DNA of 64,000 nt from Bacillaceae bacterium (GTDB lineage Bacteria; Bacillota; Bacilli; Bacillales; Alkalibacillaceae). Location of the stretch: assembly GCA_017656265.1 (NCBI GenBank), contig JACDOD010000004.1, positions 124,001-188,000 on the forward strand, read 5' to 3'. The notes beneath the pieces are model-generated. The model saw only the letters and a list, made by a program, of their open reading frames with translations. It searched no databases and was not told the DNA's origin. The position numbers were made by a program, and so were the translations under genes. Of this stretch, positions 1 through 64,000 are shown one piece after another. Position 1 is the stretch's first letter. Every line of letters starts with the position of its first letter.

Positions 1-246
1 GACATCATTTTTCTTCATTATTTCTTTTAATTTTTCTGCTACCCTTTGTTCTTTTACATCATAAGAAATGCCAATTTCCTTTAGACTATTTTGGAGCCGT
101 TCCAGGTGTTCCGGCAGCATGAAAAAGGCCCCATTGTACATGCGTACTACTTCATAAACACCATCCCCAAATTGATAGCCCCGGTCTTCCATGTCTACAA
201 CAGCTTTATCTCTTCTGATCAGTTGATCGTTTACCCAAACATACAT
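1..246 (-). CDS. dat: D-amino-acid aminotransferase, N-terminal part (cut by window edge)
   Basis: The reverse strand encodes 82 residues starting [16 protein letters not shown] and then runs off the window. The block [14 protein letters not shown] is the hallmark N-terminal motif of fold-type IV PLP aminotransferases, and its form fits D-alanine/D-amino-acid aminotransferase, which makes D-glutamate and D-alanine for peptidoglycan. The start is set by GGAGAGG about nine bases upstream of the ATG. The catalytic lysine lies beyond the edge, so branched-chain aminotransferase or ADC lyase cannot be fully excluded, but the FGDGVYEV spacing favours Dat. Confidence 0.85.
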
Positions 247-405
247 ATGCTTTTCTCCTCTCCATTGCCAGGGGAATTCTTTTTCATACATATTATCCCT
301 CTTCCAAAAGGATGTAAAGAGGCTCACCAAAAAATAAGAAAAGCCTTCGACAAAACTTAACAAAAACCGACAAGTGACAGGCACCTGTCGAATGGCAGAA
401 AAAGC

Positions 406-439
406 GGACAGGGGCACTCTACTATGAGTGCCCCTGTCC
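406..439 (-). terminator. Rho-independent terminator of the small-protein operon
   Basis: A perfect 14-bp stem (GGACAGGGGCACTC / GAGTGCCCCTGTCC) with a six-base loop is followed on the reverse strand by GCTTTTT. It lies just downstream of the 65-residue gene and so ends the leftward unit. Confidence 0.85.
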
Positions 440-450
440 TGTCTGGATTG

Positions 451-648
451 TTACTTCAGATGGTTTTCGATTTGCTGTTCCAGTTGCTGTAATTGTTCCT
501 GCTCTTCAGGAGTAGATTCTTGATAGGCGGACTGGATGACATTACGAGCAACTGCTATTTGCCGTTCCCGTTCCTGGTCTGTGGCTTGTCCCATATTGGT
601 TAATCGATTAACTGCCTCACGGGCTTGTTCAATCATACGGTTGGCCAT
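451..648 (-). CDS. Small hypothetical protein, DUF3813-like
   Basis: This 65-residue protein begins MANRMIEQAREAVNRL and is Gln/Glu-rich and amphipathic. It is probably a soluble helical hairpin: no signal peptide or membrane segment is visible. It resembles the small DUF3813 proteins found near yitU in Bacillaceae, a recollection of the family rather than a search result. Its ATG lies one base after the stop of the upstream 49-residue gene and its GGGGA ribosome site sits inside that gene's end, so the two are probably translationally coupled. Function unknown. Confidence 0.65.
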   Translation of the reverse strand: MANRMIEQAREAVNRLTNMGQATDQERERQIAVARNVIQSAYQESTPEEQEQLQQLEQQIENHLK

Positions 649-649
649 C

Positions 650-799
650 TTAAAATCCCCCTAACGTATGCTGATCGGCTTCTTCCCTTTTCCGTTCTGC
701 ATCCGTAAACCGTTCACGATAAGGGAACCGTTCAGCGTGTTTCCGAACAGCTTTTGTACTTTCCGATACAAAGCGCTTTGATTTGCTACGCTTGCTCAA
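650..799 (-). CDS. Small basic hypothetical protein (49 aa, TTG start)
   Basis: I place the start at a TTG codon eight bases after GGGGGG. A longer reading from an upstream ATG would run through the yitU terminator hairpin and is unlikely. The product begins MSKRSKSKRFVSES and is highly charged, with many Arg, Lys and Glu residues and no hydrophobic segment. The composition recalls small spore-associated or nucleic-acid-binding proteins, but I do not recognise the family. It is followed immediately by the 65-residue gene. Confidence 0.5.
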   Translation of the reverse strand: MSKRSKSKRFVSESTKAVRKHAERFPYRERFTDAERKREEADQHTLGGF

Positions 800-820
800 G
801 GCAAGATCCCCCCAACTTAA

Positions 821-851
821 AAACCTGAACGCTTTAACAGCGTTCAGGTTT
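821..851 (-). terminator. Terminator downstream of yitU
   Basis: A 13-bp perfect stem (AAACCTGAACGCT / AGCGTTCAGGTTT, five-base loop) is followed on the reverse strand by a T run. It separates yitU from the two small genes. Confidence 0.8.
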
Positions 852-881
852 ATTTTGTGCAAGAAAGCATTTATCATACAC

Positions 882-1724
882 TTAATATCCGGTTTTCTGA
901 CGAACCGATGGGTGGATATTTAAATATTGCTCTAAGAAAATGGCAATTCCATCTTCTTCGTTGGATTTTGTTACATAGTTGGCAAGCGTTTTTAATTGAT
1001 CAATTCCATTTTCCATTGCCACTCCAACACCAGCATAGTCAATCATTTCAAGATCGTTATCTTCATCACCAAAGGCAATAATTCTTTCCTTAGGGATATG
1101 ATAATAATGGGCAATTTTGTTCAAACCGACTGCTTTATTCAGACCAGACCGGACAATTTCTATAACATTCCAGGGAGCACCCCATTTGCGGTGTTCAATA
1201 ACCGAAGCATGGCGATGATGTAATGTCTGTCTCAACTCTTCTACATTTTCTTCATAAGGGTATATCAGAAGAGAAGTTGGATCTTCTGTCAAATGATTCC
1301 GCAAGCTGCCAACTGTAATCGGATGATTATCCACATCAGCATGGAACAATTCCAGAACTTCCTGATCAAATTTATCTATATAAATGTCATCTTTTATTTC
1401 CGCAATGATGTTGTGAACACCAAATTCATAACAAGTATGAATAATTTCTATGGCTGTGCGAATGGGCATTGGTGAATGGATAACATCCCAGCGATGATCT
1501 TTTGGATGATGGATTAAGGCTCCGTTCATATTGACCATTGGGGTATTCAGCCCTAATTCTGTATAATACTCGATACTGGCCCGGTGGGGTCTCCCGGTGG
1601 CAATCACCACTATATGTCCTTGCTCAATGACCTGCAACAGGGTGTTTTTTGTACGCGGGGAGATGTTTTTCTCATCTGTCAACAATGTTCCGTCTAAGTC
1701 AAGTGCGATTAAATGTTTTTCCAT
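882..1724 (-). CDS. yitU: HAD-superfamily Cof-type phosphatase, YitU-like
   Basis: This 280-residue protein has HAD motif I DLDGT at residues 9-13 (nucleophile Asp9, acid/base Asp11), motif II in IATGRP, and motif IV in GDEDND near the C terminus. The length and the large cap between motifs II and III fit the Cof/IIB class. B. subtilis YitU can dephosphorylate the pyrimidine intermediate of riboflavin synthesis; that role is inferred here from similarity and position beside yitV-yitW. The start is supported by GAGGTGAG upstream. It is transcribed away from yitV and ends at a strong hairpin. Confidence 0.85.
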   Translation of the reverse strand: MEKHLIALDLDGTLLTDEKNISPRTKNTLLQVIEQGHIVVIATGRPHRASIEYYTELGLNTPMVNMNGALIHHPKDHRWDVIHSPMPIRTAIEIIHTCYEFGVHNIIAEIKDDIYIDKFDQEVLELFHADVDNHPITVGSLRNHLTEDPTSLLIYPYEENVEELRQTLHHRHASVIEHRKWGAPWNVIEIVRSGLNKAVGLNKIAHYYHIPKERIIAFGDEDNDLEMIDYAGVGVAMENGIDQLKTLANYVTKSNEEDGIAIFLEQYLNIHPSVRQKTGY

Positions 1725-2048
1725 AAAGTCTCACCTCATTATTTCTTAATAGTTTAGCGGGGAAGGAAGAAGATGTAAAGGGTTTAAGGCTTTCTCTATT
1801 GAAAAAATTTTTTGAAAAAAATCATATGATCAAATGTAAGCGTTTATGCATATCAATTGAACACATTTATTTAAAAAAATTTGATAAAATTTTATTTCTG
1901 TAAAAGTCCGATTGTCTTTAATGATTGGTATTCATTCCAAAATTTTGATAATATTAGTTTTATCTAACGTTTCATTTTTTCTGGTCTTGATTATGATTTC
2001 GAAAAACTGAACAGCTTAAACAAGAAAAATAAAAAGGCAGGGTAAACC
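1725..2048. other. Divergent intergenic region between yitU and yitV
   Basis: This AT-rich stretch has no credible ORF. Around 1834-1849 the sequence ATGTAAGCGTTTATG is one mismatch from a CcpA catabolite-responsive element, which is weak evidence of carbon control. I could not assign a convincing promoter. Confidence 0.35.
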
Positions 2049-2813
2049 ATGATTGTTGTTGAACGTATTTCCATTGAAGATATCCCAGTTCTCGCTGTAT
2101 CAGAGGAAAAGCTGAAGAATAAACCTCTTCCTGTTTTAACTTATATTCACGGCTTCACAAGTTCAAAGGAATTTAATCTCCCCTTCGCTTACTTAATGGC
2201 ATCCAGAGGTTACCGGGTACTGCTTCCAGATTGTTTGCATCACGGGGAGCGTGATCAGGGAATATCCAGTGATGAACTGCAATTAAATTTCTGGAATGTG
2301 GTGAAGCAAAATCTGGAGGACCTTCAAAAAATTAAAGAAGAAGCAGAAAAGAGGGACTGGATAAAGGATAAACGTTTTGGCCTGGCTGGTACAAGTATGG
2401 GAGGCATTACAACGAGTGCAGCTCTAACTCAGTTTGAATGGATTAAAGCATCAGCGGTGCTGATGGGTTCACCTAAACTGACAGACATGGCTCATTTGTT
2501 GATCAGGCAGGCTGAGGAAAGCGGTTTTGACCTTCGTTTCACAGCGGAAGGATTGAATCAGGAAATCAAACAATTAGAAGCCATCGACCTCTCCCTTCAT
2601 AAAGAGGTATTGAATGAACGTCCGTTGTTTTTCTGGCATGGGGATCAGGACCCTGTCGTTCCATTTGAACATTCTTACTCCTTTTATAATGAAGTGATCA
2701 GCGAATATAAAGATCCGGAAAAAATTAGATTTTTGCGTGAACCTGGCCGGGGTCACAAAGTAAGCCGTTTTGCTGTAATGGAAACGGTAAAATGGTTCGA
2801 AATGCATTTGTGA
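2049..2813 (+). CDS. yitV: Alpha/beta-hydrolase esterase, YitV family
   Basis: This 254-residue cytosolic hydrolase has the nucleophile elbow GTSMGG near residue 117, an acidic residue in HGDQDPVVP, and a C-terminal catalytic histidine in GRGHK, the usual Ser-Asp-His order. The N-terminal HGFTSSKEF forms the oxyanion loop. It matches the YitV / prolyl-oligopeptidase-like esterases. The natural substrate is unknown. The ribosome site (AGGCAGGG) is weak. It lies 86 bases before yitW. Confidence 0.85.
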   Translation: MIVVERISIEDIPVLAVSEEKLKNKPLPVLTYIHGFTSSKEFNLPFAYLMASRGYRVLLPDCLHHGERDQGISSDELQLNFWNVVKQNLEDLQKIKEEAEKRDWIKDKRFGLAGTSMGGITTSAALTQFEWIKASAVLMGSPKLTDMAHLLIRQAEESGFDLRFTAEGLNQEIKQLEAIDLSLHKEVLNERPLFFWHGDQDPVVPFEHSYSFYNEVISEYKDPEKIRFLREPGRGHKVSRFAVMETVKWFEMHL

Positions 2814-2899
2814 TGGTTCAGCCATAATAGATGGTTTAAAAAACATCCCATTTATGGTTATAATAAAAATAGCATTGGGAAGAAGGAGGATTGAAATAT

Positions 2900-3211
2900 A
2901 TGGATAAAGCACTTGAAGATAATATCATGGGTGCTCTTGAGAATGTAATTGATCCTGAACTTGGGATTGATATAGTCAACCTGGGACTCGTTTACGGAGT
3001 AGAACTGGATGAGAAGGGGACATGTACGGTAAACATGACATTGACCGCAATGGGCTGCCCGTTAGCTGCTACTATTGAACAGGATGTGAAACGTGCAGTT
3101 TCCGATATTCCTGAAGTAAACGAAGTGAATGTGAATATTGTATGGAATCCGCCGTGGACCAAAGACCGTATGTCCAGATATGCTAAAATTGCACTTGGAA
3201 TTCCAGATTGA
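2900..3211 (+). CDS. yitW: Fe-S cluster maturation protein, MIP18/DUF59 family (YitW)
   Basis: This 103-residue protein carries the DUF59 signature: VIDPELGIDIVNLGLVYG near the N terminus, then MTLTAMGCPLA with the conserved cysteine, then WNPPWTKDRMS. The family works with SUF-type iron-sulfur cluster assembly and repair. The ATG nine bases after AAGGAGGA is chosen; an in-frame TTG directly abutting the ribosome site is rejected on spacing. A bidirectional terminator follows. Confidence 0.9.
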   Translation: MDKALEDNIMGALENVIDPELGIDIVNLGLVYGVELDEKGTCTVNMTLTAMGCPLAATIEQDVKRAVSDIPEVNEVNVNIVWNPPWTKDRMSRYAKIALGIPD

Positions 3212-3215
3212 TCAT

Positions 3216-3249
3216 AAAAAAACAGCCCACTGAAACGGGCTGTTTTTTT
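3216..3249. terminator. Bidirectional terminator between yitW and uppP
   Basis: AAAAAACAGCCC pairs with GGGCTGTTTTTT across a nine-base loop, with A and T runs on both flanks. It serves convergent yitW and uppP. Confidence 0.85.
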
Positions 3250-3257
3250 ATGAACTT

Positions 3258-4073
3258 TTACAAAAAGAGTAAAATGAGTCCCCCTGCAGCAAAACAGTAG
3301 AAGGCAAAGTATTTTAAATTTCCTCTTCGCATAATATTCATGAACCATAATAGAGCATAGTATGATGCCACAATTGAACCTGCAAATGCAAAAATATAAG
3401 GAATCAGGAGAGCATCAAATTGCTGATCATCCATTAAATCGGTAACCGAAAAGATCATGGTTCCGATACTGACAGGGATATATAATAGGAAAGAAAAACG
3501 CAAGGCTGTTTCCTGTTTCATTCCTAAAAGCATAGCCGCAACAATCGTAGCCCCTGACCGGCTGATACCCGGCATCAATGCCACTGCCTGGGCAAGTCCC
3601 ACAATAACGGCATCTTTCACTGTTAAATCCCCATCCTGTTTTCTCCCGCGCAAATTGCGGATAATCCACAGGGCAATTCCCGTAATGATTAAAGTTGTCC
3701 CAATCATTTGAATATCTTCACTGAAAAATGACTCAATAGCATCATCAAAAAGGACACCGATCACTCCTGCTGGAACAGTAGCTATGATTAAAAAGAAGAC
3801 AAACTTAAAATCAGACTGACCGTTTTGGTCACGGTGAAATATATACTGCAGACTGTTTACTGTTAACCGGTAAAGATCTTTTCGGTAGATGATTAGTACT
3901 GCTACCAGTGAACCGAAATTTACAAATCCTTCAAAGGCAATTCCTACATCATCAATCTCCATTAAGTGCCGAACAATCATCAGGTGCCCACTTGAGGATA
4001 TGGGGATGGGTTCGGTGAAGCCTTGAAAAACCCCTAAAAATAAATATTTTAGCAAAGTCCAGAGTTCATTCAT
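3258..4073 (-). CDS. uppP: Undecaprenyl-diphosphatase UppP/BacA
   Basis: This 271-residue polytopic membrane protein has both BacA signatures: an N-terminal [15 protein letters not shown] block with the catalytic glutamate and a central [10 protein letters not shown] loop. It removes a phosphate from undecaprenyl pyrophosphate to recycle the lipid carrier for peptidoglycan and teichoic acid synthesis, and can give low-level bacitracin resistance. GGAGGT sits six bases before the ATG. The gene stands alone and converges on yitW. Confidence 0.93.
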
Positions 4074-4161
4074 GGTTTACCTCCATTAGTCATAATTTGA
4101 TTCGCACGAGCACAGGTCAATCACCTATTGAATAAATTAGTATGGAGAAGGAGGGGAAAAG

Positions 4162-4464
4162 ATGCACAAAATTCAATCACATCAGGAAGCATATACTCTC
4201 TGTCAAAGATATATGAATCAGTATGTATTATTAGAAACCGTTCATGGTGAAAAAATTGATGGAATCATTGTTGGTGTGGATACCGACAATGTGTATTTGG
4301 ATGTTCCAATCAAAGACCAGGCCCAGACACTCCGCGACGGACAAGAACGATTTTGGGGCTGGGGCCCCTGGGGATTTCCATTTTCCCCATATGGGTATGG
4401 ATTTAGCCGCATGATTTTACCACTGACACTTCTAGCAGCGTTAAGTCTGCCTTATTTCTGGTAA
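4162..4464 (+). CDS. Small LSm-like protein with hydrophobic tail
   Basis: This 100-residue product begins MHKIQSHQEAYTLC. Residues 20-50 (YVLLETVHGEKIDGIIVGVDTDNVY) look like a small SH3/LSm beta-barrel strand pattern. The tail is Trp/Gly/Pro/Phe-rich (WGWGPWGFPF) and ends in a hydrophobic segment. AAGGAGGGG precedes the ATG. A spore-coat or membrane-surface role is only a guess. I do not recognise a named family. Confidence 0.6.
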   Translation: MHKIQSHQEAYTLCQRYMNQYVLLETVHGEKIDGIIVGVDTDNVYLDVPIKDQAQTLRDGQERFWGWGPWGFPFSPYGYGFSRMILPLTLLAALSLPYFW

Positions 4465-4527
4465 TGATCCATAAAAAAAGGGGCTGTCTGTCTGTTTACA
4501 GGTACCCCGGATAAAACAGATATTAAT

Positions 4528-4555
4528 GGGCACGCACATACGTATGAGCGTGCCC
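4528..4555. terminator. Imperfect inverted repeat between convergent genes
   Basis: GGGCACGC pairs with GCGTGCCC around an inner palindrome CATACGTATG. There is no clean T run on either side, so terminator function is tentative. A second weak hairpin ending in CCCCTTTTTTT on the reverse strand lies at about 4477-4517. Confidence 0.45.
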
Positions 4556-4581
4556 GGACTATAGAAAAACTATCCTAAAAA

Positions 4582-4761
4582 TTAAGATGCGTCATCTTCT
4601 TTTAGAATACCATCACCTAATACTGCAGCTGCAATGGTAAACGACACAGTCAAAACTGCTACAAGGGTAAAGTCAAAATGAGTTCCGTTCATATTCCCGA
4701 TCACATAAACAACCATGCTGCTCAGCAGGAAGCTCCATATAATTGTCCAAATTAGCTTCAT
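4582..4761 (-). CDS. yjzD: YjzD-like small membrane protein (DUF2929)
   Basis: This 59-residue protein starts MKLIWTIIWSFLLSSMVVYV and has two predicted membrane segments. It resembles YjzD, which lies next to yjaU-med in B. subtilis. An ATG eleven codons upstream is rejected because GAGGTG is well spaced only from the chosen start. Function unknown. Confidence 0.7.
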   Translation of the reverse strand: MKLIWTIIWSFLLSSMVVYVIGNMNGTHFDFTLVAVLTVSFTIAAAVLGDGILKEDDAS

Positions 4762-4920
4762 GTATGTCACCTCATTCATGTCCATTCTCTTCAAATAGTT
4801 TACCAGAGGCAGCTAAAAAAATAAAGCAAAACTTGCCTGTACGTTTATTCAGAAATTTTAGCATGACTTCTTTCATTCTAGAAAAGCTTGAAAGTAATTC
4901 ATGGATTGGGAGGATCCTTT

Positions 4921-5508
4921 ATGAAAGTATTGATTATTGACTGTTTTCACTGGCTTGGCTTTCACCTCACAACCAAATATTTAGACGAAGGGTTTTCAGT
5001 AACAGGGGTAGACACTCTTATGGAGCCCAGACGGGAATTTTTATGTGATTTTGTTGGAAGAAATGCAAATTTCATACTGCAAGAAGATTTAAAGAAATTG
5101 AATGAGCCTTCCAGTTTTTCGCTGATGTATAGCTTTTCCGAAAGTACACAATTTCTAAGCCATAAACAGCAGAAAGGGAAAAGGATTCGGATCTTTGAAA
5201 AAGAAAGTCGTCTTGTATTTGAAGACGACACGTCCTTTCAAGGGAAAACCATCTTTGCTCCTCATGTTATTGGACCATGGATGGAGCAGTCTGAATTTGC
5301 AAGGAAATCTACCTTTGATAATGTGTTGTATGTAGAGGATTTTGTCAATTGGCTCTTTCAAGAAAAGTGGAATGATCTGGACAATACATTCATTGATTTG
5401 CGTAAAGACATGGACCAGAAAACAATGAACACATCTATTCCTTCTGAACAGGCAATCCAAAAAGTGCAAGAACATATTGATAAATTCACAGCCTATTATC
5501 GATTGTAA
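4921..5508 (+). CDS. yjaU: YjaU-like Rossmann-type protein
   Basis: This 195-residue protein begins MKVLIIDCFHWLGFHLTTKYL. The strand-loop-helix resembles an NAD(P)-binding Rossmann start with a degenerate glycine motif, as in extended short-chain dehydrogenases. Position upstream of med matches B. subtilis yjaU. GGGAGG lies nine bases before the ATG; an upstream in-frame ATG lacks a ribosome site. The loss of the canonical GxxGxxG argues against normal cofactor binding. Role unknown. Confidence 0.6.
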   Translation: MKVLIIDCFHWLGFHLTTKYLDEGFSVTGVDTLMEPRREFLCDFVGRNANFILQEDLKKLNEPSSFSLMYSFSESTQFLSHKQQKGKRIRIFEKESRLVFEDDTSFQGKTIFAPHVIGPWMEQSEFARKSTFDNVLYVEDFVNWLFQEKWNDLDNTFIDLRKDMDQKTMNTSIPSEQAIQKVQEHIDKFTAYYRL

Positions 5509-5537
5509 TTTACGTATGAAGGGACAACTAGTACAAT
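5509..5537 (+). promoter_or_regulatory. Possible SigA promoter upstream of med
   Basis: TTTACG and TACAAT are separated by 17 bases in the short gap between yjaU and med. The -35 is weak. Confidence 0.3.
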
Positions 5538-5583
5538 AGTAGGTAAGCGGCAGGATATTCCCCCTGAATAGGAGTGCTCGATT

Positions 5584-6534
5584 TTGAAACATTTGATAGT
5601 TACACTCGTTCTCATCCTTCTCTTTATATCAGGATGCTCCAGCATACATAAAGAAAATCAAGAAAAACATATTGGAATGCTGGTCGAAAGCACAATCAAT
5701 GACCTTACCTGGGGTCAAAAAGGATATATGGGATTATTGCGCATTAAGGACGAATTAAATACAGAGGTATTTTTTGAAGAACAGGTCCGTACTCAGCTGG
5801 ATGTGAATAAAGAGGTTGAGAACTTTACGAATAAAGATGTCGGTCTTATTTTTGGACATGGGAGTATATATGGAAGGTATTTTTTGAACCTTCATAAGCA
5901 ATACCCCGAAACCCACTTTGTTTATTTTAACGGTCATCAATATGGAAACAATATAACCAGTTTAAACTTTAATTCCCATCCAATGGGATTTTTTGCAGGT
6001 ATGACCGCAGCAGAAATGACTGAAACTGGACACGTCGGTGTCATTGCCGCCTATGAATGGCAGCCGGAAGTCGGAGGTTTTTATGAAGGAGCAAAATATG
6101 TCAATCCCAACATTGAAGTACACTTCCAATATGTATACGACTGGAATGACAAAAAAAGAGCACTCGAATTGTACGAAAACATGAAGAGAAAACAAGTCGA
6201 TGTATTTTATCCGGCAGGTGATGGGTATAGTGTACCTGTTATTCAACAGATTGAACGGGACAACCTTTATGCCATCGGATTTGTAACCGACCAGATTGAA
6301 ATGGCACCAGAAACCGTCTTAACGAGTACGGTTCAGCATGTTGACAGGCTATATGTTTTAGCTGCCAGAATGTTTTTGGAAGGGAACTTGCCATCAGGGA
6401 TCTTAAGTTTTGATTTTAAAGACGGTGTCATCAGCCTGGGGAGATTCAGTGAAGTGGTACCGGAGATAACAAAAACAAGAATACAAACTGCTGTAGAACG
6501 CTATATTGAAACTGGGCGTTTGCCTAATGAATAG
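5584..6534 (+). CDS. med: Med lipoprotein, BMP-family competence regulator
   Basis: This 316-residue lipoprotein has a hydrophobic signal ending in the lipobox LFISGC (Cys18). The mature part is a BMP/PnrA-like substrate-binding fold (HIGMLVESTINDLTWGQKGY near the start; VGVIAAYEWQPEVGGFYEGA in the middle). B. subtilis Med raises comK expression. The start is TTG, about nine bases after AGGAG. Unlike B. subtilis, no comZ follows; a terminator does. Confidence 0.8.
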   Translation: MKHLIVTLVLILLFISGCSSIHKENQEKHIGMLVESTINDLTWGQKGYMGLLRIKDELNTEVFFEEQVRTQLDVNKEVENFTNKDVGLIFGHGSIYGRYFLNLHKQYPETHFVYFNGHQYGNNITSLNFNSHPMGFFAGMTAAEMTETGHVGVIAAYEWQPEVGGFYEGAKYVNPNIEVHFQYVYDWNDKKRALELYENMKRKQVDVFYPAGDGYSVPVIQQIERDNLYAIGFVTDQIEMAPETVLTSTVQHVDRLYVLAARMFLEGNLPSGILSFDFKDGVISLGRFSEVVPEITKTRIQTAVERYIETGRLPNE

Positions 6535-6556
6535 TAAAGAAGTTTTACGGATTAGA

Positions 6557-6588
6557 AGGAGACTAAAGGAAGAGGTCTCCTTTTTTTA
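6557..6588 (+). terminator. Terminator after med
   Basis: AGGAGAC pairs with GTCTCCT across an 11-base loop, followed by a run of T. Confidence 0.75.
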
Positions 6589-6670
6589 TACAAACTATTT
6601 TCTTAGTTGAACGCAGCATCCATCACTAGCAGCCGGAAGGATTAGTCAAATGCCGGTTTTCATTCCATTG

Positions 6671-6716
6671 TTGCAAGTTTAAATAGAATACATTAAAATT
6701 AATACCAGGTCATAAT
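6671..6716 (+). promoter_or_regulatory. fabH promoter with FapR-type operator
   Basis: TTGCAA and TAAAAT are spaced by 17 bases (6671-6699). ATTAATACCAGGTCATAAT at 6698-6716 overlaps the -10 and start region and resembles the FapR palindrome (TTAGTACCTGGTACTAA type). FapR represses fatty-acid genes until malonyl-CoA accumulates. The same geometry recurs before fabI. Confidence 0.65.
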
Positions 6717-6754
6717 AATTGATAATAAACAAACCAATAAGGGGTTGAAAATAT

Positions 6755-7687
6755 ATGAATGCAGGCATTATTGGTACGGGGCATTATGTACCGGAAAACG
6801 TGCTCACCAATAAAGAATTGGAAAAAATGGTGGATACGAGTGATGAATGGATTCGGACCCGTACGGGAATTGAAGAACGGCGGATAGCCGAAGATGACAT
6901 GGATACTTCTGATATGGCATTGCTGGCAGCAAACAAAGCACTGGATAATGCCGGAATCAGTGCTGAAGATCTAGATATGATTCTGGTTGCTACCGTAACA
7001 CCAGATCAGCCATTTCCGTCAGTAGCCTGTATGCTGCAGGACCAATTAGGGGCTAAAAAAGCAGCTGCGATGGATGTCAGTGCAGCCTGCTCCGGATTTA
7101 TGTATGGTCTTGTGACAGCCAAACAATTTATTGAAGGCGGCAGCTACCGGCATGTGCTGGTGGTTGGTGTAGAAAAGTTATCCAAAATTGTAGACTGGGA
7201 AGACCGTAATACCTGTGTATTATTCGGTGATGGAGCAGGTGCTGCTGTAGTTGGGCCTGTACAAGAAGGCAAAGGCATATTATCATTTGAGTTGGGTGCA
7301 GATGGAAGCGGCGGAAAACACTTATATCAAGATGAATATGTCGTCATGAATGGACGCGAAGTATTCAAGTTTGCCGTCCGTCAAATGGGAGAATCTGCTG
7401 TTAATGTTATTGATAAAATCGGTTTGAAAAAAGAGGATGTCGACTACTTAATTCCTCATCAGGCGAATATACGAATTATGGAAGTGGCCAGGGAACGGCT
7501 TGGCATTGACAGAGAAAAGATGTCTATGTCTGTTCATAAATATGGAAATACTTCGGCGGCTTCTATTCCAATTGCATTGTCAGAAGATGTAGAAAATGGC
7601 AAAATAAAAGACGGAGATTTAGTAGTTTTAGTAGGTTTTGGAGGAGGATTAACCTGGGGGGCGGTTGCGCTCCGATGGGGAAAATAA
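6755..7687 (+). CDS. fabH: 3-oxoacyl-ACP synthase III (FabH)
   Basis: This 310-residue condensing enzyme starts type II fatty-acid synthesis by joining acyl-CoA to malonyl-ACP. The catalytic triad is visible: Cys112 in AACSGF, His in LIPHQAN and Asn in YGNTSAAS. It begins [14 protein letters not shown], and its length is typical. It is followed 18 bases later by fabF, forming an operon under a FapR-like site. Confidence 0.96.
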
Positions 7688-7705
7688 GGAAGGAGGAAAT
7701 TAATA

Positions 7706-8947
7706 ATGGATAAACGACGTGTAGTAGTTACCGGAATGGGTGCGGTTACGCCAGTTGGTAACGACGTAAACTCTATGTGGGAAAGCTTGATTCAAGGTGA
7801 ATCTGGAATTGATAAAGTAACAAGGGTAAATCCTGATGATTTTCCTGCCAAAGTTGCTGCAGAAGTGAAAGACTTTGATCCTACTTTATACATGGATAAA
7901 CGCGAAGTTAGGAAAATGGACTTGTTCACTCAATATGCAATGGCTGCGGCAAAAATGGCTGTAGAAGATGCCGGGCTGGAAATTACAGAAGAAATTGCAC
8001 CAAGAACCGGTGTATGGATTGGGTCAGGAATTGGTGGAATGAGTACGTATGAAGAACAATTCCACAAATTTACCCAAAAAGGGTATAGGAGAGTCAGTCC
8101 ATTCTTTGTTCCGATGATGATCCCGGACATGGCTGCAGGACAGGTATCCATTGCCCTCGGCGCAAAGGGGATTAACTCCTGTACGGTAACTGCCTGTTCT
8201 TCGGGAGCAAATTCTATTGGAGATGCCTTTAAGGTGATTCAGCGCGGGGATGCTGACATCATGATTACAGGCGGAACAGAGGCACCACTTACAAACATGG
8301 CTTTTGCCGGATTTTCTTCAGCCAGGGCCTTATCCTTTAATGAAGATCCGAAAACGGCAAGCCGTCCATTTGATAAAAATCGCGATGGTTTCGTAATGGG
8401 AGAAGGATCTGGAATACTTGTACTGGAATCTCTGGAATCTGCGAAAAAACGCGGAGCTAAGATCTATGCAGAAATCGTTGGCTATGGAGCAACAGGGGAT
8501 GCCTATCACATCACTCAGCCTGCTCCGGGTGGTGAAGGAGCTGCCCGTGCCATGAAACAGGCAGTGGATGATTCAGGGTTAAAACCTGAAGATATCCAAT
8601 ACATTAATGCACATGGTACAAGTACAGAATATAATGATCCGTATGAAACGAATGCTATTAAACAGGTATTTGGAGATCATGCGTATAAATTGGCAGTAAG
8701 TTCTACGAAATCTATGACAGGTCACTTGCTTGGTGCAGCTGGTGCCATTGAAGCGATTATTTCTGTGAAAACTATTTTAACCGGTATACTTCCGCCAACG
8801 ATTAATTATGAAACCGAAGACCCAGACTGTGACCTTGATTATGTACCAAACAAAAGCCGTGAAGCCGATGTTAAAGCTGTCATGTCCAACTCTCTGGGAT
8901 TCGGCGGCCACAATGCAGCACTTCTTTTCAAAAAATTTGAGGTCTAA
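7706..8947 (+). CDS. fabF: 3-oxoacyl-ACP synthase II (FabF)
   Basis: This 413-residue elongating condensing enzyme has active-site Cys164 in VTACSSG, one His in [12 protein letters not shown] and a second in [10 protein letters not shown]. It elongates acyl-ACP and helps set the temperature response of chain composition. AAGGAGGA lies well placed before the ATG. It is the second gene of the fabHF operon and ends at two successive terminators. Confidence 0.96.
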
Positions 8948-8970
8948 TTTATTGTATTTAAAAAAAAGAT

Positions 8971-8997
8971 GCCCGGTTTTGTTCCGGGCTCCTTTTT
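8971..8997 (+). terminator. First terminator after fabF
   Basis: GCCCGG pairs with CCGGGC and is followed by CTTTTT. Confidence 0.8.
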
Positions 8998-9022
8998 AAC
9001 CTGAAGGAGCATAAAACAAACT

Positions 9023-9066
9023 AAATCGCATGTCATTCACCACGGATTGACATGCGATTTTTCTTT
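9023..9066 (+). terminator. Second hairpin after fabF
   Basis: A perfect 13-bp stem (AAATCGCATGTCA / TGACATGCGATTT) with a 12-base loop is followed by TTCTTTTT, acting as a back-up terminator. Confidence 0.7.
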
Positions 9067-9130
9067 TTCATAACATATTTTTTATAGGATGTTTTAGTGC
9101 GTGCCCATGGAAAGCAAAGCATGTTGAAAA

Positions 9131-9342
9131 GAAAAGCGGAAGCGCCCCGCTTAGCCCCGAAAACGGCTGGAGGGCCACCGAGGAGGCTGTCGCCGCCGCA
9201 GGGGGACCGAAGCCGCTCGAGGGGCTGGGCGCAGAAGCTAGACAACCCTTTTCTCAATTGTAATAGCCTCAAATGTTATATTTTTTATCTTTTCAGAGAA
9301 AAATACCCGAACCTATTCAAGTGACGGTTGAATATAGTTCGG
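9131..9342 (-). repeat. Composite dispersed repeat, copy A (complete)
   Basis: Read on the reverse strand, three modules follow one another: a hairpin CCGAAC...GTTCGG with a GTCAC loop (9307-9342), an AT-rich block TATAACATTTGAGGC... (9253-9280), and a GC-rich structured module from TGTCTAGCTTCTGCGCC to AAAAGC (9131-9245). The same modules recur in the same order at 44817-45026 and in part at 11751-11837. The GC-rich module resembles repeats I recall from many Bacillaceae genomes. No coding capacity is credible. Confidence 0.8.
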
Positions 9343-9389
9343 ATATTAATACCTATTCGGACTTTTGCCCCGTTCTCTTGCTCTATGAT

Positions 9390-10394
9390 TTAATCTTCCG
9401 TTCCAAAAAACTCCTGTACAGCCTGGCGATTTTTTTCTTCATCTATAGCCAGAACAGCTCCTGCATGTTCATAGGTTTCATTCCAGAATGAACCTTGAAC
9501 TGGTATCCGTAACGTTTCAATCTCTTCAGACGGGTTGAGTAAATAATCTGATCCAAGCGAGAGAATCGTTTTGGTCTTCATATTGGTTTCAACATACGGG
9601 AGGAGGGTTCCAATAATTCGCGGCAGTTTGACGATCCCTGAAAAGGACAGGAATTCATCTTTAAGTTTCTGGATTACTTCCTGCTGCCGTCTGACCCTGC
9701 CGAAGTCCCCTTCAGCATCATTGCGGAACCTGGCATAATCTAATAAATTTTCACCATCCAGATACTGTTCTCCCGGATATAAATCAATGTTGATGGTTCC
9801 GGCACCATCCCGATATTTCATTCGTTTTTCTACATTTATTTTTACGCCGTCTGGAGCAATTGTATCAACGACATGTATAAATCCCTGAAAGTCAACGATG
9901 GCATAGTAATGTATATCCAGACCGAAGTTATTCTTAATCGTTTGCCTTAAAAGTTCCGGACCACCAAAAAAGAACGCAGCGTTAATTTTATTATATCCAT
10001 ATCCCGGTATATCCACGTATGTGTCCCTCATAATCGACGCAAGCTTGGCTGTATTGTGTTCTGGATCATATTGTCCGACTATGATTGTATCAGTCCGTGA
10101 TCTCGCTTCCCCGCGAGAGTCAACTCCTAGGATCAACACATTTGTCTTCCTGGACTTTTGTTCCGGAGCCTTAAAATCTGGCTGCTCTTCCTGATCCGAT
10201 TGATCCTGTGACTGGTCATTGTCCGAGCTATTGTTATGATCATCAATCCGGTTAATGGCTTCCTGCTGTCCAGCCATAAACTCATATCCGCTGTACAAAA
10301 CGAGACTTAAGAAAAACAAGATAAAAAATGAATAAATAAATTTCCTTCTTCGTTTTTTTCTTCTCTTTCTTCGTAACGTACGACTTCCCGCCAT
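9390..10394 (-). CDS. LytR-CpsA-Psr (LCP) family glycopolymer transferase
   Basis: This 334-residue protein has a short cytoplasmic Arg/Lys-rich head, one membrane anchor (about residues 18-38), an acidic Asp/Gln linker, and an extracellular LCP domain with the signatures NVLILGVDSR, RTDTIIVGQYD and SIMRDTYVDIPG. LCP enzymes move wall teichoic acid or related polymers from undecaprenyl carriers to peptidoglycan. The chosen ATG has GAGAGGAG upstream; a start 16 codons earlier has GGGGG only three bases away. It is not found at this locus in B. subtilis, and a copy of the composite repeat follows it. Confidence 0.88.
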   Translation of the reverse strand: MAGSRTLRRKRRKKRRRKFIYSFFILFFLSLVLYSGYEFMAGQQEAINRIDDHNNSSDNDQSQDQSDQEEQPDFKAPEQKSRKTNVLILGVDSRGEARSRTDTIIVGQYDPEHNTAKLASIMRDTYVDIPGYGYNKINAAFFFGGPELLRQTIKNNFGLDIHYYAIVDFQGFIHVVDTIAPDGVKINVEKRMKYRDGAGTINIDLYPGEQYLDGENLLDYARFRNDAEGDFGRVRRQQEVIQKLKDEFLSFSGIVKLPRIIGTLLPYVETNMKTKTILSLGSDYLLNPSEEIETLRIPVQGSFWNETYEHAGAVLAIDEEKNRQAVQEFFGTED

Positions 10395-10603
10395 GATGTT
10401 CTCCTCTCTCTTACAATATCTTTCCGCTCTCTCTTTTATCATAATCCCCCTTTGAAGGAGACACTTCTCAGCGCGATTAAAAAAAGACCACTATTATTTA
10501 ATTTACTTGTAATTTAAAAATTAGTAAAGGGCTTTAAGGGTATGTTTTTATTTTTTAAACATATATATGAAGTAAACAATGTGGACATGCTTTGGAGGAA
10601 ACT

Positions 10604-10807
10604 ATGTGGTATATGTTCTGGTTTTTAGTCGGTTTTGGGTTTGCCATAGCAGGCGGTGTCAGCATCATCGGTTACATGAACTTTTTTCCTGCCGGGTTAA
10701 CCTGGGGAAACTACCTGATATTTATTAGTACAAGACCTGAGTGCTATCTCTTTCCTATAGGAATTGTGATTATTGCCATATCCATCTATTTCTTTCCATC
10801 CGAATAA
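10604..10807 (+). CDS. Small two-helix membrane protein, unknown
   Basis: This 67-residue protein starts MWYMFWFLVGFGFAIAGG and has two hydrophobic helices separated by a short polar loop (STRPECYL). GGAGG lies five bases before the ATG. No family recognised. Confidence 0.6.
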   Translation: MWYMFWFLVGFGFAIAGGVSIIGYMNFFPAGLTWGNYLIFISTRPECYLFPIGIVIIAISIYFFPSE

Positions 10808-10908
10808 CAATTTTGAATGTAAACATCAGGATGAGAAGAATAAAAATTCCACACATGGTTCATAATGAGGGCTAGAAGGATGAAAAAATAAAGTGAGGGT
10901 CTTGGCTT

Positions 10909-11676
10909 ATGATGTATTTGCATGATGTCTGGGTCAACTGGTTTGAAGGAGAAGAAAATGGATATAACGTTTGTCCATTCCACGAATGGAGAAAAGAAGA
11001 TGGAATTGAACTGCTGGATCAAGTTCCGCTTCTGTATGTTACCTCATCACTTTATGACTATATTGAGAATGATCTTCAGGATTTGCCAAAGTCTTTACTG
11101 GAAAAGGTGTATCAACGTGCGTATTTAAGAAAAAATCAAAAAAGAATCCCCCTGGAATACGCCTTTGTGGCTACAAATGGGACAGCGATCATTGCAGTGG
11201 ATACCATGGGTTATTCAGTACCGGTAAGGAAAAGCAGATTAATCCCGAGGCAGGAACGTCTTGTCTATGACATGATTGAAAAAATGGAGCCAAACTCATT
11301 TCATTTTGATAGAGCGGCTCAAAAAGATTACCACACGTTATCCCTTCCTCCTGAATACATGGTAGGTTTAACCCGGAAAGAGAGGCAGCTTAAACAACTG
11401 TTAATGATGATGGTAGATCAGCTGAAACAGACAGCAAAGCTTGCTGAAGTACGATACTGGCTGACTGAGTGGCGTCCCAATCACTATCATAAAATTCAAG
11501 ATATGGATTTTGATGAGGTGTGGGAGGAGCTATATAATGGATTAAAAGATGGCTGGAGTGGAGCCCATGAAGAATTATGTCAAAAAATGTCCAGGGGCCA
11601 GCCGTTCTTTGAAAAAATGTGGGAACTTGAGCATGATCATGTAAATTCTTCATCATCCAATCAAGCGTATAAATAA
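10909..11676 (+). CDS. yjbA: YjbA-like protein (DUF3603)
   Basis: This 255-residue soluble protein begins [20 protein letters not shown] and is rich in Trp, Tyr and charged residues. It matches the YjbA family by its N-terminal motif and by its position immediately before trpS, as in B. subtilis. Function unknown. Two adjacent ATG codons make the start uncertain by one residue; GAGGG lies about ten bases upstream. Confidence 0.8.
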
Positions 11677-11750
11677 GGAAAAGAGTGGCTGGAACAAAAC
11701 TGTTAAAGGATGAAAATGAGGCTAGGACAAAACGTGCATAAGATCATAAA

Positions 11751-11837
11751 AAATCCGAACTAACTTCATTGGTCACATGAACTAGTTCGGATTTTTTTAC
11801 TGTGAAAAGTATAACATTTGAGCCTATTTCAATTGAG
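11751..11837 (+). repeat. Composite dispersed repeat, copy B (partial); acts as terminator
   Basis: The hairpin AAATCCGAACTA / TAGTTCGGATTT with inner TTCAT/ATGAA pairing is followed by the AT-rich block at 11810-11837, which differs from copy A at two of 28 positions. The GC-rich module is absent. T runs on both strands make the hairpin a probable bidirectional terminator for yjbA and trpS. Confidence 0.75.
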
Positions 11838-11858
11838 AGAAAGGTTGAGTATTATAGA

Positions 11859-13158
<1,300 letters not shown>

Positions 13159-13164
13159 TTTTTG

Positions 13165-13193
13165 ATTATAGAAAAGAATGGTATAAAATGCAA
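13165..13193 (-). promoter_or_regulatory. SigA promoter of the trpS T-box leader
   Basis: On the reverse strand, TTGCAT and a consensus TATAAT are spaced by exactly 17 bases, putting the start near 13158. Confidence 0.75.
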
Positions 13194-13222
13194 CCTGTTT
13201 TTTGTAATTGGATTAGCAAGGG

Positions 13223-13594
13223 CTAGAACGAATAATACACATATATCAATATTCCCATTATGACAAAAATTATTGATCCCTGAAAAAGGCATACTTTTAA
13301 TAGGTCAGGATTCACTTTTTCTGAGGGGAGGGGCTTTACTTCCCATTCATCCAAATAGTCAGGCTGTTTTGATGATTTATGAAAAAATCTTCGAAAACTG
13401 TATGTGATGCCATCAAAGAATTTACCTTTGATGACCATTAATAATAAACCAGCAAAAAAATAGACGGAACCAACATAAAACAGGCTATTAATGAAGTGAA
13501 ATAAGTCATAGGACGGCGACTTTAAAAAGAAAATGATCAATATAAGAGTGAAGTTAAACAAAAGCAGTAACCATTTATTATGGAAGAGTGTCAT
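13223..13594 (-). CDS. DUF3899-like membrane protein
   Basis: This 123-residue protein has hydrophobic segments at about residues 5-23, 33-53 and 98-120, with a charged middle region (FFHKSSKQPDYLDEWEVKP). The spacing resembles DUF3899 proteins found near trpS-opp in Bacillaceae, which is a recollection. The start is the ATG six bases after GAGG. The gene reads toward the T-box promoter. Function unknown. Confidence 0.6.
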   Translation of the reverse strand: MTLFHNKWLLLLFNFTLILIIFFLKSPSYDLFHFINSLFYVGSVYFFAGLLLMVIKGKFFDGITYSFRRFFHKSSKQPDYLDEWEVKPLPSEKVNPDLLKVCLFQGSIIFVIMGILIYVYYSF

Positions 13595-13848
13595 GGTCAT
13601 CCTCTTTCTATGCTTATATTCGTACAACATTTAATATTATAGCATGTCTTAGGTCGAAATAAGCAAGGATGAATAAATCAATCTGTGCTGATCGTGGGGC
13701 TTGATTCACCAGATATATACTTAAAATGGTTATATATGTTAATAAAAAGGATATCAGGTATGTAACAAGATATAGGACTTTAGCACTAATTTCTGTTAAG
13801 AAACAGTAATGATTATGAGGGTTTCGTCGATTTTTTATAAAAAAAGGG

Positions 13849-13877
13849 ATGCAAAAAAGTAAGAAAACTTGTATAAT
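13849..13877 (+). promoter_or_regulatory. Probable opp operon promoter
   Basis: ATGCAA, a 17-base spacer and consensus TATAAT lie 69 bases before the oppA start. A TGAAAC/GTTTCA hairpin sits in the leader at about 13879-13896. The rest of the 13595-13945 gap holds no credible gene. Confidence 0.55.
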
Positions 13878-13945
13878 TTGAAACGTAGATGTTTCATCTG
13901 CACAAAAATTTAGAAAATTCAATTTTGGGGAGGTCATTTAACGCC

Positions 13946-15718
13946 ATGAAAAAGACAAAATGGTCATTGCTCTTAGTACTTGGTCTAGTACTAAGCATGT
14001 TCCTCGCAGCTTGTGGCGGCGGTGACGAAGGCGCCGACGACAATCAGGCTGATGACAACAACACTGGGGAACAAACAGACAACAACACAGACAATGAAGG
14101 AAATAACAATGGAGGAGAAACTGGTGGAGACGAAGAAAAAGTACTTCGCATGACTGAAGCAGCTGAAATTCCAACAATGGATCCTTCATTAGCTACTGAC
14201 GCAGTAGCCCTGAATTTTATCCATGCTACTTATGAAGGTCTATATCGAGTAGCACCGGGCGGAGAACTTGTTTCTGGTATAGCGAAGAAGGACGAAACCG
14301 AAGTTAGTGATGACGGTTTAATCTGGACTTTCCATCTTCGCGAAGATGCAAAATGGTCCAATGGGGAACCTGTAACTGCACATGACTTCGTATACTCCTG
14401 GCAGCGTATTATTGACCCTGAAACTAAATCTCAGTACGGACCATACTTCTTCGGCGGTCTTGTGAAAAACGCAACTGAGATTTCTGCAACTGATGACGAC
14501 GGTAACCCGCTTTACCCTGATATGTACGGTAAAGTTGAAGAGTTAGGTGTTAAAGCTCTTGACGATTACACACTTCAAGTTGAACTTATTAACCCTGCTC
14601 CATACTTCGGTTCTTTTGCTGCATTCCCGGTATTCGTACCGCTAAACAAAGACTTTGTTGAGGCTCAAGGCGAAAACTTTGCTCTTGAAGTTGAAAACAT
14701 GCTATTTAACGGTCCATATGTGATGACTGAGTGGAAACATGAAGAAAGCTGGACTCTAGTGAAAAATGAAAACTACTGGGATAAAGCTAATGTAGGTCTT
14801 GACCGAATTGAAGTAAGTGTTGTTAAAGACCGTGCAACAGCTGTTAATCTGTTTGAAACTGGAGAAATTGACCGTGTAGGTATTTCCGGTGACTTTATTG
14901 ACAAGTATAAAACAAGCCCATTCTTTAGTACTGAACTAGAACCTGTTGTGTTCTACCTGCAGTTTAACCGTCTATCTGCTGAAAAAGCTGATTTAATGAA
15001 CAACAAAAACTTCCGTCTTGCCCTTGCACAAGGATTTAACAAGCAAGACTTCATCGATGTTGTTTATGGTAACAGCTCTGTTCCAGCAGACGGATTAGTA
15101 CCTGCTGACTTCGTTAAGCACCCAGAAACTGGTGAAGACTGGCGTGACATTAACGGAAGTCTATTAGCTTCTGATATTGAAGCAGCTCAGGAAGCGTGGG
15201 CTAAAGCAAAAGAAGAACTTGGTTTTGACGAAGTTACCATTTCATTCATCTCTGGTGACACTGAAACTGGTAAACTGATTACTGAATTCTTCAAAAACGA
15301 GTGGGAAAAGAACCTTCCAGGTTTAACACTTGAACTGAAAAACGTTCCATTTAAAGAGCGTCTGCGTCTCCAAAGAGAACAGCTGTTTGAAGTTGTATTC
15401 TCTGGATGGGGTCCTGACTTCCTAGACCCAATGACATTTATGGATCTATTTGTAACTGATGGATCTTATAATGATGGTGCTTACTCCAACGATCAGGTTG
15501 ATGAACTGATTACTAAAGCTAAGACTGAATATGCTACAGATCCTAACAAGCGTTGGGAAGCTATGCTAGAAGCTGAAAAAATCATGATGGACGAAGTAGC
15601 AATTGGACCTGTGTTCCAGCGTGCTCGTTCATTCCTGACTCAGCCATATGTTAAGAACATGAAGCTTAACCCATTTGGCCCTGACTACAGCTTCAAGTAT
15701 ATTACTATTGAAAAATAA
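13946..15718 (+). CDS. oppA: Oligopeptide ABC transporter substrate-binding lipoprotein OppA
   Basis: This 590-residue protein has a signal peptide ending in the lipobox LAAC and a family 5 binding domain (EGLYRVAPGGELVSGIAK near the start; WSNGEPVTAHDFVYSWQRI). It captures peptides outside the membrane for import, feeding nutrition and competence/sporulation signalling. After the lipid cysteine comes a linker of about 45 residues almost entirely Asp, Asn, Glu, Gly and Thr, much more acidic than in B. subtilis OppA. A terminator follows the gene, as often found when the binding protein is made in excess. Confidence 0.95.
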   Translation: MKKTKWSLLLVLGLVLSMFLAACGGGDEGADDNQADDNNTGEQTDNNTDNEGNNNGGETGGDEEKVLRMTEAAEIPTMDPSLATDAVALNFIHATYEGLYRVAPGGELVSGIAKKDETEVSDDGLIWTFHLREDAKWSNGEPVTAHDFVYSWQRIIDPETKSQYGPYFFGGLVKNATEISATDDDGNPLYPDMYGKVEELGVKALDDYTLQVELINPAPYFGSFAAFPVFVPLNKDFVEAQGENFALEVENMLFNGPYVMTEWKHEESWTLVKNENYWDKANVGLDRIEVSVVKDRATAVNLFETGEIDRVGISGDFIDKYKTSPFFSTELEPVVFYLQFNRLSAEKADLMNNKNFRLALAQGFNKQDFIDVVYGNSSVPADGLVPADFVKHPETGEDWRDINGSLLASDIEAAQEAWAKAKEELGFDEVTISFISGDTETGKLITEFFKNEWEKNLPGLTLELKNVPFKERLRLQREQLFEVVFSGWGPDFLDPMTFMDLFVTDGSYNDGAYSNDQVDELITKAKTEYATDPNKRWEAMLEAEKIMMDEVAIGPVFQRARSFLTQPYVKNMKLNPFGPDYSFKYITIEK

Positions 15719-15750
15719 TAGGCCATCATTATAAAATGGTAGTGTTGGAA

Positions 15751-15791
15751 GAGAGTATGTGTCGTGTCTTTAAGACATATACTCTCTTTTT
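15751..15791 (+). terminator. Intra-operon terminator between oppA and oppB
   Basis: GAGAGTATGTGTC pairs with GACATATACTCTC (one G-U) and is followed by TTTTT. It probably stops most transcripts after oppA, giving more binding protein than permease. Confidence 0.75.
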
Positions 15792-15847
15792 CCCTGTCAT
15801 TCGACAATTTTTTTGAAAATTTTCATAACGATCAGGAGGTGCACATC

Positions 15848-16777
15848 ATGGCGAGATATGTTACTCAGCGTATCATTTATATGATTATTACGCTGTTTTT
15901 AATTGCCACAGCGACGTTCTTTTTAATGAAGCTTTTACCGGGTACGCCATTTAATTTGGAAGATAAATTAACGGCAGCCCAAAAAGCTGCTCTTTATGAA
16001 GAATATGGATTAAATGACCCTCTTCCAGTACAATACGCTAATTATATTTTTGGCCTCGTGCAGGGAGATATGGGGATTTCCTTTCAGTTTGACAATCGTA
16101 AAGTAGAAGATTTGATTATGAGCAGAATTGGACCTTCTGCACAGCTTGGTTTTCAATCACTTGTTTTAGGAACTCTATTAGGGTTAATTCTTGGATTAAT
16201 ATCCGCTTTAAAAAGGAATACAGGATATGATTATACGTCTAACGTAATAGCTATCCTGGGGATCTCAATACCTTCATTCGTTTTTGCAGGTTTATTGCAG
16301 TATACTTTCGGGGTTAAGTTAGGGATTTTACCAGTATCATTTTGGGATTCTTTTAAACACACCATTCTTCCAACCATTGCACTGGCAATTTTCCCTTTAG
16401 CGACTGTCCAGCGTTTTTTACGTACGGAAATGCTTGAAGTTTTAGGATCTGATTATATTGAATTAGCCAGAGCCAAAGGGCTTAAAAATTCTGTCGTAAC
16501 CTATAAACATGCTCTAAGAAATGCTTTGATTCCTGTAATCACCATAATGGGTCCGATGGTTGTAGGTTTAATGACTGGTTCACTCGTTATAGAGAAAATC
16601 TTTGCGATTCCTGGAATTGGTGAGCAGTTTGTTCGTTCTATTCAGATGAATGACTATTCGATGATCATGGGAACTACGATGTTCTTCTCCGTTTTATTTG
16701 TTGTAGTCATTTTAATTGTTGACTTATTATATGTTGTGGTAGACCCTCGGATTCGATTGACAGGAGGGAAAGAATAA
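15848..16777 (+). CDS. oppB: Oligopeptide ABC permease OppB
   Basis: This 309-residue inner-membrane permease has six predicted helices and the EAA loop (ELARAKGLKNSVVTYKHALRN) that contacts the ATPases. AGGAGGTG sits before the ATG; an earlier in-frame start lies inside the terminator and is rejected. Its stop shares one base with the oppC start. Confidence 0.95.
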   Translation: MARYVTQRIIYMIITLFLIATATFFLMKLLPGTPFNLEDKLTAAQKAALYEEYGLNDPLPVQYANYIFGLVQGDMGISFQFDNRKVEDLIMSRIGPSAQLGFQSLVLGTLLGLILGLISALKRNTGYDYTSNVIAILGISIPSFVFAGLLQYTFGVKLGILPVSFWDSFKHTILPTIALAIFPLATVQRFLRTEMLEVLGSDYIELARAKGLKNSVVTYKHALRNALIPVITIMGPMVVGLMTGSLVIEKIFAIPGIGEQFVRSIQMNDYSMIMGTTMFFSVLFVVVILIVDLLYVVVDPRIRLTGGKE

Positions 16778-17952
16778 TGGCAAAAAAAGATAAAGAACTT
16801 TCTAAAGACCTATTTCAACCTGCAGAAGTGTCGGCTGATAAAAGTGAAGAGTTAGGAAGACCAGAAATTTCGTATTGGAAAGATTCATGGAATCGCCTTA
16901 AGAAAAATAAGGCAGCGATTGCTGGATTAATAACTCTCATTTTTATTTCTTTTATGGCAATCTTTGGTCCTATGATGAATGAGTATGATTTTGATCAGGC
17001 TGATTATGATGCGAAAAACTTGCCGCCCCGTGTGCCTGGTATTGAAAATATTGAGTGGTTAGACTGGCTTGGCATGAATGGGGAACGTACCGTAGAAGTA
17101 TTAGGAGCAAGTCCAGAGGATGCACTTAACCGAGGAAAAGAAGCATTTGAACTGACAGATGATCAGTTCACTTATGAAGTAGTGCGGGAATATGACCCAG
17201 ACCGTCCAGACCCAGATAAACGCTGGGCAGCAGTTGCTATCACGTTTAATGATTATGAAATTCGCGGATATGAAGACGACTATTTCTGGTTCGGTACGGA
17301 CGCTTTAGGTCGGGATTTGTGGACAAGAGTATGGAATGGAACACGAATTTCCCTTTATATTGGTATACTGGCTGCAGCGATTGATATGTTAATTGGTGTA
17401 GCTTATGGTGGTATTTCAGCTTATTACGGCGGTCGCGTCGATAACTATATGCAGCGTTTTATTGAAATTTTAGTCGGTATTCCAAACCTTGTTGTTGTAA
17501 TTTTAATGATTATAGTATTAGATCCGGGCCTCATTGCCATTACCATTGCCTTAACCATAACCGGATGGGTTGGTATGGCCAGGATTGTCAGGGGACAGGT
17601 CTTAAAACTAAAAGGACAAGAATTTGTTCTTGCATCGAGAACATTGGGAGCATCCGATTCTAGGATTATTGCTCGTCACTTAATTCCTAATGTTACTGGT
17701 ATTATTCTTATCCAAACGATGTTTACTATTCCAAGTGCCATTTTCTTTGAAGCATTCCTTAGCTTTATCGGTCTTGGATTGCAGCCTCCATTAGCGTCCC
17801 TTGGAACGCTCATTGATGATGCCTTTAAATCTCTGCAGGTTTACCCATATATGTTAGTTTATCCAGCCATCATTATTTCATTATTGATGATTGGTTTTAA
17901 TGTGTTGGCTGACGGTCTTCGAGATGCACTGGATCCTAAGATGCGCGAATAG
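16777..17952 (+). CDS. oppC: Oligopeptide ABC permease OppC with enlarged external loop
   Basis: This 391-residue permease is longer than the usual roughly 300. The extra length lies between helix 1 and helix 2 (about residues 70-165), an acidic, extracytoplasmic insertion rich in Asp, Glu and Pro. The rest is typical, with WFGTDALGRDLWTRVW before helix 2 and an EAA loop (LASRTLGASDSRIIARHLIPN). It overlaps oppB by one base, so the two are coupled. The insertion may contact OppA or ligand, an inference. Confidence 0.93.
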   Translation: MAKKDKELSKDLFQPAEVSADKSEELGRPEISYWKDSWNRLKKNKAAIAGLITLIFISFMAIFGPMMNEYDFDQADYDAKNLPPRVPGIENIEWLDWLGMNGERTVEVLGASPEDALNRGKEAFELTDDQFTYEVVREYDPDRPDPDKRWAAVAITFNDYEIRGYEDDYFWFGTDALGRDLWTRVWNGTRISLYIGILAAAIDMLIGVAYGGISAYYGGRVDNYMQRFIEILVGIPNLVVVILMIIVLDPGLIAITIALTITGWVGMARIVRGQVLKLKGQEFVLASRTLGASDSRIIARHLIPNVTGIILIQTMFTIPSAIFFEAFLSFIGLGLQPPLASLGTLIDDAFKSLQVYPYMLVYPAIIISLLMIGFNVLADGLRDALDPKMRE

Positions 17953-17971
17953 GAAGGGAAGGTGAGAAAAT

Positions 17972-19045
17972 ATGGAAAAAGTATTAGAAGTAAAAGATTT
18001 GACAGTTTCCTTTGATACCTATGGCGGAAAAGTACAGGCTGTCCGCGGTGTATCGTTTGATTTATATAAAGGAGAAACACTTGCAATTGTTGGTGAGTCC
18101 GGGTCAGGAAAATCTGTTACCACCAAGTCATTAATGGGCTTAATCCCAAGCCCTCCTGGGAGAATTGAAAAAGGGGAAATTAATTTTGAAGGAAAAAACC
18201 TTGCCAAACTGTCAGACAGTGAAATGACAAAAATTCGCGGTAAAGATATATCTATGATTTTCCAGGATCCGATGACATCCCTGAATCCAACCATGAAAAT
18301 CGGTAACCAGATCATGGAAGGTTTGATTAAGCACCAGAAGATGAATCGCGCTGATGCCAAAAAACGTGCTATTGAATTACTGGAACTCGTAGGCATTCCA
18401 AAAGCGAGTGAACGCATTAATCAATATCCTCACCAGTTCTCAGGCGGTATGAGACAGCGTGTAGTTATTGCGATTTCTCTTGCATGTAATCCAAAGATTT
18501 TGATTGCTGACGAGCCGACAACTGCGCTTGACGTAACGATTCAGGCTCAGATCCTGGACCTGATGAAGGATCTTCAGCAAAAGACAGAAGCATCCATTAT
18601 CTTTATTACCCACGATCTTGGAGTTGTGGCGAACGTTGCAGATCGTGTGGCCGTTATGTATGCGGGTAAGATCGTAGAAATTGGTACAGTTGATGATGTT
18701 TTCTACAATCCAAAGCATCCATATACATGGGGATTGTTAGGATCAATGCCAACTCTTGACAGTACGGAAGAAGAATTGGTGGCCATCCCTGGAAGCCCTC
18801 CAGATTTAATCAATCCTCCTAAAGGAGATGCTTTTGCCCCTCGTAATCCTTATGCATTAAAAATTGATTTAGAACAAGAGCCGCCAATGTTTAAAGTATC
18901 AGATACTCATTATGCGGCAACATGGCTGCTTCATGAAAACGCACCAAAAGTAGAACCGCCCGAGTCTGTTAAGCGACGAATGAAAGGGTTTGCAAAAACA
19001 GGCGCAGCACCTGCAGCGGGTGATAAGAAAGGTGATGAGTCATGA
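17972..19045 (+). CDS. oppD: Oligopeptide ABC ATPase OppD
   Basis: This 357-residue ATPase has Walker A GESGSGKS, signature FSGGMRQRV and Walker [10 protein letters not shown], plus the C-terminal oligopeptide-transporter extension ([10 protein letters not shown]). It forms the nucleotide-binding dimer with OppF. AAGGTGAG precedes the ATG. Its stop overlaps the oppF start in ATGA. Confidence 0.96.
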
Positions 19046-19977
19046 GCCGAGAAAAACTGCTCGAAGTAAAAAACTTAAAACAATACTTTAAATCAGGACG
19101 CAAAAGTGTTGTAAAGGCTGTAGATGGCTTAAACTTTGATATTTATAAAGGTGAAACATTTGGTCTTGTAGGAGAATCCGGCTGCGGAAAATCAACAACA
19201 GGCCGTACCATTATTCGCCTATATGATGCTACGGATGGAGAAGTATTGTTTAAAGGTGAAAACGTTCATGCTAAAAAATCACGTGGTGAACTGAAGAAAT
19301 TCAATCGAAAAATGCAGATGATTTTTCAGGATCCTTACGCTTCGTTAAACCCACGTATGACGGTTAAAGATATTATTGCAGAAGGTATGGATATTCATGG
19401 ACTGGTGAAGAATGAAAAAGAACGTACGGAAAAAGTACATGAACTGTTAAGAACGGTTGGTTTGAACAAGGAACACGCCAACCGCTATCCGCACGAATTT
19501 AGTGGCGGTCAGCGTCAGCGTATCGGTATTGCCCGAGCATTAGCAGTAGAACCAGAATTTATTATTGCGGACGAGCCAATTTCTGCGCTGGACGTATCTA
19601 TTCAGGCTCAGGTTGTTAACCTGATGAAAAAGCTTCAGAAAGAACGCGGACTGACTTACTTGTTCATCGCTCATGACCTTTCCATGGTTAAATATATCAG
19701 TGATCGTATTGGAGTTATGTATTTTGGGAAAATGGTTGAACTTGCGGAAAGTGATGAGTTATATAAGAATCCAATTCACCCTTATACAAAATCGCTTTTA
19801 TCAGCCATTCCTCTTCCAGATCCGGATTATGAGCGCAATCGTAAACGCGTACCATATGATCCGTCTATTCATGATACAAGTGAGGAACCTGAGTTTCGTG
19901 AAGTTCGTCCAGGTCACTGGGTATTGTGTACAACTAAAGAATTTGAACAATACAAAGCCGAATTGGAAAATAAATAA
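19042..19977 (+). CDS. oppF: Oligopeptide ABC ATPase OppF
   Basis: This 311-residue ATPase has Walker [10 protein letters not shown], signature FSGGQRQRI and Walker [12 protein letters not shown]. It is the partner of OppD and the last gene of oppABCDF, with a four-base overlap and a terminator just downstream. Confidence 0.96.
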
Positions 19978-19986
19978 GCCATGCCT

Positions 19987-20030
19987 AAAAAATTCCCTTG
20001 CTGATATAAAAATTGGCAGGGGAATTTTTT
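19987..20030 (+). terminator. opp operon terminator
   Basis: AAAAAATTCCC pairs with GGGAATTTTTT around a stem-loop containing TGC/GCA, with a long T run. Confidence 0.75.
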
Positions 20031-20175
20031 TGTTTTTTTAAATTAAAAATCAAAAAACAAGGGTGGAACTGCATAGGCTATATATATAAAATAAATTTAA
20101 AATTACCTCCCAATTTTCTACAAATTTCAACTATAATTATAAATAAGAAAAATAAAAAAACGGGGGTTTTCTAGC

Positions 20176-21399
20176 TTGAAGAAAAAAATCATGTTTCCAA
20201 TCGCACTGTTTTTCATTGCAGCAATAACCATCATATCAGGTATGATTAAAATTACTCATGCTGAAGAAGATCAAACCTTTTTTGCCAAATTACATCCTGT
20301 ACATCAAGTCGGCATTCAAAGGCTAGTCCTGCCCGATCCGATACCCCGGTTTGTGTTTGATTCTGGACTTAAGTTTGAATATCCGGATGCAGTAAGAGGC
20401 ATCTATGTTACAGGGCCAACAGCCGGTACGAAACGATTTAACGATTTAATACAGCTGGTGAAATCTACAGATTTAAACGCAATGGTAATCGATATTAAGG
20501 AAGACCATGGAAATCTTACCTTTAAACCTGATGAACATTCGCCGTTTTACGATATTGGAGCTAATTATATTGATGATCCGAGGGCACTCCTTGAACGTCT
20601 GGAAGAAGAAGGGATTTATCCAATTGCCCGGATCGTGGTGTTTAAGGATACACTTCTTGCCCGTAAAAAGCCCGAATGGTCGTTTAGTCAAAACGGGGCC
20701 GTCTGGAAAAATCGGAGAGGTGAGTCTTTTGTCAATCCATTTATTAAAGAAGTATGGGAGTATAATGTCGAAATTGCCATAATGGCAGCAAAATTGGGCT
20801 TTAAGGACATTCAATTTGATTATGTCCGTTTCCCGGAAGGCTTTGAACGCAGAGATGAAATCCTCCAATATTCCGAAGGGGACTACAAAGATTTGGACAT
20901 GGATAATGTTCAAAAACGTGTAAAAGCTGTTACGGATTTTGTTGCCTATGCCAAAAAGCAGCTGGAGCCTTATGATGTGGATGTATCCGTTGATATTTTT
21001 GGATATTCGGCAACGATTCCAGAAGCTCCTGGGATTGGACAGAATTTTACCAAAATCTCTTCACATGTGGATGTCATTTCATCCATGATTTACCCTAGTC
21101 ACTGGACTTCTTATTTTGGAATCCCATTTCCAGATAAGGAACCATACCGACTGGTTACGGAATACGCCAAAGTAGAAAACGAGCGCCTTGCAGAACTGGA
21201 GAACCCGCCTATTTCCCGTCCGTGGATACAGGATTTTGAGGCACCATGGCTATATTACAATGAACCTGTTACACAGTATGGTAAAGCAGAGGTAGAGGCG
21301 CAAATTCGGGCACTGAATGAAAATGGCATTAATGAATTCCTGATCTGGAATCCAGCCAATCGATATTCTCCTGGTGTTGACTATACACCCCTTGATTAA
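20176..21399 (+). CDS. Putative secreted/anchored glycoside hydrolase (DUF4015)
   Basis: This 407-residue protein has an N-terminal hydrophobic segment (about residues 4-24, ending near THAEE) that may be a cleaved signal. The body matches DUF4015 glycoside-hydrolase-like TIM barrels: RGIYVTGPTAGTKRFNDLIQ, AMVIDIKEDHGNLTF, FKDIQFDYVRFPEG and DVSVDIFGYSATIP. Conserved acids in DIKED and FDYVRFPEG are candidate catalytic residues. The start is TTG, about nine bases after GGGGG. The substrate is unknown; a wall polysaccharide is plausible. Confidence 0.8.
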   Translation: MKKKIMFPIALFFIAAITIISGMIKITHAEEDQTFFAKLHPVHQVGIQRLVLPDPIPRFVFDSGLKFEYPDAVRGIYVTGPTAGTKRFNDLIQLVKSTDLNAMVIDIKEDHGNLTFKPDEHSPFYDIGANYIDDPRALLERLEEEGIYPIARIVVFKDTLLARKKPEWSFSQNGAVWKNRRGESFVNPFIKEVWEYNVEIAIMAAKLGFKDIQFDYVRFPEGFERRDEILQYSEGDYKDLDMDNVQKRVKAVTDFVAYAKKQLEPYDVDVSVDIFGYSATIPEAPGIGQNFTKISSHVDVISSMIYPSHWTSYFGIPFPDKEPYRLVTEYAKVENERLAELENPPISRPWIQDFEAPWLYYNEPVTQYGKAEVEAQIRALNENGINEFLIWNPANRYSPGVDYTPLD

Positions 21400-21404
21400 A
21401 AAGA

Positions 21405-21452
21405 AGAGCAATCCTTTAGGTGAAATCTTGTACCTGAAGGATTGCTCTTTTT
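21405..21452. terminator. Bidirectional terminator
   Basis: AGAGCAATCCTT...AGGT pairs with ACCT...AAGGATTGCTCT, followed by TTTTT, with A residues on the other flank. It serves convergent genes on both sides. Confidence 0.85.
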
Positions 21453-21633
21453 ATTTTTCCCGGGTCTGTTCCGGCCAGTTAGCCTGCAATTGCGTCATTC
21501 GCTTTGAAAATTTATTTTTCTGCCCACGGCTAAAAAATGTTTCTCCTATTTTTTGCGGAATGACGGCTAAAAAAGCGGTGAACCCAACAACAAGTACTGC
21601 CAGAAGAATAAAATCGATCAAAAAAGGTTTCAT
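21451..21633 (-). CDS. Small membrane protein, unknown
   Basis: This 60-residue protein begins MKPFLIDFILLAVLVVGFTA with one strong membrane helix and a basic cytoplasmic tail. GGAGGT precedes the ATG at good spacing. No family recognised. Confidence 0.65.
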   Translation of the reverse strand: MKPFLIDFILLAVLVVGFTAFLAVIPQKIGETFFSRGQKNKFSKRMTQLQANWPEQTREK

Positions 21634-21725
21634 ATTTTTACCTCCATCATCATTTATATACTATTGTAGTGGATGTTTAGCTTTTTTAAAAGTGGGTATT
21701 TTAAGTAACGAAGAACGGGCCTGAT

Positions 21726-21754
21726 TTAACATATGGTCGAACTTTCGTTATAAT
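21726..21754 (+). promoter_or_regulatory. SigA promoter of yjbC-spx
   Basis: TTAACA, a 17-base spacer and consensus TATAAT lie 40 bases before yjbC. Confidence 0.75.
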
Positions 21755-21793
21755 GATTAAGAATCAAACAATAAGGGAGTAGATTTTAAGTCA

Positions 21794-22387
21794 ATGAATT
21801 GGTATGAAAAATTAAATCAGTATTTTCCAGTCGAAGAAATGAAATCAAAGGAACACATGGAAACTTTGTTACGGGAGAAAGGGGACGTATACCACAAAGA
21901 TGAGGGGAAGCATCATGTTTTGATGTATGCAGAATTTGACACCTTTATCTTTATTGATTACGTATACGTTTCTAAAGATGCAAGAGGTCAGGGTATTGGA
22001 CAGAAGCTAATGGAAAAACTGAAATCCAGAGGAAAACCGATTATCCTGGAAGTAGAGCCGGTAGACTATGAGGACAGTGATACAGAAAAACGGCTTCGTT
22101 TTTATCAGAGAGAGGGATTTAAGCACGCCCAATCAATTGGCTATAAGCGGCGTTCTCTGGCAACCAATGAAGTCAATCAGATGGAAATTTTGTACTGGTC
22201 ACCAGAAGATGAATCTGAAGAAGCTATTTTTGAAAAGATGAAGAAGCTTTATGAAAATATTCATACGTATAAAGATGAAGAAATATATGGCCAGTCTTTT
22301 CAGCCAACGGAAGAAGTTTTAACATTTGATGAGAATCGGGAAGAAAATATTTTTGATGATATACGAGAGGCAGAAGAGATGAAATAA
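21794..22387 (+). CDS. yjbC: GNAT-family acetyltransferase YjbC
   Basis: This 197-residue protein has a GNAT core, with the acetyl-CoA loop in VSKDARGQGIGQKLMEKL near residues 60-77, and an acidic C-terminal extension. It lies directly upstream of spx, as in B. subtilis. Acceptor unknown. The only ribosome site seen (AAGGGAG) is unusually far, about 14 bases from the ATG. Confidence 0.85.
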   Translation: MNWYEKLNQYFPVEEMKSKEHMETLLREKGDVYHKDEGKHHVLMYAEFDTFIFIDYVYVSKDARGQGIGQKLMEKLKSRGKPIILEVEPVDYEDSDTEKRLRFYQREGFKHAQSIGYKRRSLATNEVNQMEILYWSPEDESEEAIFEKMKKLYENIHTYKDEEIYGQSFQPTEEVLTFDENREENIFDDIREAEEMK

Positions 22388-22393
22388 TACGCA

Positions 22394-22429
22394 GGGGACT
22401 GACTTTATATATCCGGGTCAGTCCCTTTT
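22394..22429 (+). terminator. Hairpin between yjbC and spx
   Basis: GGGACTGAC pairs with GTCAGTCCC, followed by TTTT. It probably gives partial termination before the separate spx promoter. Confidence 0.65.
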
Positions 22430-22500
22430 GTTTATTAGCCTTTTTACGTTTTTATTCTGATTTTTTAGGGTAAGGAAAAATAAAGATTTCATATAACACC

Positions 22501-22529
22501 TTACGTTTTACTCGGAAATGTAGTATACT
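22501..22529 (+). promoter_or_regulatory. spx-proximal promoter
   Basis: TTACGT, 17 bases and TATACT, with a TG near the -10, lie 100 bases before spx. No clear PerR or YodB operator was recognised. Confidence 0.5.
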
Positions 22530-22629
22530 ATAGATAGGATTTTCAAATTAGAGTAATTTTAATTTAATATGTGTTAAAATCAACTGGTTATTTTGATAAA
22601 TTTTTCCTTTTTAAAGGAGTGTGAAGCAC

Positions 22630-23025
22630 ATGGTTACATTGTTTACTTCACCAAGTTGTACATCATGCCGAAAAGCAAAAGCGTGGCTGGAAGAGCATAA
22701 CATACCGTTTATCGAAAGAAATATTTTTTCAGAGCCTCTGACAGTAGATGAGGTAAAGGATATTTTGCGAATGACAGAAGACGGGACTGATGAGATCATT
22801 TCGACCCGCTCAAAAGCGTTTCAAAAGCTTAATGTCAATCTGGATCATCTGCCGCTTAAGGATCTCATCCGTTTAATTCAGGAAAATCCAGGATTATTGC
22901 GCCGTCCGATTATTCTTGACGAGAAACGGTTGCAGGTAGGTTATAATGAAGATGAAATTCGCCGCTTCTTGCCAAGAACGGTTCGTACATTCCAATTGCG
23001 TGAAGCTCAGCGGCTAGTAAACTAA
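22630..23025 (+). CDS. spx: Redox stress regulator Spx
   Basis: This 131-residue ArsC-fold protein begins [17 protein letters not shown], with the redox switch Cys10-x-x-Cys13, and contains GLLRRPII and [13 protein letters not shown]. Spx binds the RNA polymerase alpha C-terminal domain and rewires transcription under disulfide stress. It is degraded by ClpXP with the adaptor YjbH, encoded at 30.3 kb. AAAGGAG precedes the ATG; an upstream GTG is rejected by comparison with the family. Confidence 0.97.
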
Positions 23026-23045
23026 ATACTCTTTGCCACATGAAT

Positions 23046-23074
23046 AACCCTTGCAGGAATTTGCAAGGGTTTTG
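23046..23074 (+). terminator. spx terminator
   Basis: AACCCTTGCA pairs with TGCAAGGGTT, followed by TT. Confidence 0.75.
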
Positions 23075-23089
23075 ACTTTCGTACTAAAA

Positions 23090-23764
23090 TTATGCATTTT
23101 TTTCCTGACGTTTGTTTACGATGTAGCCATAGGCAATTACGAAAAGAATAATTCCGATTGGGATCAGATAATGGAGAACATGATAATGCTCAAAAAATTC
23201 AGCAAAACGTTTTTCCCCGAGGATCATTTCACCAGCTGTATAAGCGAGAATTCCCGCTCCAATATAGATCGTAATCGGAAATCGTTCCATGAATGTCAGG
23301 ATAAGCTTGCTGCCCCATATGATAATCGGCACAGAAACCAGCAACCCGAAAATGACGAGCCAGATGTTTCCGTGTGAAGCTCCGGCGATGGCCAGTACAT
23401 TGTCAAATCCCATCACAATATCAGCAAATACAATTGTCTTTATGGCTGAAAGCAAATTATCCTGAGCTTCAATTTCAATGTCATCTTCTTTATCTGTCAG
23501 TAATTTAATAGCAATGTAGATCAGTAAAATACCGCCGACAAATTTTAAAAATGGAATTTTCAGTAAATACAGGGCGACTGCAGTCAACAGCACCCGTACA
23601 GCTACGGCAAGGCCTGTCCCCCAGAATATGGCTTTGTTTCGCTGTTCTTTAGGCAAATTACGGCTGGCTAATGCAATCACGATGGCATTATCACCGCCCA
23701 ATACTAAGTCAATTCCGATAATGATTAAAATGGCTTTTATCATCTCTATGTCCAGAAATTCCAC
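23090..23764 (-). CDS. yjbE: TerC-family membrane protein YjbE
   Basis: This 224-residue protein has about seven membrane helices and the TerC acidic motifs LVLGGDNAIVIA and DIVMGFDNVLAIAG, which may bind metal ions. TerC proteins have been linked to manganese export and metalation of secreted enzymes. The start is GTG, nine bases after GGGAGG. No yybP-ykoY manganese riboswitch was recognised upstream. Confidence 0.88.
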   Translation of the reverse strand: MEFLDIEMIKAILIIIGIDLVLGGDNAIVIALASRNLPKEQRNKAIFWGTGLAVAVRVLLTAVALYLLKIPFLKFVGGILLIYIAIKLLTDKEDDIEIEAQDNLLSAIKTIVFADIVMGFDNVLAIAGASHGNIWLVIFGLLVSVPIIIWGSKLILTFMERFPITIYIGAGILAYTAGEMILGEKRFAEFFEHYHVLHYLIPIGIILFVIAYGYIVNKRQEKNA

Positions 23765-24135
23765 GCAGACAAACCTCCCAGCATATACCTCGTGACAATT
23801 CAATAGAAATAAGGTAAAATGTGTTACTAAATCATTTGCGTGATGACTTAATCAATATAGTTGATTAACAGACATATGTCAAGGAAAGCAGGCAAATGCT
23901 GAAATTTTAAAAATAAAGGTTTTCTATTTTCAATATTCGTAAAAGTATCATAAAATATAAATAAGACCTTTTTCGTTTTTTCGGGTCAGCAATAACGATG
24001 TTGTCATATACATCGGACCAGATCCGTTCATCAGGTGAATGAAAACGTTATAGATAGATAAAAATCATTTGATATAAATAAGTCATAAATAGTTTTTTCC
24101 TTCCCATTATTACCTTATAGAAGGGAGAGGTAAGT
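23765..24135. other. Divergent yjbE-mecA intergenic region
   Basis: About 370 bases without a credible ORF. A short AATCAA/TTGATT inverted repeat lies near 23850-23866. GGGAGAGG before 24136 is the mecA ribosome site. No confident operator was found. Confidence 0.4.
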
Positions 24136-24822
24136 ATGGAAATCGAGCGTATAAATGATAACACCCTGAAGTTTTATATTTCCTATATGGACATTGAAGA
24201 TCGAGGTTTTGACCGGGATGAAATCTGGTACAATCGTGAAAAGAGTGAGCAGCTTTTTTGGGAAATGATGGATGAAGTGAATGATCAGGAAGACTTTACA
24301 ATAGATGGCCCCCTCTGGATTCAAGTACAAGCTCTGGATAAGGGGCTAGAGATTGTTGTAACCAAAGCGCAAATGTCTAAAGATGGACAAAAGCTTGAGT
24401 TGCCACAGGAAGATGGGAAAACCATTGAGATGCCAGTGGACGATAAACTGGAAGCGTTGCTTGAACAAAAGTTTCAAAGTGAGAAAAATCATGAAGAAGA
24501 AGTAGAACTGGAACCGGATCTCGAAAGCGAATTGTCCTTTATTGTGAGATTTGAGGACATTGAAGATGCCATTCAGCTAAGCCTGGCATTTACCGATGGG
24601 TATCCGTTTCAGGATCGCCTTTATCACTTTGAAAACTCTTACTACCTTTGCATTCAGTTTAATGATGATGAACTTGATGATGAGGAGCAGGAAAATATAT
24701 TAAGCCATATCCTGGAGTTTGGCCATGAAACAGGAATTACCATTTTCCGCCTGCAGGAATATGGCAAAATCATTCTTGCAGACCATGCCCTTGAACAATT
24801 GCAAAAGCATTTCCGTTCATAA
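24136..24822 (+). CDS. mecA: Adaptor protein MecA
   Basis: This 228-residue adaptor begins MEIERINDNTLKFYISYMDIEDRGF, the typical N-terminal substrate-binding domain. An acidic linker (about residues 115-135) leads to the C-terminal ClpC-binding domain (SELSFIVRFEDIEDAIQLS). MecA hands ComK and other substrates to ClpCP and so represses competence. The order mecA-coiA fits, with cls interposed here. Confidence 0.95.
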   Translation: MEIERINDNTLKFYISYMDIEDRGFDRDEIWYNREKSEQLFWEMMDEVNDQEDFTIDGPLWIQVQALDKGLEIVVTKAQMSKDGQKLELPQEDGKTIEMPVDDKLEALLEQKFQSEKNHEEEVELEPDLESELSFIVRFEDIEDAIQLSLAFTDGYPFQDRLYHFENSYYLCIQFNDDELDDEEQENILSHILEFGHETGITIFRLQEYGKIILADHALEQLQKHFRS

Positions 24823-24863
24823 ATGCTGAACGAAAAAATGAAAACCCAACCATCGTTGACAAC

Positions 24864-24895
24864 AAACCCTTGCTGCTCAAAAAGCAAGGGTTTTT
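24864..24895 (+). terminator. mecA terminator
   Basis: AAACCCTTGCT pairs with AGCAAGGGTTT, followed by TT. Confidence 0.8.
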
Positions 24896-24988
24896 AAGTG
24901 GACCTGATGACCTTACTATGAAACATACGGATAACGAATTACGTAAAAAAGAGGCAGGAAGATGAAAAAGTAAGGAAGGTCGCATAAC

Positions 24989-26500
24989 ATGGTAAAACGA
25001 ATTCAGATTTTGGTCTTTATGGCAATGATTGCAGCTGTGCTGTACATAACAAATGACTACTGGGCAGGTTGGTTCCTGACCTTCTTTTCTATTTTTATGT
25101 CCGTATCAGCAGTTTTTATTGGTTTCATGATTTTTATGGAAAATCGTAATCCAAGACAGACCCTCAATTGGATTATTGTACTGGCTGCTTTTCCAGTGAT
25201 CGGGTTTTTGTTTTATTTATTTTTTGGACAAAATTATCGAAAGCGAAAGATGTTTGCGGAAAAGGCAGAGCTGGATGAACAGGCCATTCGAAAAATTGAA
25301 GGAAACCGCACCATCAGTGAAACAGAATGGGAAAAGGCAGGAGAGCATCAGAAGCTGCTATTAAACCTGGCTCAGAAGATGGGAAGTTCCCCCATTTCAT
25401 TTGATACAGAAACAAAGGTTCTAACAAATGGGGCAGAAGCCTTTCCGGCTATGCTGGAGGCAATTAAACAGGCGAAACATCATATTCATCTCGAATTTTA
25501 TATTGTTCGGAATGATCAGATTGGAAAAGAATTAAAAGACCTTCTCATACAGAAGGCCGGGGAGGGAGTTGAAGTCCGCTTTTTGTATGATGCAGTAGGG
25601 AGCTGGAAATTATCGAAACAATTTAAGGATGAGCTACTATCATCAGGAGTAAATTTTGTCCCATTTTCACCGGTTAAACTTCCATTTTTAAATAATAAAA
25701 TTAATTTTCGAAATCACCGCAAAATCATCGTGATTGACGGTAAAGAAGGATTTGTCGGGGGACTGAATATCGGTGATGAATACCTTGGACGCAATCCTTA
25801 CTATGGGAACTGGCGTGATACCCATTTATATTTGAAGGGAGAAGCGGTCCGAAGCCTGCAATTGATTTTTTTGCGGGATTGGTTCTATATGACAGGGAAG
25901 TCTTTATTAAAACAGTCGTATTTGTCTACCGAATTATCGGATGTAAAATCTGATGGGGGCGTCCAGCTTATTGCCGGTGGCCCGGATGGACGATGGGAAG
26001 TGATTAAAAATGTATTCTTCTCGATGATTGTCTCAGCCAAACATTCTATCTGGATTGCTTCCCCATACTTTATACCAGATGAAGATATTTTAACGGCGTT
26101 GAAGGTAGCTGCATTAAGCGGGCTGGATGTCAGGCTGTTGGTTCCAAGCAGACCTGATAAACGGATTGTGTTCTATGCTTCCAGATCCTATTTTCTTGAG
26201 CTGTTAGAAGCTGGAGTGAAAATCTATGAATACCAGGAAGGCTTTATGCACAGTAAAATAATTATTGTAGACAACGAACTCGCTTCTATCGGAACTGCTA
26301 ATATGGATATGCGAAGCTTTCACTTGAATTTTGAAGTCAATGCATTTTTATATAAGACAGCCAGTACCAGGAAGCTGGTCAGTGATTTTTCAGAGGATGT
26401 ACACCGTTCAACTGAACTGAACTTCCGGGATTTTCGGAGACGCCCGGTCTATAAACGCCTCCTTGAATCAACCTGCCGACTCCTGTCTCCTCTTTTATAA
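24989..26500 (+). CDS. cls: Cardiolipin synthase
   Basis: This 503-residue phospholipase-D-superfamily enzyme has two N-terminal membrane helices and two HKD motifs: HRKIIVIDG near residue 240 and HSKIIIVDN near residue 418. It condenses two phosphatidylglycerols into cardiolipin at the membrane. The length and the PLD-nuclease N-terminal anchor are typical. It is inserted between mecA and coiA. Confidence 0.95.
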   Translation: MVKRIQILVFMAMIAAVLYITNDYWAGWFLTFFSIFMSVSAVFIGFMIFMENRNPRQTLNWIIVLAAFPVIGFLFYLFFGQNYRKRKMFAEKAELDEQAIRKIEGNRTISETEWEKAGEHQKLLLNLAQKMGSSPISFDTETKVLTNGAEAFPAMLEAIKQAKHHIHLEFYIVRNDQIGKELKDLLIQKAGEGVEVRFLYDAVGSWKLSKQFKDELLSSGVNFVPFSPVKLPFLNNKINFRNHRKIIVIDGKEGFVGGLNIGDEYLGRNPYYGNWRDTHLYLKGEAVRSLQLIFLRDWFYMTGKSLLKQSYLSTELSDVKSDGGVQLIAGGPDGRWEVIKNVFFSMIVSAKHSIWIASPYFIPDEDILTALKVAALSGLDVRLLVPSRPDKRIVFYASRSYFLELLEAGVKIYEYQEGFMHSKIIIVDNELASIGTANMDMRSFHLNFEVNAFLYKTASTRKLVSDFSEDVHRSTELNFRDFRRRPVYKRLLESTCRLLSPLL

Positions 26501-26513
26501 GATTGACAGGGTG

Positions 26514-26546
26514 GATGACAGCTATGATCGGGCTGTCATCTTTTTT
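26514..26546 (+). terminator. cls terminator
   Basis: GATGACAGC pairs with GCTGTCATC, followed by TTTTTT. Confidence 0.85.
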
Positions 26547-26613
26547 ATTATTTTGCAGGATTTTAAGCATCTTTTTCAGAATACATTTATAGATTTTTGA
26601 AAGGGGGTTTCCT

Positions 26614-27819
26614 ATGTTAACAGCCCAGGATCAGCAGGGGAAATCAGTAATATTGTATCGGTATCCGAAAGAGCAGATTGCATCGTTTAAAAAGAAATCC
26701 TTTTATTGTCCTGTGTGCAGGGAGAAGGTGTACATCCGTGCCGGAGATCGTATGATACCTCATTTTGCTCATTATAAAAAAAGTGCATGCAAGGGACAAA
26801 TGACGGGGGAAGGAGATGTTCACAGGCAGGGGAAAATGGATTTGTTTGACTGGCTTACGAATCAGCGAATACCCGCTGCTCTGGAGTTCTACTTGCCGGC
26901 TATTCAGCAGCGTCCGGACATACTTATCAAATGGAATCATCGGCTCTTCTCCATTGAATATCAGTGTTCCCCCATTTCCCGGGAAATGTTTCTCAAGCGG
27001 ACCAGGTCCTATCGCCGCCTCGACATTATCCCTTTATGGATTTCCGGCAGTAAACATATTCTCTCAAACTATTCTAATAAAGTAAGGTTGTCTAATTACG
27101 AGCAATATCTATTCTATCAATGGAATCATCATTCTCCTGCTGTACTCTATTTTTATTCTCCTCATAACAAAAGACTGACCATTCTACAGCAACCCTATGC
27201 CCTCCGATCTGTTCACTATGGTACATGCCGAATTCATCCGTTGTCTCACCTATCCTTTCCACAATTGTTTCACATAACCTATCAGTCAGATTCATGGATT
27301 TTTTCAGTCTGGAAAAAAGTAAAGAGTCAATTCAGACTACATCGATCTAATTTTTATGTGAATGAAGATGCCCGCTACAGAAGGTGGCTTTACAGTATGG
27401 GCTATCATCCCCAGCATCTACCTTCTGTCATCCACCTCCCGACACCTAACCACTTTCAGCTGGAATTGCCGCCATACATCTGGCAGAGCAGGATCATCCT
27501 GTCCTATTTACACCCGCTTTCATCTGGAATGACATTTACTGCAGAAAATGTTTATCAAGTACTGGGAAGAAAGATGCTGTCCCGAAAATTCCTCCCTTTT
27601 GTTCGAAACCCATTCAACCCCATTGATGAATATTTACATCTTTTACAACTAACTGGACATGTAGAAACAATCAGAGATGGTGTATATCGCAAAAGGAAAG
27701 ATTTTCAGTTTTTTCATACTCTGGATCAGGCTCTGGCAGAAGATGAAAAATTATTACGGTTTCTGGCTAAAATGGTAAATAGGAGTTCTCGCTATTCTAA
27801 CCATGAACAAAACGAATAA
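26614..27819 (+). CDS. coiA: Competence protein CoiA
   Basis: This 401-residue protein has an N-terminal zinc-ribbon-like module (CPVC...HFAHYKKSAC) followed by a restriction-endonuclease-like core (RPDILIKWNHRLFSIEYQCS, with Asp and Glu-x-Gln in PD-(D/E)xK arrangement). CoiA acts after DNA uptake in transformation. It lies between cls and pepF. Several His/Tyr/Ser-rich stretches in the C-terminal half are family typical. Confidence 0.9.
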   Translation: MLTAQDQQGKSVILYRYPKEQIASFKKKSFYCPVCREKVYIRAGDRMIPHFAHYKKSACKGQMTGEGDVHRQGKMDLFDWLTNQRIPAALEFYLPAIQQRPDILIKWNHRLFSIEYQCSPISREMFLKRTRSYRRLDIIPLWISGSKHILSNYSNKVRLSNYEQYLFYQWNHHSPAVLYFYSPHNKRLTILQQPYALRSVHYGTCRIHPLSHLSFPQLFHITYQSDSWIFSVWKKVKSQFRLHRSNFYVNEDARYRRWLYSMGYHPQHLPSVIHLPTPNHFQLELPPYIWQSRIILSYLHPLSSGMTFTAENVYQVLGRKMLSRKFLPFVRNPFNPIDEYLHLLQLTGHVETIRDGVYRKRKDFQFFHTLDQALAEDEKLLRFLAKMVNRSSRYSNHEQNE

Positions 27820-27930
27820 AGAGTGAGAAATTCTAAATTCAATAAAGTGGTGAATCTGGTTTAAAATATAGAAGGATTTTCCACGCTCAATCAAGAAAAG
27901 GAAAAGAGAAGAAAAAGAGGAGGGATCAAG

Positions 27931-29739
27931 GTGGCAAATAATACAAAAGAGTTGCCAAAACGAAACGAAATACCTGAGGAGAGAACCTGGAAACTTGAAG
28001 ATATTTTTGAAACAGATGAGGCATGGGAAAAAGAATTTGATGACATCAAACAGGTGTATCCGCAAATAAAAAAATATCAGGGAAAACTGTCTGAATCGGC
28101 TGAGCAGCTGCTCAGCATGCTGAAATTCCAGGATGAAATCTCAATGAGAATCGGTAAGCTGTATACGTATGCGCATATGCGTTATGACCAGGATACCACT
28201 AATTCCCACTATCAGGAGTTAAATAGCCGAGCAGAAAATTTAATTACACTGGTGTCGAGCGCCATGAGTTTTATCACTCCTGAGATTCTGTCCATGAGTG
28301 ATGAAAAAATTGATTCATTTTTAAAAGAAAATGAAGAATTGAAACAGTATGAACATTATTTAAAAAATGCAGTTCGGCAGCGTCCGCATGTACTGAATGA
28401 GAGAGAGGAAGCGATTCTGGCAGAAGCTTCAGAGGTTACTTCTAATCCTTCCCAGACCTTTGGTATGCTGAATAATGCCGATCTGAAATTCCCGGCAGTG
28501 AAGGATGAGGAGGGAAATGAAATTGACCTCACCCATGGAAGATATATCCGCTTTTTAGAATCCGATAATCGCCGGGTTCGAAAAGATGCCTTTACAGCGA
28601 TGTATGAAACCTATGGAAAATATAAGAATACCTTTGCTTCTACTCTAAGCGGAAGTGTGAAGAAGGATAATTTCTATGCCAAAATCCGTAATTACGAATC
28701 TGCCCGTCAGGCTGCTCTGAATCCGAATAATATTCCGGAAAAGGTCTATGACAATCTGGTAGAAGCAGTCAATGAAAAACTTCACCTGCTGCAGCGCTAC
28801 ATGGGACTAAAGAAAAAAATATTAGGTGTAGATGAGTTACATATGTATGATATCTATACACCTCTGGTTAAAGATGTGAAAATGGAAGTAACCTATGATG
28901 AAGCACAGGATTTAGTTTTAAGAGGTCTTGCCCCTCTGGGAGAAGAGTATCAGGAAATTTTAAGAGAAGGGTTTCAGAACCGCTGGATTGATGTGGAGGA
29001 AAACAAAGGAAAGAGAAGCGGAGCCTATTCTTCTGGTGCTTATGGAACCAATCCATACATTTTATTAAACTGGCAGAACAATGTGAATAACCTGTTTACG
29101 CTAGCTCATGAATTAGGGCATTCTGTTCATAGCTATTACACACGAAAATATCAGCCATACCGATATGGAAACTATTCCATTTTTGTCGCCGAAGTAGCGT
29201 CAACCACAAATGAAAATCTGCTCAATGACTATTTGCTCAAGGAAACGGAGGATACGAGTAAAAAGTTATATTTGCTGAATCATTTCCTTGAAGGATTTAG
29301 AGCAACGGTTTATCGACAGACCATGTTTGCTGAATTTGAGCATGATATTCATGTCCGGGTTCAAAATGGAGAAGCACTGACGGCGGATAAATTAACCAAC
29401 ATTTATTATGATCTCAACAAAAAATACTTCGGTGAAGATGTCGTTGTTGATGAGGAAATCGGTCTGGAGTGGGCACGTATTCCTCACTTCTATTACAACT
29501 ATTATGTGTATCAATATGCGACTGGGTTCTCTGCAGCTGCAGCATTATCCTCTCAGATTCTGACAGAAGGTGAATCTGCTGTAGAACGTTATGTGGATTT
29601 CTTAAAAGCAGGAAGCAGTGACTACCCGATTGAAGTATTAAAACGTGCCGGGGTGGATATGACATCGAAGCAGCCTATCCTGGAAGCTCTGGACGTATTT
29701 GAGGAGAAATTAAATGAGCTGGAGAACTTGATCAAATAG
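27931..29739 (+). CDS. pepF: Oligoendopeptidase F
   Basis: This 602-residue M3-family zinc peptidase has HELGH near residue 392 (LAHELGHSVHSYY) and the downstream glutamate in EVASTTNE. It cleaves short cytosolic peptides, complementing Opp import. The start is GTG preceded by GAGGAGGG. The position after coiA matches B. subtilis. Confidence 0.95.
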   Translation: MANNTKELPKRNEIPEERTWKLEDIFETDEAWEKEFDDIKQVYPQIKKYQGKLSESAEQLLSMLKFQDEISMRIGKLYTYAHMRYDQDTTNSHYQELNSRAENLITLVSSAMSFITPEILSMSDEKIDSFLKENEELKQYEHYLKNAVRQRPHVLNEREEAILAEASEVTSNPSQTFGMLNNADLKFPAVKDEEGNEIDLTHGRYIRFLESDNRRVRKDAFTAMYETYGKYKNTFASTLSGSVKKDNFYAKIRNYESARQAALNPNNIPEKVYDNLVEAVNEKLHLLQRYMGLKKKILGVDELHMYDIYTPLVKDVKMEVTYDEAQDLVLRGLAPLGEEYQEILREGFQNRWIDVEENKGKRSGAYSSGAYGTNPYILLNWQNNVNNLFTLAHELGHSVHSYYTRKYQPYRYGNYSIFVAEVASTTNENLLNDYLLKETEDTSKKLYLLNHFLEGFRATVYRQTMFAEFEHDIHVRVQNGEALTADKLTNIYYDLNKKYFGEDVVVDEEIGLEWARIPHFYYNYYVYQYATGFSAAAALSSQILTEGESAVERYVDFLKAGSSDYPIEVLKRAGVDMTSKQPILEALDVFEEKLNELENLIK

Positions 29740-29798
29740 TGTTTTGCTGAAATATAAATCAGAGATGGAATCAGACAACTGATCCCATCCGTATCAAT

Positions 29799-29844
29799 GG
29801 GTTAATGCAAGGAAGGGATTTTCCTTACCGCATTAACCCTTTTT
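29799..29844. terminator. Bidirectional terminator after pepF
   Basis: GGGTTAATGC pairs with GCATTAACCC, with T runs; it overlaps the stop codon of the convergent small gene. Confidence 0.8.
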
Positions 29845-30033
29845 CATTCGCGGATGTGAACGAAATCCTTTAAATACCTTTCGATAAAACAAACTGTAGA
29901 AAAAGAAATAAAGGGCAATAAAGAATACAGGCAGAGTCAGTATTCTGGGAAAGAGGTTCATCATACCAAGAAGGTTAAAAAAGAAGGCTGCCACTGCAAT
30001 AGGAAACATGATCCAGGGAAGTATGTTTTTCAT
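29833..30033 (-). CDS. Small two-helix membrane protein, unknown
   Basis: This 66-residue protein begins MKNILPWIMFPIAVAAFFFN, has two membrane helices and ends in a strongly basic tail (KVFKGFRSHPRMKKG). AGGAGGA is seven bases before the chosen ATG; two ATGs just upstream are alternatives. No family recognised. Confidence 0.6.
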   Translation of the reverse strand: MKNILPWIMFPIAVAAFFFNLLGMMNLFPRILTLPVFFIALYFFFYSLFYRKVFKGFRSHPRMKKG

Positions 30034-30106
30034 CATCATTCCTCCTGATACTATAACTATATGTCCAGGCACCAGGAGATATGAACATCGACACTATGTG
30101 ACAATT

Positions 30107-30124
30107 TTGTGAAAAAGTTCACGT
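30107..30124 (+). promoter_or_regulatory. Rex-type operator upstream of RoxS
   Basis: TTGTGAAAAAGTTCACGT closely matches the Rex palindrome TTGTGAA-N4-TTCACAA. Rex senses the NADH/NAD ratio and represses roxS in B. subtilis. A second half-conserved copy (TTGTGAAGTGTTTCGA) overlaps the -35 at about 30130. Confidence 0.7.
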
Positions 30125-30129
30125 ATCTA

Positions 30130-30158
30130 TTGTGAAGTGTTTCGAGCCTTGATATAGT
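30130..30158 (+). promoter_or_regulatory. SigA promoter of roxS
   Basis: TTGTGA and TATAGT are spaced by 17 bases, predicting a start near 30165. Confidence 0.75.
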
Positions 30159-30164
30159 TAAGGT

Positions 30165-30288
30165 GTAAAGAAAAGTTTACATCGAAGCTGAGACCCCCTT
30201 TGTTCGACTGTGAAACTTTCTCCCATCCCCCTTTGTCTTATAGATCAAAGGAGTAGAAGGATAGACGAATGATCTATCCTTCTTTTTT
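30165..30288 (+). ncRNA. roxS: Small regulatory RNA RoxS (RsaE)
   Basis: A predicted transcript of about 124 nt contains two C-rich seed regions, CCCCCTTTG at 30194-30202 and CCCATCCCCCTTTG ending at 30235, and ends in a perfect terminator (GAAGGATAGA / TCTATCCTTC, then TTTTTT). The segment TTTCTCCCATCCCC is characteristic of RsaE/RoxS. The location between pepF and yjbH also fits what I recall of RsaE. RoxS pairs with ribosome sites of central-carbon and respiration mRNAs under redox control. Confidence 0.88.
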
Positions 30289-30298
30289 GTTTTTCATT

Positions 30299-30330
30299 AA
30301 AAAACATCATTCCACCGTTGGAATGATGTT
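30299..30330 (-). terminator. Terminator of yjbI-yjbH
   Basis: A perfect 12-bp stem (AACATCATTCCA / TGGAATGATGTT) is followed on the reverse strand by TTTTTT. Confidence 0.85.
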
Positions 30331-30334
30331 TGTT

Positions 30335-31234
30335 TCAATCCTGGTCAATATAGCGCCAGAACGTCCCATATTTGACCGGGACCCGCTCTGCCTTCTGTTT
30401 CAGCACCATCTTTTTCATTTCCTTTTCCGTCTTCTCCAACGACCAATCATAGACAACGGAAATTTCTTTTGTTGCAACAAAGTGATAGTGCTTTAAGAAC
30501 TCTTCCAAATCTGGCTTTGAAGCTGGCCTCGGCTTTTCCTGAAGGACCTCATGCAATACTTCTACATAAATATCATACGTATAAAGTCCGGTAATTTTTA
30601 GCCCATCCTTGTCATCCATCTGATTGAAAAGGACAATCGTAGGTATCTGATCTACATCCATTTCCCTCGTAATCTTTAAATCACACCGGAGAGCACGCCT
30701 GGCTGATTCTGAGTGCAAATCCCGTTTGAATTCATCAACGTCTAACCTGGCCTCTTTTGCGCATTTTATAAGTACTTCTTCGTCGGATATGTTTTGTTTA
30801 TCTAAAAACAAAAACTCCTGCAATTTGCGCAAAAATTTCATTCCTGCTTTTCTGCCTTGAAGCTCAGCTGCTTTAATGGCAAGTGAGGCTAGCCATGGAG
30901 AAGATACGGGGTTTTCCAGCCATAAATCTCCATCACAGCTCATCCCAGTACATGAAGCGGTTTTTTCCCATGTTTCTGCCAGTTCCCTAGGTTCTTTAAT
31001 CTTGTTGAGGTTTAATCTGGACAGGTCCCCAGTAATTACCGGCCTCAGTTTGAAAAAACGGCCATATTCAATCACAAGTTTTTTGATAAAGGGTTCCATC
31101 GACCAGCATTTGGGACAAAGAGGATCAATAAACACATATAGTTCAACTGGCTTATTTAACAAGTTGAAAAAACCATACTGGGGTTTTGCATTCATATTCT
31201 TGCTGCCTGTCCTCCCAGTATCCTTCTTAGTCAC
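30335..31234 (-). CDS. yjbH: Spx adaptor YjbH (SpxH)
   Basis: This 299-residue DsbA/FrnE-like protein has an N-terminal thioredoxin-fold motif CPKCW ([15 protein letters not shown]). YjbH delivers Spx to ClpXP. The start is GTG, overlapping the yjbI stop in GTGA, with AAAGGAG upstream, so it is coupled to the globin gene. It lies in the same region as its substrate gene spx. Confidence 0.92.
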
Positions 31235-31635
31235 AAAGATTCTCCTTTCCCTTCCTCTGGTGTGTTTATCATATGAGTGGCTGTCATTGTTAACCGATCA
31301 AAGATGGCACTGCGGTATGGCTCATCGATCTCAGCTTCTTCTAAGGCCTGCTTCATACACTCAAGCCATGCGTCCCGTCTGGAAGGAGTAATTTCAAAAG
31401 GAATGTGTCTGGCACGCAATCTCGGGTGCCCGTGTTCTTCGGTATACAGTGGAGGCCCGCCAAAAAACTGGGTAAGAAACTGTTTTTGTTTACGGGCTGT
31501 TTCTGTCAGGTCATCCGGGAAAATCGGTTTTAATTTAGGGTGTCTGGATACCCGTGAATAAAAGGCTTCAACAAGGTGTTCAACTGTCTTATTCCCGCCT
31601 ATGGCTTCATAAATCGTACCGTATTTTTCTGTCAT
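31231..31635 (-). CDS. yjbI: Truncated hemoglobin, group II (YjbI)
   Basis: This 134-residue globin begins [14 protein letters not shown]. The proximal-side block [16 protein letters not shown] and W in RRDAWLECM are typical of trHbO proteins. It binds oxygen or related ligands in the cytosol. The start is an internal ATG; the longer upstream reading frame has no conserved content. The gene is co-transcribed with yjbH and overlaps it. Confidence 0.93.
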
Positions 31636-31708
31636 CGTATAAATCCCTTTCCGACCAAGTTTGTTTTTATTGTAGCAACGTAAAGATGGATGGGCAACTT
31701 TTGTGATT

Positions 31709-32275
31709 CTAACGGCTATTAAAAAAGCGCTGAATTTTATTAGGTGTGGCTCTTTTTGGAATATTGAATCTCGAGAGCAGGCTTTCAAATACTTTTTTTC
31801 CCTCATGAACATTATGTGCTTCAAGTTCTAATTCATAATCTTCTTGATCATGGTATTTACTGTGGTCAAGTACAAGGGTGCAATTTTCCCACAATGTTTC
31901 AATGCGGTAAGTGACCAAATTACCTTGATACTTGATTTGTTCGGGAGCAATACCCAACTTTTTTAATTGTTTGCCTACATTTTGTTTAGGCTGTATATTC
32001 CCAGATTTCCAGGACAAAAACTCCTCTTCTGTCAACCAATCGTGGGTTTCCAGCAGTCCTTCGGCGACTGGCTGTTTTAACGTACACTGAAATTTTCCAT
32101 CTTTTTGCCTGATTCTCAAGGCTGCCTGATGCTGCTTCAGCTGAAAATCCTCTGTTTCAAAGTAGTAGTTAATCTGTTTTTTATTCAGGAATCGGTTAAG
32201 ATGCAATTGATCAATCAAATCCTGATATTCTTTTTTGGTTAATAAATTTTTAAACTCTATCTCAATTTCCTGCAT
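31709..32275 (-). CDS. yjbK: CYTH-domain protein YjbK
   Basis: This 188-residue protein begins MQEIEIEFKNLL, the ExExK signature of CYTH tunnel-fold enzymes, which bind triphosphates such as inorganic triphosphate. Basic and acidic strands continue (RIRQKDGKFQCTLKQP, LVLDHSKY). GGGAGG precedes the ATG. It reads away from relQ, as in B. subtilis yjbK-yjbM. Substrate not established here. Confidence 0.88.
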   Translation of the reverse strand: MQEIEIEFKNLLTKKEYQDLIDQLHLNRFLNKKQINYYFETEDFQLKQHQAALRIRQKDGKFQCTLKQPVAEGLLETHDWLTEEEFLSWKSGNIQPKQNVGKQLKKLGIAPEQIKYQGNLVTYRIETLWENCTLVLDHSKYHDQEDYELELEAHNVHEGKKVFESLLSRFNIPKRATPNKIQRFFNSR

Positions 32276-32448
32276 CCTGTAATCATCCTCCCGTGATTTT
32301 ATTATGGCGAAAGGTTTGATTTTTGGCAAAGGGAAAACTGGAATACGGACATAAATATCCTGCCGTCAATGCCACTTTATGGTACAATGAAAAGCGTCAG
32401 TTCCCATAGTTATTTTCATTTGCAGAATGAAAGAAGGTGGGATGTATC

Positions 32449-33084
32449 ATGGATTGGAAAGTGTTTTTAGCCCCTTATGCACAGGCGGTAGAGGAATTAA
32501 AAGTAAAGCTAAAAGGAATGAGGGCACAGTTTGAATATGAGTCTCTACATTCCCCAATAGAATTTGTTACAGGTCGTGTCAAGCCGATTACAAGCATTAT
32601 TGAAAAGGCAAAACGTAAGCAGATTCATTTTGATCACATTGAAAGAGAAATACAGGACATTGCCGGGCTTCGGGTAGTCTGTCAATTTGTCGATGATATA
32701 TATAGTGTTGTGGACATGTTAAGGGGACGCAATGATTTTGATATATTAGAAGAGAAGGATTATATCAGCCAAAAGAAAGACAGCGGTTACCGTTCCTATC
32801 ATGTCATTATCGAATATCCAGTTGAAACGATTCATGGAGAAAAGAAAATCCTTGCTGAAATTCAAATTCGCACACTGGCGATGAATTTTTGGGCGACCAA
32901 TGAACATTCGCTGAACTATAAATATTCTGGGCGTATACCTGGCAATATAAAAGCAAGGCTAAAAAAAGCAGCTGAAGCAGCTTTTCAGCTTGATGAGGAA
33001 ATGTCTAAGATACGTAATGAAATTCAGGAAGCCCAGCGTATTTTTAAAGAAAAGCAGGAAAAAGAAAAACACAACAGAGAGTAG
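32449..33084 (+). CDS. relQ: Small alarmone synthetase RelQ (YjbM)
   Basis: This 211-residue (p)ppGpp synthetase lacks hydrolase and regulatory domains. Family motifs are visible: [46 protein letters not shown] and [14 protein letters not shown]. It forms an operon start with NAD kinase and yjbO. The ATG ten bases after AAGGTGG gives the same length as B. subtilis YjbM. Confidence 0.95.
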
Positions 33085-33113
33085 CGATTATAAAAAGAGG
33101 GGAAAGAATAGTT

Positions 33114-33917
33114 ATGAAATTTGCGCTGGAATGCAGAGGAGATAAAGACTCAAAAGAAATTGTTTCCAAAATCAAAAATTATTTAACAGAATTTCATCTC
33201 GAATATAACGAAACTGAGCCGGATATTGTCATTTCCGTCGGCGGGGATGGAACCCTGCTGGAAGCCTTTCATTCCTATACTCATCGTTTAGATAAAACAG
33301 CATTTATTGGTGTACATACCGGACATCTAGGCTTTTATGCAGACTGGATGCCGGATGAACTGGAGAAGCTGATTATAGAAATTGCAAGAACACCTTTTCA
33401 AGTAGTAGACTATCCGTTATTAGAAATTATTATCCATCCGAAAAATGGAGGACAGGAGGATCGTTTCCTGGCACTGAATGAAAGTTCTGTCAAAACTCCA
33501 GAAGGATCTGTGGTCTTTGATGTGGAGATCAAAGGAGAACATTTTGAAACTTTTCGCGGGGATGGTTTATGTATTTCTACCCCATCAGGAAGCACTGCTT
33601 ACAACAAGGCATTAGGCGGTGCGATTATTCACCCGTCCATTGAAGCCATCCAGATTACAGAAATGGCATCCATCAATAATCGGGTATTCCGTACCATTGG
33701 ATCACCACTAATTTTGCCAAAGCATCATACCTGCTTGCTGAAACCGTTAAATGACAGGAGTTTTTTTATTACGATTGATCATATCACAAAAACTTACAAA
33801 GATGTAAAATCGATTGAGTGCAGAGTGGCCAGGGAGAGGGTCCGATTTGCAAGATTTCGTCCATTTCCGTTCTGGAAAAGAGTACATGATTCCTTTATAA
33901 AAGACGAACGTGAATAA
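33114..33917 (+). CDS. ppnK: NAD kinase
   Basis: This 267-residue kinase phosphorylates NAD to NADP. GGDGT occurs in [14 protein letters not shown] and the NE motif in [27 protein letters not shown] forms the nucleotide site. It lies 29 bases after relQ and 14 bases before yjbO. Confidence 0.95.
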
Positions 33918-33931
33918 ATAGGTGATCTGCG

Positions 33932-34807
33932 ATGAAATGGATAATTGAGGACGACTATGATGGGATGCTCGTACGGGAGTATTTGAGAACTGTACGGGCT
34001 TTTTCTCGTCGAATCCTAAAAGCTGTAAAGGATGAAGGAATCATTCTTCAGAATGGGGAGTCTGTCACTGTTCGCAGCGTCCTCAAGAAGGGGGACACGC
34101 TGGAAGTTAACATGCCTGTGGAATCCCCGGGAAAGAACATGACCCCTCACTTTATACCGCTGGATATCGTGTTTGAAGATGATGATGTACTGGTCATTAA
34201 TAAACCAGCTGGGATTTCAACTATTCCATCGAGACTTCATTCTGAACGATCACTGGCCCATGGTATTTTGTACTATTACCGGGAAAAAGGGCTGCCCTAT
34301 ACCGTTCATATTGTCACGCGGCTGGACAAAGATACGTCTGGTTTGTTGCTGGTGGCGAAACATCGATTCAGTCACTCACTGTTATCCAGAGACCAGAAGG
34401 GAAAGGGTGTCAGCCGCCAGTATAAGGCTCTGGCAGAAGGGTACTTAAAGCAAAAATCCGGAACAATTTATGCGCCAATTGGAAGAAAGGAAACATCTAT
34501 TATTGAACGGGAGGTCAGGGAGGATGGACAGGAGGCCATAACCCATTATGAAGTAATTGAGGAGCTGTCTGGTTTCTCCTTCGTTCGAATTCATTTAGAT
34601 ACAGGGAGAACCCACCAGATTCGAGTTCATTTTTCGCATATTGGACATCCTCTCCTTGGAGACGATCTGTATGGGGGAAGTACCCGTTACATGAAAAGAC
34701 AGGCGCTCCATTGCGACCGTTTATCTTTTGTTCATCCGATAACCCGGGAAAAAATGACCTTTACCATCCCATTGCCCGAAGATATGGCAAATGTGCTTCA
34801 AATATAG
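33932..34807 (+). CDS. yjbO: RluD-type pseudouridine synthase (YjbO)
   Basis: This 291-residue RNA-modifying enzyme has the catalytic Asp in HIVTRLDKDTSGLLLVAK and the conserved LDTGRTHQIRVHFSHIGHPLLGD-type block near the C terminus. An N-terminal S4-like segment is degenerate. It converts a uridine to pseudouridine in structured RNA; the site is unknown. It is the third gene of relQ-ppnK-yjbO. Confidence 0.92.
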   Translation: MKWIIEDDYDGMLVREYLRTVRAFSRRILKAVKDEGIILQNGESVTVRSVLKKGDTLEVNMPVESPGKNMTPHFIPLDIVFEDDDVLVINKPAGISTIPSRLHSERSLAHGILYYYREKGLPYTVHIVTRLDKDTSGLLLVAKHRFSHSLLSRDQKGKGVSRQYKALAEGYLKQKSGTIYAPIGRKETSIIEREVREDGQEAITHYEVIEELSGFSFVRIHLDTGRTHQIRVHFSHIGHPLLGDDLYGGSTRYMKRQALHCDRLSFVHPITREKMTFTIPLPEDMANVLQI

Positions 34808-34915
34808 GTTGAGTTTTTTTTCAATGGTGAAGACGTGATTATATTGGCAATCGGTTTCAGAGTAATCATGAAGCATGATTAATGATAAAGGCGCTGAACC
34901 AAATAGTAGTACCAT

Positions 34916-34952
34916 AAAAAAATCGCCTCCCGGCCTGGGAACGGCGATTTTT
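34916..34952. terminator. Bidirectional terminator yjbO/rodA-like
   Basis: AAAAAATCGCC pairs with GGCGATTTTTT; A and T runs occur on both flanks. Confidence 0.85.
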
Positions 34953-34954
34953 TA

Positions 34955-36133
34955 TTAAGAATCAAACATGAAATTTTGCGTTCTGGACCGTACATTTAAA
35001 ACAAGTCCAATTGCCATCATATAGGCAATCAAAGAGCTTCCCCCATAACTGAGAAACGGCAGAGGGAGACCAGTAATCGGGAGCAGCTGCAGACTCATTC
35101 CGATATTTTGAACGACCTGATACGTAATCATTCCCGCTGTTCCCGCACCGAGGTAGCCGCCAAAGGGATCTTTACAATCAAGGGATATATGAATAATTCG
35201 GTAGATTAATAGGAAGAACAGCATTACAACCAGGCTTCCGCCAATAAATCCCATCTGTTCAGCGATTGCTGTAAAAATCATATCGGTATGCCGTTCAGGA
35301 ATGTAGATTTCGAGATTCATAATGCCTTTGCCAAATAACTGTCCTGAACCTATAGACAGCATGGCCCGAATGAGCTGCAGTCCATAGGAGTTGGCATATT
35401 GTTCCGGTGCAAGCCAGCCATAAAAACGCTCCAGAGCATGGGAAAAGATGGATTCTTCTACAAGTTTAAATAATCCTGGAAAAAGAAAGAAAATACCAAA
35501 TAATATACCGGCAGTGACAAAAATAAGTCCTAAAATGGCAAACAAAATCCGCCATCGAATTCCAGATACGAGGATTAAAAATCCGGTAATGGACAGATAA
35601 ACAAGGGCTGTACCAAGGTCAGGCTGCATAGCAACAAGCAAAGTTGGCGGAATAGCAACCGTTAAAATTTTTACCAATAACCAGAGATCATCCTTAATGA
35701 AAGGTGATTTGCGTTTCTCATTGTGAGAAGTAATTACATGGCTTAAGGCAATAATTAAGAATACTTTCATAAATTCCCCGGGCTGGATCGTGCCAAGCTT
35801 AGGGATTGAATACCAGCTGGTGGCGTTATTTAACGTTAAAACCAGGGGGGAAGGAATATTGAATTGAAGCCCCAGAAGGAGAGCTAAACCAACTCCATAT
35901 AAATACCAGGTAAGTTTACGGTATCGGTCATAATCTAAAATCATCATCAGGTAAATCATCAGTCCGCCTAGAATAAACCATGTCCCCTGTTTCAGATAAA
36001 ATTTAGTTTCTTTAATAGCCGGAGGCAAATAAGGCTGAATGGTATATAATGTGAATACACTAAGTACAGCTAACAATATGAGAACAGAAATCAAAAAATA
36101 ATCAATATGATAGCGATTCGTTTTATTTTGCAT
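34955..36133 (-). CDS. SEDS-family protein, RodA-like
   Basis: This 392-residue polytopic protein has about ten helices and the SEDS signatures AMQPDLGTALVYL, FYGWLAPEQYANSYGLQLIRAML, GKGIMNLEIYIPERHTDMIFTAIAEQMGF and LPLPFLSYGGSSLI. SEDS proteins polymerise peptidoglycan with a partner class B PBP. The closest type is RodA rather than FtsW by the general pattern, but this is not certain. AAAGGAT precedes the chosen ATG. Confidence 0.9.
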   Translation of the reverse strand: MQNKTNRYHIDYFLISVLILLAVLSVFTLYTIQPYLPPAIKETKFYLKQGTWFILGGLMIYLMMILDYDRYRKLTWYLYGVGLALLLGLQFNIPSPLVLTLNNATSWYSIPKLGTIQPGEFMKVFLIIALSHVITSHNEKRKSPFIKDDLWLLVKILTVAIPPTLLVAMQPDLGTALVYLSITGFLILVSGIRWRILFAILGLIFVTAGILFGIFFLFPGLFKLVEESIFSHALERFYGWLAPEQYANSYGLQLIRAMLSIGSGQLFGKGIMNLEIYIPERHTDMIFTAIAEQMGFIGGSLVVMLFFLLIYRIIHISLDCKDPFGGYLGAGTAGMITYQVVQNIGMSLQLLPITGLPLPFLSYGGSSLIAYMMAIGLVLNVRSRTQNFMFDS

Positions 36134-36258
36134 GGATGATATCCTTTCTTCCAAATCGAAAAATATCAGATTTCCTGTTAAACTGGAACCAACTGTCTAT
36201 TCTTATTTTTCATGATAATACAAATTTCGTCAATGAAAAGGCGGAATTGGAATTTTTG

Positions 36259-36287
36259 TTGACAAACCGGTGAAACATCTTTACGAT
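36259..36287 (+). promoter_or_regulatory. SigA promoter of mgtE
   Basis: A perfect TTGACA is followed after 17 bases by TACGAT. No M-box magnesium riboswitch is recognisable in the leader, which is only about 50 bases long. Confidence 0.65.
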
Positions 36288-36341
36288 AAAACGGTCGAAC
36301 GAACATGTCAGCAACGGTTTACTGGCGATAAGGAGGGAATG

Positions 36342-37709
36342 TGGATGGAACATTTAACAGACGAAAAAAAAGTAGAATATTTAAAGCTTTTGACTGATGC
36401 CCTGGCAAATGAAGAGATCGATCGCTTTCGGGATGAATTTTTGGAAATGCACCCGTATGATCAGGCGTATGTATTTGAGGAACAGCCAGAGGAAATCCGT
36501 CATCGAATATACACATACTTATCGCCAGAGGAAATGGCAGAAATTTTACAGCATTTTGATCTGGATAACATCGAGCCGATTATTACGGAGATGGACCCCA
36601 GGTATGCTGTGCAAATTTTAGAAGAAATGCCGACAGATGATGCAGTCGATATTTTAAATACACTGGATAAAAACATAGTTGCCAGCTTTTTGGCAATTAT
36701 GAAAAAGGAAGAAGCAACAGAAATAAAAAATTTGCTTCATTATGAAGAAAAAACAGCTGGAAGTATTATGACAACGGAATATGTTTCCGTTTCATCCCAT
36801 ATGTCTGTCCGGGAAGCCATGCTTCATTTAAAACAGCAAGCCCCCGATGCAGAGACCATTTATTATGTATATGTCATTGATTCAGACAAGAGACTGGTTG
36901 GCGTAATTTCCCTGAGAGATTTAATTATTTCCGACGATGATGAACCTGTCAAGGAAATTATGAGTGAACGAATCGTATCCGTATCCGTAGGTGATGATCA
37001 GGAAGAGGTCGGGCATGTGATGATGGACTATGACCTGCTGGCATTGCCTGTGGTTGATTTTCAAAATCATTTGCTTGGGATTATTACAGTTGACGATATC
37101 ATGGATGTTATGGAAGAAGAGGCAAGCGAGGACTATTCTAAGCTGGCTGCAGTAGCAGATATGGAAAGACTGGACAAAAATCCCTTTACAGCTGCAAGAA
37201 AACGAATTCCATGGCTGGTTATTCTTCTCTTTCTGGGAATGATTACGGCCAGTCTGATCAGCCGTTTTGAAGAAATTCTCAATGAGAAGGCAATTTTAGC
37301 CGTCTTTATCCCCTTAATTGCAGGGATGGCAGGGAATACCGGGACACAGGCTCTCGCTGTTGCCGTTCGGGGGATTGCAACCGGTGAACTTGAGAAAGAA
37401 GGCAAAAGAAAGTTAATTTTGCGGGAGGCCGGGACCGGTCTGATCACAGGACTTACCTGTGGCATTCTAATAGTGGGTATAGTATATTTGTGGAAAGGTG
37501 ATTTATATTTAGGGTTTCTGGTAGGAATCACTATTTTAGCCACTTTATTTATCGCCACGATAGCCGGTGCATTTATTCCGCTTATTATGCATTTCTTAAA
37601 AGTTGATCCGGCTGTTGCAAGCGGACCCTTTATTACAACCATCAATGATATCATCTCCATCTTAATTTATTTTGGCATAGCAACCATGTTTATGCACCAG
37701 TTACTCTAA
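36342..37709 (+). CDS. mgtE: Magnesium transporter MgtE
   Basis: This 455-residue protein has an acidic N domain, two CBS domains (about residues 135-250, e.g. VGVISLRDLIISDDD and LGIITVDDIMDVMEEE) and five membrane helices with the selectivity motif PLIAGMAGNTGTQ. Magnesium binding to the cytosolic domains gates the channel. The ATG nine bases after AAGGAGGG is chosen over two upstream ATGs. The antiporter gene follows after 18 bases. Confidence 0.95.
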   Translation, partial: WMEHLTDEKKVEYLKLLTDALANEEIDRFRDEFLEMHPYDQAYVFEEQPEEIRHRIYTYLSPEEMAEILQHFDLDNIEPIITEMDPRYAVQILEEMPTDDAVDILNTLDKNIVASFLAIMKKEEATEIKNLLHYEEKTAGSIMTTEYVSVSSHMSVREAMLHLKQQAPDAETIYYVYVIDSDKRLVGVISLRDLIISDDDEPVKEIMSERIVSVSVGDDQEEVGHVMMDYDLLALPVVDFQNHLLGIITVDDIMDVMEEEASEDYSKLAAVADMERLDKNPFTAARKRIPWLVILLFLGMITASLISRFEEILNEKAILAVFIPLIAGMAGNTGTQALAVAVRGIATGELEKEGKRKLILREAGTGLITGLTCGILIVGIVYLWKGDLYLGFLVGITILATLFIATIAGAFIPLIMHFLKVDPAVASGPFITTINDIISILIYFGIATMFMHQLL

Positions 37710-37727
37710 CACAAGGGGGCTTTAGCT

Positions 37728-39590
37728 ATGGAACATTCAGCAACATCGATTACATCGCTTCTTATCGTCATTCTCGCTGCATTTATTACACCAATCATTT
37801 TGCATCGATTGAATTTAAAAGTTATTCCAGTAGTTGTTGCCGAGATTATCGTAGGGCTAATGATAGGAAAGAGCGGTTTAGATATCGTTGAAGAAGGCAT
37901 GTGGCTGGAAACTCTATCGACCCTTGGATTTATTTTTCTCATGTTTTTAAGTGGACTAGAAATTGACTTTTCTGTATTTGCCAGCAAAAAACAGGAAAAA
38001 CGGACGAACGGGAAATCAGCTGAACCAAATCCGCTGATGCTGGCAACTATAGTATTTGCTGGAATATTTGTTGTCTCCCTTGGGTTATCCTATTTATTTG
38101 TCCTGGCTGGCTTTATCGAAAGTGTGTTTTTTATGACACTCATTATATCAACTATTTCACTGGGGATCGTTGTCCCAACCTTAAAAGATAATCAAATTAC
38201 TAAATCTAATATTGGGCAGACCATCCTCCTGGTGGCTGTTATTGCTGACCTGGCGACGATGATTTTATTAGCGGTTTTCGTGTCTCTTTATGGTGAAGGC
38301 GAAGGAAATATGTGGTTATTGCTTATCCTCTTCGCTGCCGGGGTATTGTTTTATTTTATGGGAAAATATTTCCGCAATCAGTCATTTCTTGAGACCATGA
38401 CAAGGGGAACCATACAGATTGATACCCGCGCTGTGTTTACCCTGATCATTGTTCTGGTCGCTCTGTCAGAAAGCGTGGGTGCCGAAAATATTCTGGGAGC
38501 CTTTTTGGCGGGAGCCCTTGTATCTTTGCTTTCCCCTAATAAAGAAATGGTGAAAACCCTAGACAGCTTTGGATATGGTTTTCTGATTCCGATTTTCTTT
38601 GTGGTTGAAGGAGCCAGAATAGACATCTGGAATTTATTTAGTGACCCCAAAGTCATGCTGCTGATTCCGCTGTTACTGCTGGCACTGTTTGTATCTAAAT
38701 TAATTCCTGTTGTTGCGATGAAAAAATGGTATAGCTGGCGAACAGCAATCAGTTCTGGATTTTTGCTCACATCCACTTTATCCCTGGTGGTGGCCGGAGC
38801 AAAAATTGGGGAACGGATGGAAATCATCGATAAACAGATGTCTGATGCATTGATTCTGGTTGCCGTACTTGCCTGTCTGATTGGCCCTATTGTGTTTAAC
38901 AAATTATTTCAAAAAGTGGACAGAGAAGAGCACAAATACGTTATTTCCGTCATTGGTTCCAATCAGATGACGCTGCCTGTTGTTCGTGAACTGGACCCGG
39001 ACTTGTATGAAACACATCTGTATCACACCAAAACAGAAAAAATAGATGAGAGAATTACCCATTCCTGCTTTGACATAAAAGAAGTGGAAAGTTACGATGT
39101 TGTAAAATTAGAAGAAATGAATGTCTTTGATTCTGATTTAGTGGTTGTGGCAACAGGAAATGAAGAAACCAATGCTGAAATTGCCATCTATGCTAAAGAG
39201 CAGGGTGTAGACCGGGTTATTGCCCGAGCAGAATCAGTGGAGAATGATCAAAAGCTCCGAGACCATAATGTCGATGTATTCTCTGTACTTCTGTCCAATA
39301 AAACCTTGCTGAAAGCTATGATTGTTGCTCCAAGCCTAGTTCATGTATTGACTGAGCAGGAAAACCAGCTTTATCAGATCAATATGAACAATTCGACATT
39401 TGACGGCATTATGCTCAGGAATTTCCCATTTACCGGGGACGTGATTATGGTTCGGATTTTCCGTGGAAAAGACTCGATCGTACCCCATGGGGATACGGAA
39501 TTAAAAGTGGGAGACAGGCTGATTGTTACGGGCTCGAAGGAATATGTGGAAGAACTGCGTAATGTACTGGAATTTTGTGACTGGTGTTAA
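37728..39590 (+). CDS. yjbQ: CPA2-type Na+(K+)/H+ antiporter with RCK domains (YjbQ)
   Basis: This 620-residue protein has about 12 membrane helices (residues 1-390), then a TrkA-N/RCK-like domain (VISVIGSNQMTLPVVREL to VVVATGNEETNAEIAI) and a TrkA-C domain (GDVIMVRIFRGKDSIVPHG). This is the KefB/GerN-like plan used for potassium or sodium homeostasis. AAGGGGG precedes the ATG; an operon with mgtE is likely. Confidence 0.9.
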   Translation: MEHSATSITSLLIVILAAFITPIILHRLNLKVIPVVVAEIIVGLMIGKSGLDIVEEGMWLETLSTLGFIFLMFLSGLEIDFSVFASKKQEKRTNGKSAEPNPLMLATIVFAGIFVVSLGLSYLFVLAGFIESVFFMTLIISTISLGIVVPTLKDNQITKSNIGQTILLVAVIADLATMILLAVFVSLYGEGEGNMWLLLILFAAGVLFYFMGKYFRNQSFLETMTRGTIQIDTRAVFTLIIVLVALSESVGAENILGAFLAGALVSLLSPNKEMVKTLDSFGYGFLIPIFFVVEGARIDIWNLFSDPKVMLLIPLLLLALFVSKLIPVVAMKKWYSWRTAISSGFLLTSTLSLVVAGAKIGERMEIIDKQMSDALILVAVLACLIGPIVFNKLFQKVDREEHKYVISVIGSNQMTLPVVRELDPDLYETHLYHTKTEKIDERITHSCFDIKEVESYDVVKLEEMNVFDSDLVVVATGNEETNAEIAIYAKEQGVDRVIARAESVENDQKLRDHNVDVFSVLLSNKTLLKAMIVAPSLVHVLTEQENQLYQINMNNSTFDGIMLRNFPFTGDVIMVRIFRGKDSIVPHGDTELKVGDRLIVTGSKEYVEELRNVLEFCDWC

Positions 39591-39624
39591 ATTTCTAGTT
39601 GAAAATAGGTTATCTAAACTAAAG

Positions 39625-39667
39625 AATATTCCAGTCGTGGTGAAGTTAAACATCATGACTGGATATT
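39625..39667 (+). terminator. Hairpin downstream of yjbQ
   Basis: A stem built on CCAGTC/GACTGG with flanking AATAT/ATATT pairing and weak T richness is a probable terminator. The rest of the gap up to 39818 shows nothing else. Confidence 0.5.
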
Positions 39668-39818
39668 TCTGTATTTAAGATGCAGCACATCTTTTTTCAT
39701 TCAACAATGCATAGATCAACCTTTTTAAAATGGCACACTCAGTAAGTGCTGCAAGAAACAGAAAAGATAAAACTGCGAACCTGGACCAAATTTTAACCAT
39801 CGTGCATTACAAAATCAT

Positions 39819-39862
39819 TTGAGTTTTTATGCGGTTTTTAATAAAATAGTATCAGGTACTAA
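39819..39862 (+). promoter_or_regulatory. fabI promoter with FapR operator
   Basis: TTGAGT, 17 bases and TAAAAT (39819-39847) overlap ATAGTATCAGGTACTAA at 39846-39862, a near-perfect FapR palindrome. The operator starts in the last bases of the -10, exactly as at fabH. Confidence 0.8.
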
Positions 39863-39910
39863 GAACAAATCCTAAAAATTGATGATATCCTTTGGTAGGA
39901 GGTTAGAAAT

Positions 39911-40687
39911 ATGAATTTTTCGTTAGAAGGCCGTACATATGTGATCATGGGTGTTGCGAATAAACGGAGTATTGCATGGGGAATTGCAAAATCGCTGCAC
40001 AAAGCAGGTGCCCGTCTGATTTTCACTTACGCAAATGAACGTTTTGAAAAACCTGTTAAAGAATTAGCTGCTACGCTGGAAGGACAGGAATCTTTATTTT
40101 ACGAATGTGACGTAACAGATGATGCAGCCATTGACAAAACCTTTGCTCAAATAAAAGAGGATGTAGGGGTGATACATGGACTTGCCCACTGCATTGCTTT
40201 TGCAAAAAAAGAAGAGTTAAAAGGCGAATTTTTAAATACGACTCGTGATGGATTTTTACTTGCCCACAATATTAGCGCTTATTCGCTGGCAGCTGTTGCA
40301 AAAGCAGCAAAGCCGCTGATGACTGAAGGAGGAAGTATTGTAACTCTGACCTACCTTGGCGGAGAACGGGTTGTTGAAAACTACAACGTTATGGGCGTGG
40401 CCAAAGCAAGCCTTGATGCTACGATGAAATATGTTGCCAATGATTTAGGCAAATATGGTATTCGTGTAAACGCCATTTCCGCTGGACCAATTCGGACTCT
40501 TTCTGCCAAAGGAGTGGGTGACTTTAACACCATTCTTAAAGAAATTGAGGAACGTGCTCCTCTTCGTCGTACCGTTACTCAGGAAGACGTGGGTGATACA
40601 GCATATTTCTTAATGAGCGATCTTTCTCGAGGCATTACAGGCGAAATTATCCATGTTGATTCAGGCTATAATATTCTGGGACGCTAA
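39911..40687 (+). CDS. fabI: Enoyl-ACP reductase FabI
   Basis: This 258-residue short-chain dehydrogenase performs the last step of each fatty-acid elongation cycle using NAD(P)H. It begins MNFSLEGRTYVIMGVANKRSIAWG, and the catalytic Tyr-x6-Lys occurs in YNVMGVAKASLDA. It is the triclosan target class. TAGGAGG precedes the ATG. Shares FapR control with fabHF. Confidence 0.96.
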   Translation: MNFSLEGRTYVIMGVANKRSIAWGIAKSLHKAGARLIFTYANERFEKPVKELAATLEGQESLFYECDVTDDAAIDKTFAQIKEDVGVIHGLAHCIAFAKKEELKGEFLNTTRDGFLLAHNISAYSLAAVAKAAKPLMTEGGSIVTLTYLGGERVVENYNVMGVAKASLDATMKYVANDLGKYGIRVNAISAGPIRTLSAKGVGDFNTILKEIEERAPLRRTVTQEDVGDTAYFLMSDLSRGITGEIIHVDSGYNILGR

Positions 40688-40730
40688 ACAAAACCCCCTT
40701 TTATAACATCAATAGATTGTTGTTTAACTG

Positions 40731-40769
40731 CCACAAAGAGGCTGGGACCACAGCCCCTTTGTGGTTTTT
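40731..40769 (+). terminator. fabI terminator
   Basis: CCACAAAG-GGCTG pairs with CAGCC-CTTTGTGG, followed by TTTTT. Confidence 0.85.
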
Positions 40770-40807
40770 ATTTTTTTCAAAATCAGCTGTCCCTCAGAAA
40801 AAATATG

Positions 40808-40836
40808 CACATTTCTGGGCGGATGTGCATATAGTG
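40808..40836 (+). promoter_or_regulatory. Possible SigK promoter of cotO
   Basis: CAC at 40808 is followed after 17 bases by CATATAGTG, one mismatch from the SigK -10 CATAnnnTA. Confidence 0.4.
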
Positions 40837-40869
40837 GATGATAGGATGATATAAAAAGGGGAGAATAGA

Positions 40870-41331
40870 ATGGACGAAAAAGAACGGGTGGTTCAAAAGC
40901 CGGTTTTGTATATCCATCAGCCAAAAGAAGAAGAGATAACGGCGAACATGCAATCTTACTTTTATTACAAAAAGAATGAAGACAGAGACAAAAAGGAAGA
41001 AAGCTCCCGGCCACAGCAATTGGTTATTGAAAAGGAACATGAACAGGAAGAAGAGCAGGAACGTCAAAGCAACTACAATAATAAACATTCAGCCAGAGAA
41101 CGCCGTCAAGCTTTTAATGAAATGAGCATCCTTGAAAAGATTCAATACTTTGTGTATATGCCGAAAAAGGTGCCCAAAATGAAGTGTGAAGTGATTACAG
41201 AAGAAAAAAAATATCGGGGCTATATTCAGTCTCTTGAAAATGAAGTGGTCCAAATGAAAATATTTCAGCGTCCATTTCAAGCGGAAATCCCATTAAATGA
41301 AATACAGGATGTAAAACTGATTGGATTTTAG
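40870..41331 (+). CDS. cotO: Spore coat protein CotO
   Basis: This 153-residue protein has a charged, Glu/Lys-rich middle (residues 40-75) and the conserved C-terminal domain MSILEKIQYFVYMPKKVPKM...YRGYIQS. CotO helps outer-coat or crust morphogenesis on the spore. The position between fabI and cotZ matches B. subtilis yjbX. AGGGGAG precedes the ATG. Confidence 0.88.
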   Translation: MDEKERVVQKPVLYIHQPKEEEITANMQSYFYYKKNEDRDKKEESSRPQQLVIEKEHEQEEEQERQSNYNNKHSARERRQAFNEMSILEKIQYFVYMPKKVPKMKCEVITEEKKYRGYIQSLENEVVQMKIFQRPFQAEIPLNEIQDVKLIGF

Positions 41332-41390
41332 ATGAATTTCGAATCATCTGACACAACCATAATTTCCCGTGGTTATGCAGATACAAAAAT

Positions 41391-41414
41391 AACCCGGGCT
41401 CTCAAAGCCCGGGC
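41391..41414 (-). terminator. cotZ terminator
   Basis: ACCCGGGCT pairs with AGCCCGGGC; the reverse strand continues TTATTTTTG. Confidence 0.75.
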
Positions 41415-41431
41415 TATCCTCTTTGGTTAAG

Positions 41432-41884
41432 TTATGGGATTGCATTGATTGCAGGAAGACAAGTGACATGGCAGAAGCATTTAAGATCAACCGTGATGCA
41501 CAGTCCAGTTCTTCTCAAGTCTTTTGCGCTTTGCTTCGTCGGGCACTTCGGATTATCTTCTTCGCCAGGGGCACGCAGCAATTCAAGAATAGCACAGCAG
41601 TCATCAAATACTTCTTTTACACGGAAATAGAAGCTTGCTACGACATCTTTATCATTATTGTCCTTGACTGCGAATCCTTTAAACGGCTCACAGTTGCCAT
41701 CACAGTATAAAAGTACAGGTACGGTATCCTTTGTAGGATGCGGACGAGCCTCACCGAGCAGTTCATTGATCGAATTTTCACAGCTAACATCACAGTCAGC
41801 TAAAATGTCTTGCTGAGCATCTGCGATTTCCCGCAGAACATTGCACACGCAATTATCAGAGTCAAACTTTTTTCCACAAGACAT
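41432..41884 (-). CDS. cotZ: Spore crust/exosporium protein CotZ/CotY (ExsY) family
   Basis: This 150-residue protein is cysteine-rich (about 14 Cys), begins MSCGKKFDSDNCVCNVL and has CDGNCEPFKGF and CFCHVTCLPAINAIP, hallmarks of CotY/CotZ/ExsY proteins that self-assemble through disulfides into the outermost spore layer. AAAGGAG precedes the ATG. It has a perfect SigK promoter. Only one member of the family is seen here. Confidence 0.93.
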   Translation of the reverse strand: MSCGKKFDSDNCVCNVLREIADAQQDILADCDVSCENSINELLGEARPHPTKDTVPVLLYCDGNCEPFKGFAVKDNNDKDVVASFYFRVKEVFDDCCAILELLRAPGEEDNPKCPTKQSAKDLRRTGLCITVDLKCFCHVTCLPAINAIP

Positions 41885-41926
41885 ATATTCATTACTCCTT
41901 TCATCATTTTGATGTTTTATCTCTAA

Positions 41927-41954
41927 TAAAGTATGCTTTCACGCATGTGTTGTG
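41927..41954 (-). promoter_or_regulatory. SigK promoter of cotZ
   Basis: On the reverse strand CAC is followed after 16 bases by CATACTTTA, a perfect match to the SigK consensus. Confidence 0.75.
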
Positions 41955-42021
41955 TGGGCAGGAATCCCCTTTTTCAAAACCTTGGGAGTGATGTTTTTTA
42001 TTGGACCGGGACATTTGACCA

Positions 42022-42049
42022 AACACTAGACGTTCATACGCATACACTA
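42022..42049 (+). promoter_or_regulatory. SigK promoter of the 80-residue gene
   Basis: AAC is followed after 16 bases by CATACACTA, a perfect SigK match, divergent from the cotZ promoter and 68 bases from it. Confidence 0.7.
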
Positions 42050-42088
42050 GTATCGTAAACAATATATGACAAGGGAGTGGAGTTCCGA

Positions 42089-42331
42089 ATGTCCGATAAA
42101 AATAAAAAAGTGATACATGTGAAGGATCTTGTGATTCAGGCAGATAATGTTATTTTTGAACCGCCGCGTCGTCCTGAACCGCATAAAGGACCAGATCGGC
42201 CACCATTTGATCCATTCTTCGGCCCTCGGCGCAGAGACGAGGATGAAAGCTCTGAAAGAGAGAGCGGGGAAAGCCGAGACAGAAAGGATTTTGATGAAGA
42301 GAATCCAAGAAGAAGACCATTTCCATGGTAG
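42089..42331 (+). CDS. Putative spore-coat-associated protein, Pro/Arg/Asp-rich
   Basis: This 80-residue protein begins MSDKNKKVIHVKDLVIQADN; after residue 30 it is low-complexity, with Pro, Arg, Asp and Glu dominating (PPRRPEPHKGPDRPPFDPFF) and ending RRRPFPW. It is probably disordered. AGGGAG precedes the ATG. The perfect SigK promoter and cotZ as divergent neighbour make a late mother-cell, coat-associated role likely. No family recognised. Confidence 0.65.
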   Translation: MSDKNKKVIHVKDLVIQADNVIFEPPRRPEPHKGPDRPPFDPFFGPRRRDEDESSERESGESRDRKDFDEENPRRRPFPW

Positions 42332-42338
42332 TTATACA

Positions 42339-42367
42339 AGGCAGTCTCTCAACTGAGGCTGTCTTTT
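42339..42367 (+). terminator. Terminator
   Basis: GGCAGTCTC pairs with GAGGCTGTC (two G-U pairs), followed by TTTTT. Confidence 0.65.
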
Positions 42368-42412
42368 TCTGTAAGAGTGTTCAGCCGGAAAAATATTAGA
42401 GAAAGGTTGCAG

Positions 42413-42619
42413 ATGCAGATGAATATAGAAAAACAGCCGTTGTTTCGTTTCCTTAGGGCATTAAATGACTTTCTGGACCAAAATGAGAATTTGCTGTTAA
42501 AGCCTGAGGAACAAATCAAAAAGATTGAAAAGGATATGGGGGAATGGAATCAACAGTTTTTAGAACAGATCAGCAATGTTGAAAAAATGATCAAAGAACT
42601 TGAGAAAAGGATGGAATAA
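42413..42619 (+). CDS. Small coiled-coil hypothetical protein
   Basis: This 68-residue protein begins MQMNIEKQPLFRFLRALND and is predicted wholly helical, with heptad-like Leu/Ile/Met spacing toward the end (ISNVEKMIKELEKRME). AAAGG is seven bases before the ATG. A spore role is only suggested by the neighbours. Confidence 0.5.
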   Translation: MQMNIEKQPLFRFLRALNDFLDQNENLLLKPEEQIKKIEKDMGEWNQQFLEQISNVEKMIKELEKRME

Positions 42620-42719
42620 CCAAAAAGAACCCGGGCCGGTCATAAATAAGGAAAAATAAACGAATGAATGTCTGTAAAAACGGGTAATGTATTATAGGTT
42701 AAAAGGGGGAGGGATGGAT

Positions 42720-42995
42720 ATGGGATATATCCTTCCGATACAGCATCACCAATACCAGGATTATCATAAAAGAACCATAAGGACAAACAAGAATCCCTTT
42801 TTTCTTGAGGGTCCATTTCCTGTAGAATTAAACAGCAAATTAAAAGAAAAGAAGAACAAAGAAAAGAAAAGCAAGGAACAACGAAAGCCACTCACTGCCA
42901 TTTATGCTGCAAGAAATGTGCATGCCATCGAGCACAGTGAAAAAATATTGGCTGAGTTAACAGGAAAAGGGAAACATGTTAACGAAAAGGTTTAA
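42720..42995 (+). CDS. Small basic hypothetical protein
   Basis: This 91-residue protein begins MGYILPIQHHQYQDYHKRT, has a Lys-rich centre (KEKKNKEKKSKEQRK) and ends polar. GGAGG lies seven bases before the chosen ATG. The opening is reminiscent of small Bacillaceae proteins of unknown role. It is 28 bases upstream of the metallo-hydrolase and may share its transcript. Confidence 0.55.
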   Translation: MGYILPIQHHQYQDYHKRTIRTNKNPFFLEGPFPVELNSKLKEKKNKEKKSKEQRKPLTAIYAARNVHAIEHSEKILAELTGKGKHVNEKV

Positions 42996-43022
42996 GTAAA
43001 AGTCCCAAAAGGAGATGCTGTT

Positions 43023-43919
43023 ATGCAATTCAAAAACATTAATGAAACCTGCTACTATTTTGATGCTCCAGTCAATATCGGCTATGTACACCATGGTGAA
43101 GAAGGACTGTTGATTGATGCGGGTCTGGACCGTTCGGTTATGAAAAAGGTGCTAAAAGCCCTCGATGAACATTCCCTTCCTGTTACTCATCTATTTGTCA
43201 CACATGCCCATGCTGATCATTATGGCGGGGCTTCTTATTTACAAAAAGAAAAGAACATCTATACCATTGCACCTAAATTTGAGGCAGCGATCCTTCAAAA
43301 CCCAATGATTGAGCCCCTGTATCTATTTGGCGGAAACGATCCCCTGCCTGAACTTCGGAATAAATTTTTAGAAGGTGAGGCCATTCAGGTTAATGAAAAA
43401 GTGGACGAAGGAGAACACCAGATTGGCAGCTTTAAAATGACGCTAATTTCAACACCTGGACATAGCTATCATCAGCTCGGTGTTCTGATCGATGATGTTT
43501 TTTATGCAGGAGACACCTATTTTGGAGCCGACCAGCTGGAAAAGCACAAAATTCCGTATATTACTGATGCTGAAAAAGCAATCAGCAGTCTAAAAAAGGT
43601 GAGAAACATTTCCTGTCAGGGAGCAGTACCGGGGCATGGGGTGTTTGAAGAAAACTTTTCTGAAACGATACAGGCAAATATGGATTATCATGAAAAACTC
43701 CTAAACGAAATTACAGCCTATATTAAAAAATGGGATGAAGGAGTCAGTCATGAACAAATTGTAGCGGATTTGTGTAAAAGATATCAGGTGAAAGCACAGC
43801 AACTGTCCCAATTTTTGCTGTTTCGGACAGCTGTTACAGCCTACTTGTCAGCTTTGATTCAGCGAGAAGAGATACATCATGAAATTAGTGGATACCGATG
43901 GGTGTTTAAAGCTAATTGA
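43023..43919 (+). CDS. Metallo-beta-lactamase-fold hydrolase
   Basis: This 298-residue protein has the metal motif THAHADHYGG near residues 60-69, further ligands in STPGHS and FYAGDT, and a C-terminal helical winged-helix-like domain. This plan suits glyoxalase-II-like or related hydrolases. Substrate unknown. AAAAGGAG precedes the ATG. Confidence 0.88.
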   Translation: MQFKNINETCYYFDAPVNIGYVHHGEEGLLIDAGLDRSVMKKVLKALDEHSLPVTHLFVTHAHADHYGGASYLQKEKNIYTIAPKFEAAILQNPMIEPLYLFGGNDPLPELRNKFLEGEAIQVNEKVDEGEHQIGSFKMTLISTPGHSYHQLGVLIDDVFYAGDTYFGADQLEKHKIPYITDAEKAISSLKKVRNISCQGAVPGHGVFEENFSETIQANMDYHEKLLNEITAYIKKWDEGVSHEQIVADLCKRYQVKAQQLSQFLLFRTAVTAYLSALIQREEIHHEISGYRWVFKAN

Positions 43920-43933
43920 ATAAGTATGCTGGA

Positions 43934-43978
43934 AAAAGTGCCTGAATGATTAGAATAACATAGCATTCAGGCACTTTT
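43934..43978. terminator. Bidirectional terminator
   Basis: A perfect 15-bp stem (AAAAGTGCCTGAATG / CATTCAGGCACTTTT) lies between convergent genes. Confidence 0.88.
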
Positions 43979-44002
43979 ATATGGTGACTATTGTTAAATT
44001 TT

Positions 44003-44677
44003 TTAATAGCTCTGTACATAGAGGCCCTGTGATTTGCTCCATTCGGCATACATAACCTCTTCAACCCTTGAAATTCCCTGCTTCTGAACTTCTTCCATTA
44101 GCCACTGTTCTGTTAATTTCGCTTCGGCTAGATTATCATAGATGATTTCTCCATCAATAATCATTGAAAAAGGAAGTTCCACTGTTTCAGGAAGGGCATT
44201 GACATCCTGGCGGGTTGCCTGCTGTTTTAAAGTGTTCAGCAAAACAGAAACACTACCGTCTGTCTCAAAAATGGCATATTCCACATCTCTCACCGAAAAG
44301 ACATCTTTTTTTCTAAGGAGGTGTAAAAGCTGATTCATATCCAGTTTGCTTTTTGCCATTACATCTTTTTGAATTTTTCCTTTATGTATGATCAAGGCTG
44401 GCCGGCCTTCCAGCAGTGCACGTGATCCTTTGAATTTTTGTGTAATCATCTCCGTCACATACAGTAACACGCCCCATAAAAAGACAACATACAAAATTTC
44501 CGGGACACCCGCTTGTTCATCAAATAGCGCATTTCCAACCAGTTCCCCTAATACGAGTGCAGCGATAAAATCAAAGGCGGTGATCTGTGTGATCTGGGAT
44601 TTTCCCAGGACTTTCGTTAACGTAAATAATGCTGCGAATCCGACAAGAGTATCCACTAACATATTTACATAGTTCAT
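44003..44677 (-). CDS. DUF421 membrane protein (YetF/YdfS type)
   Basis: This 224-residue protein has three N-terminal helices including the family motif GKSQITQITAFDFIAALVLGELVGN, then a soluble domain with RPALIIHKGKI and DVEYAIFETDGSVSVL. Such proteins are common in spore formers; function unknown. AAGGTGG sets the ATG at 44677. Confidence 0.85.
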   Translation of the reverse strand: MNYVNMLVDTLVGFAALFTLTKVLGKSQITQITAFDFIAALVLGELVGNALFDEQAGVPEILYVVFLWGVLLYVTEMITQKFKGSRALLEGRPALIIHKGKIQKDVMAKSKLDMNQLLHLLRKKDVFSVRDVEYAIFETDGSVSVLLNTLKQQATRQDVNALPETVELPFSMIIDGEIIYDNLAEAKLTEQWLMEEVQKQGISRVEEVMYAEWSKSQGLYVQSY

Positions 44678-44816
44678 TGACAAAACCACCTTCATTTTCT
44701 GTTCTCTTCTTCATCATAGACACGCCAGCACAAAAACATACACGGAACAGGGGGGAAATGCGATATTTCACTATACATAAAAAGAGGATGGGGACAGATG
44801 TGCAAAAGCAATAAAA

Positions 44817-45026
44817 AATCCGAACTAAATTCATGCGTCACATGAACTAGTCCGGATTAATTTGATTCGAGAGATAGGAAAGCTATAAAATTTGAGTCTC
44901 AAACAGTTTTTTTAATAGAGGGAATGATTGTCCAGCTTCAGCGCCCAGCCCCTCGAGCTGCTTCGGCCCCCCTGTGGCGGCGACAGCCTCCTCGGTGGTA
45001 CTCCAGCAGTTTTCGGGGCTAAACGG
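44817..45026 (+). repeat. Composite dispersed repeat, copy C
   Basis: The hairpin CCGAACTA...TAGTCCGG with a GTCAC loop (44820-44855) is followed by TATAAAATTTGAG at 44884 and the GC-rich module from TGTCCAGCTTCAGCGCC (44929) to about 45026. The order and orientation mirror copy A. The far end of the GC-rich module (the AAAAGCGG side) is missing. Sequence upstream of the hairpin also resembles copy B. Confidence 0.8.
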
Positions 45027-45073
45027 ATCTTCAATTTATTTTTTCCAGTCTTTTTTAACCTTCAATTTAAACA

Positions 45074-45496
45074 TTATAAAGTTTTAATCATGGTTACATG
45101 TGGGATTCCCGCATCCATAAACTCTTCTGAAACCACTTCATAGCCCAGGGATTGATAGAATCCTACAGCATGTGTCTGTGCGTTTAATTTTGCTTTTTTG
45201 TACCCCTTTTGACGAATCGTTTCTTCCATTGCTTGAATCATGATCTTGCCGTAGTGTTTTCCTCTGTATTCCTTTAACACACATATGCGTTCCAGTTTTC
45301 CCGTTTGACCAATGAAGCGGAGCCTGCTGGCAGCAACTGGCTCCTCATGAACATAGCCAACAAAATGAATCGATTCATTCTCATGTTCATCGATTTCGAT
45401 CTCTTCAGGCACTTGCTGTTCTTCAACAAATACAAGGCGCCTGACGCGGTAGGCATCCTGTTTTTCCTGCTGACTTTCAGCGATTAGTATGTTCAT
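45074..45496 (-). CDS. yjcF: GNAT-family acetyltransferase YjcF
   Basis: This 140-residue protein begins MNILIAESQQEKQDAYRVRR; the acetyl-CoA loop is in CVLKEYRGKHYGKIMIQAM. Its ATG follows the yjcG stop by four bases with the ribosome site inside yjcG, so the two are coupled. Acceptor unknown. The order yjcH-yjcG-yjcF matches B. subtilis. Confidence 0.88.
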   Translation of the reverse strand: MNILIAESQQEKQDAYRVRRLVFVEEQQVPEEIEIDEHENESIHFVGYVHEEPVAASRLRFIGQTGKLERICVLKEYRGKHYGKIMIQAMEETIRQKGYKKAKLNAQTHAVGFYQSLGYEVVSEEFMDAGIPHVTMIKTL

Positions 45497-45500
45497 CGGA

Positions 45501-46016
45501 TTATTGCTCACCGCCAAATTTAAAGGTTTCATACACGGTCCATGCACCATTGTCTAACTGATAAAGCAGCTGGAACCGGTCCACTTTATCCTCGATATCA
45601 AATGAGAGCATGCGCAAGCTTCCATATACATCCGAATGTTCATCATCAGATAGCTTTTGTCCAATGGTGATATGAGGTACATAAGCATACTGGCGATCTT
45701 TAATAAATTTTCCTTGATAGAGTTTTTCATTTAACTCCATTAATTCCTCAACAGGCTCTACCTTCAGATATACGGTATTGGTTACCGGGCTGAAAGAGCT
45801 GATTTTTTTGATGATTAATGGGAAAGGTTTGGTTTCGCTGGCAATAGTACGGAGCTCACCAATTAACTCTTTTATATAATCATCATCGGCTTCAAAAGCC
45901 TCTTTAAGTGTGATATGTGGAGGAATTAATGAATAGTGGGGGTCGTAGCGCTTCCGATATGAGTTGGCGATGTCTTGTACTTCTTTTGAAGGAAAAATAG
46001 CTATTCCATACTTCAT
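45501..46016 (-). CDS. yjcG: 2H phosphoesterase family protein YjcG
   Basis: This 171-residue protein has two HxT/S-x motifs, PHITLKEAF near residue 34 and PHITIGQKL near residue 116, the signature of 2H phosphoesterases (2'-5' RNA ligase-like). TAAGGAGG precedes the ATG. Biological substrate unknown. Confidence 0.9.
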   Translation of the reverse strand: MKYGIAIFPSKEVQDIANSYRKRYDPHYSLIPPHITLKEAFEADDDYIKELIGELRTIASETKPFPLIIKKISSFSPVTNTVYLKVEPVEELMELNEKLYQGKFIKDRQYAYVPHITIGQKLSDDEHSDVYGSLRMLSFDIEDKVDRFQLLYQLDNGAWTVYETFKFGGEQ

Positions 46017-46128
46017 ATAAAAACCTCCTTATTACGAAATTTTTTAGCTGATTGAAAAGTATAGTAAAGGGGACTGATTATCATTATAGCAAAAAATTGA
46101 AGCAATTTTCTAAAAATCATGTGACAGA

Positions 46129-46851
46129 TTACCCAAAAATTTTTACAAGGGCGCGTTTTAAATCCTTTTGCCAATATTTCCAGGTATGATCCCCATCTAA
46201 TTCATAGTAGGTGTATTCATTCGTTTTTTCACGCAAAATCTTGTTCAACTCCCGATTAGGTTCCAGAAAATCTTTTTTCTCGCCATCTGTTGTAGGTACT
46301 TCTGTTTCATTGAGACCAATCGTATGATAGATTGACATAGCCGAAACGTCCTTTGATTCTCTGACCATTTGCAGAACAGTTTCATCCACGTATGGTGACT
46401 GCATAATAACCCTGCCAAACGTATTGGGATACTTTAAAGCGGTCATTAAAGAAATGGTACCTCCTAAAGAATCCCCCATTAAAGCTCGACTTCCGCCCAA
46501 ATAGTAGCCGGGAAGCTCTTCATCTAGCATTGGCACCACTTCAAAGCGCAGAAATTTCATATATGCTTCATTCCGCTCACCGTCAGGATGGTATTTTTCC
46601 CTGCGGTCATAACGGTCCTTATAGTGAATTCCGGCAAAAATGGTATCCTCAATTTCGCCTTCCTCATGGAGTTCATCACTGTACGTGGCCAACCGCCCCA
46701 GTTGAAAATAATCATTGCCGTCCTGCACGATACATAAATGATATTTATACAATGGGGAAAAATTCTCCGGCCGGTAGATTTTAATGGTCAATGTTTCATG
46801 AAGGTACTGGCTGTCTATTTCCCTTTCGATCATGGTTCCTTTTCTTCCCAC
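46129..46851 (-). CDS. yjcH: Esterase family protein YjcH
   Basis: This 240-residue alpha/beta hydrolase has the nucleophile motif GDSLGG and a C-terminal His in DGDHTW, the Fes/esterase-D-like plan that includes siderophore esterases. The start is GTG preceded by CGGAGGTG. It heads yjcH-yjcG-yjcF. Substrate unknown. Confidence 0.87.
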   Translation of the reverse strand: MGRKGTMIEREIDSQYLHETLTIKIYRPENFSPLYKYHLCIVQDGNDYFQLGRLATYSDELHEEGEIEDTIFAGIHYKDRYDRREKYHPDGERNEAYMKFLRFEVVPMLDEELPGYYLGGSRALMGDSLGGTISLMTALKYPNTFGRVIMQSPYVDETVLQMVRESKDVSAMSIYHTIGLNETEVPTTDGEKKDFLEPNRELNKILREKTNEYTYYELDGDHTWKYWQKDLKRALVKIFG

Positions 46852-47105
46852 TGACGTTCACCTCCGTATGTAAATAAAAAGTACCAAACAAGGTTATTTT
46901 AACATATTCTCGCTATAATGGTTTCTCATGATTTTTACAATAAAAATTGGATTGACTGGATTTATATGGTTCATGACATATGTACTTTGTCCTATTTTTT
47001 CATATTTACCCCCATAATAGTTGAGATGACCTGATTCATATGTTTTAAACTATAGTTGTTTATTGCCTGCAGAAGAGCTTGTAGCTTCAATGGAAGGATG
47101 CAGGG

Positions 47106-47129
47106 GTTATATAGAAGATATAAGGGTAT
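47106..47129 (+). promoter_or_regulatory. Possible SigB promoter
   Basis: GTTATA, 12 bases and GGGTAT fit a SigB general-stress promoter (GTTTAA / GGGTAT) with two mismatches at -35. It lies about 100 bases before the LytTR gene. The rest of 46852-47232 shows nothing else. Confidence 0.4.
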
Positions 47130-47232
47130 ATAAAGAGGAGTTTACCGTTTTAAATCATGCCCCTCTGCTTAGCCTAAAAACCAATCAGTGTATTATGATT
47201 AAAAAAACGTAATCATAAGGATGAACAAATAT

Positions 47233-47964
47233 ATGAAACCATTTGGCATCATCATAGCAGAACATGATCAGCCTGATCGTGATAGATTAAAAAAAATGAT
47301 CTATCCGTTAAGACAATTTAAAGTGATAGGCGTGTCCGATTCAGGTTCTGATTTATGGGGGCAGCTTCAATTCAAGCAGCCGGATGCTATTATTTTAAAT
47401 CTGTCACTGCCTGAACTCAACGGTATACAAGGCGTTAATGAAATAAAAACTATGCTGCCGTATGTTCAAATTATTTTACTGACTGATCACGTTACTTACC
47501 CTGGAGAAGTTTTTGATCTTTCCGTAACCGACTACTTAAAGAAACCTTTTATAGAATCTCGTTTTTATGATGCGCTGAAAAAAGGGTGGTATGCATTAAA
47601 CCATATTTATCAGACGCCAGGTGCTGGAATGATAACTGAAAAATTAGAAGTGCGTATGAACCACGCACTATTATTTATACCCTTTCATGAAATTTTGTTC
47701 ATTGAAAGAATGAAACGCAAATCTTTTATACATACCTTGCATCATACATATGAAACTTATGAATCATTGAATTCTATAATGGATCGGCTCAGCTACCATT
47801 TTTTCCAGACTCATCGATCGTTTATCGTTAATCTGGAACATATTTATAAAATTGAGCCTGACGGACAGACTTATCTGGTTCATTTCAAAAATTTCAAAAA
47901 ACGGGCTTTTATTTCTAAAAACAATATCCAGAAAATTAAGTACTTGCTTTCGCGCGTACAGTAA
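47233..47964 (+). CDS. Orphan LytTR regulator with atypical receiver
   Basis: This 243-residue protein has an N-terminal receiver domain (residues 1-118) and a C-terminal LytTR DNA-binding domain (about 135-243, with FIERMKRKSFIHT and THRSFIVNLEHIY). At the phosphoacceptor site the sequence is PDAIILNLSLPELNG, so Asn56 replaces the usual Asp; the conserved Thr and Lys (LLTDH, LKKPF) remain. No histidine kinase is adjacent. AAGG suits the ATG at 47233 better than the one at 47221. Confidence 0.82.
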   Translation: MKPFGIIIAEHDQPDRDRLKKMIYPLRQFKVIGVSDSGSDLWGQLQFKQPDAIILNLSLPELNGIQGVNEIKTMLPYVQIILLTDHVTYPGEVFDLSVTDYLKKPFIESRFYDALKKGWYALNHIYQTPGAGMITEKLEVRMNHALLFIPFHEILFIERMKRKSFIHTLHHTYETYESLNSIMDRLSYHFFQTHRSFIVNLEHIYKIEPDGQTYLVHFKNFKKRAFISKNNIQKIKYLLSRVQ

Positions 47965-47974
47965 CAAGTCGAGA

Positions 47975-48892
47975 TTATTGAATGTCAGAAAGATCCTGCT
48001 TAATTTTGATGTTTGTTAATGAAAGCTTGTCCTTTAGCTCCTTCAGTCCACTTCCGCCCAGGTAAAACGTTGTTTCAGAATGTTTACCAGCAAATCGGTC
48101 CAGTTCATGAATCAACTCTGGTTCTTGATCGAAGGGAATAACAGTTGACACCGATAATAATACCATTTTAGGTTTTAGTCTCTGAACCGTATCTTCAATG
48201 GCACCCGGCGCTGGAGATGCTCCTAAATAAGCGGTTTTCCAGCCCTCCATACTCAGGTGCAGCAGTAATATTTGAAGACCAATTTCATGGCGTTCATAGG
48301 GCAGGCAGCTTCCCAGTACAAGGGGAGCCTGACTGTCTGTCCTGTCGTATTCCCGTCGAATAAGAACTAGATAATCCCTTATGGTAATACTGGCAATATG
48401 CTCTTGATATTCATTCCAAATTCCCTGCTTCCACCGCTGGCCTACCTCCTTTAAAAAAGGCCGGATAACCTTTTCCAGAAGAAAATGCAGGCCGCGTTCA
48501 TGAAGTGCTTTTTTTAGCGTATTCTGCAATTGTTGCTCATCACCATTCGTGCCAGCCTCCAATAGCCGTATAATATAGTGATTCATCTGCCCTTGAGAGT
48601 CTTTTGAATTACCTAAAGATGGGGAATAGTTTTGGCTGGGAATAGAATTTACCTGTGAAGATTTCTGGTCATGGAGAATGGATATGGCATTTTTTACACT
48701 GTACCCCTGTTCGGTCAGAGATTTGACCGTTAATAATGTTTGTACATCCTGCTCACTAAATACACGATAACCGTTTTCCTGACGCTCAGGAGAAATAATC
48801 CCGTACCTTTTTTCCCACTTTCGGATAACCTGACGGGACAGACCAGTAATTTTGGATACTTGATTAATGGAAAGGTGTTTATCTGTCAGCAT
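47975..48892 (-). CDS. CarH/LitR-type MerR-family cobalamin-binding photoreceptor repressor
   Basis: This 305-residue protein has an N-terminal MerR helix-turn-helix (residues 6-75, LSINQVSKITGLSRQVIRKW), a B12-binding cap helical domain (about 105-185) and a Rossmann B12 domain (about 190-300). The CarH signature W-x9-EH is present as Trp154 and Glu164-His165, and the lower ligand motif ExHxxG as Glu200-x-His202. In CarH/LitR, adenosylcobalamin assembles a DNA-binding tetramer in the dark, and light breaks it. Targets are unknown; no carotenoid genes are in the window. Confidence 0.85.
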   Translation of the reverse strand: MLTDKHLSINQVSKITGLSRQVIRKWEKRYGIISPERQENGYRVFSEQDVQTLLTVKSLTEQGYSVKNAISILHDQKSSQVNSIPSQNYSPSLGNSKDSQGQMNHYIIRLLEAGTNGDEQQLQNTLKKALHERGLHFLLEKVIRPFLKEVGQRWKQGIWNEYQEHIASITIRDYLVLIRREYDRTDSQAPLVLGSCLPYERHEIGLQILLLHLSMEGWKTAYLGASPAPGAIEDTVQRLKPKMVLLSVSTVIPFDQEPELIHELDRFAGKHSETTFYLGGSGLKELKDKLSLTNIKIKQDLSDIQ

Positions 48893-48924
48893 TTCAAATC
48901 CTCCCTAAATCAAAAGAAAGAATA

Positions 48925-48988
48925 TACAATTTGTAATATGTTATCTCCATTTATATTATACAAACGTTTTACAATTAAACCAAACGTT
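48925..48988 (-). promoter_or_regulatory. Promoter and candidate operator of the CarH-like gene
   Basis: On the reverse strand TTGGTT, 17 bases and TATAAT (48955-48983) are overlapped by two direct copies of AACGTTTG spaced 20 bases apart. A TACAATTTGTA palindrome lies at 48925-48935. Autoregulation is inferred. Confidence 0.5.
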
Positions 48989-49300
48989 GCTATAATATCA
49001 ATGTATAACTACGTCTTTTCTTATATTTTATCGACAATGATGCGGGAAAGACAGCAAAATGTTCATCATTTTTAAAATATACACGAAGAAAAGGGTTATA
49101 TGTTTCAGGTGCGAGAAAATGTTGTCGAATAGAAGAGAATAATGTCTAAACAGAATTTATCTTATTGGACAGAGCTAGATGTCTCTTCTAAAATTAGTTA
49201 CTAAATTTAGCCTCTATATCCAGCGGTATATAATTTTTTACATATCCTTCATAATTTATTAACATGCCTGTAATAAAATGGGGGCAAATGGAGGGGGATC
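48989..49300. other. Intergenic region upstream of the cheW cluster
   Basis: An AT-rich stretch with no credible gene and no confident SigD motif. Confidence 0.35.
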
Positions 49301-49381
49301 ATGCTTAAAGAGCGCCCATCATTGACTAAGGAAGATATTGATGAACTAATCGAACAAATTGATCAGCAGTTTCAAGAATGA
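49301..49381 (+). CDS. Candidate 26-residue peptide
   Basis: A short reading frame MLKERPSLTKEDIDELIEQI... of 26 codons has a very strong ribosome site (GGAGGGGG) and ends 40 bases before cheW. It is acidic and helical. It could be a translated leader or a small protein; no homologue is known to me. Confidence 0.4.
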   Translation: MLKERPSLTKEDIDELIEQIDQQFQE

Positions 49382-49420
49382 TTCTGGTTATTACTGATTG
49401 ATTAAAAGGATGGTGACACG

Positions 49421-49867
49421 GTGTCTGAAAAGTATGTAACGTTTATTGTGAATGGGGAAGAAATGGCGTTGCCTATTGATTCAGTTGAATACATTGAATC
49501 AGTGGGAGATATAACAGACGTCCCCAAAACGGATGAATGTGTAGCAGGTGTAGGCCGCATCAGAGGAAAAGTTATTCCCATTGTTGATGTCAAGTGTTCC
49601 CTTTTTGGGCATAAAACAGAATTGACAGACAGTATTCGGCTGATTGGTGTTCATCACGAAGGAAGAGATTTAGCTTTCCTGGTGGACGAAGCAAGAGATG
49701 TACTTGATATTTCTCATGAGGATATTCAACAAGTAGAAAATGTAGCAGAAAAAAAGCTGGATATAGCTAAAATTGGCGATCGAATGGTTCTGCTTTTAAA
49801 AGCAGAATATATGATTCAAAAATTTAAGCTGGAAGACATGATAGAAGACCTGGGACACCAATTATAA
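49421..49867 (+). CDS. CheW-family chemotaxis coupling protein
   Basis: This 148-residue protein consists of one CheW domain: YVTFIVNGEEMALPIDSVEYI, PIVDVKCSLFG and AFLVDEARDVLDI. CheW links receptors to the CheA kinase. The start is GTG after AAGGATGG. It lies 71 bases before a chemoreceptor gene and far from any other chemotaxis gene in view, so it may serve that receptor. Confidence 0.88.
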   Translation: MSEKYVTFIVNGEEMALPIDSVEYIESVGDITDVPKTDECVAGVGRIRGKVIPIVDVKCSLFGHKTELTDSIRLIGVHHEGRDLAFLVDEARDVLDISHEDIQQVENVAEKKLDIAKIGDRMVLLLKAEYMIQKFKLEDMIEDLGHQL

Positions 49868-49938
49868 TGGCCAGATAAGAGAATATTCATCAGCAAGTAC
49901 ATGTTCTTCTAGAAAACAATTAGCCTGGGAGGATGAAG

Positions 49939-51267
49939 ATGAGCAGAAAACAAACAAACTCTATTCAAAACGTTAGTTCCATTATGACTATCAATAAAGT
50001 GAGAAGTAGCATTCGGACCAAAATGATTATTGCGGTTTTGATCAGCTTAATTATTAGTACCCCCATTTCAGCATTTATTAATACGTATTTAAAAGACGTA
50101 AATATACTTAATTTAGGAGTGTATATTAAATCGGGGGTTACTCTAATAGTGACCACGATCATTATTACGGTATTTGTTCAGTTCATTGTGATAAAGCCGC
50201 TTAATAAAATCTTAGCGGTTACCCAGAAGGCTTCTCAAGGTGATTTAACTGCTACGCTGGATATCCGTTCGAAAGATGAAATTGGGCAGCTTGCATCAGC
50301 AATAAATCTAATGCAGCAAAATATCGGTTCTATTATAGATCGGGTTTCGGAAACAGCAGAACGCGTTTCTTCTCAGAGTGTAGAGCTAAATCAGGCTTCA
50401 GATGAAGTAAAAGAAGGAAGCGAACAGATTGCCTCTACTATGCAGGAGCTGTCATCCGGTGCAGAAACTCAGGCCAATAGTGCAACCAGTCTTGCCGAGA
50501 TGATGGAAGACTTCCACGAAAAGGTTAGACAGGCTTATGAAAGCGGAGATCGCATCGCCCAATCATCGGATGAGATTTTACATATGACCGAAGAAGGCAA
50601 TACCCTGATGAAAAAATCTGTACAGCAGATGGAGAACATCAATCAGATTGTACATGATGCCGTTGAAAAAATGAGAGGACTAGACAGTCAGACAGATGAA
50701 ATTTCAAAGCTTGTACAGGTGATTGAGGATATTGCTGAACAGACCAATCTTCTAGCCTTAAATGCTGCCATTGAAGCAGCAAGGGCAGGAGAGCATGGAC
50801 AAGGATTTGCAGTCGTTGCTGATGAAGTTCGAAAGCTGGCTGAACAGGTATCCAATTCAGTCGGAGATATCACAAAGATTGTAACAAATATCCAATCCGA
50901 ATCTGATACAGTGGCAAAATCCCTCGAAACTGGCTACAGGGAAGTGCAGGAAGGAACGGAACAAATCAATGTCACAGGGGAGAAGTTCCAGAGCATTAAC
51001 CGATCAATCTCTGATATGGCAGCGAGATTGCAAAGCATTTCGAGCACATTAAAACTGATTGTTGAGAACAGTAAAGATGTAAATAAATCCATTGAGGACG
51101 TTGCATCTGTAGCTGAAGAGTCTGCGGCTGGCATACAGCAGGCTGCTGCTTCATCTCAGCAGTCCAGCAGTGCTATGGAGGAAATTTCGAAAAGTGCGGA
51201 TGAACTGGCTCAACTGGCAGAGGACTTAAATGAACAGGTAGATCGATTCAAATTAGCCAGTTCATAG
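49939..51267 (+). CDS. Methyl-accepting chemotaxis protein with minimal external domain
   Basis: This 442-residue receptor has two helices (about residues 28-46 and 59-80) separated by only about a dozen residues, a HAMP domain (about 80-135) and a full signalling domain with [23 protein letters not shown]. With almost no extracellular ligand domain, the input is likely from the membrane, cytoplasm or a partner. GGGAGG sets the ATG at 49939. Confidence 0.92.
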
Positions 51268-51313
51268 AAAAAACATTCAGTATTGATCCAGAGAATATTG
51301 GAACATGTGAATT

Positions 51314-51346
51314 AAGGCCTCTTGCATTCAAGCAAGGGGCCTTTTC
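51314..51346 (+). terminator. Terminator after the chemoreceptor
   Basis: AAGGCC-CTTGC pairs with GCAAG-GGCCTT, followed by TT. Confidence 0.8.
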
Positions 51347-51401
51347 AATTAATGGGTTAAAGTCATTCATCTGTAAATTCGGTTATAAGAACGTGTTTTA
51401 T

Positions 51402-52106
51402 TCACTTTCCCATGATATGTATAATGTCCCAGTGAGTAATAATGCCGAGTAAATTCCGGGAAGGCTTCCCGTCGTCTGTAATTAAGAGTGCATTTAACCT
51501 CTTGCCATTTTGAATCTGGTTCTTGAAAATATCTTCAGCCTCATAGACCGTTGTGTGTTTTGGGATAAATCGATAATTTTCTTTAATTTGTTCATAGTTA
51601 AGTATCTCCTGCAGAGGATGGTTAAATAGATTATTCCAATTCTCCTCAGCACCTTTAGCCAGCCAGTGGGTGATTCCGTTTTCCGTTAATAGTCCCACAA
51701 ACGTATCATGATCGTAAACAGGGAACTTGGTGAATCCATTTTGCTGGACAAAATGCAATATATCTTTTACTCGGTCATTTGTTGAAAAGGTAAAAACTTT
51801 TCGTTTGAACTTAGGAATGACTGTTTCTGGCTCTGTTAATTCCCTTTCAATCCGTTCAATGTGTTCAACCGTTGAATCATGAGGTTCTGCTATGGCATAG
51901 TTGGGGTTGATACTGTCATGAACAATAGCATTGCGTAAATCTGCAAATTCAAACAGGTCATCCTGATATTTACGAACGATCGCATCATATTTTTGAGCAT
52001 GCTGTACAGCACTCTTAAAACTCATATGATGGGGGTTCTTTCGGGTCCGCTCCAGGTATTTTTCAATTCGATGAAAAGAAGCAAGAAAGCGATCGGAATT
52101 CTTCAT
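51402..52106 (-). CDS. HEPN-like plus tandem CBS domain protein
   Basis: This 234-residue protein has an N-terminal helical region with DLRNAIVHD (Arg58-Asn59-x3-His63), the RNxxxH motif of HEPN domains, followed by a CBS pair (FTKFPVYDHDTFVGLLTENGITHWL; LNALLITDDGKPSRNLLGIITHWDI). CBS pairs sense adenosyl nucleotides, and many HEPN domains are RNases, so a nucleotide-gated RNase is conceivable. Function not known. AGGAGGG precedes the ATG. Confidence 0.7.
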   Translation of the reverse strand: MKNSDRFLASFHRIEKYLERTRKNPHHMSFKSAVQHAQKYDAIVRKYQDDLFEFADLRNAIVHDSINPNYAIAEPHDSTVEHIERIERELTEPETVIPKFKRKVFTFSTNDRVKDILHFVQQNGFTKFPVYDHDTFVGLLTENGITHWLAKGAEENWNNLFNHPLQEILNYEQIKENYRFIPKHTTVYEAEDIFKNQIQNGKRLNALLITDDGKPSRNLLGIITHWDIIHIMGK

Positions 52107-52176
52107 ATTTAGTCCCTCCTAAATGATACATGTTCATTGTAGCAGATAATAGGAGTTTAGTTGAAGGTTCACATCA

Positions 52177-52227
52177 TTGACGTAATCAAAAAGACGTTAT
52201 ATAATTAAATCGTAATAATTACGATTT
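52177..52227 (+). promoter_or_regulatory. SigA promoter and Zur box of rpsN
   Basis: TTGACG, 17 bases and TATAAT (52177-52205) are followed at 52207-52227 by a perfect palindrome whose core is TCGTAATAATTACGA, the Zur operator. Zur with zinc would block transcription; zinc shortage would release it. Confidence 0.93.
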
Positions 52228-52243
52228 GAGAAGGAGGATAGAA

Positions 52244-52513
52244 ATGGCTAAAAAATCTAAAATAGTTAAGGAACGTAAACGCCAGGAAATAGTAGCCCAA
52301 TATGCCGAACTTCGAAAAGAACTGAAAGCAAAAGGCGATTATGAGGCATTAAGAAAATTGCCCCGGGACTCATCGCCAACACGCCTGCACAATCGCTGCC
52401 AGGTGACCGGAAGACCCCATGGGTATATCCGCAAGTTTGGTTTATCTCGAATTGCTTTTCGTGAGTTAGCTTCTAAAGGCCAGATTCCTGGTGTCAAAAA
52501 GGCAAGCTGGTAA
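52244..52513 (+). CDS. rpsN: Ribosomal protein S14, zinc-independent paralogue
   Basis: This 89-residue S14 has the core [29 protein letters not shown], with a single Cys where the zinc form has a CxxC...CxxC ribbon. It replaces zinc-containing S14 when zinc is scarce. The ATG after GAAGGAGG is chosen. Single-gene unit under Zur. Confidence 0.95.
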
Positions 52514-52561
52514 GTTTAAAAACAGGAAGGGACGGATGATCCATGTTCCCTTGCAAAACAT

Positions 52562-52606
52562 AAAAGGCTGATTCCTTAATTATTATGGTACAGGAATCAG
52601 CCTTTA
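52562..52606 (+). terminator. rpsN terminator
   Basis: AAAGGCTGATTCCT pairs perfectly with AGGAATCAGCCTTT, followed by AT-rich sequence. Confidence 0.8.
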
Positions 52607-52643
52607 TTTATTTGAATTAGTATAAAACGTTCAGTTATGATAT

Positions 52644-52744
52644 GCTTCGATTTCTGCGGGGAGGGCCTAAGCCTTCTTAGGGAGCTCATTCTACTGTTTT
52701 TGGGATTTTCGCCTCGTGTTCCTGCAGGAGTCTACGCATATTCA
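52644..52744 (-). repeat. Decayed GC-rich dispersed repeat
   Basis: This segment, with CTGCGGGGAGGGCCTAAGCC at one end and TCCTGCAGGAGTCTACGCAT at the other, resembles a repeat I recall from many Bacillaceae genomes (GCGTAGACTCCTGCGGG at its head). The middle is AT-rich and worn. A 67-codon reading frame across it is not credible as a gene. Confidence 0.45.
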
Positions 52745-52819
52745 CAACATAAAGATTTTTGTTCCGCTGATCCAACTTTAGTTAGTGTTACAGCCTCTTT
52801 TCCTATGGGGTTTTGGATA

Positions 52820-53145
52820 GTAATGTCTTTCATGGTGTAGGTGTGAGAAATTTTTTCCTGGGATTAGGAAAGTAATGTTCTTCATAGCGTAGATGAAGAC
52901 CATTTTCTTTTGAATTTTTGATCGTAATGTTCTTCATAGCGTAGATGAAGACCATTTTCCTTTGAATTTTTGATCGTAATGTTCTTCATAGCGTAGATGA
53001 AGACCATTTTCCTTTGAATTTTTGATCGTAATGTTCTTCATGGCATAGATGAAGACCATTTTCTTTTTATTTTTGGGAGTTAAGTTCTTCAGAACATAGA
53101 TGAAAAATATTTTTTTATAGTGATGTTCCTCAGTGAAATGATAAC
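52820..53145 (+). repeat. 52-bp tandem repeat array, about six units
   Basis: Units begin with GTAATG or a variant at 52820, 52872, 52924, 52976, 53028 and 53079, with a worn partial at 53120. The three central units (52872, 52924, 52976) are nearly identical. Each has a hairpin TCTTCAT-AGCGTAG-ATGAAGA followed by a T-rich stretch. The 52-base period is not a multiple of three, so it is non-coding. Confidence 0.9.
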
Positions 53146-53262
53146 AAAATACTGTATGTTATGATCCAGATATGTCTTTCTTCAGTTTATGACAAAGATT
53201 TGCTCTTTATTTATTCTTTCCTTTTCAAAGAGGATGCTTTTCTCTTCCTATCTAGGGTCATC

Positions 53263-53487
53263 TTATTCGCTATGATGTGTGTTTTTACGCATGACTTCAC
53301 TGAATCGTTTCATTCCTGGGTCCCTTTTTAGAGACAAATGAAAAGGGTTTGAATCCAGCCTTCCCCCAGGCTGCTCATTCATAATCATTCCAATTCTAAC
53401 CCCTATACTATCCTGATAAACACCATCTCTCCGTGTATCAAAATGGGGATCAGCATCACCAACGGTCACATCATTTCTGTCAGGCAT
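53263..53487 (-). CDS. Small hypothetical protein (74 aa)
   Basis: This protein begins MPDRNDVTVGDADPHFDTRRDG and is polar, with no membrane segment. GGAGGTG lies seven bases before the ATG, which argues for a real gene. No family recognised. Confidence 0.55.
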   Translation of the reverse strand: MPDRNDVTVGDADPHFDTRRDGVYQDSIGVRIGMIMNEQPGGRLDSNPFHLSLKRDPGMKRFSEVMRKNTHHSE

Positions 53488-53567
53488 ATCAGCACCTCCA
53501 TTAAGTTTATTCTAAACATAGAATGGATTAGTTTGGGACAAAGTATGTAAAAAAGAGGAGGATGCGA

Positions 53568-53756
53568 ATGGGTGCCATAGAGCAAGGTGGTTACACATTT
53601 GAAATAGAGTACAGTGTCAGTTATCAGAAAGGAGCTTTGCATGTCTATAGAGAAGGAGAGTTTTTGGAGGAAATTACATTTCAGTTTGATGGTGAGAAAC
53701 CTGATGAAGAAAAAATCGAGGAAATGATCATGGACTATATTGATCATCATTCATGA
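53568..53756 (+). CDS. Small acidic hypothetical protein (62 aa)
   Basis: This protein begins MGAIEQGGYTFEIEYSVSYQ, with strand-rich sequence followed by an acidic helix (EKPDEEKIEEMIMDYID). AGAGGAGG precedes the ATG. Divergent from the 74-residue gene. No family recognised. Confidence 0.6.
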   Translation: MGAIEQGGYTFEIEYSVSYQKGALHVYREGEFLEEITFQFDGEKPDEEKIEEMIMDYIDHHS

Positions 53757-54124
53757 TTCAAAGGATTTAAAATGAATTGTAGTTCGTGTTTTCATTTTGT
53801 TTAAAAATAAAGGAAATACTTCCCATATCACGAACAATCCATTAGGATAGTGATATAGTCAAATAAAGGAAGTGGTCTTATTACAATACTTCAATCCGTA
53901 AAAATGGATGTATAAGATAAAACGTGTGCCATGGTTCTTTTTTAAAACCGAAAGAGTCAAATACAAAACTTTCGCATTTCTGCCCCATTATGGTTTTCAT
54001 CAATCCAGGGGAAATAAGCATTCAAGACATGCTAAAATATAGAAACTCTGGCTGTCATTCCAGCACGGATAATACCCTGAACAATTTGGACATCCACCAG
54101 TCTAATAAGATGGAGGCATTCTAA
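53757..54124. other. Intergenic region with alternative stem-loops
   Basis: ATATCAC/GTGATAT with inner ATCC/GGAT and outer ACTTCC/GGAAGT form an extended hairpin (53818-53873). GTTCGTG at 53782 could instead pair with CACGAAC at 53829, which overlaps the first stem. A 66-codon frame at 53924 lacks a ribosome site and is not called. Confidence 0.4.
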
Positions 54125-54691
54125 GTGGGAAAATTATTATTAATTAAACATTCCAATCCAATTATAGATTCTGAGAAACCTTCGAACCAGTGGATCCTTT
54201 CTGAAGAAGGGAAACAGCGGGCTGAGTTGCTGGCTCATCGATTAGAAAACTATCATTTCAGTCAAATCATCACCAGCACTGAACCAAAAGCGAAGGAAAC
54301 AGCGGATATTGCAGCGAAAAAACTCGGAAAGAGAGTCCTGGAAAACGAGGGTCTTCACGAACACCAGCGAGAATCAAACCGAATCATTTATCCTCGAGAT
54401 GAATTTGAACATATCATGAAAACCTTTTTCCTGTACCCTGACCGCTTGATTTTTGGGGAAGAAACCGCTCTACAGGCGAAAGACCGATTTAAGAACGCGG
54501 TATTAGAAATAACGAACAATATTCAGCGTGAAGAGGATCTAGTTATCATTACCCATGGAACGGTGATAACCTTATTTGTTTCAAACTATAACTCGATTGA
54601 CTCCTTTCAGTTCTGGAACTCACTGGGTCTGCCTTCTATTGTAGAATTAAACCTTGATGGGTATGATTTGCATAAGATCATTCAGGTATAA
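54125..54691 (+). CDS. Histidine phosphatase superfamily protein, variant active site
   Basis: This 188-residue protein has the fold markers LLLIKHSNP at the N terminus, TSTEPKAKETADI and IITHGTV. The usual RHG(E) triad is changed to Lys-His-Ser, keeping the catalytic His but not the Arg. The start is GTG, eight bases after GGAGG. Followed by two genes on the same strand. Substrate unknown. Confidence 0.75.
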   Translation: MGKLLLIKHSNPIIDSEKPSNQWILSEEGKQRAELLAHRLENYHFSQIITSTEPKAKETADIAAKKLGKRVLENEGLHEHQRESNRIIYPRDEFEHIMKTFFLYPDRLIFGEETALQAKDRFKNAVLEITNNIQREEDLVIITHGTVITLFVSNYNSIDSFQFWNSLGLPSIVELNLDGYDLHKIIQV

Positions 54692-54723
54692 GGTATTTAT
54701 ATGGAAAGGATGGGGAACTGATT

Positions 54724-55203
54724 TTGAAGAAAAACCAGTTTGCTGAAGTGCTAAAATTAATCAGTTTATTTATATTAATTGCTGGTTTTTATTTCTTATT
54801 TGATAGCCAATGGCTCATTTTTATTTTTGCCTTACTGTTTTTTATGCTTTTTTTAGCCCTTGCTGAAATTATAAATCTTTTACATGGAATTCATATTAAA
54901 CTTACAGAGAACTCAGAATTACAAGAACGGGAAAAGAATAGAGCCGGTTTTTATTCGGTTCAGCCAGTAAGTGAAAAAAACAAAGAAAAAATTCATCAAT
55001 ATTTCGCTAATCAAAACATTCAGGTGAAAAACATTATTTCTACACCATATCAGGAATTTTGTATGGTTGAACTGCAGAAGGAGTATAAGGTAATAGATTT
55101 AAGGGGAGAAAATCCCCATCCTGTGCCTGAGGGACAGATCAGGCATATGGAAAATCTGCTGAAATGGGCAAAAGAGCGGAAGGGAATTAAGCTAATTAAA
55201 TAG
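54724..55203 (+). CDS. Membrane-anchored hypothetical protein
   Basis: This 159-residue protein begins with a TTG codon (MKKNQFAEVLKLIS), has two membrane helices within residues 10-55 and a soluble, basic C-terminal domain. GATGGGG lies upstream. No family recognised. It lies 32 bases after the phosphatase gene and 22 before the Nudix gene, so probably in one operon. Confidence 0.65.
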   Translation: MKKNQFAEVLKLISLFILIAGFYFLFDSQWLIFIFALLFFMLFLALAEIINLLHGIHIKLTENSELQEREKNRAGFYSVQPVSEKNKEKIHQYFANQNIQVKNIISTPYQEFCMVELQKEYKVIDLRGENPHPVPEGQIRHMENLLKWAKERKGIKLIK

Positions 55204-55225
55204 ACTTATAGAAGGAGGAAATAGT

Positions 55226-55660
55226 ATGCAGCGCATTGATGTAGTGTATGGATTAATATTAGATGAGAATAAAGAAAAAATTTTAATGGTTAAAAATCGC
55301 AGGGGAGACTCATATGACTATTCCCTCCCCGGGGGTGCTGTTGAAGAAGGAGAGACCCTGGAGGAGGCAGTCATTCGGGAAGTAAGGGAGGAAACAGGAT
55401 TAGAAGTTGAGGCAGGGGGCATATTAGCTGTAAATGAGGCATTTTTTATAAAAAAGGGGCATCACCCCATCTTTTTTACCTTTTCAGTGACAGTTACAGG
55501 GGGTTCCATCCATCTATCGAGGCCTCATGAAATTTTGGATATCATGTGGGTACCGTTAAAAAAAGCTGACCAATTCATGCCGTATTACAAAGGTGGAATC
55601 AGCAGCCTCGTATCGAAACAAAAGGAGGCCATCTATTATGATCAGGGGAGAACTGAATAG
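55226..55660 (+). CDS. Nudix hydrolase
   Basis: This 144-residue protein has a complete Nudix box: GGAVEEGETLEEAVIREV followed by REETGLEV. Such enzymes cleave nucleoside diphosphate derivatives. Substrate unknown. GAAGGAGG precedes the ATG. Confidence 0.92.
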   Translation: MQRIDVVYGLILDENKEKILMVKNRRGDSYDYSLPGGAVEEGETLEEAVIREVREETGLEVEAGGILAVNEAFFIKKGHHPIFFTFSVTVTGGSIHLSRPHEILDIMWVPLKKADQFMPYYKGGISSLVSKQKEAIYYDQGRTE

Positions 55661-55769
55661 AGAGCTTCTGCCTCTTATTAGTCTGCATAGGTTATATTCA
55701 ATGTCTTCTATCTATAATTCATGAGCTTTTTTAAAAAAATCAATTGTGTAAAAAAGAATAAAAAAACAA

Positions 55770-55897
55770 TTGACTTTTGGGGAGAAACCCAGTAGTATAA
55801 TAATCGGTTATCATTAATGATAATCATTCTCACTACAAAAACAGGAATCATAAAAAGCCTGTTTTTATTTTTTGGAGCCTGTTGAGAATGAATATCA
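55770..55897 (+). promoter_or_regulatory. Iron-regulated promoter region with two Fur boxes and a leader hairpin
   Basis: TTGACT, 17 bases and TAGTAT (55770-55798) form a promoter. TTATCATTAATGATAATCATTCTCA at 55808-55832 is a Fur box array (7-1-7 core TGATAATCATTCTCA). AAAAACAGG/CCTGTTTTT at 55837-55866 is a terminator-like hairpin in the leader, and TGAGAATGAATATCA at 55883-55897 is a second Fur-like site. Confidence 0.7.
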
Positions 55898-55930
55898 ATA
55901 TTAACAGACAGTGATGGAGGGACATAAAAC

Positions 55931-56944
55931 ATGTTACGCAAAAGTTTCCTGGCATTGCTAACAATGCTTTTGGCAAGTGTTATATTGACAGCCTGCGCTA
56001 CAGATGACAGCACCAATGATAATGATGCAAACGGAGATTCTGCTGCAGAAGAAAAAGAAACTGCAAGTAAGGAAGACTCTAATGGAAAAGAAGCCAGTAT
56101 TCGTGTTATCAAACATGCCATGGGGGAAACTGAAATTGAAGGTACCCCTGAGCGAGTGGTTACTTTATATCAGGGTGCAACAGATGCAGCAGTAGCCATG
56201 GGAATTAAGCCAGTAGGAATAGTAGAATCATGGGTAGAAAAGCCGGTTTATAACTATCTGAGAGATGATTTAGATGGTGTGCCGATTGTGGGTCTGGAAA
56301 CCCAGCCAAACCTCGAAGAAATCGCAAAATTAGACCCTGATTTAATTATTGCTTCTAAACTACGTCATGAAGAAATTTACGAAAAATTATCACAGATTGC
56401 TCCGACCGTCGCCCATGAAACGGTCTATGAGTTCAAAGAAACCGTTGAATTGGTGGGCGAGGCCATGAATATGGCAGAGAAAGCAGATGAAGTTTTAGCT
56501 GCGTGGGACAATCGTGTGGCTGACTTTAAAACGAAAGTTCAGAAGAAATTAGGAGAAAAATGGCCTCTAAATGTAGGCCTGCTCAATTTCAGAGCGGATC
56601 ATGCACGGATTTACTTCACTAGTTTTGCAGGAATCGTGTTAAATGATCTTGGTTTTGAACGTCCGGAGAACCAGCGGGAGGATGTCTGGGGAATTAAGCT
56701 GACCAGTAAGGAAAGCATTCCAGAAATGAACGCGGATATTTTCTACATTTTTATGAGTGATGATGAAGCGGTTCATCAAACCTATGAAGAATGGACCAGT
56801 CATCCACTATGGAAAAATCTTGACGCCGTTAAAAATGATCAAGTCTATTTAGTGGATGAAGTGGCATGGAATATGGGAGGCGGAATCCTGGCAGCGAACT
56901 TGATGCTGGACGATATTTATGATCGCCTCGGTTTAGAGGAATAA
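55931..56944 (+). CDS. Iron-siderophore ABC transporter binding lipoprotein
   Basis: This 337-residue protein has a signal peptide with lipobox LTAC, an acidic linker (residues 24-55) and a two-lobe siderophore-binding domain (ERVVTLYQGATDAAVAMGIKPVG; NLEEIAKLDPDLIIASK). It resembles YfiY/YfmC-type proteins for hydroxamate or citrate siderophores. It leads a Fur-controlled operon with two permeases and an ATPase. Confidence 0.92.
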   Translation: MLRKSFLALLTMLLASVILTACATDDSTNDNDANGDSAAEEKETASKEDSNGKEASIRVIKHAMGETEIEGTPERVVTLYQGATDAAVAMGIKPVGIVESWVEKPVYNYLRDDLDGVPIVGLETQPNLEEIAKLDPDLIIASKLRHEEIYEKLSQIAPTVAHETVYEFKETVELVGEAMNMAEKADEVLAAWDNRVADFKTKVQKKLGEKWPLNVGLLNFRADHARIYFTSFAGIVLNDLGFERPENQREDVWGIKLTSKESIPEMNADIFYIFMSDDEAVHQTYEEWTSHPLWKNLDAVKNDQVYLVDEVAWNMGGGILAANLMLDDIYDRLGLEE

Positions 56945-57073
56945 ATCCATAACATGTTATAACAGGAATAGGAGGAAGCAGGTCTTTCTTCTATTCCTCT
57001 ATGTATTTCTATTGATGTTTGATTGGTTAACTATCACTTTCTGATGAAAATGTAATAGAGAAAGAGGATTTTT

Positions 57074-58087
57074 ATGAATAGATTCCATGCTAGTACACCT
57101 TTGAAAGCAGCAGGTCTATTAGTCATGTTTTTTATTTTTGTCATTGCCGCCCTTTCCAGCATCACATTCGGACAGATTCCTACTTCATTTCAAATGGTGT
57201 ATGATGCTTTTTTTCATTTTGATCAAAACATAACAGAACATATTATTATCACAACAACCCGAGTATCGAGAACGGTCATTTCCGCAGTTATAGGGGCCAG
57301 TCTGGCTATTGCAGGGGCATTAATGCAGGCACTGACAAGGAATCCCCTGGCAGCTCCGGATATTTTCGGAATAAATGCAGGAGCGATCTTTTTTATTGTA
57401 TTTTCTGCGACCTTTTTTGCGGTGGATTCCCTTGTTCATTATATGTGGATTGCATTTCTGGGAGCAGGAGTTGCTGGTGTATTGGTCTATTTTCTTGGTT
57501 CGATTGGAAAAGATGGATTGTCTCCCATTAAAATTGTTCTGGCAGGGGCAGCTATTACAGCATTTTTTGTATCCTTCACTCAGGGATTATTAGTCATAGA
57601 TGAACAAAACATTCAGACCGTTTTATTCTGGCTGGCCGGATCGGTAGCTGGAAGAGATATGGATATGCTTCTGCCTGTCTTGCCCTTCATGATCGTTGCG
57701 GTTTTGGTTGCTCTGTTTTTGGGCAGTGCTATTAATATCATGATGTCTGGGGAAGATGTGGCAAAGAGTTTAGGACAAAGGACCGTTTTGATTAAACTGT
57801 TAATTGGAGTTGTGGTCGTGTTCCTGGCTGGTGGATCGGTAGCGGTTGCAGGGTCAATCGGGTTTATCGGATTAATTGTCCCCCATATGGTAAGGGGGCT
57901 GATAGGAACAGACTACAGGTGGGTCATCCCTTATAGTGCGTTAACTGGTGCCAGTCTTTTGCTTTTGGCTGATGTGGCCGCGCGATTTGTCATTATGCCC
58001 CAGGAGATGCCGATTGGAGCCATGACGGCTCTGTTAGGAACTCCATTCTTTATCCACATTGCACGCAGGGGGGTGGCCAAAAAGTGA
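57074..58087 (+). CDS. FecCD-family siderophore permease 1
   Basis: This 337-residue permease has about ten helices and the family motifs RVSRTVISAVIGASLAIAGALMQ, NPLAAPDIFGI and GSIGFIGLIVPHMVR. It forms the membrane channel with the next gene. Its stop overlaps the next start in GTGA. Confidence 0.95.
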   Translation: MNRFHASTPLKAAGLLVMFFIFVIAALSSITFGQIPTSFQMVYDAFFHFDQNITEHIIITTTRVSRTVISAVIGASLAIAGALMQALTRNPLAAPDIFGINAGAIFFIVFSATFFAVDSLVHYMWIAFLGAGVAGVLVYFLGSIGKDGLSPIKIVLAGAAITAFFVSFTQGLLVIDEQNIQTVLFWLAGSVAGRDMDMLLPVLPFMIVAVLVALFLGSAINIMMSGEDVAKSLGQRTVLIKLLIGVVVVFLAGGSVAVAGSIGFIGLIVPHMVRGLIGTDYRWVIPYSALTGASLLLLADVAARFVIMPQEMPIGAMTALLGTPFFIHIARRGVAKK

Positions 58088-59130
58088 AGGATTATGTATC
58101 CATAAGAAATAAGTCGGGTTTGATTTCCTTCCAGCTGCATAAAAAGTTTCTTTATGTTCTTTTCATGCTGGTTTTGTTTTCTTCTTTTATAATCGTTCTA
58201 TGTTTATCAATCGGCAGCAGCTTTATATCCCCCATAGAGGTCGTGAAGTATCTGTTTGGCTTTGGCAGCGGAGAACATGATTTTATTCTTCATACCTTGA
58301 GGATGCCCAGGGTATTTCTTGGCTTTATGGTAGGAGCGGCACTGGGGGTATCTGGACTGATTTTGCAGGGGATTATACGTAACCCGCTAGCATCTCCTGA
58401 TATTATCGGAATAACCGGGGGAGCGTCAGTGGGAGCGATTATTTTTATTGTCTATTTTATGGGTACGATCAGTTTGAAGTGGCTTCCCCTTGCAGCGATT
58501 TTGGGCGCAGGAATTGTTTCTATATTCATTTATGCTCTTTCGTGGAAAAATGGTGTAACTCCCATTCGCCTGGTTTTAATCGGGATAGGAGTGGCAGCAG
58601 CTATGAATGCCATTGTAACCATTATGATCGTGATCAGTGAAACGGCAGTTACGACAAAGGCTTACCTCTGGCTGACTGGGAGCCTGTATGGCGGAAACTG
58701 GGAAGATGTATATTTAATGCTGCCCTGGATAATTGTGTTTATTCCCCTGACTTTATTTTTTTCTAAAACAGTGAACGCAAAAGAATTAGGGGATGATGTT
58801 GCAACAGGTCTTGGGGTAAGGGTACAATGGGTCCGTTTATCTCTGCTTTTGATCAGCGTGGCACTGGCAGGTTCTGCAGTTGCCTTTGCAGGGGGAATAG
58901 GATTTGTTGGACTCATTGCGCCACACATTGCCAGAATGCTGGCGGGACGAATGTTTGGGGGGCTTGTGTTTATTTCAGCCCTGGTTGGCGGCTCGATTGT
59001 TGTTCTGGCTGATGTTATGGCCCGAACAGCATTTTTGCCACTTGATATTCCAGCAGGTGTGTTTACTTCGGGAATAGGTGCGCCGTTCTTTATTTATTTA
59101 CTTTATAGAAATCGGCATAACATCCGTTAG
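58084..59130 (+). CDS. FecCD-family siderophore permease 2
   Basis: This 348-residue partner permease has [31 protein letters not shown] and [15 protein letters not shown]. The start is GTG overlapping the previous stop. It pairs with permease 1 to bind the ATPase dimer. Confidence 0.94.
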
Positions 59131-59141
59131 GAGGATTTCAT

Positions 59142-59990
59142 ATGGGAAGTTTAAAGACAAACGAGCTGACCCTTTCCTATGGAAAGGAACCGATCATCAG
59201 TGATCTGAATTTGGCAATCCCTGAGGGGAAAATAACCGTTTTTATTGGCAGTAATGGTTCAGGAAAGTCAACGATTCTCCGTTCACTGGCTCGGCTTTTA
59301 AAGCCTGAAAGGGGAAGTGTTCTTCTGGATGGGAATGAGATTTTAAAGCTTTCGACAAAAGAAGTGGCCAAAAAGTTAGCCATTTTGCCCCAGTCACCAG
59401 AATCTCCTGAAGGGCTGACGGTGTATCAGCTGGTGAAACAGGGGCGTTATCCCCATCAAAACTGGCTGAAGCAATGGTCAAAAGAGGATGAAGAAGCGGT
59501 GAAGCATGCCCTGAGGGCTACCAGCATGGAGGATTTCCAGAACCGGCCGGTGGATGCTCTGTCAGGGGGGCAAAGACAGCGTGCCTGGATTGCGATGACA
59601 CTGGCACAGGGAACGGATACGATTTTGCTGGATGAACCAACCACTTATCTTGATTTATCCCATCAGATTGATGTTTTAGACCTGCTGTTTTCATTAAATC
59701 GGGTAGAAAAAAGAACAATTGTGATGGTTCTGCATGATCTGAACCTGGCCTGCCGTTATGCGGATCATATGGTAGCGGTGCATAATCAGAATGTATACAG
59801 TCAGGGTGCACCGGAAGAGATTGTAACAACAAAAATGGTCGAAGAAGTGTTTGGGTTATCCTGTGATATTCATGTGGATCCCATTTTTGGAACTCCTTTA
59901 TGCATTCCCCATGGAAAAGGCCGTCAGTTGCTAAAGGAAAAGCAATTCGCCGCTAAAAAACAAAGAAAAACAACCTTAGTTCCTGAATAA
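59142..59990 (+). CDS. Siderophore ABC transporter ATPase
   Basis: This 282-residue ATPase has Walker [10 protein letters not shown], signature LSGGQRQRA and Walker [16 protein letters not shown], typical of FecE/FhuC ATPases. TAGGAGG precedes the ATG. Last gene of the iron-uptake operon. Confidence 0.95.
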
Positions 59991-60013
59991 TACAGGGCTA
60001 AGGTTGCTTTTTT
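59971..60013. terminator. Bidirectional terminator
   Basis: CAACCTTAG pairs with CTAAGGTTG, with inner CCTG/CAGG, then TTTTTT; it overlaps the ends of both convergent genes. Confidence 0.8.
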
Positions 60014-60533
60014 ATTTTGCCTGACTTCTTTTCCACTGCAGAGCTTTTCTGTTCATTTCCTTTACAAAAGCATCTTTTCCTTCTACGTAACTCTCAATAT
60101 CATCCGGAAACTGTTTCGCCAGTTTTTGTTTTAATTCACTATATTTTTCTGCTTCTTCCGGGTGGGCAATCATATAGTCCCGAAATGCCAGATGACGCTC
60201 GATTTCTTCTTTTCCTGTTTGATATATATGAACATGATGGGTTCGTTCATCACCGCCTTTTATAAAGAAGCGCCGTCCCTGAATCCCATTCTCCCTTTTT
60301 GCTTCATATCCCAGCTTTTTCATCTCCTGATTATAAAGATCTACCTGCTCTATACTGATTACCTCTCCCATAATATCTATAATCGGCTTTGCATGAATTC
60401 CTGGTATGGCTGTACTTCCTATATGATAGATACGAATGATTTCCTGTTCAAAAATGTTTTTAATTTTATTGGCTTCTTGAATAAACATTCGTTTCCAGTC
60501 TTCATTGTAGGGAATAACTGCTACCTTTCGCAT
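60012..60533 (-). CDS. GrpB/UPF0157 nucleotidyltransferase-like protein
   Basis: This 173-residue protein begins MRKVAVIPYNEDWKRMF and has the family block IYHIGSTAIPGIHAKPIIDI, which resembles a nucleotidyltransferase active site. AAAGGAG precedes the ATG. Function not established. Confidence 0.88.
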   Translation of the reverse strand: MRKVAVIPYNEDWKRMFIQEANKIKNIFEQEIIRIYHIGSTAIPGIHAKPIIDIMGEVISIEQVDLYNQEMKKLGYEAKRENGIQGRRFFIKGGDERTHHVHIYQTGKEEIERHLAFRDYMIAHPEEAEKYSELKQKLAKQFPDDIESYVEGKDAFVKEMNRKALQWKRSQAK

Positions 60534-60894
60534 ATGAAACTCCTTTCACACTCCATTTAGTAGTAGAAAAATATGAGGGACAGACAAAGATGCTATCTCA
60601 TTGTAAGCGATTTGATGAATTCTTTAAATGTTTTTCGTGAAAAATACGGCAATTTCATCATCTGTTTCAATTCAATATAAAATATACCTAATTTAAATTT
60701 TCTTTACTTTCAGAATATTTTGTGTTAATTTTTAGGAAAATGGGATACATGATGGGGTTTATTTTATATTCCATTCCGGTCATTTGTTAAATCTACTAGC
60801 CCTCACATGATATTACCCATATACATATACAAGATTCATAGAAATGGGACAGACAACCGAAACAGAGTTGATAAATAGATAGGGAGATGAAGAA
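60534..60894. other. Intergenic region before the acyl-CoA genes
   Basis: AT-rich, without a credible gene. I saw no clear FadR site and no confident promoter. Confidence 0.35.
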
Positions 60895-62040
60895 ATGACT
60901 GCTCGTTACTTATCTGAAGAACATGTCATGTTTCGAAAAGCCGTGCGAAAATTTTTAGAGAATGAAGCGGTTCCTTTTTTTGATCAATGGGAAAAAAATC
61001 GAATGATTCCACGGGATCTATGGATCAAAATGGGGGAACAGGGATTTCTCTGCCCTTGGGCAGACGAGAAATATGGGGGAGTCAACGCAGACTTTGGCTA
61101 TTCCGTTGTCCTGAATGAAGAATTAGAGAGAATCGGTACAGGGCTTGTAGGGGTTGGTTTGCATAATGATATCGTGGTGCCTTATATCAATACCTATGGC
61201 ACGGAAGAGCAAAAAGAACGCTGGCTCCCTAAATGTATAACCGGAGAAATGATTACCGCCATTGCCATGACAGAGCCGGCTGCCGGTTCTGATTTGGCCG
61301 GAATTCAGACAACAGCCATCCGGGATGGTGATACATATATTTTAAATGGGCAGAAGACTTTCATTACAAATGGGGTTCATGCAGACTTAATCATCGTCGT
61401 TGCGAAAACAAACCCAGATGCTACGCCGCCTCACAAAGGCATTAGTCTGCTGGCTGTAGAAGTGGATACACCCGGGTTTGAACGTGGAAGAAAGCTTGAA
61501 AAAATCGGCCTCCATTCCCAGGATACGGCTGAGTTATTTTTTGATGATGCACGGGTTCCGGCGGATAACCTCATTGGAGAAGAAGGAAAAGGGTTCTATT
61601 ATTTAATGGAAAAATTGCAGCAGGAGCGGCTAGTAGTAGCTATTGGCGCTCAGGTTGCGGCTGAAGAAATGCTGAATATGACCATTGATTATGTGAAAGA
61701 AAGAAAAGCATTCGGAAAAGAAATTGCCCGTTTTCAAAACACCCAGTTTAAAATAGCCGAGATGGCAACAGAAATAAAAATTGGCCGATCTTTCCTGGAT
61801 GATGTGATCCATCGTCACATGGATGGAGAAGACATTGTAACAGAAGTATCCATGGCGAAATGGTGGATTACCGACATGGCAAGAAGAACGGCAACAGAAT
61901 GTATGCAGCTTCACGGGGGATACGGGTATATGGAAGAGTACCCGATTGCCCGCCGATATCGGGATATTCCAGTAGCGTCTATTTATGCAGGCACGAATGA
62001 AATCATGAAAAATATCATTGCAAAAAACATTTTATCCTGA
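60895..62040 (+). CDS. Acyl-CoA dehydrogenase
   Basis: This 381-residue flavoenzyme has the signatures AMTEPAAGSDLAGIQTTA and the C-terminal QLHGGYGYMEEYPIARRYRD, with the catalytic Glu expected in the AGTNEIM region (YAGTNEIMKNII). It oxidises an acyl-CoA to the enoyl form. AGGGAG precedes the ATG. It starts a probable operon with the CoA-transferase. Confidence 0.93.
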   Translation: MTARYLSEEHVMFRKAVRKFLENEAVPFFDQWEKNRMIPRDLWIKMGEQGFLCPWADEKYGGVNADFGYSVVLNEELERIGTGLVGVGLHNDIVVPYINTYGTEEQKERWLPKCITGEMITAIAMTEPAAGSDLAGIQTTAIRDGDTYILNGQKTFITNGVHADLIIVVAKTNPDATPPHKGISLLAVEVDTPGFERGRKLEKIGLHSQDTAELFFDDARVPADNLIGEEGKGFYYLMEKLQQERLVVAIGAQVAAEEMLNMTIDYVKERKAFGKEIARFQNTQFKIAEMATEIKIGRSFLDDVIHRHMDGEDIVTEVSMAKWWITDMARRTATECMQLHGGYGYMEEYPIARRYRDIPVASIYAGTNEIMKNIIAKNILS

Positions 62041-62056
62041 AGAAAGAGGGTTCTTC

Positions 62057-63193
62057 ATGTTACAGGGAATACGCGTTCTGGATTTTAGTCACTATCTTCC
62101 GGGTCCTTTTGCATCACTTCGGCTTGCGGATCGGGGAGCGGAAGTCATTAAAGTAGAACCATTAACAGGAGATCCAGCCAGAGGGATGAAAATTGGGGGA
62201 GGGTCCTCTTTATTTGATGCGAATAACCGCCATAAAAAAAGCCTTACATTAAATTTAAAATCTAAGGAAGGCCAGGAAATCGCCCTTGGACTGGCAGAGA
62301 AAGCTGATGTTATAATCGAAAGTTTTCGTCCGGGAGTGATGAAACGTCTTGGAATGGATTATGGCCTGGTGAAAGCCCGCAATGACCAGATTATCTATTT
62401 GTCCTTATCCGGATTGGGACAGCAAGGATCTATCTCCCATCTGGGAAGTCATGATTTGAACTATCTGGCTCTCACAGGAATGCTCGATCAGCTGCGTGAT
62501 CACGAGGGAAGACCTGTTCACCCTACCATAACTCTTGCTGATCTGATTGGGGGAATGGCAGCAAGTGAAGCGATTGTAACGGCTCTGTTCCAGCGGGAAA
62601 GAACCGGGAAGGGGACTTATATCGACTTTTCTATTACCGATGCTGTTTTTTCTATGATGAACAGCCATACCATGATCGCCAGTTTAACCGGAAATAATCA
62701 TGGTGTTCCTGTTCTAAATGGAACTTTTGCTCATTATCATATTTATGAGACAAAAGATGGCAGATATATGAGCCTTGGAGCTCTGGAATTCAAGTTCTGG
62801 AAAAATTTTTGTCTGGCCGTCAAGCGTCCCGAGTGGGTAGCTGCCTATCCTGACCAGCTTTCTGCCGATCAGCCGCTGTACCAGAAAGTCAAGGAATTAT
62901 TTTTAAGCCGAACACAGGAGGAGTGGACGAAACTTGGACAGGAACATGATTGCTGCTTATTTCCTGTTATGACAACGGAGGAAGCTACATCAAACGAATA
63001 TGCAAAAGAACGAAAATTGATCGATTATGCAGGCAACAAACCGTATGTCAGCACCTTAAGTTTCAGCCATTCTTCAAAACGCAGACAGGAATATGAGATT
63101 CCGCTTGGGGCACATACAAACGAACTGCTGATGAATCTATTACAGGTGGATGAGAAACAAATACATGAGTGGCGCGAAAAAGGAATCATCTGA
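62057..63193 (+). CDS. Family III CoA-transferase (CaiB/BaiF)
   Basis: This 378-residue protein begins MLQGIRVLDFSHYLPGPFAS; family motifs are LADRGAEVIKVEP and NLKSKEGQEIAL, with the expected catalytic Asp near SHDLNYLALTG. It moves CoA between carboxylic acids or, in the racemase branch, epimerises methylacyl-CoA. It lies 16 bases after the dehydrogenase. AAAGAGGG precedes the ATG; an upstream frame overlapping the dehydrogenase is rejected. Confidence 0.9.
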   Translation: MLQGIRVLDFSHYLPGPFASLRLADRGAEVIKVEPLTGDPARGMKIGGGSSLFDANNRHKKSLTLNLKSKEGQEIALGLAEKADVIIESFRPGVMKRLGMDYGLVKARNDQIIYLSLSGLGQQGSISHLGSHDLNYLALTGMLDQLRDHEGRPVHPTITLADLIGGMAASEAIVTALFQRERTGKGTYIDFSITDAVFSMMNSHTMIASLTGNNHGVPVLNGTFAHYHIYETKDGRYMSLGALEFKFWKNFCLAVKRPEWVAAYPDQLSADQPLYQKVKELFLSRTQEEWTKLGQEHDCCLFPVMTTEEATSNEYAKERKLIDYAGNKPYVSTLSFSHSSKRRQEYEIPLGAHTNELLMNLLQVDEKQIHEWREKGII

Positions 63194-63235
63194 AATTCTG
63201 TTTTCTGCTTTCAAATTTTTTAGTTAGAAGACACC

Positions 63236-63270
63236 AATCGAAACCCGGACATGTTTTCCGGGTTTCGATT
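63236..63270 (+). terminator. Strong hairpin after the CoA-transferase
   Basis: A perfect 14-bp stem (AATCGAAACCCGGA / TCCGGGTTTCGATT) has only a weak T tract. Confidence 0.65.
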
Positions 63271-63534
63271 CAAAGTTTATTTTTCTGATAAGGGGGGAAT
63301 AGCCATTGCCACAAAAAGTGTAAAAGGATGTAAAGACTTCAATCAGTGACCCTTCACAAGTTTGAAATACACCTGTTGATGCCATTCCTTTACTTCTGAT
63401 GATAACCTCATGAACAAAGAAGCCCTCATTTCTACACATCATGTAATTTCTGAAGTCATTCCATCGAGATCATTGGAACAGATGCTTAGTCAACAATATT
63501 AATTTCTAATATGAAGAATGGAGGAGATTTTTTT
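63271..63534. other. Intergenic region before the acyl-CoA ligase
   Basis: No credible gene; a reverse-strand frame at 63224-63442 crosses the hairpin and lacks a ribosome site. GGAGGAG near 63520 is the ligase ribosome site. Confidence 0.35.
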
Positions 63535-64000
63535 ATGATGAACACTCAGCTTACCCTGAACAAAATGGTGGAGCGTGCAGAACAGCTTTTCCCGAATAAG
63601 GAAATTGTGTCTCGGACATCTTCTGGGATCCAGCGTTTTACGTACAAAGAAATGGGGGAACGCACCCGACGTTTGGCCAGTGCACTTGAACAAGTTGGAG
63701 TGAGAAAAGGAGATAGAGTAGCTACCCTGGCCTGGAACGATCACCGCCATCTGGAAGCATATTTTGCCATTCCTAGTATGGGAGCCGTTTTGCACACCAT
63801 AAATATTCGGCTTTCCCCTCAACATATTGTGTATATCATTAATCATGCTGAGGATAAGGTTCTTTTGATCGATCAGGATTTTCTTCCAGTAATAGAGGCT
63901 ATAAAGGATGAGTTAAAAACGGTTCAAGCATATGTTGTCCTCAATGATGAGATGGAATTGCCGGAATCCACTCTAACTCCCCTTCATTCCTATGAAAAAA
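63535..64000 (+). CDS. Acyl-CoA synthetase / AMP-dependent ligase, N-terminal part (cut by window edge)
   Basis: The first 155 residues, beginning MMNTQLTLNKMVERAEQLFP, have the N-terminal ligase pattern: FTYKEMGERTRRLASAL, GVRKGDRVATLAWN and HTINIRLSPQHIVYIINHAED. It would activate a fatty or organic acid as CoA ester, feeding the two genes upstream. The AMP-binding and catalytic motifs lie beyond the edge. Confidence 0.9.
   Translation, partial: MMNTQLTLNKMVERAEQLFPNKEIVSRTSSGIQRFTYKEMGERTRRLASALEQVGVRKGDRVATLAWNDHRHLEAYFAIPSMGAVLHTINIRLSPQHIVYIINHAEDKVLLIDQDFLPVIEAIKDELKTVQAYVVLNDEMELPESTLTPLHSYEK

Follow-up and report, generated by a model that had tools for sequence, protein, structure and literature searches.

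A CarH-like MerR-cobalamin regulator in a Bacillaceae genome, with candidate operators before its own gene and two distant carotenoid operons

Which genes does a CarH-type regulator control when no carotenoid genes lie beside it, and does it respond to light? We investigated these questions for a gene within a window of 64,000 nucleotides (the whole stretch of DNA that was analysed) from a Bacillaceae bacterium, whose product had been predicted to be a CarH/LitR-like B12 photoreceptor with a possibly different regulon. The host genome comprises 3.2 Mb in 25 contigs and is 99.9% complete. The features of the locus are collected in Table 1.

Table 1. Features of the carH locus, with positions in the window.
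Feature	Position	Strand	Basis or remark
LytTR response regulator, convergent to carH	47221-47964	(+)	Pfam annotation
carH-like gene, 305 aa MerR-cobalamin regulator	47975..48892	(-)	ORF with ATG start, Pfam, fold, alignment
ExHxxG lower axial ligand motif, residues 200-205 (E200, His202, G205)	48278..48295	(-)	Thermus CarH alignment
Wx9EH adenosyl-capping motif, residues 154-165 (Lys155 at the H132 place)	48398..48433	(-)	Thermus CarH alignment
MerR winged helix-turn-helix, residues 8-73	48674..48871	(-)	Pfam PF13411 (MerR_1), E 3.3e-17
Candidate CarH operator, two tandem 11-bp repeats TTGTAAAACGT TTGTATAATAT	48953..48974	(-)	61-82 bp before carH start
Promoter-like site facing cheW, TTTACA-17-TATAAT, its -10 preceded by TG	48968..48996	(+)	Consensus match only
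CheW-like protein, possible co-target	49421..49867	(+)	Pfam PF01584; regulation predicted only
HAMP-type methyl-accepting chemotaxis protein (MCP), possible co-target	49933..51267	(+)	Pfam PF00672, PF00015; regulation predicted only

Both Pfam and the structural model place the N-terminal MerR helix-turn-helix of the protein ahead of a four-helix B12-binding_2 domain (residues 109-171, 8.5e-10) and a Rossmann B12-binding domain (residues 192-282, 1.3e-7; 31.9 bits, the cut-off being 32.1, and 33.8 bits in a genome-wide search). Thermus CarH/LitR entries (3whp, 5c8d) headed a PDB sequence search, and the AlphaFold model (mean pLDDT 84.4, pTM 0.64, with an unreliable linker at residues 78-101) was best matched in Foldseek by dark-state Thermus thermophilus CarH (5c8d, E 2.6e-18). 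In an alignment with full-length T. thermophilus CarH, taken from a public plasmid record, W154, E164, H165 and H202 correspond to W131, E141, H142 and H177. The joining of a MerR domain to a cobalamin domain and the retention of Trp154, Glu164-His165 and His202, as stated in the original prediction, are thus confirmed by Pfam and by this alignment.

A Wx9EH motif and a B12 motif of the ExHx2G type are the two signatures said to define CarH homologues (PMC8156234, excerpt). Of the longer classic motif, ExHx2Gx41SxV/Tx22-27GG, the ExHxxG part is present, with S-V-S at a spacing of 41 and S-T-V at 43, then x27 and GG. By the SignatureFinder criteria for light-responsive cobalamin domains (PMC11796333, excerpt), the elements GxxW and EH are present, and GxxH and GxxxP are not matched by the window protein, which has Tyr199 and Ala228 in these elements, respectively. 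The CarH equivalog NF052513 was by far the best of 13 NCBIfam matches, with 110.3 bits, below its cut-off of 400 bits, which three CarH-like proteins of the common Bacillales type also missed (125-133 bits). As it falls below this cut-off and misses two of the four SignatureFinder elements, the window protein is, judged from its sequence, a variant CarH branch and not a standard orthologue.

The second His ligand of the Thermus bis-His light state, H132, aligns with Lys155. This substitution removes the bis-His route, and is consistent with a CarA-like or light-blind regulator, which would repress crt genes through the same operator in response to B12 level, another signal or an antirepressor; Myxococcus CarA works without B12 (PMC8156234, excerpt). 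We consider such a regulator rather unlikely, as the window protein retains the full Wx9EH and ExHxxG motifs, the host genome contains genes for AdoCbl supply, and the bis-His light state is not universal, the working photoreceptor CtMerR being light-responsive with Arg at the place of Lys155 (PMC11796333, excerpt). The Thermus H132A variant was mostly tetrameric after light in one study, and disassembled in an earlier report cited there (PMC10442372, excerpt). From CtMerR and these H132A data, we expect the window protein to be light-sensitive with a light state different from that of Thermus, and since Lys155 replaces the bis-His ligand, this state is probably of the water/hydroxo type, as in CtMerR.

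For the supply of chromophore, we identified a cobalamin adenosyltransferase gene in the host genome, and two cobalamin riboswitches, on contigs C11 and C8, which by our own reading of ORF order and sequences appear to lie upstream of genes for a B12-type ABC transporter and for a pair of ribonucleotide reductase proteins. The genome encodes only one PF02607 protein, and three further B12-binding proteins above the Pfam cut-off. Domains, residues, modelled fold, AdoCbl supply genes and the operator described below all lend support to the assignment as a CarH/LitR-like B12 photoreceptor.

We could not find crt genes in positions 38893-58892 by blastp with crt proteins, in agreement with the statement of the original prediction that none lie nearby, but crt genes are present on contigs C2 and C6. 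The sole genome-wide match for phytoene synthase is on C2, which carries phytoene/squalene synthase, desaturase-like, IPP-isomerase-like and CruF-like genes, and two further desaturase-like genes lie at the start of C6. Pfam assigns SQS_PSY, Amino_oxidase, FMN_dh and Caroten_synth to these carotenoid genes, and gene names finer than this represent our own reading of the sequences. As the end of C2 and the start of C6 both fall within such genes, the two stretches may be neighbours in the genome.

Scanning the regions upstream of carH and the crt genes with the published CarH direct-repeat consensus nAnnTnnACAn (PMC8156234, excerpt), by which the candidate operator was first spotted, we identified tandem 11-bp repeats before both. 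At carH only two units are clear, each with four of the five consensus letters, and the 22-bp site was absent from all of 100 dinucleotide shuffles of the window. With up to 3 mismatches, this two-unit site has five matches in the 3.2 Mb at three places only, all of them at carH or crt, and the backward 22-mer has none genome-wide. The repeats at C2:275308-275340 comprise three units between the divergent isomerase-like and CruF-like genes, and those at C6:2723-2755 directly precede the first desaturase-like gene of that contig. TATAAT is found within each of the three places, in keeping with a repressor acting as a block to polymerase. Weaker sites in the host genome were rejected, a degenerate pattern with up to 3 mismatches having 32 matches versus 44 for its backward form; all four of its sites with 0-1 mismatch are at carH or crt, and the remaining 28, which include one more match at crt on C6, are taken as background. 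On this sequence evidence, carH and the crt genes are likely targets of the window protein.

The suggestion that the regulon may differ is therefore mostly refuted: apart from carH, two carotenoid operons are the only places preceded by the 22-bp site at up to 3 mismatches, and we reject a regulon devoid of carotenoid genes. The original prediction had named in advance what would speak against a differing regulon, namely carotenoid genes at other loci that share the operator and are its only targets, and this is nearly what the genome sequence gives. The genome search that had been proposed for crt, phr and the operator recovered the first and the last of these, and no photolyase was identified genome-wide, excluding photolyase as a target in this host.

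We consider it fairly likely that the protein depends on AdoCbl and acts in the CarH manner, keeping its own gene and the two crt operons repressed in the dark and releasing them in light. The residues, the fold, the repeats with their places, and the crt and adenosyltransferase genes are established at the level of sequence and model, and from these we infer AdoCbl binding, oligomer formation, repression and light release by the window protein. In the dark, AdoCbl would be held by His202 from below and capped from above by Trp154, Glu164 and His165, and the loaded protein would assemble into an oligomer, binding the tandem repeats over the promoters of carH and the two distant carotenoid operons. 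Light would break the Co-C bond and the complex would fall apart, whereupon carotenoids and more CarH would be made. Most likely, the window protein acts in trans on carotenoid genes, repressing them in the dark as CarH does.

We investigated the distribution of this protein in the order, where 246 of 397 genomes encode a relative with an E-value of 1e-15 or below. Among the matches listed, at least 14 genomes besides the host carry a close relative (40-51% identity), and the remaining relatives, 24-31% identical, represent the common Bacillales CarH-like type. Within the family (22 genomes), four other genomes hold the distant CarH-like type (27-29% identical), and the only other genome of the same genus has just weak N-terminal matches at the level of MerR. 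A genome scan with a 15-sequence alignment yielded 226 relatives, and the counts below describe the best 80 of these, which come from members of the Bacillus group, Caryophanaceae, Paenibacillaceae and Alicyclobacillaceae and from MAGs; some of the 80 loci belong to the same species as the 14 close relatives.

The capping His is replaced in 72 of these 80 relatives, usually by Ala or Ser (counts at the position of His165: Ala 35, Ser 30, His 8, Thr 4, Gly 2, Met 1), and is found in none of the 14 close relatives, with Trp154 kept in 78/80, and Glu164 and His202 each in 79/80. In a careful tree, which excludes the degenerate L159 and L160, a Thermus fragment and nine rows with identical last 200 residues, all 18 EH rows (the window protein, eight of the 80 relatives and nine of the common CarH-like type) fall on the same side of a branch with support 98/93. 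Within the subfamily, the window protein branches off first, at a fork with support of only 89/86, and the rows closest to it in path length and identity lack the His (50% to L082). This tree points to a single loss of the capping His in the subfamily as probable, although masking the trait column in a quick tree of 93 rows required two changes, unless seven long-branch rows were removed (one change, SH-aLRT 93); the place of the window row in the masked trees was judged by its nearest rows alone. The ancestral EH state has probably been kept by the window protein, Alicyclobacillus, Brevibacillus, one Paenibacillus and some MAGs, the careful tree favouring retention over a regain of EH by the window protein. 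With the capping His gone from so many relatives, the nearest tree rows included, the branch of the window protein may be leaving light sensing.

To what extent does the operator accompany these proteins? The window's own 22-mer, untuned and with up to 4 mismatches, found 51 sites in the 80 loci and a site at 25 of the 80 carH promoters, with no backward matches for either; at 5 mismatches there were 91 sites versus 20 backward, the latter reaching 4/80 carH promoters. The degenerate pattern gave a site at 47 of 81 carH promoters including that of the window (backward 0), counts that are partly circular, as the pattern was written after inspecting the upstream regions of the relatives and tuned partly on the same loci. 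By this pattern, carH sites occur in three of nine EH members, the window among them, versus 44 of the 72 others; the own 22-mer at 4 mismatches has a carH site in one of eight EH relatives (the window not counted). These low counts among EH members speak against our reading. The His-less relatives thus lack the full light site, yet many keep the operator and some a linkage to crt genes, suggesting that DNA binding in the subfamily does not require the full light site, as a light-blind regulator would have it. The dark-repressor reading of the window protein itself is still the one that we favour.

We additionally considered that the repeats might belong to another regulator, with CarH acting on unrelated targets. 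Other MerR-type proteins are encoded in the host genome, but the sites gather at carH promoters (47/81, by the partly tuned pattern, versus 5/717 other genes more than 3 kb away, those five being EAL, HemAT-like or crt genes), and the untuned 22-mer still reaches 25/80 of them, making this explanation very improbable. Similar sites are nonetheless not exclusive to the subfamily of the window protein, as 2/15 stretches with the common CarH-like type (L231, L233) have a site at up to 2 mismatches, in L231 (G002, same family as the window) as two units 40 bp before the carH start. Both Bacillales CarH types may therefore read a similar operator.

A census of 86 loci (1.68 Mb; the 80 best-scoring, five of the 14 close relatives and the window) with the degenerate pattern identified 94 sites, with none for the backward pattern. 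They were assigned to carH (54), HemAT-like (16), crt-like (11), EAL (3) and other genes (5), or to none (5), with shared gaps counted under carH first and the HemAT class including matches of 28-36% identity that may be other MCPs. Other site-bearing genes, some of which share a gap with carH, encode a MacB/FtsX-type permease, PAS-MCPs, GTP cyclohydrolase I, DUF1722 proteins with or without a desulfidase domain, and RND and MMPL transporters. Within 10 kb of carH, homologues of crtM/N/P/Q were found in 16/80 loci and a CruF-like gene in two more, and in L101 carH lies inside a crt cluster. Over the same distance, HemAT (at least 45% identity) occurs in 19/80 loci and an EAL protein in 16/80, several of them preceded by sites. 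Alicyclobacillus mengziensis (L153) has carH after a PAS-MCP gene divergent from an EAL gene, with sites in the gap between the latter two; A. tolerans (L144) has a like gene order, with the gene before carH judged by eye, and no site was found in a scan of that locus. FolE is among the light-inducible genes under class II LitR proteins of P. putida (PMC9758184, excerpt), and RudS genes carry DUF1722 and are often in light-responsive operons (PMC11417400, excerpt). Given this light regulation elsewhere, the set of operator-linked genes is in keeping with a defence against light, and this holds for the His-less branch as well.

The neighbours that had been named beside carH, a LytTR regulator and a CheW-chemoreceptor pair, are confirmed (Table 1); for the convergent LytTR gene, nothing was found linking it to carH. 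Upstream of the CheW-MCP pair, the -35 (48968-48973) of the cheW-facing promoter-like site lies inside the carH operator. The site has 11 of 12 letters, and is alone in having TG among six sites with at least 11/12 letters in the 64 kb; on the (+) strand, we found no terminator-like site between it and the CheW-MCP pair. With this overlap, and with relatives' sites before chemoreceptor, EAL and other genes, the pair may be a local, additional target of CarH, which is the part of the proposed difference in regulon that survives. Could chemotaxis even be the main target, CarH coupling light to taxis, with crt secondary? The HemAT and EAL genes in relatives' loci, and the sites before PAS-MCP genes in two relatives, would agree with this. 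However, the -10 lies 425 bp before the cheW start, the site is a consensus match in a 1.6-kb region where promoter-like sites are not in excess (7 versus 5.0, sd 2.6, in shuffles), the other strong sites of the genome are at crt and not at motility genes, and the window MCP is not a HemAT. We regard it as improbable, and retain carotenoid repression as the main function.

A SigmaD-like promoter before cheW was rejected, with only two 3-mismatch matches there and 207 of the same quality across the window, as was an RNA fold in the 418-nt leader (z -1.36; 11/100 shuffles as good). Between carH and cheW, we noted an ORF of 26 residues (MLKERPSL..., 49302-49382, (+) strand), preceded by a purine-rich stretch resembling a ribosome-binding site. 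The sole Rfam match at gathering threshold in the window is a T-box leader (12912-13143, (-) strand, 131.8 bits).

Compared with known systems, the window protein is like T. thermophilus CarH (5c8d, 5c8e, 5c8f) in domain order, light-site residues and fold, in its tandem 11-bp direct repeats (PMC8156234, excerpt) and in crt genes as targets, at 30-31.5% identity among the matches listed. It differs in Lys155, in that the host crt genes are not adjacent, and in the lack of a photolyase in the host genome, whereas one Thermus record has crt and phr beside carH. CtMerR of Chloracidobacterium (8jbs, 8jbt) is likewise a MerR-cobalamin protein without the His132 equivalent (PMC11796333, excerpt), but has only 23-25% identity in the fold match. 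Bacillus megaterium CarH/LitR (CarHBm), also a Bacillales CarH-type protein, represses in the dark, loses its activity in light and is involved in carotenoid production (PMC9758184, PMC8156234, excerpts); it is reported with four operator units, in contrast to the two to three at the window carH and host crt sites, and is probably of the other, common Bacillales type. In seven putative Priestia genomes (by inferred assignment), the best CarH-like protein is 24-25% identical, with a second, partial match in one, when the whole protein is used as query, the four-helix part alone having missed these genomes; in one neighbourhood, inspected by eye, the gene lies among core genes, e.g. glutamate-dehydrogenase-like and RecQ-like. 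Finally, Myxococcus xanthus CarA, a crt repressor that derives from CarH and has a damaged Wx9EH (PMC9304148, excerpt), is analogous to the relatives and not to the window protein: in CarA, EH remains and Trp is gone together with flanking residues, the relatives kept Trp and Glu and lost His, and the window protein lost neither.

These results replace a lone sequence guess with a defined candidate regulon and three mapped candidate operators. A broader possibility, which we advance tentatively, is that the subfamily reads one operator code before crt, chemoreceptor (soluble or HAMP), EAL, exporter and FolE/DUF1722 genes, wiring light to both taxis and pigment. The window operator would then serve carH and CheW-MCP, the window protein would represent the ancestral light form, and the His-less majority, after an apparent single loss, may sense otherwise (by upper ligand, redox, B12 level or another tetrapyrrole). 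Such a code predicts chemoreceptor and c-di-GMP genes as CarH targets, and the subfamily presents a natural experiment, in which full-motif and His-less proteins sharing an operator type may reveal the role of the capping His and a change of signal. In open-licence full texts, we found no description of this Bacillales branch without the capping His, nor of CarH operators upstream of chemoreceptor genes, of which primary work on B. megaterium may cover part, and the term Wx9EH was found in two papers, both on myxobacteria.

We additionally noted individual members of the subfamily with further variations. The L129 (Anoxybacillus tepidamans) and L076 copies, with the same motifs, have Arg for the axial His and Ala for the capping His, and probably do not bind cobalamin in the usual way. 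L160 (Anoxybacillus rupiensis) and L159 (a Bacillus MAG) are degenerate members that lack Trp as well, and two subfamily copies each were found in Solibacillus faecavium A46 (L139, L143) and Metalysinibacillus jejuensis N25 (L136, L155). DUF1722/RudS-like and FolE genes with the same tandem repeats were identified in L113, L134, L140 and L150 (the last by first residues). In L085, L086, L087, L111 and L156, a MacB/FtsX-type ABC permease (identified by domain scan in L086 and by first residues in the others), which we take to resemble the heme exporter HrtB, is encoded close to carH or divergently from it, and the operator precedes the permease gene.
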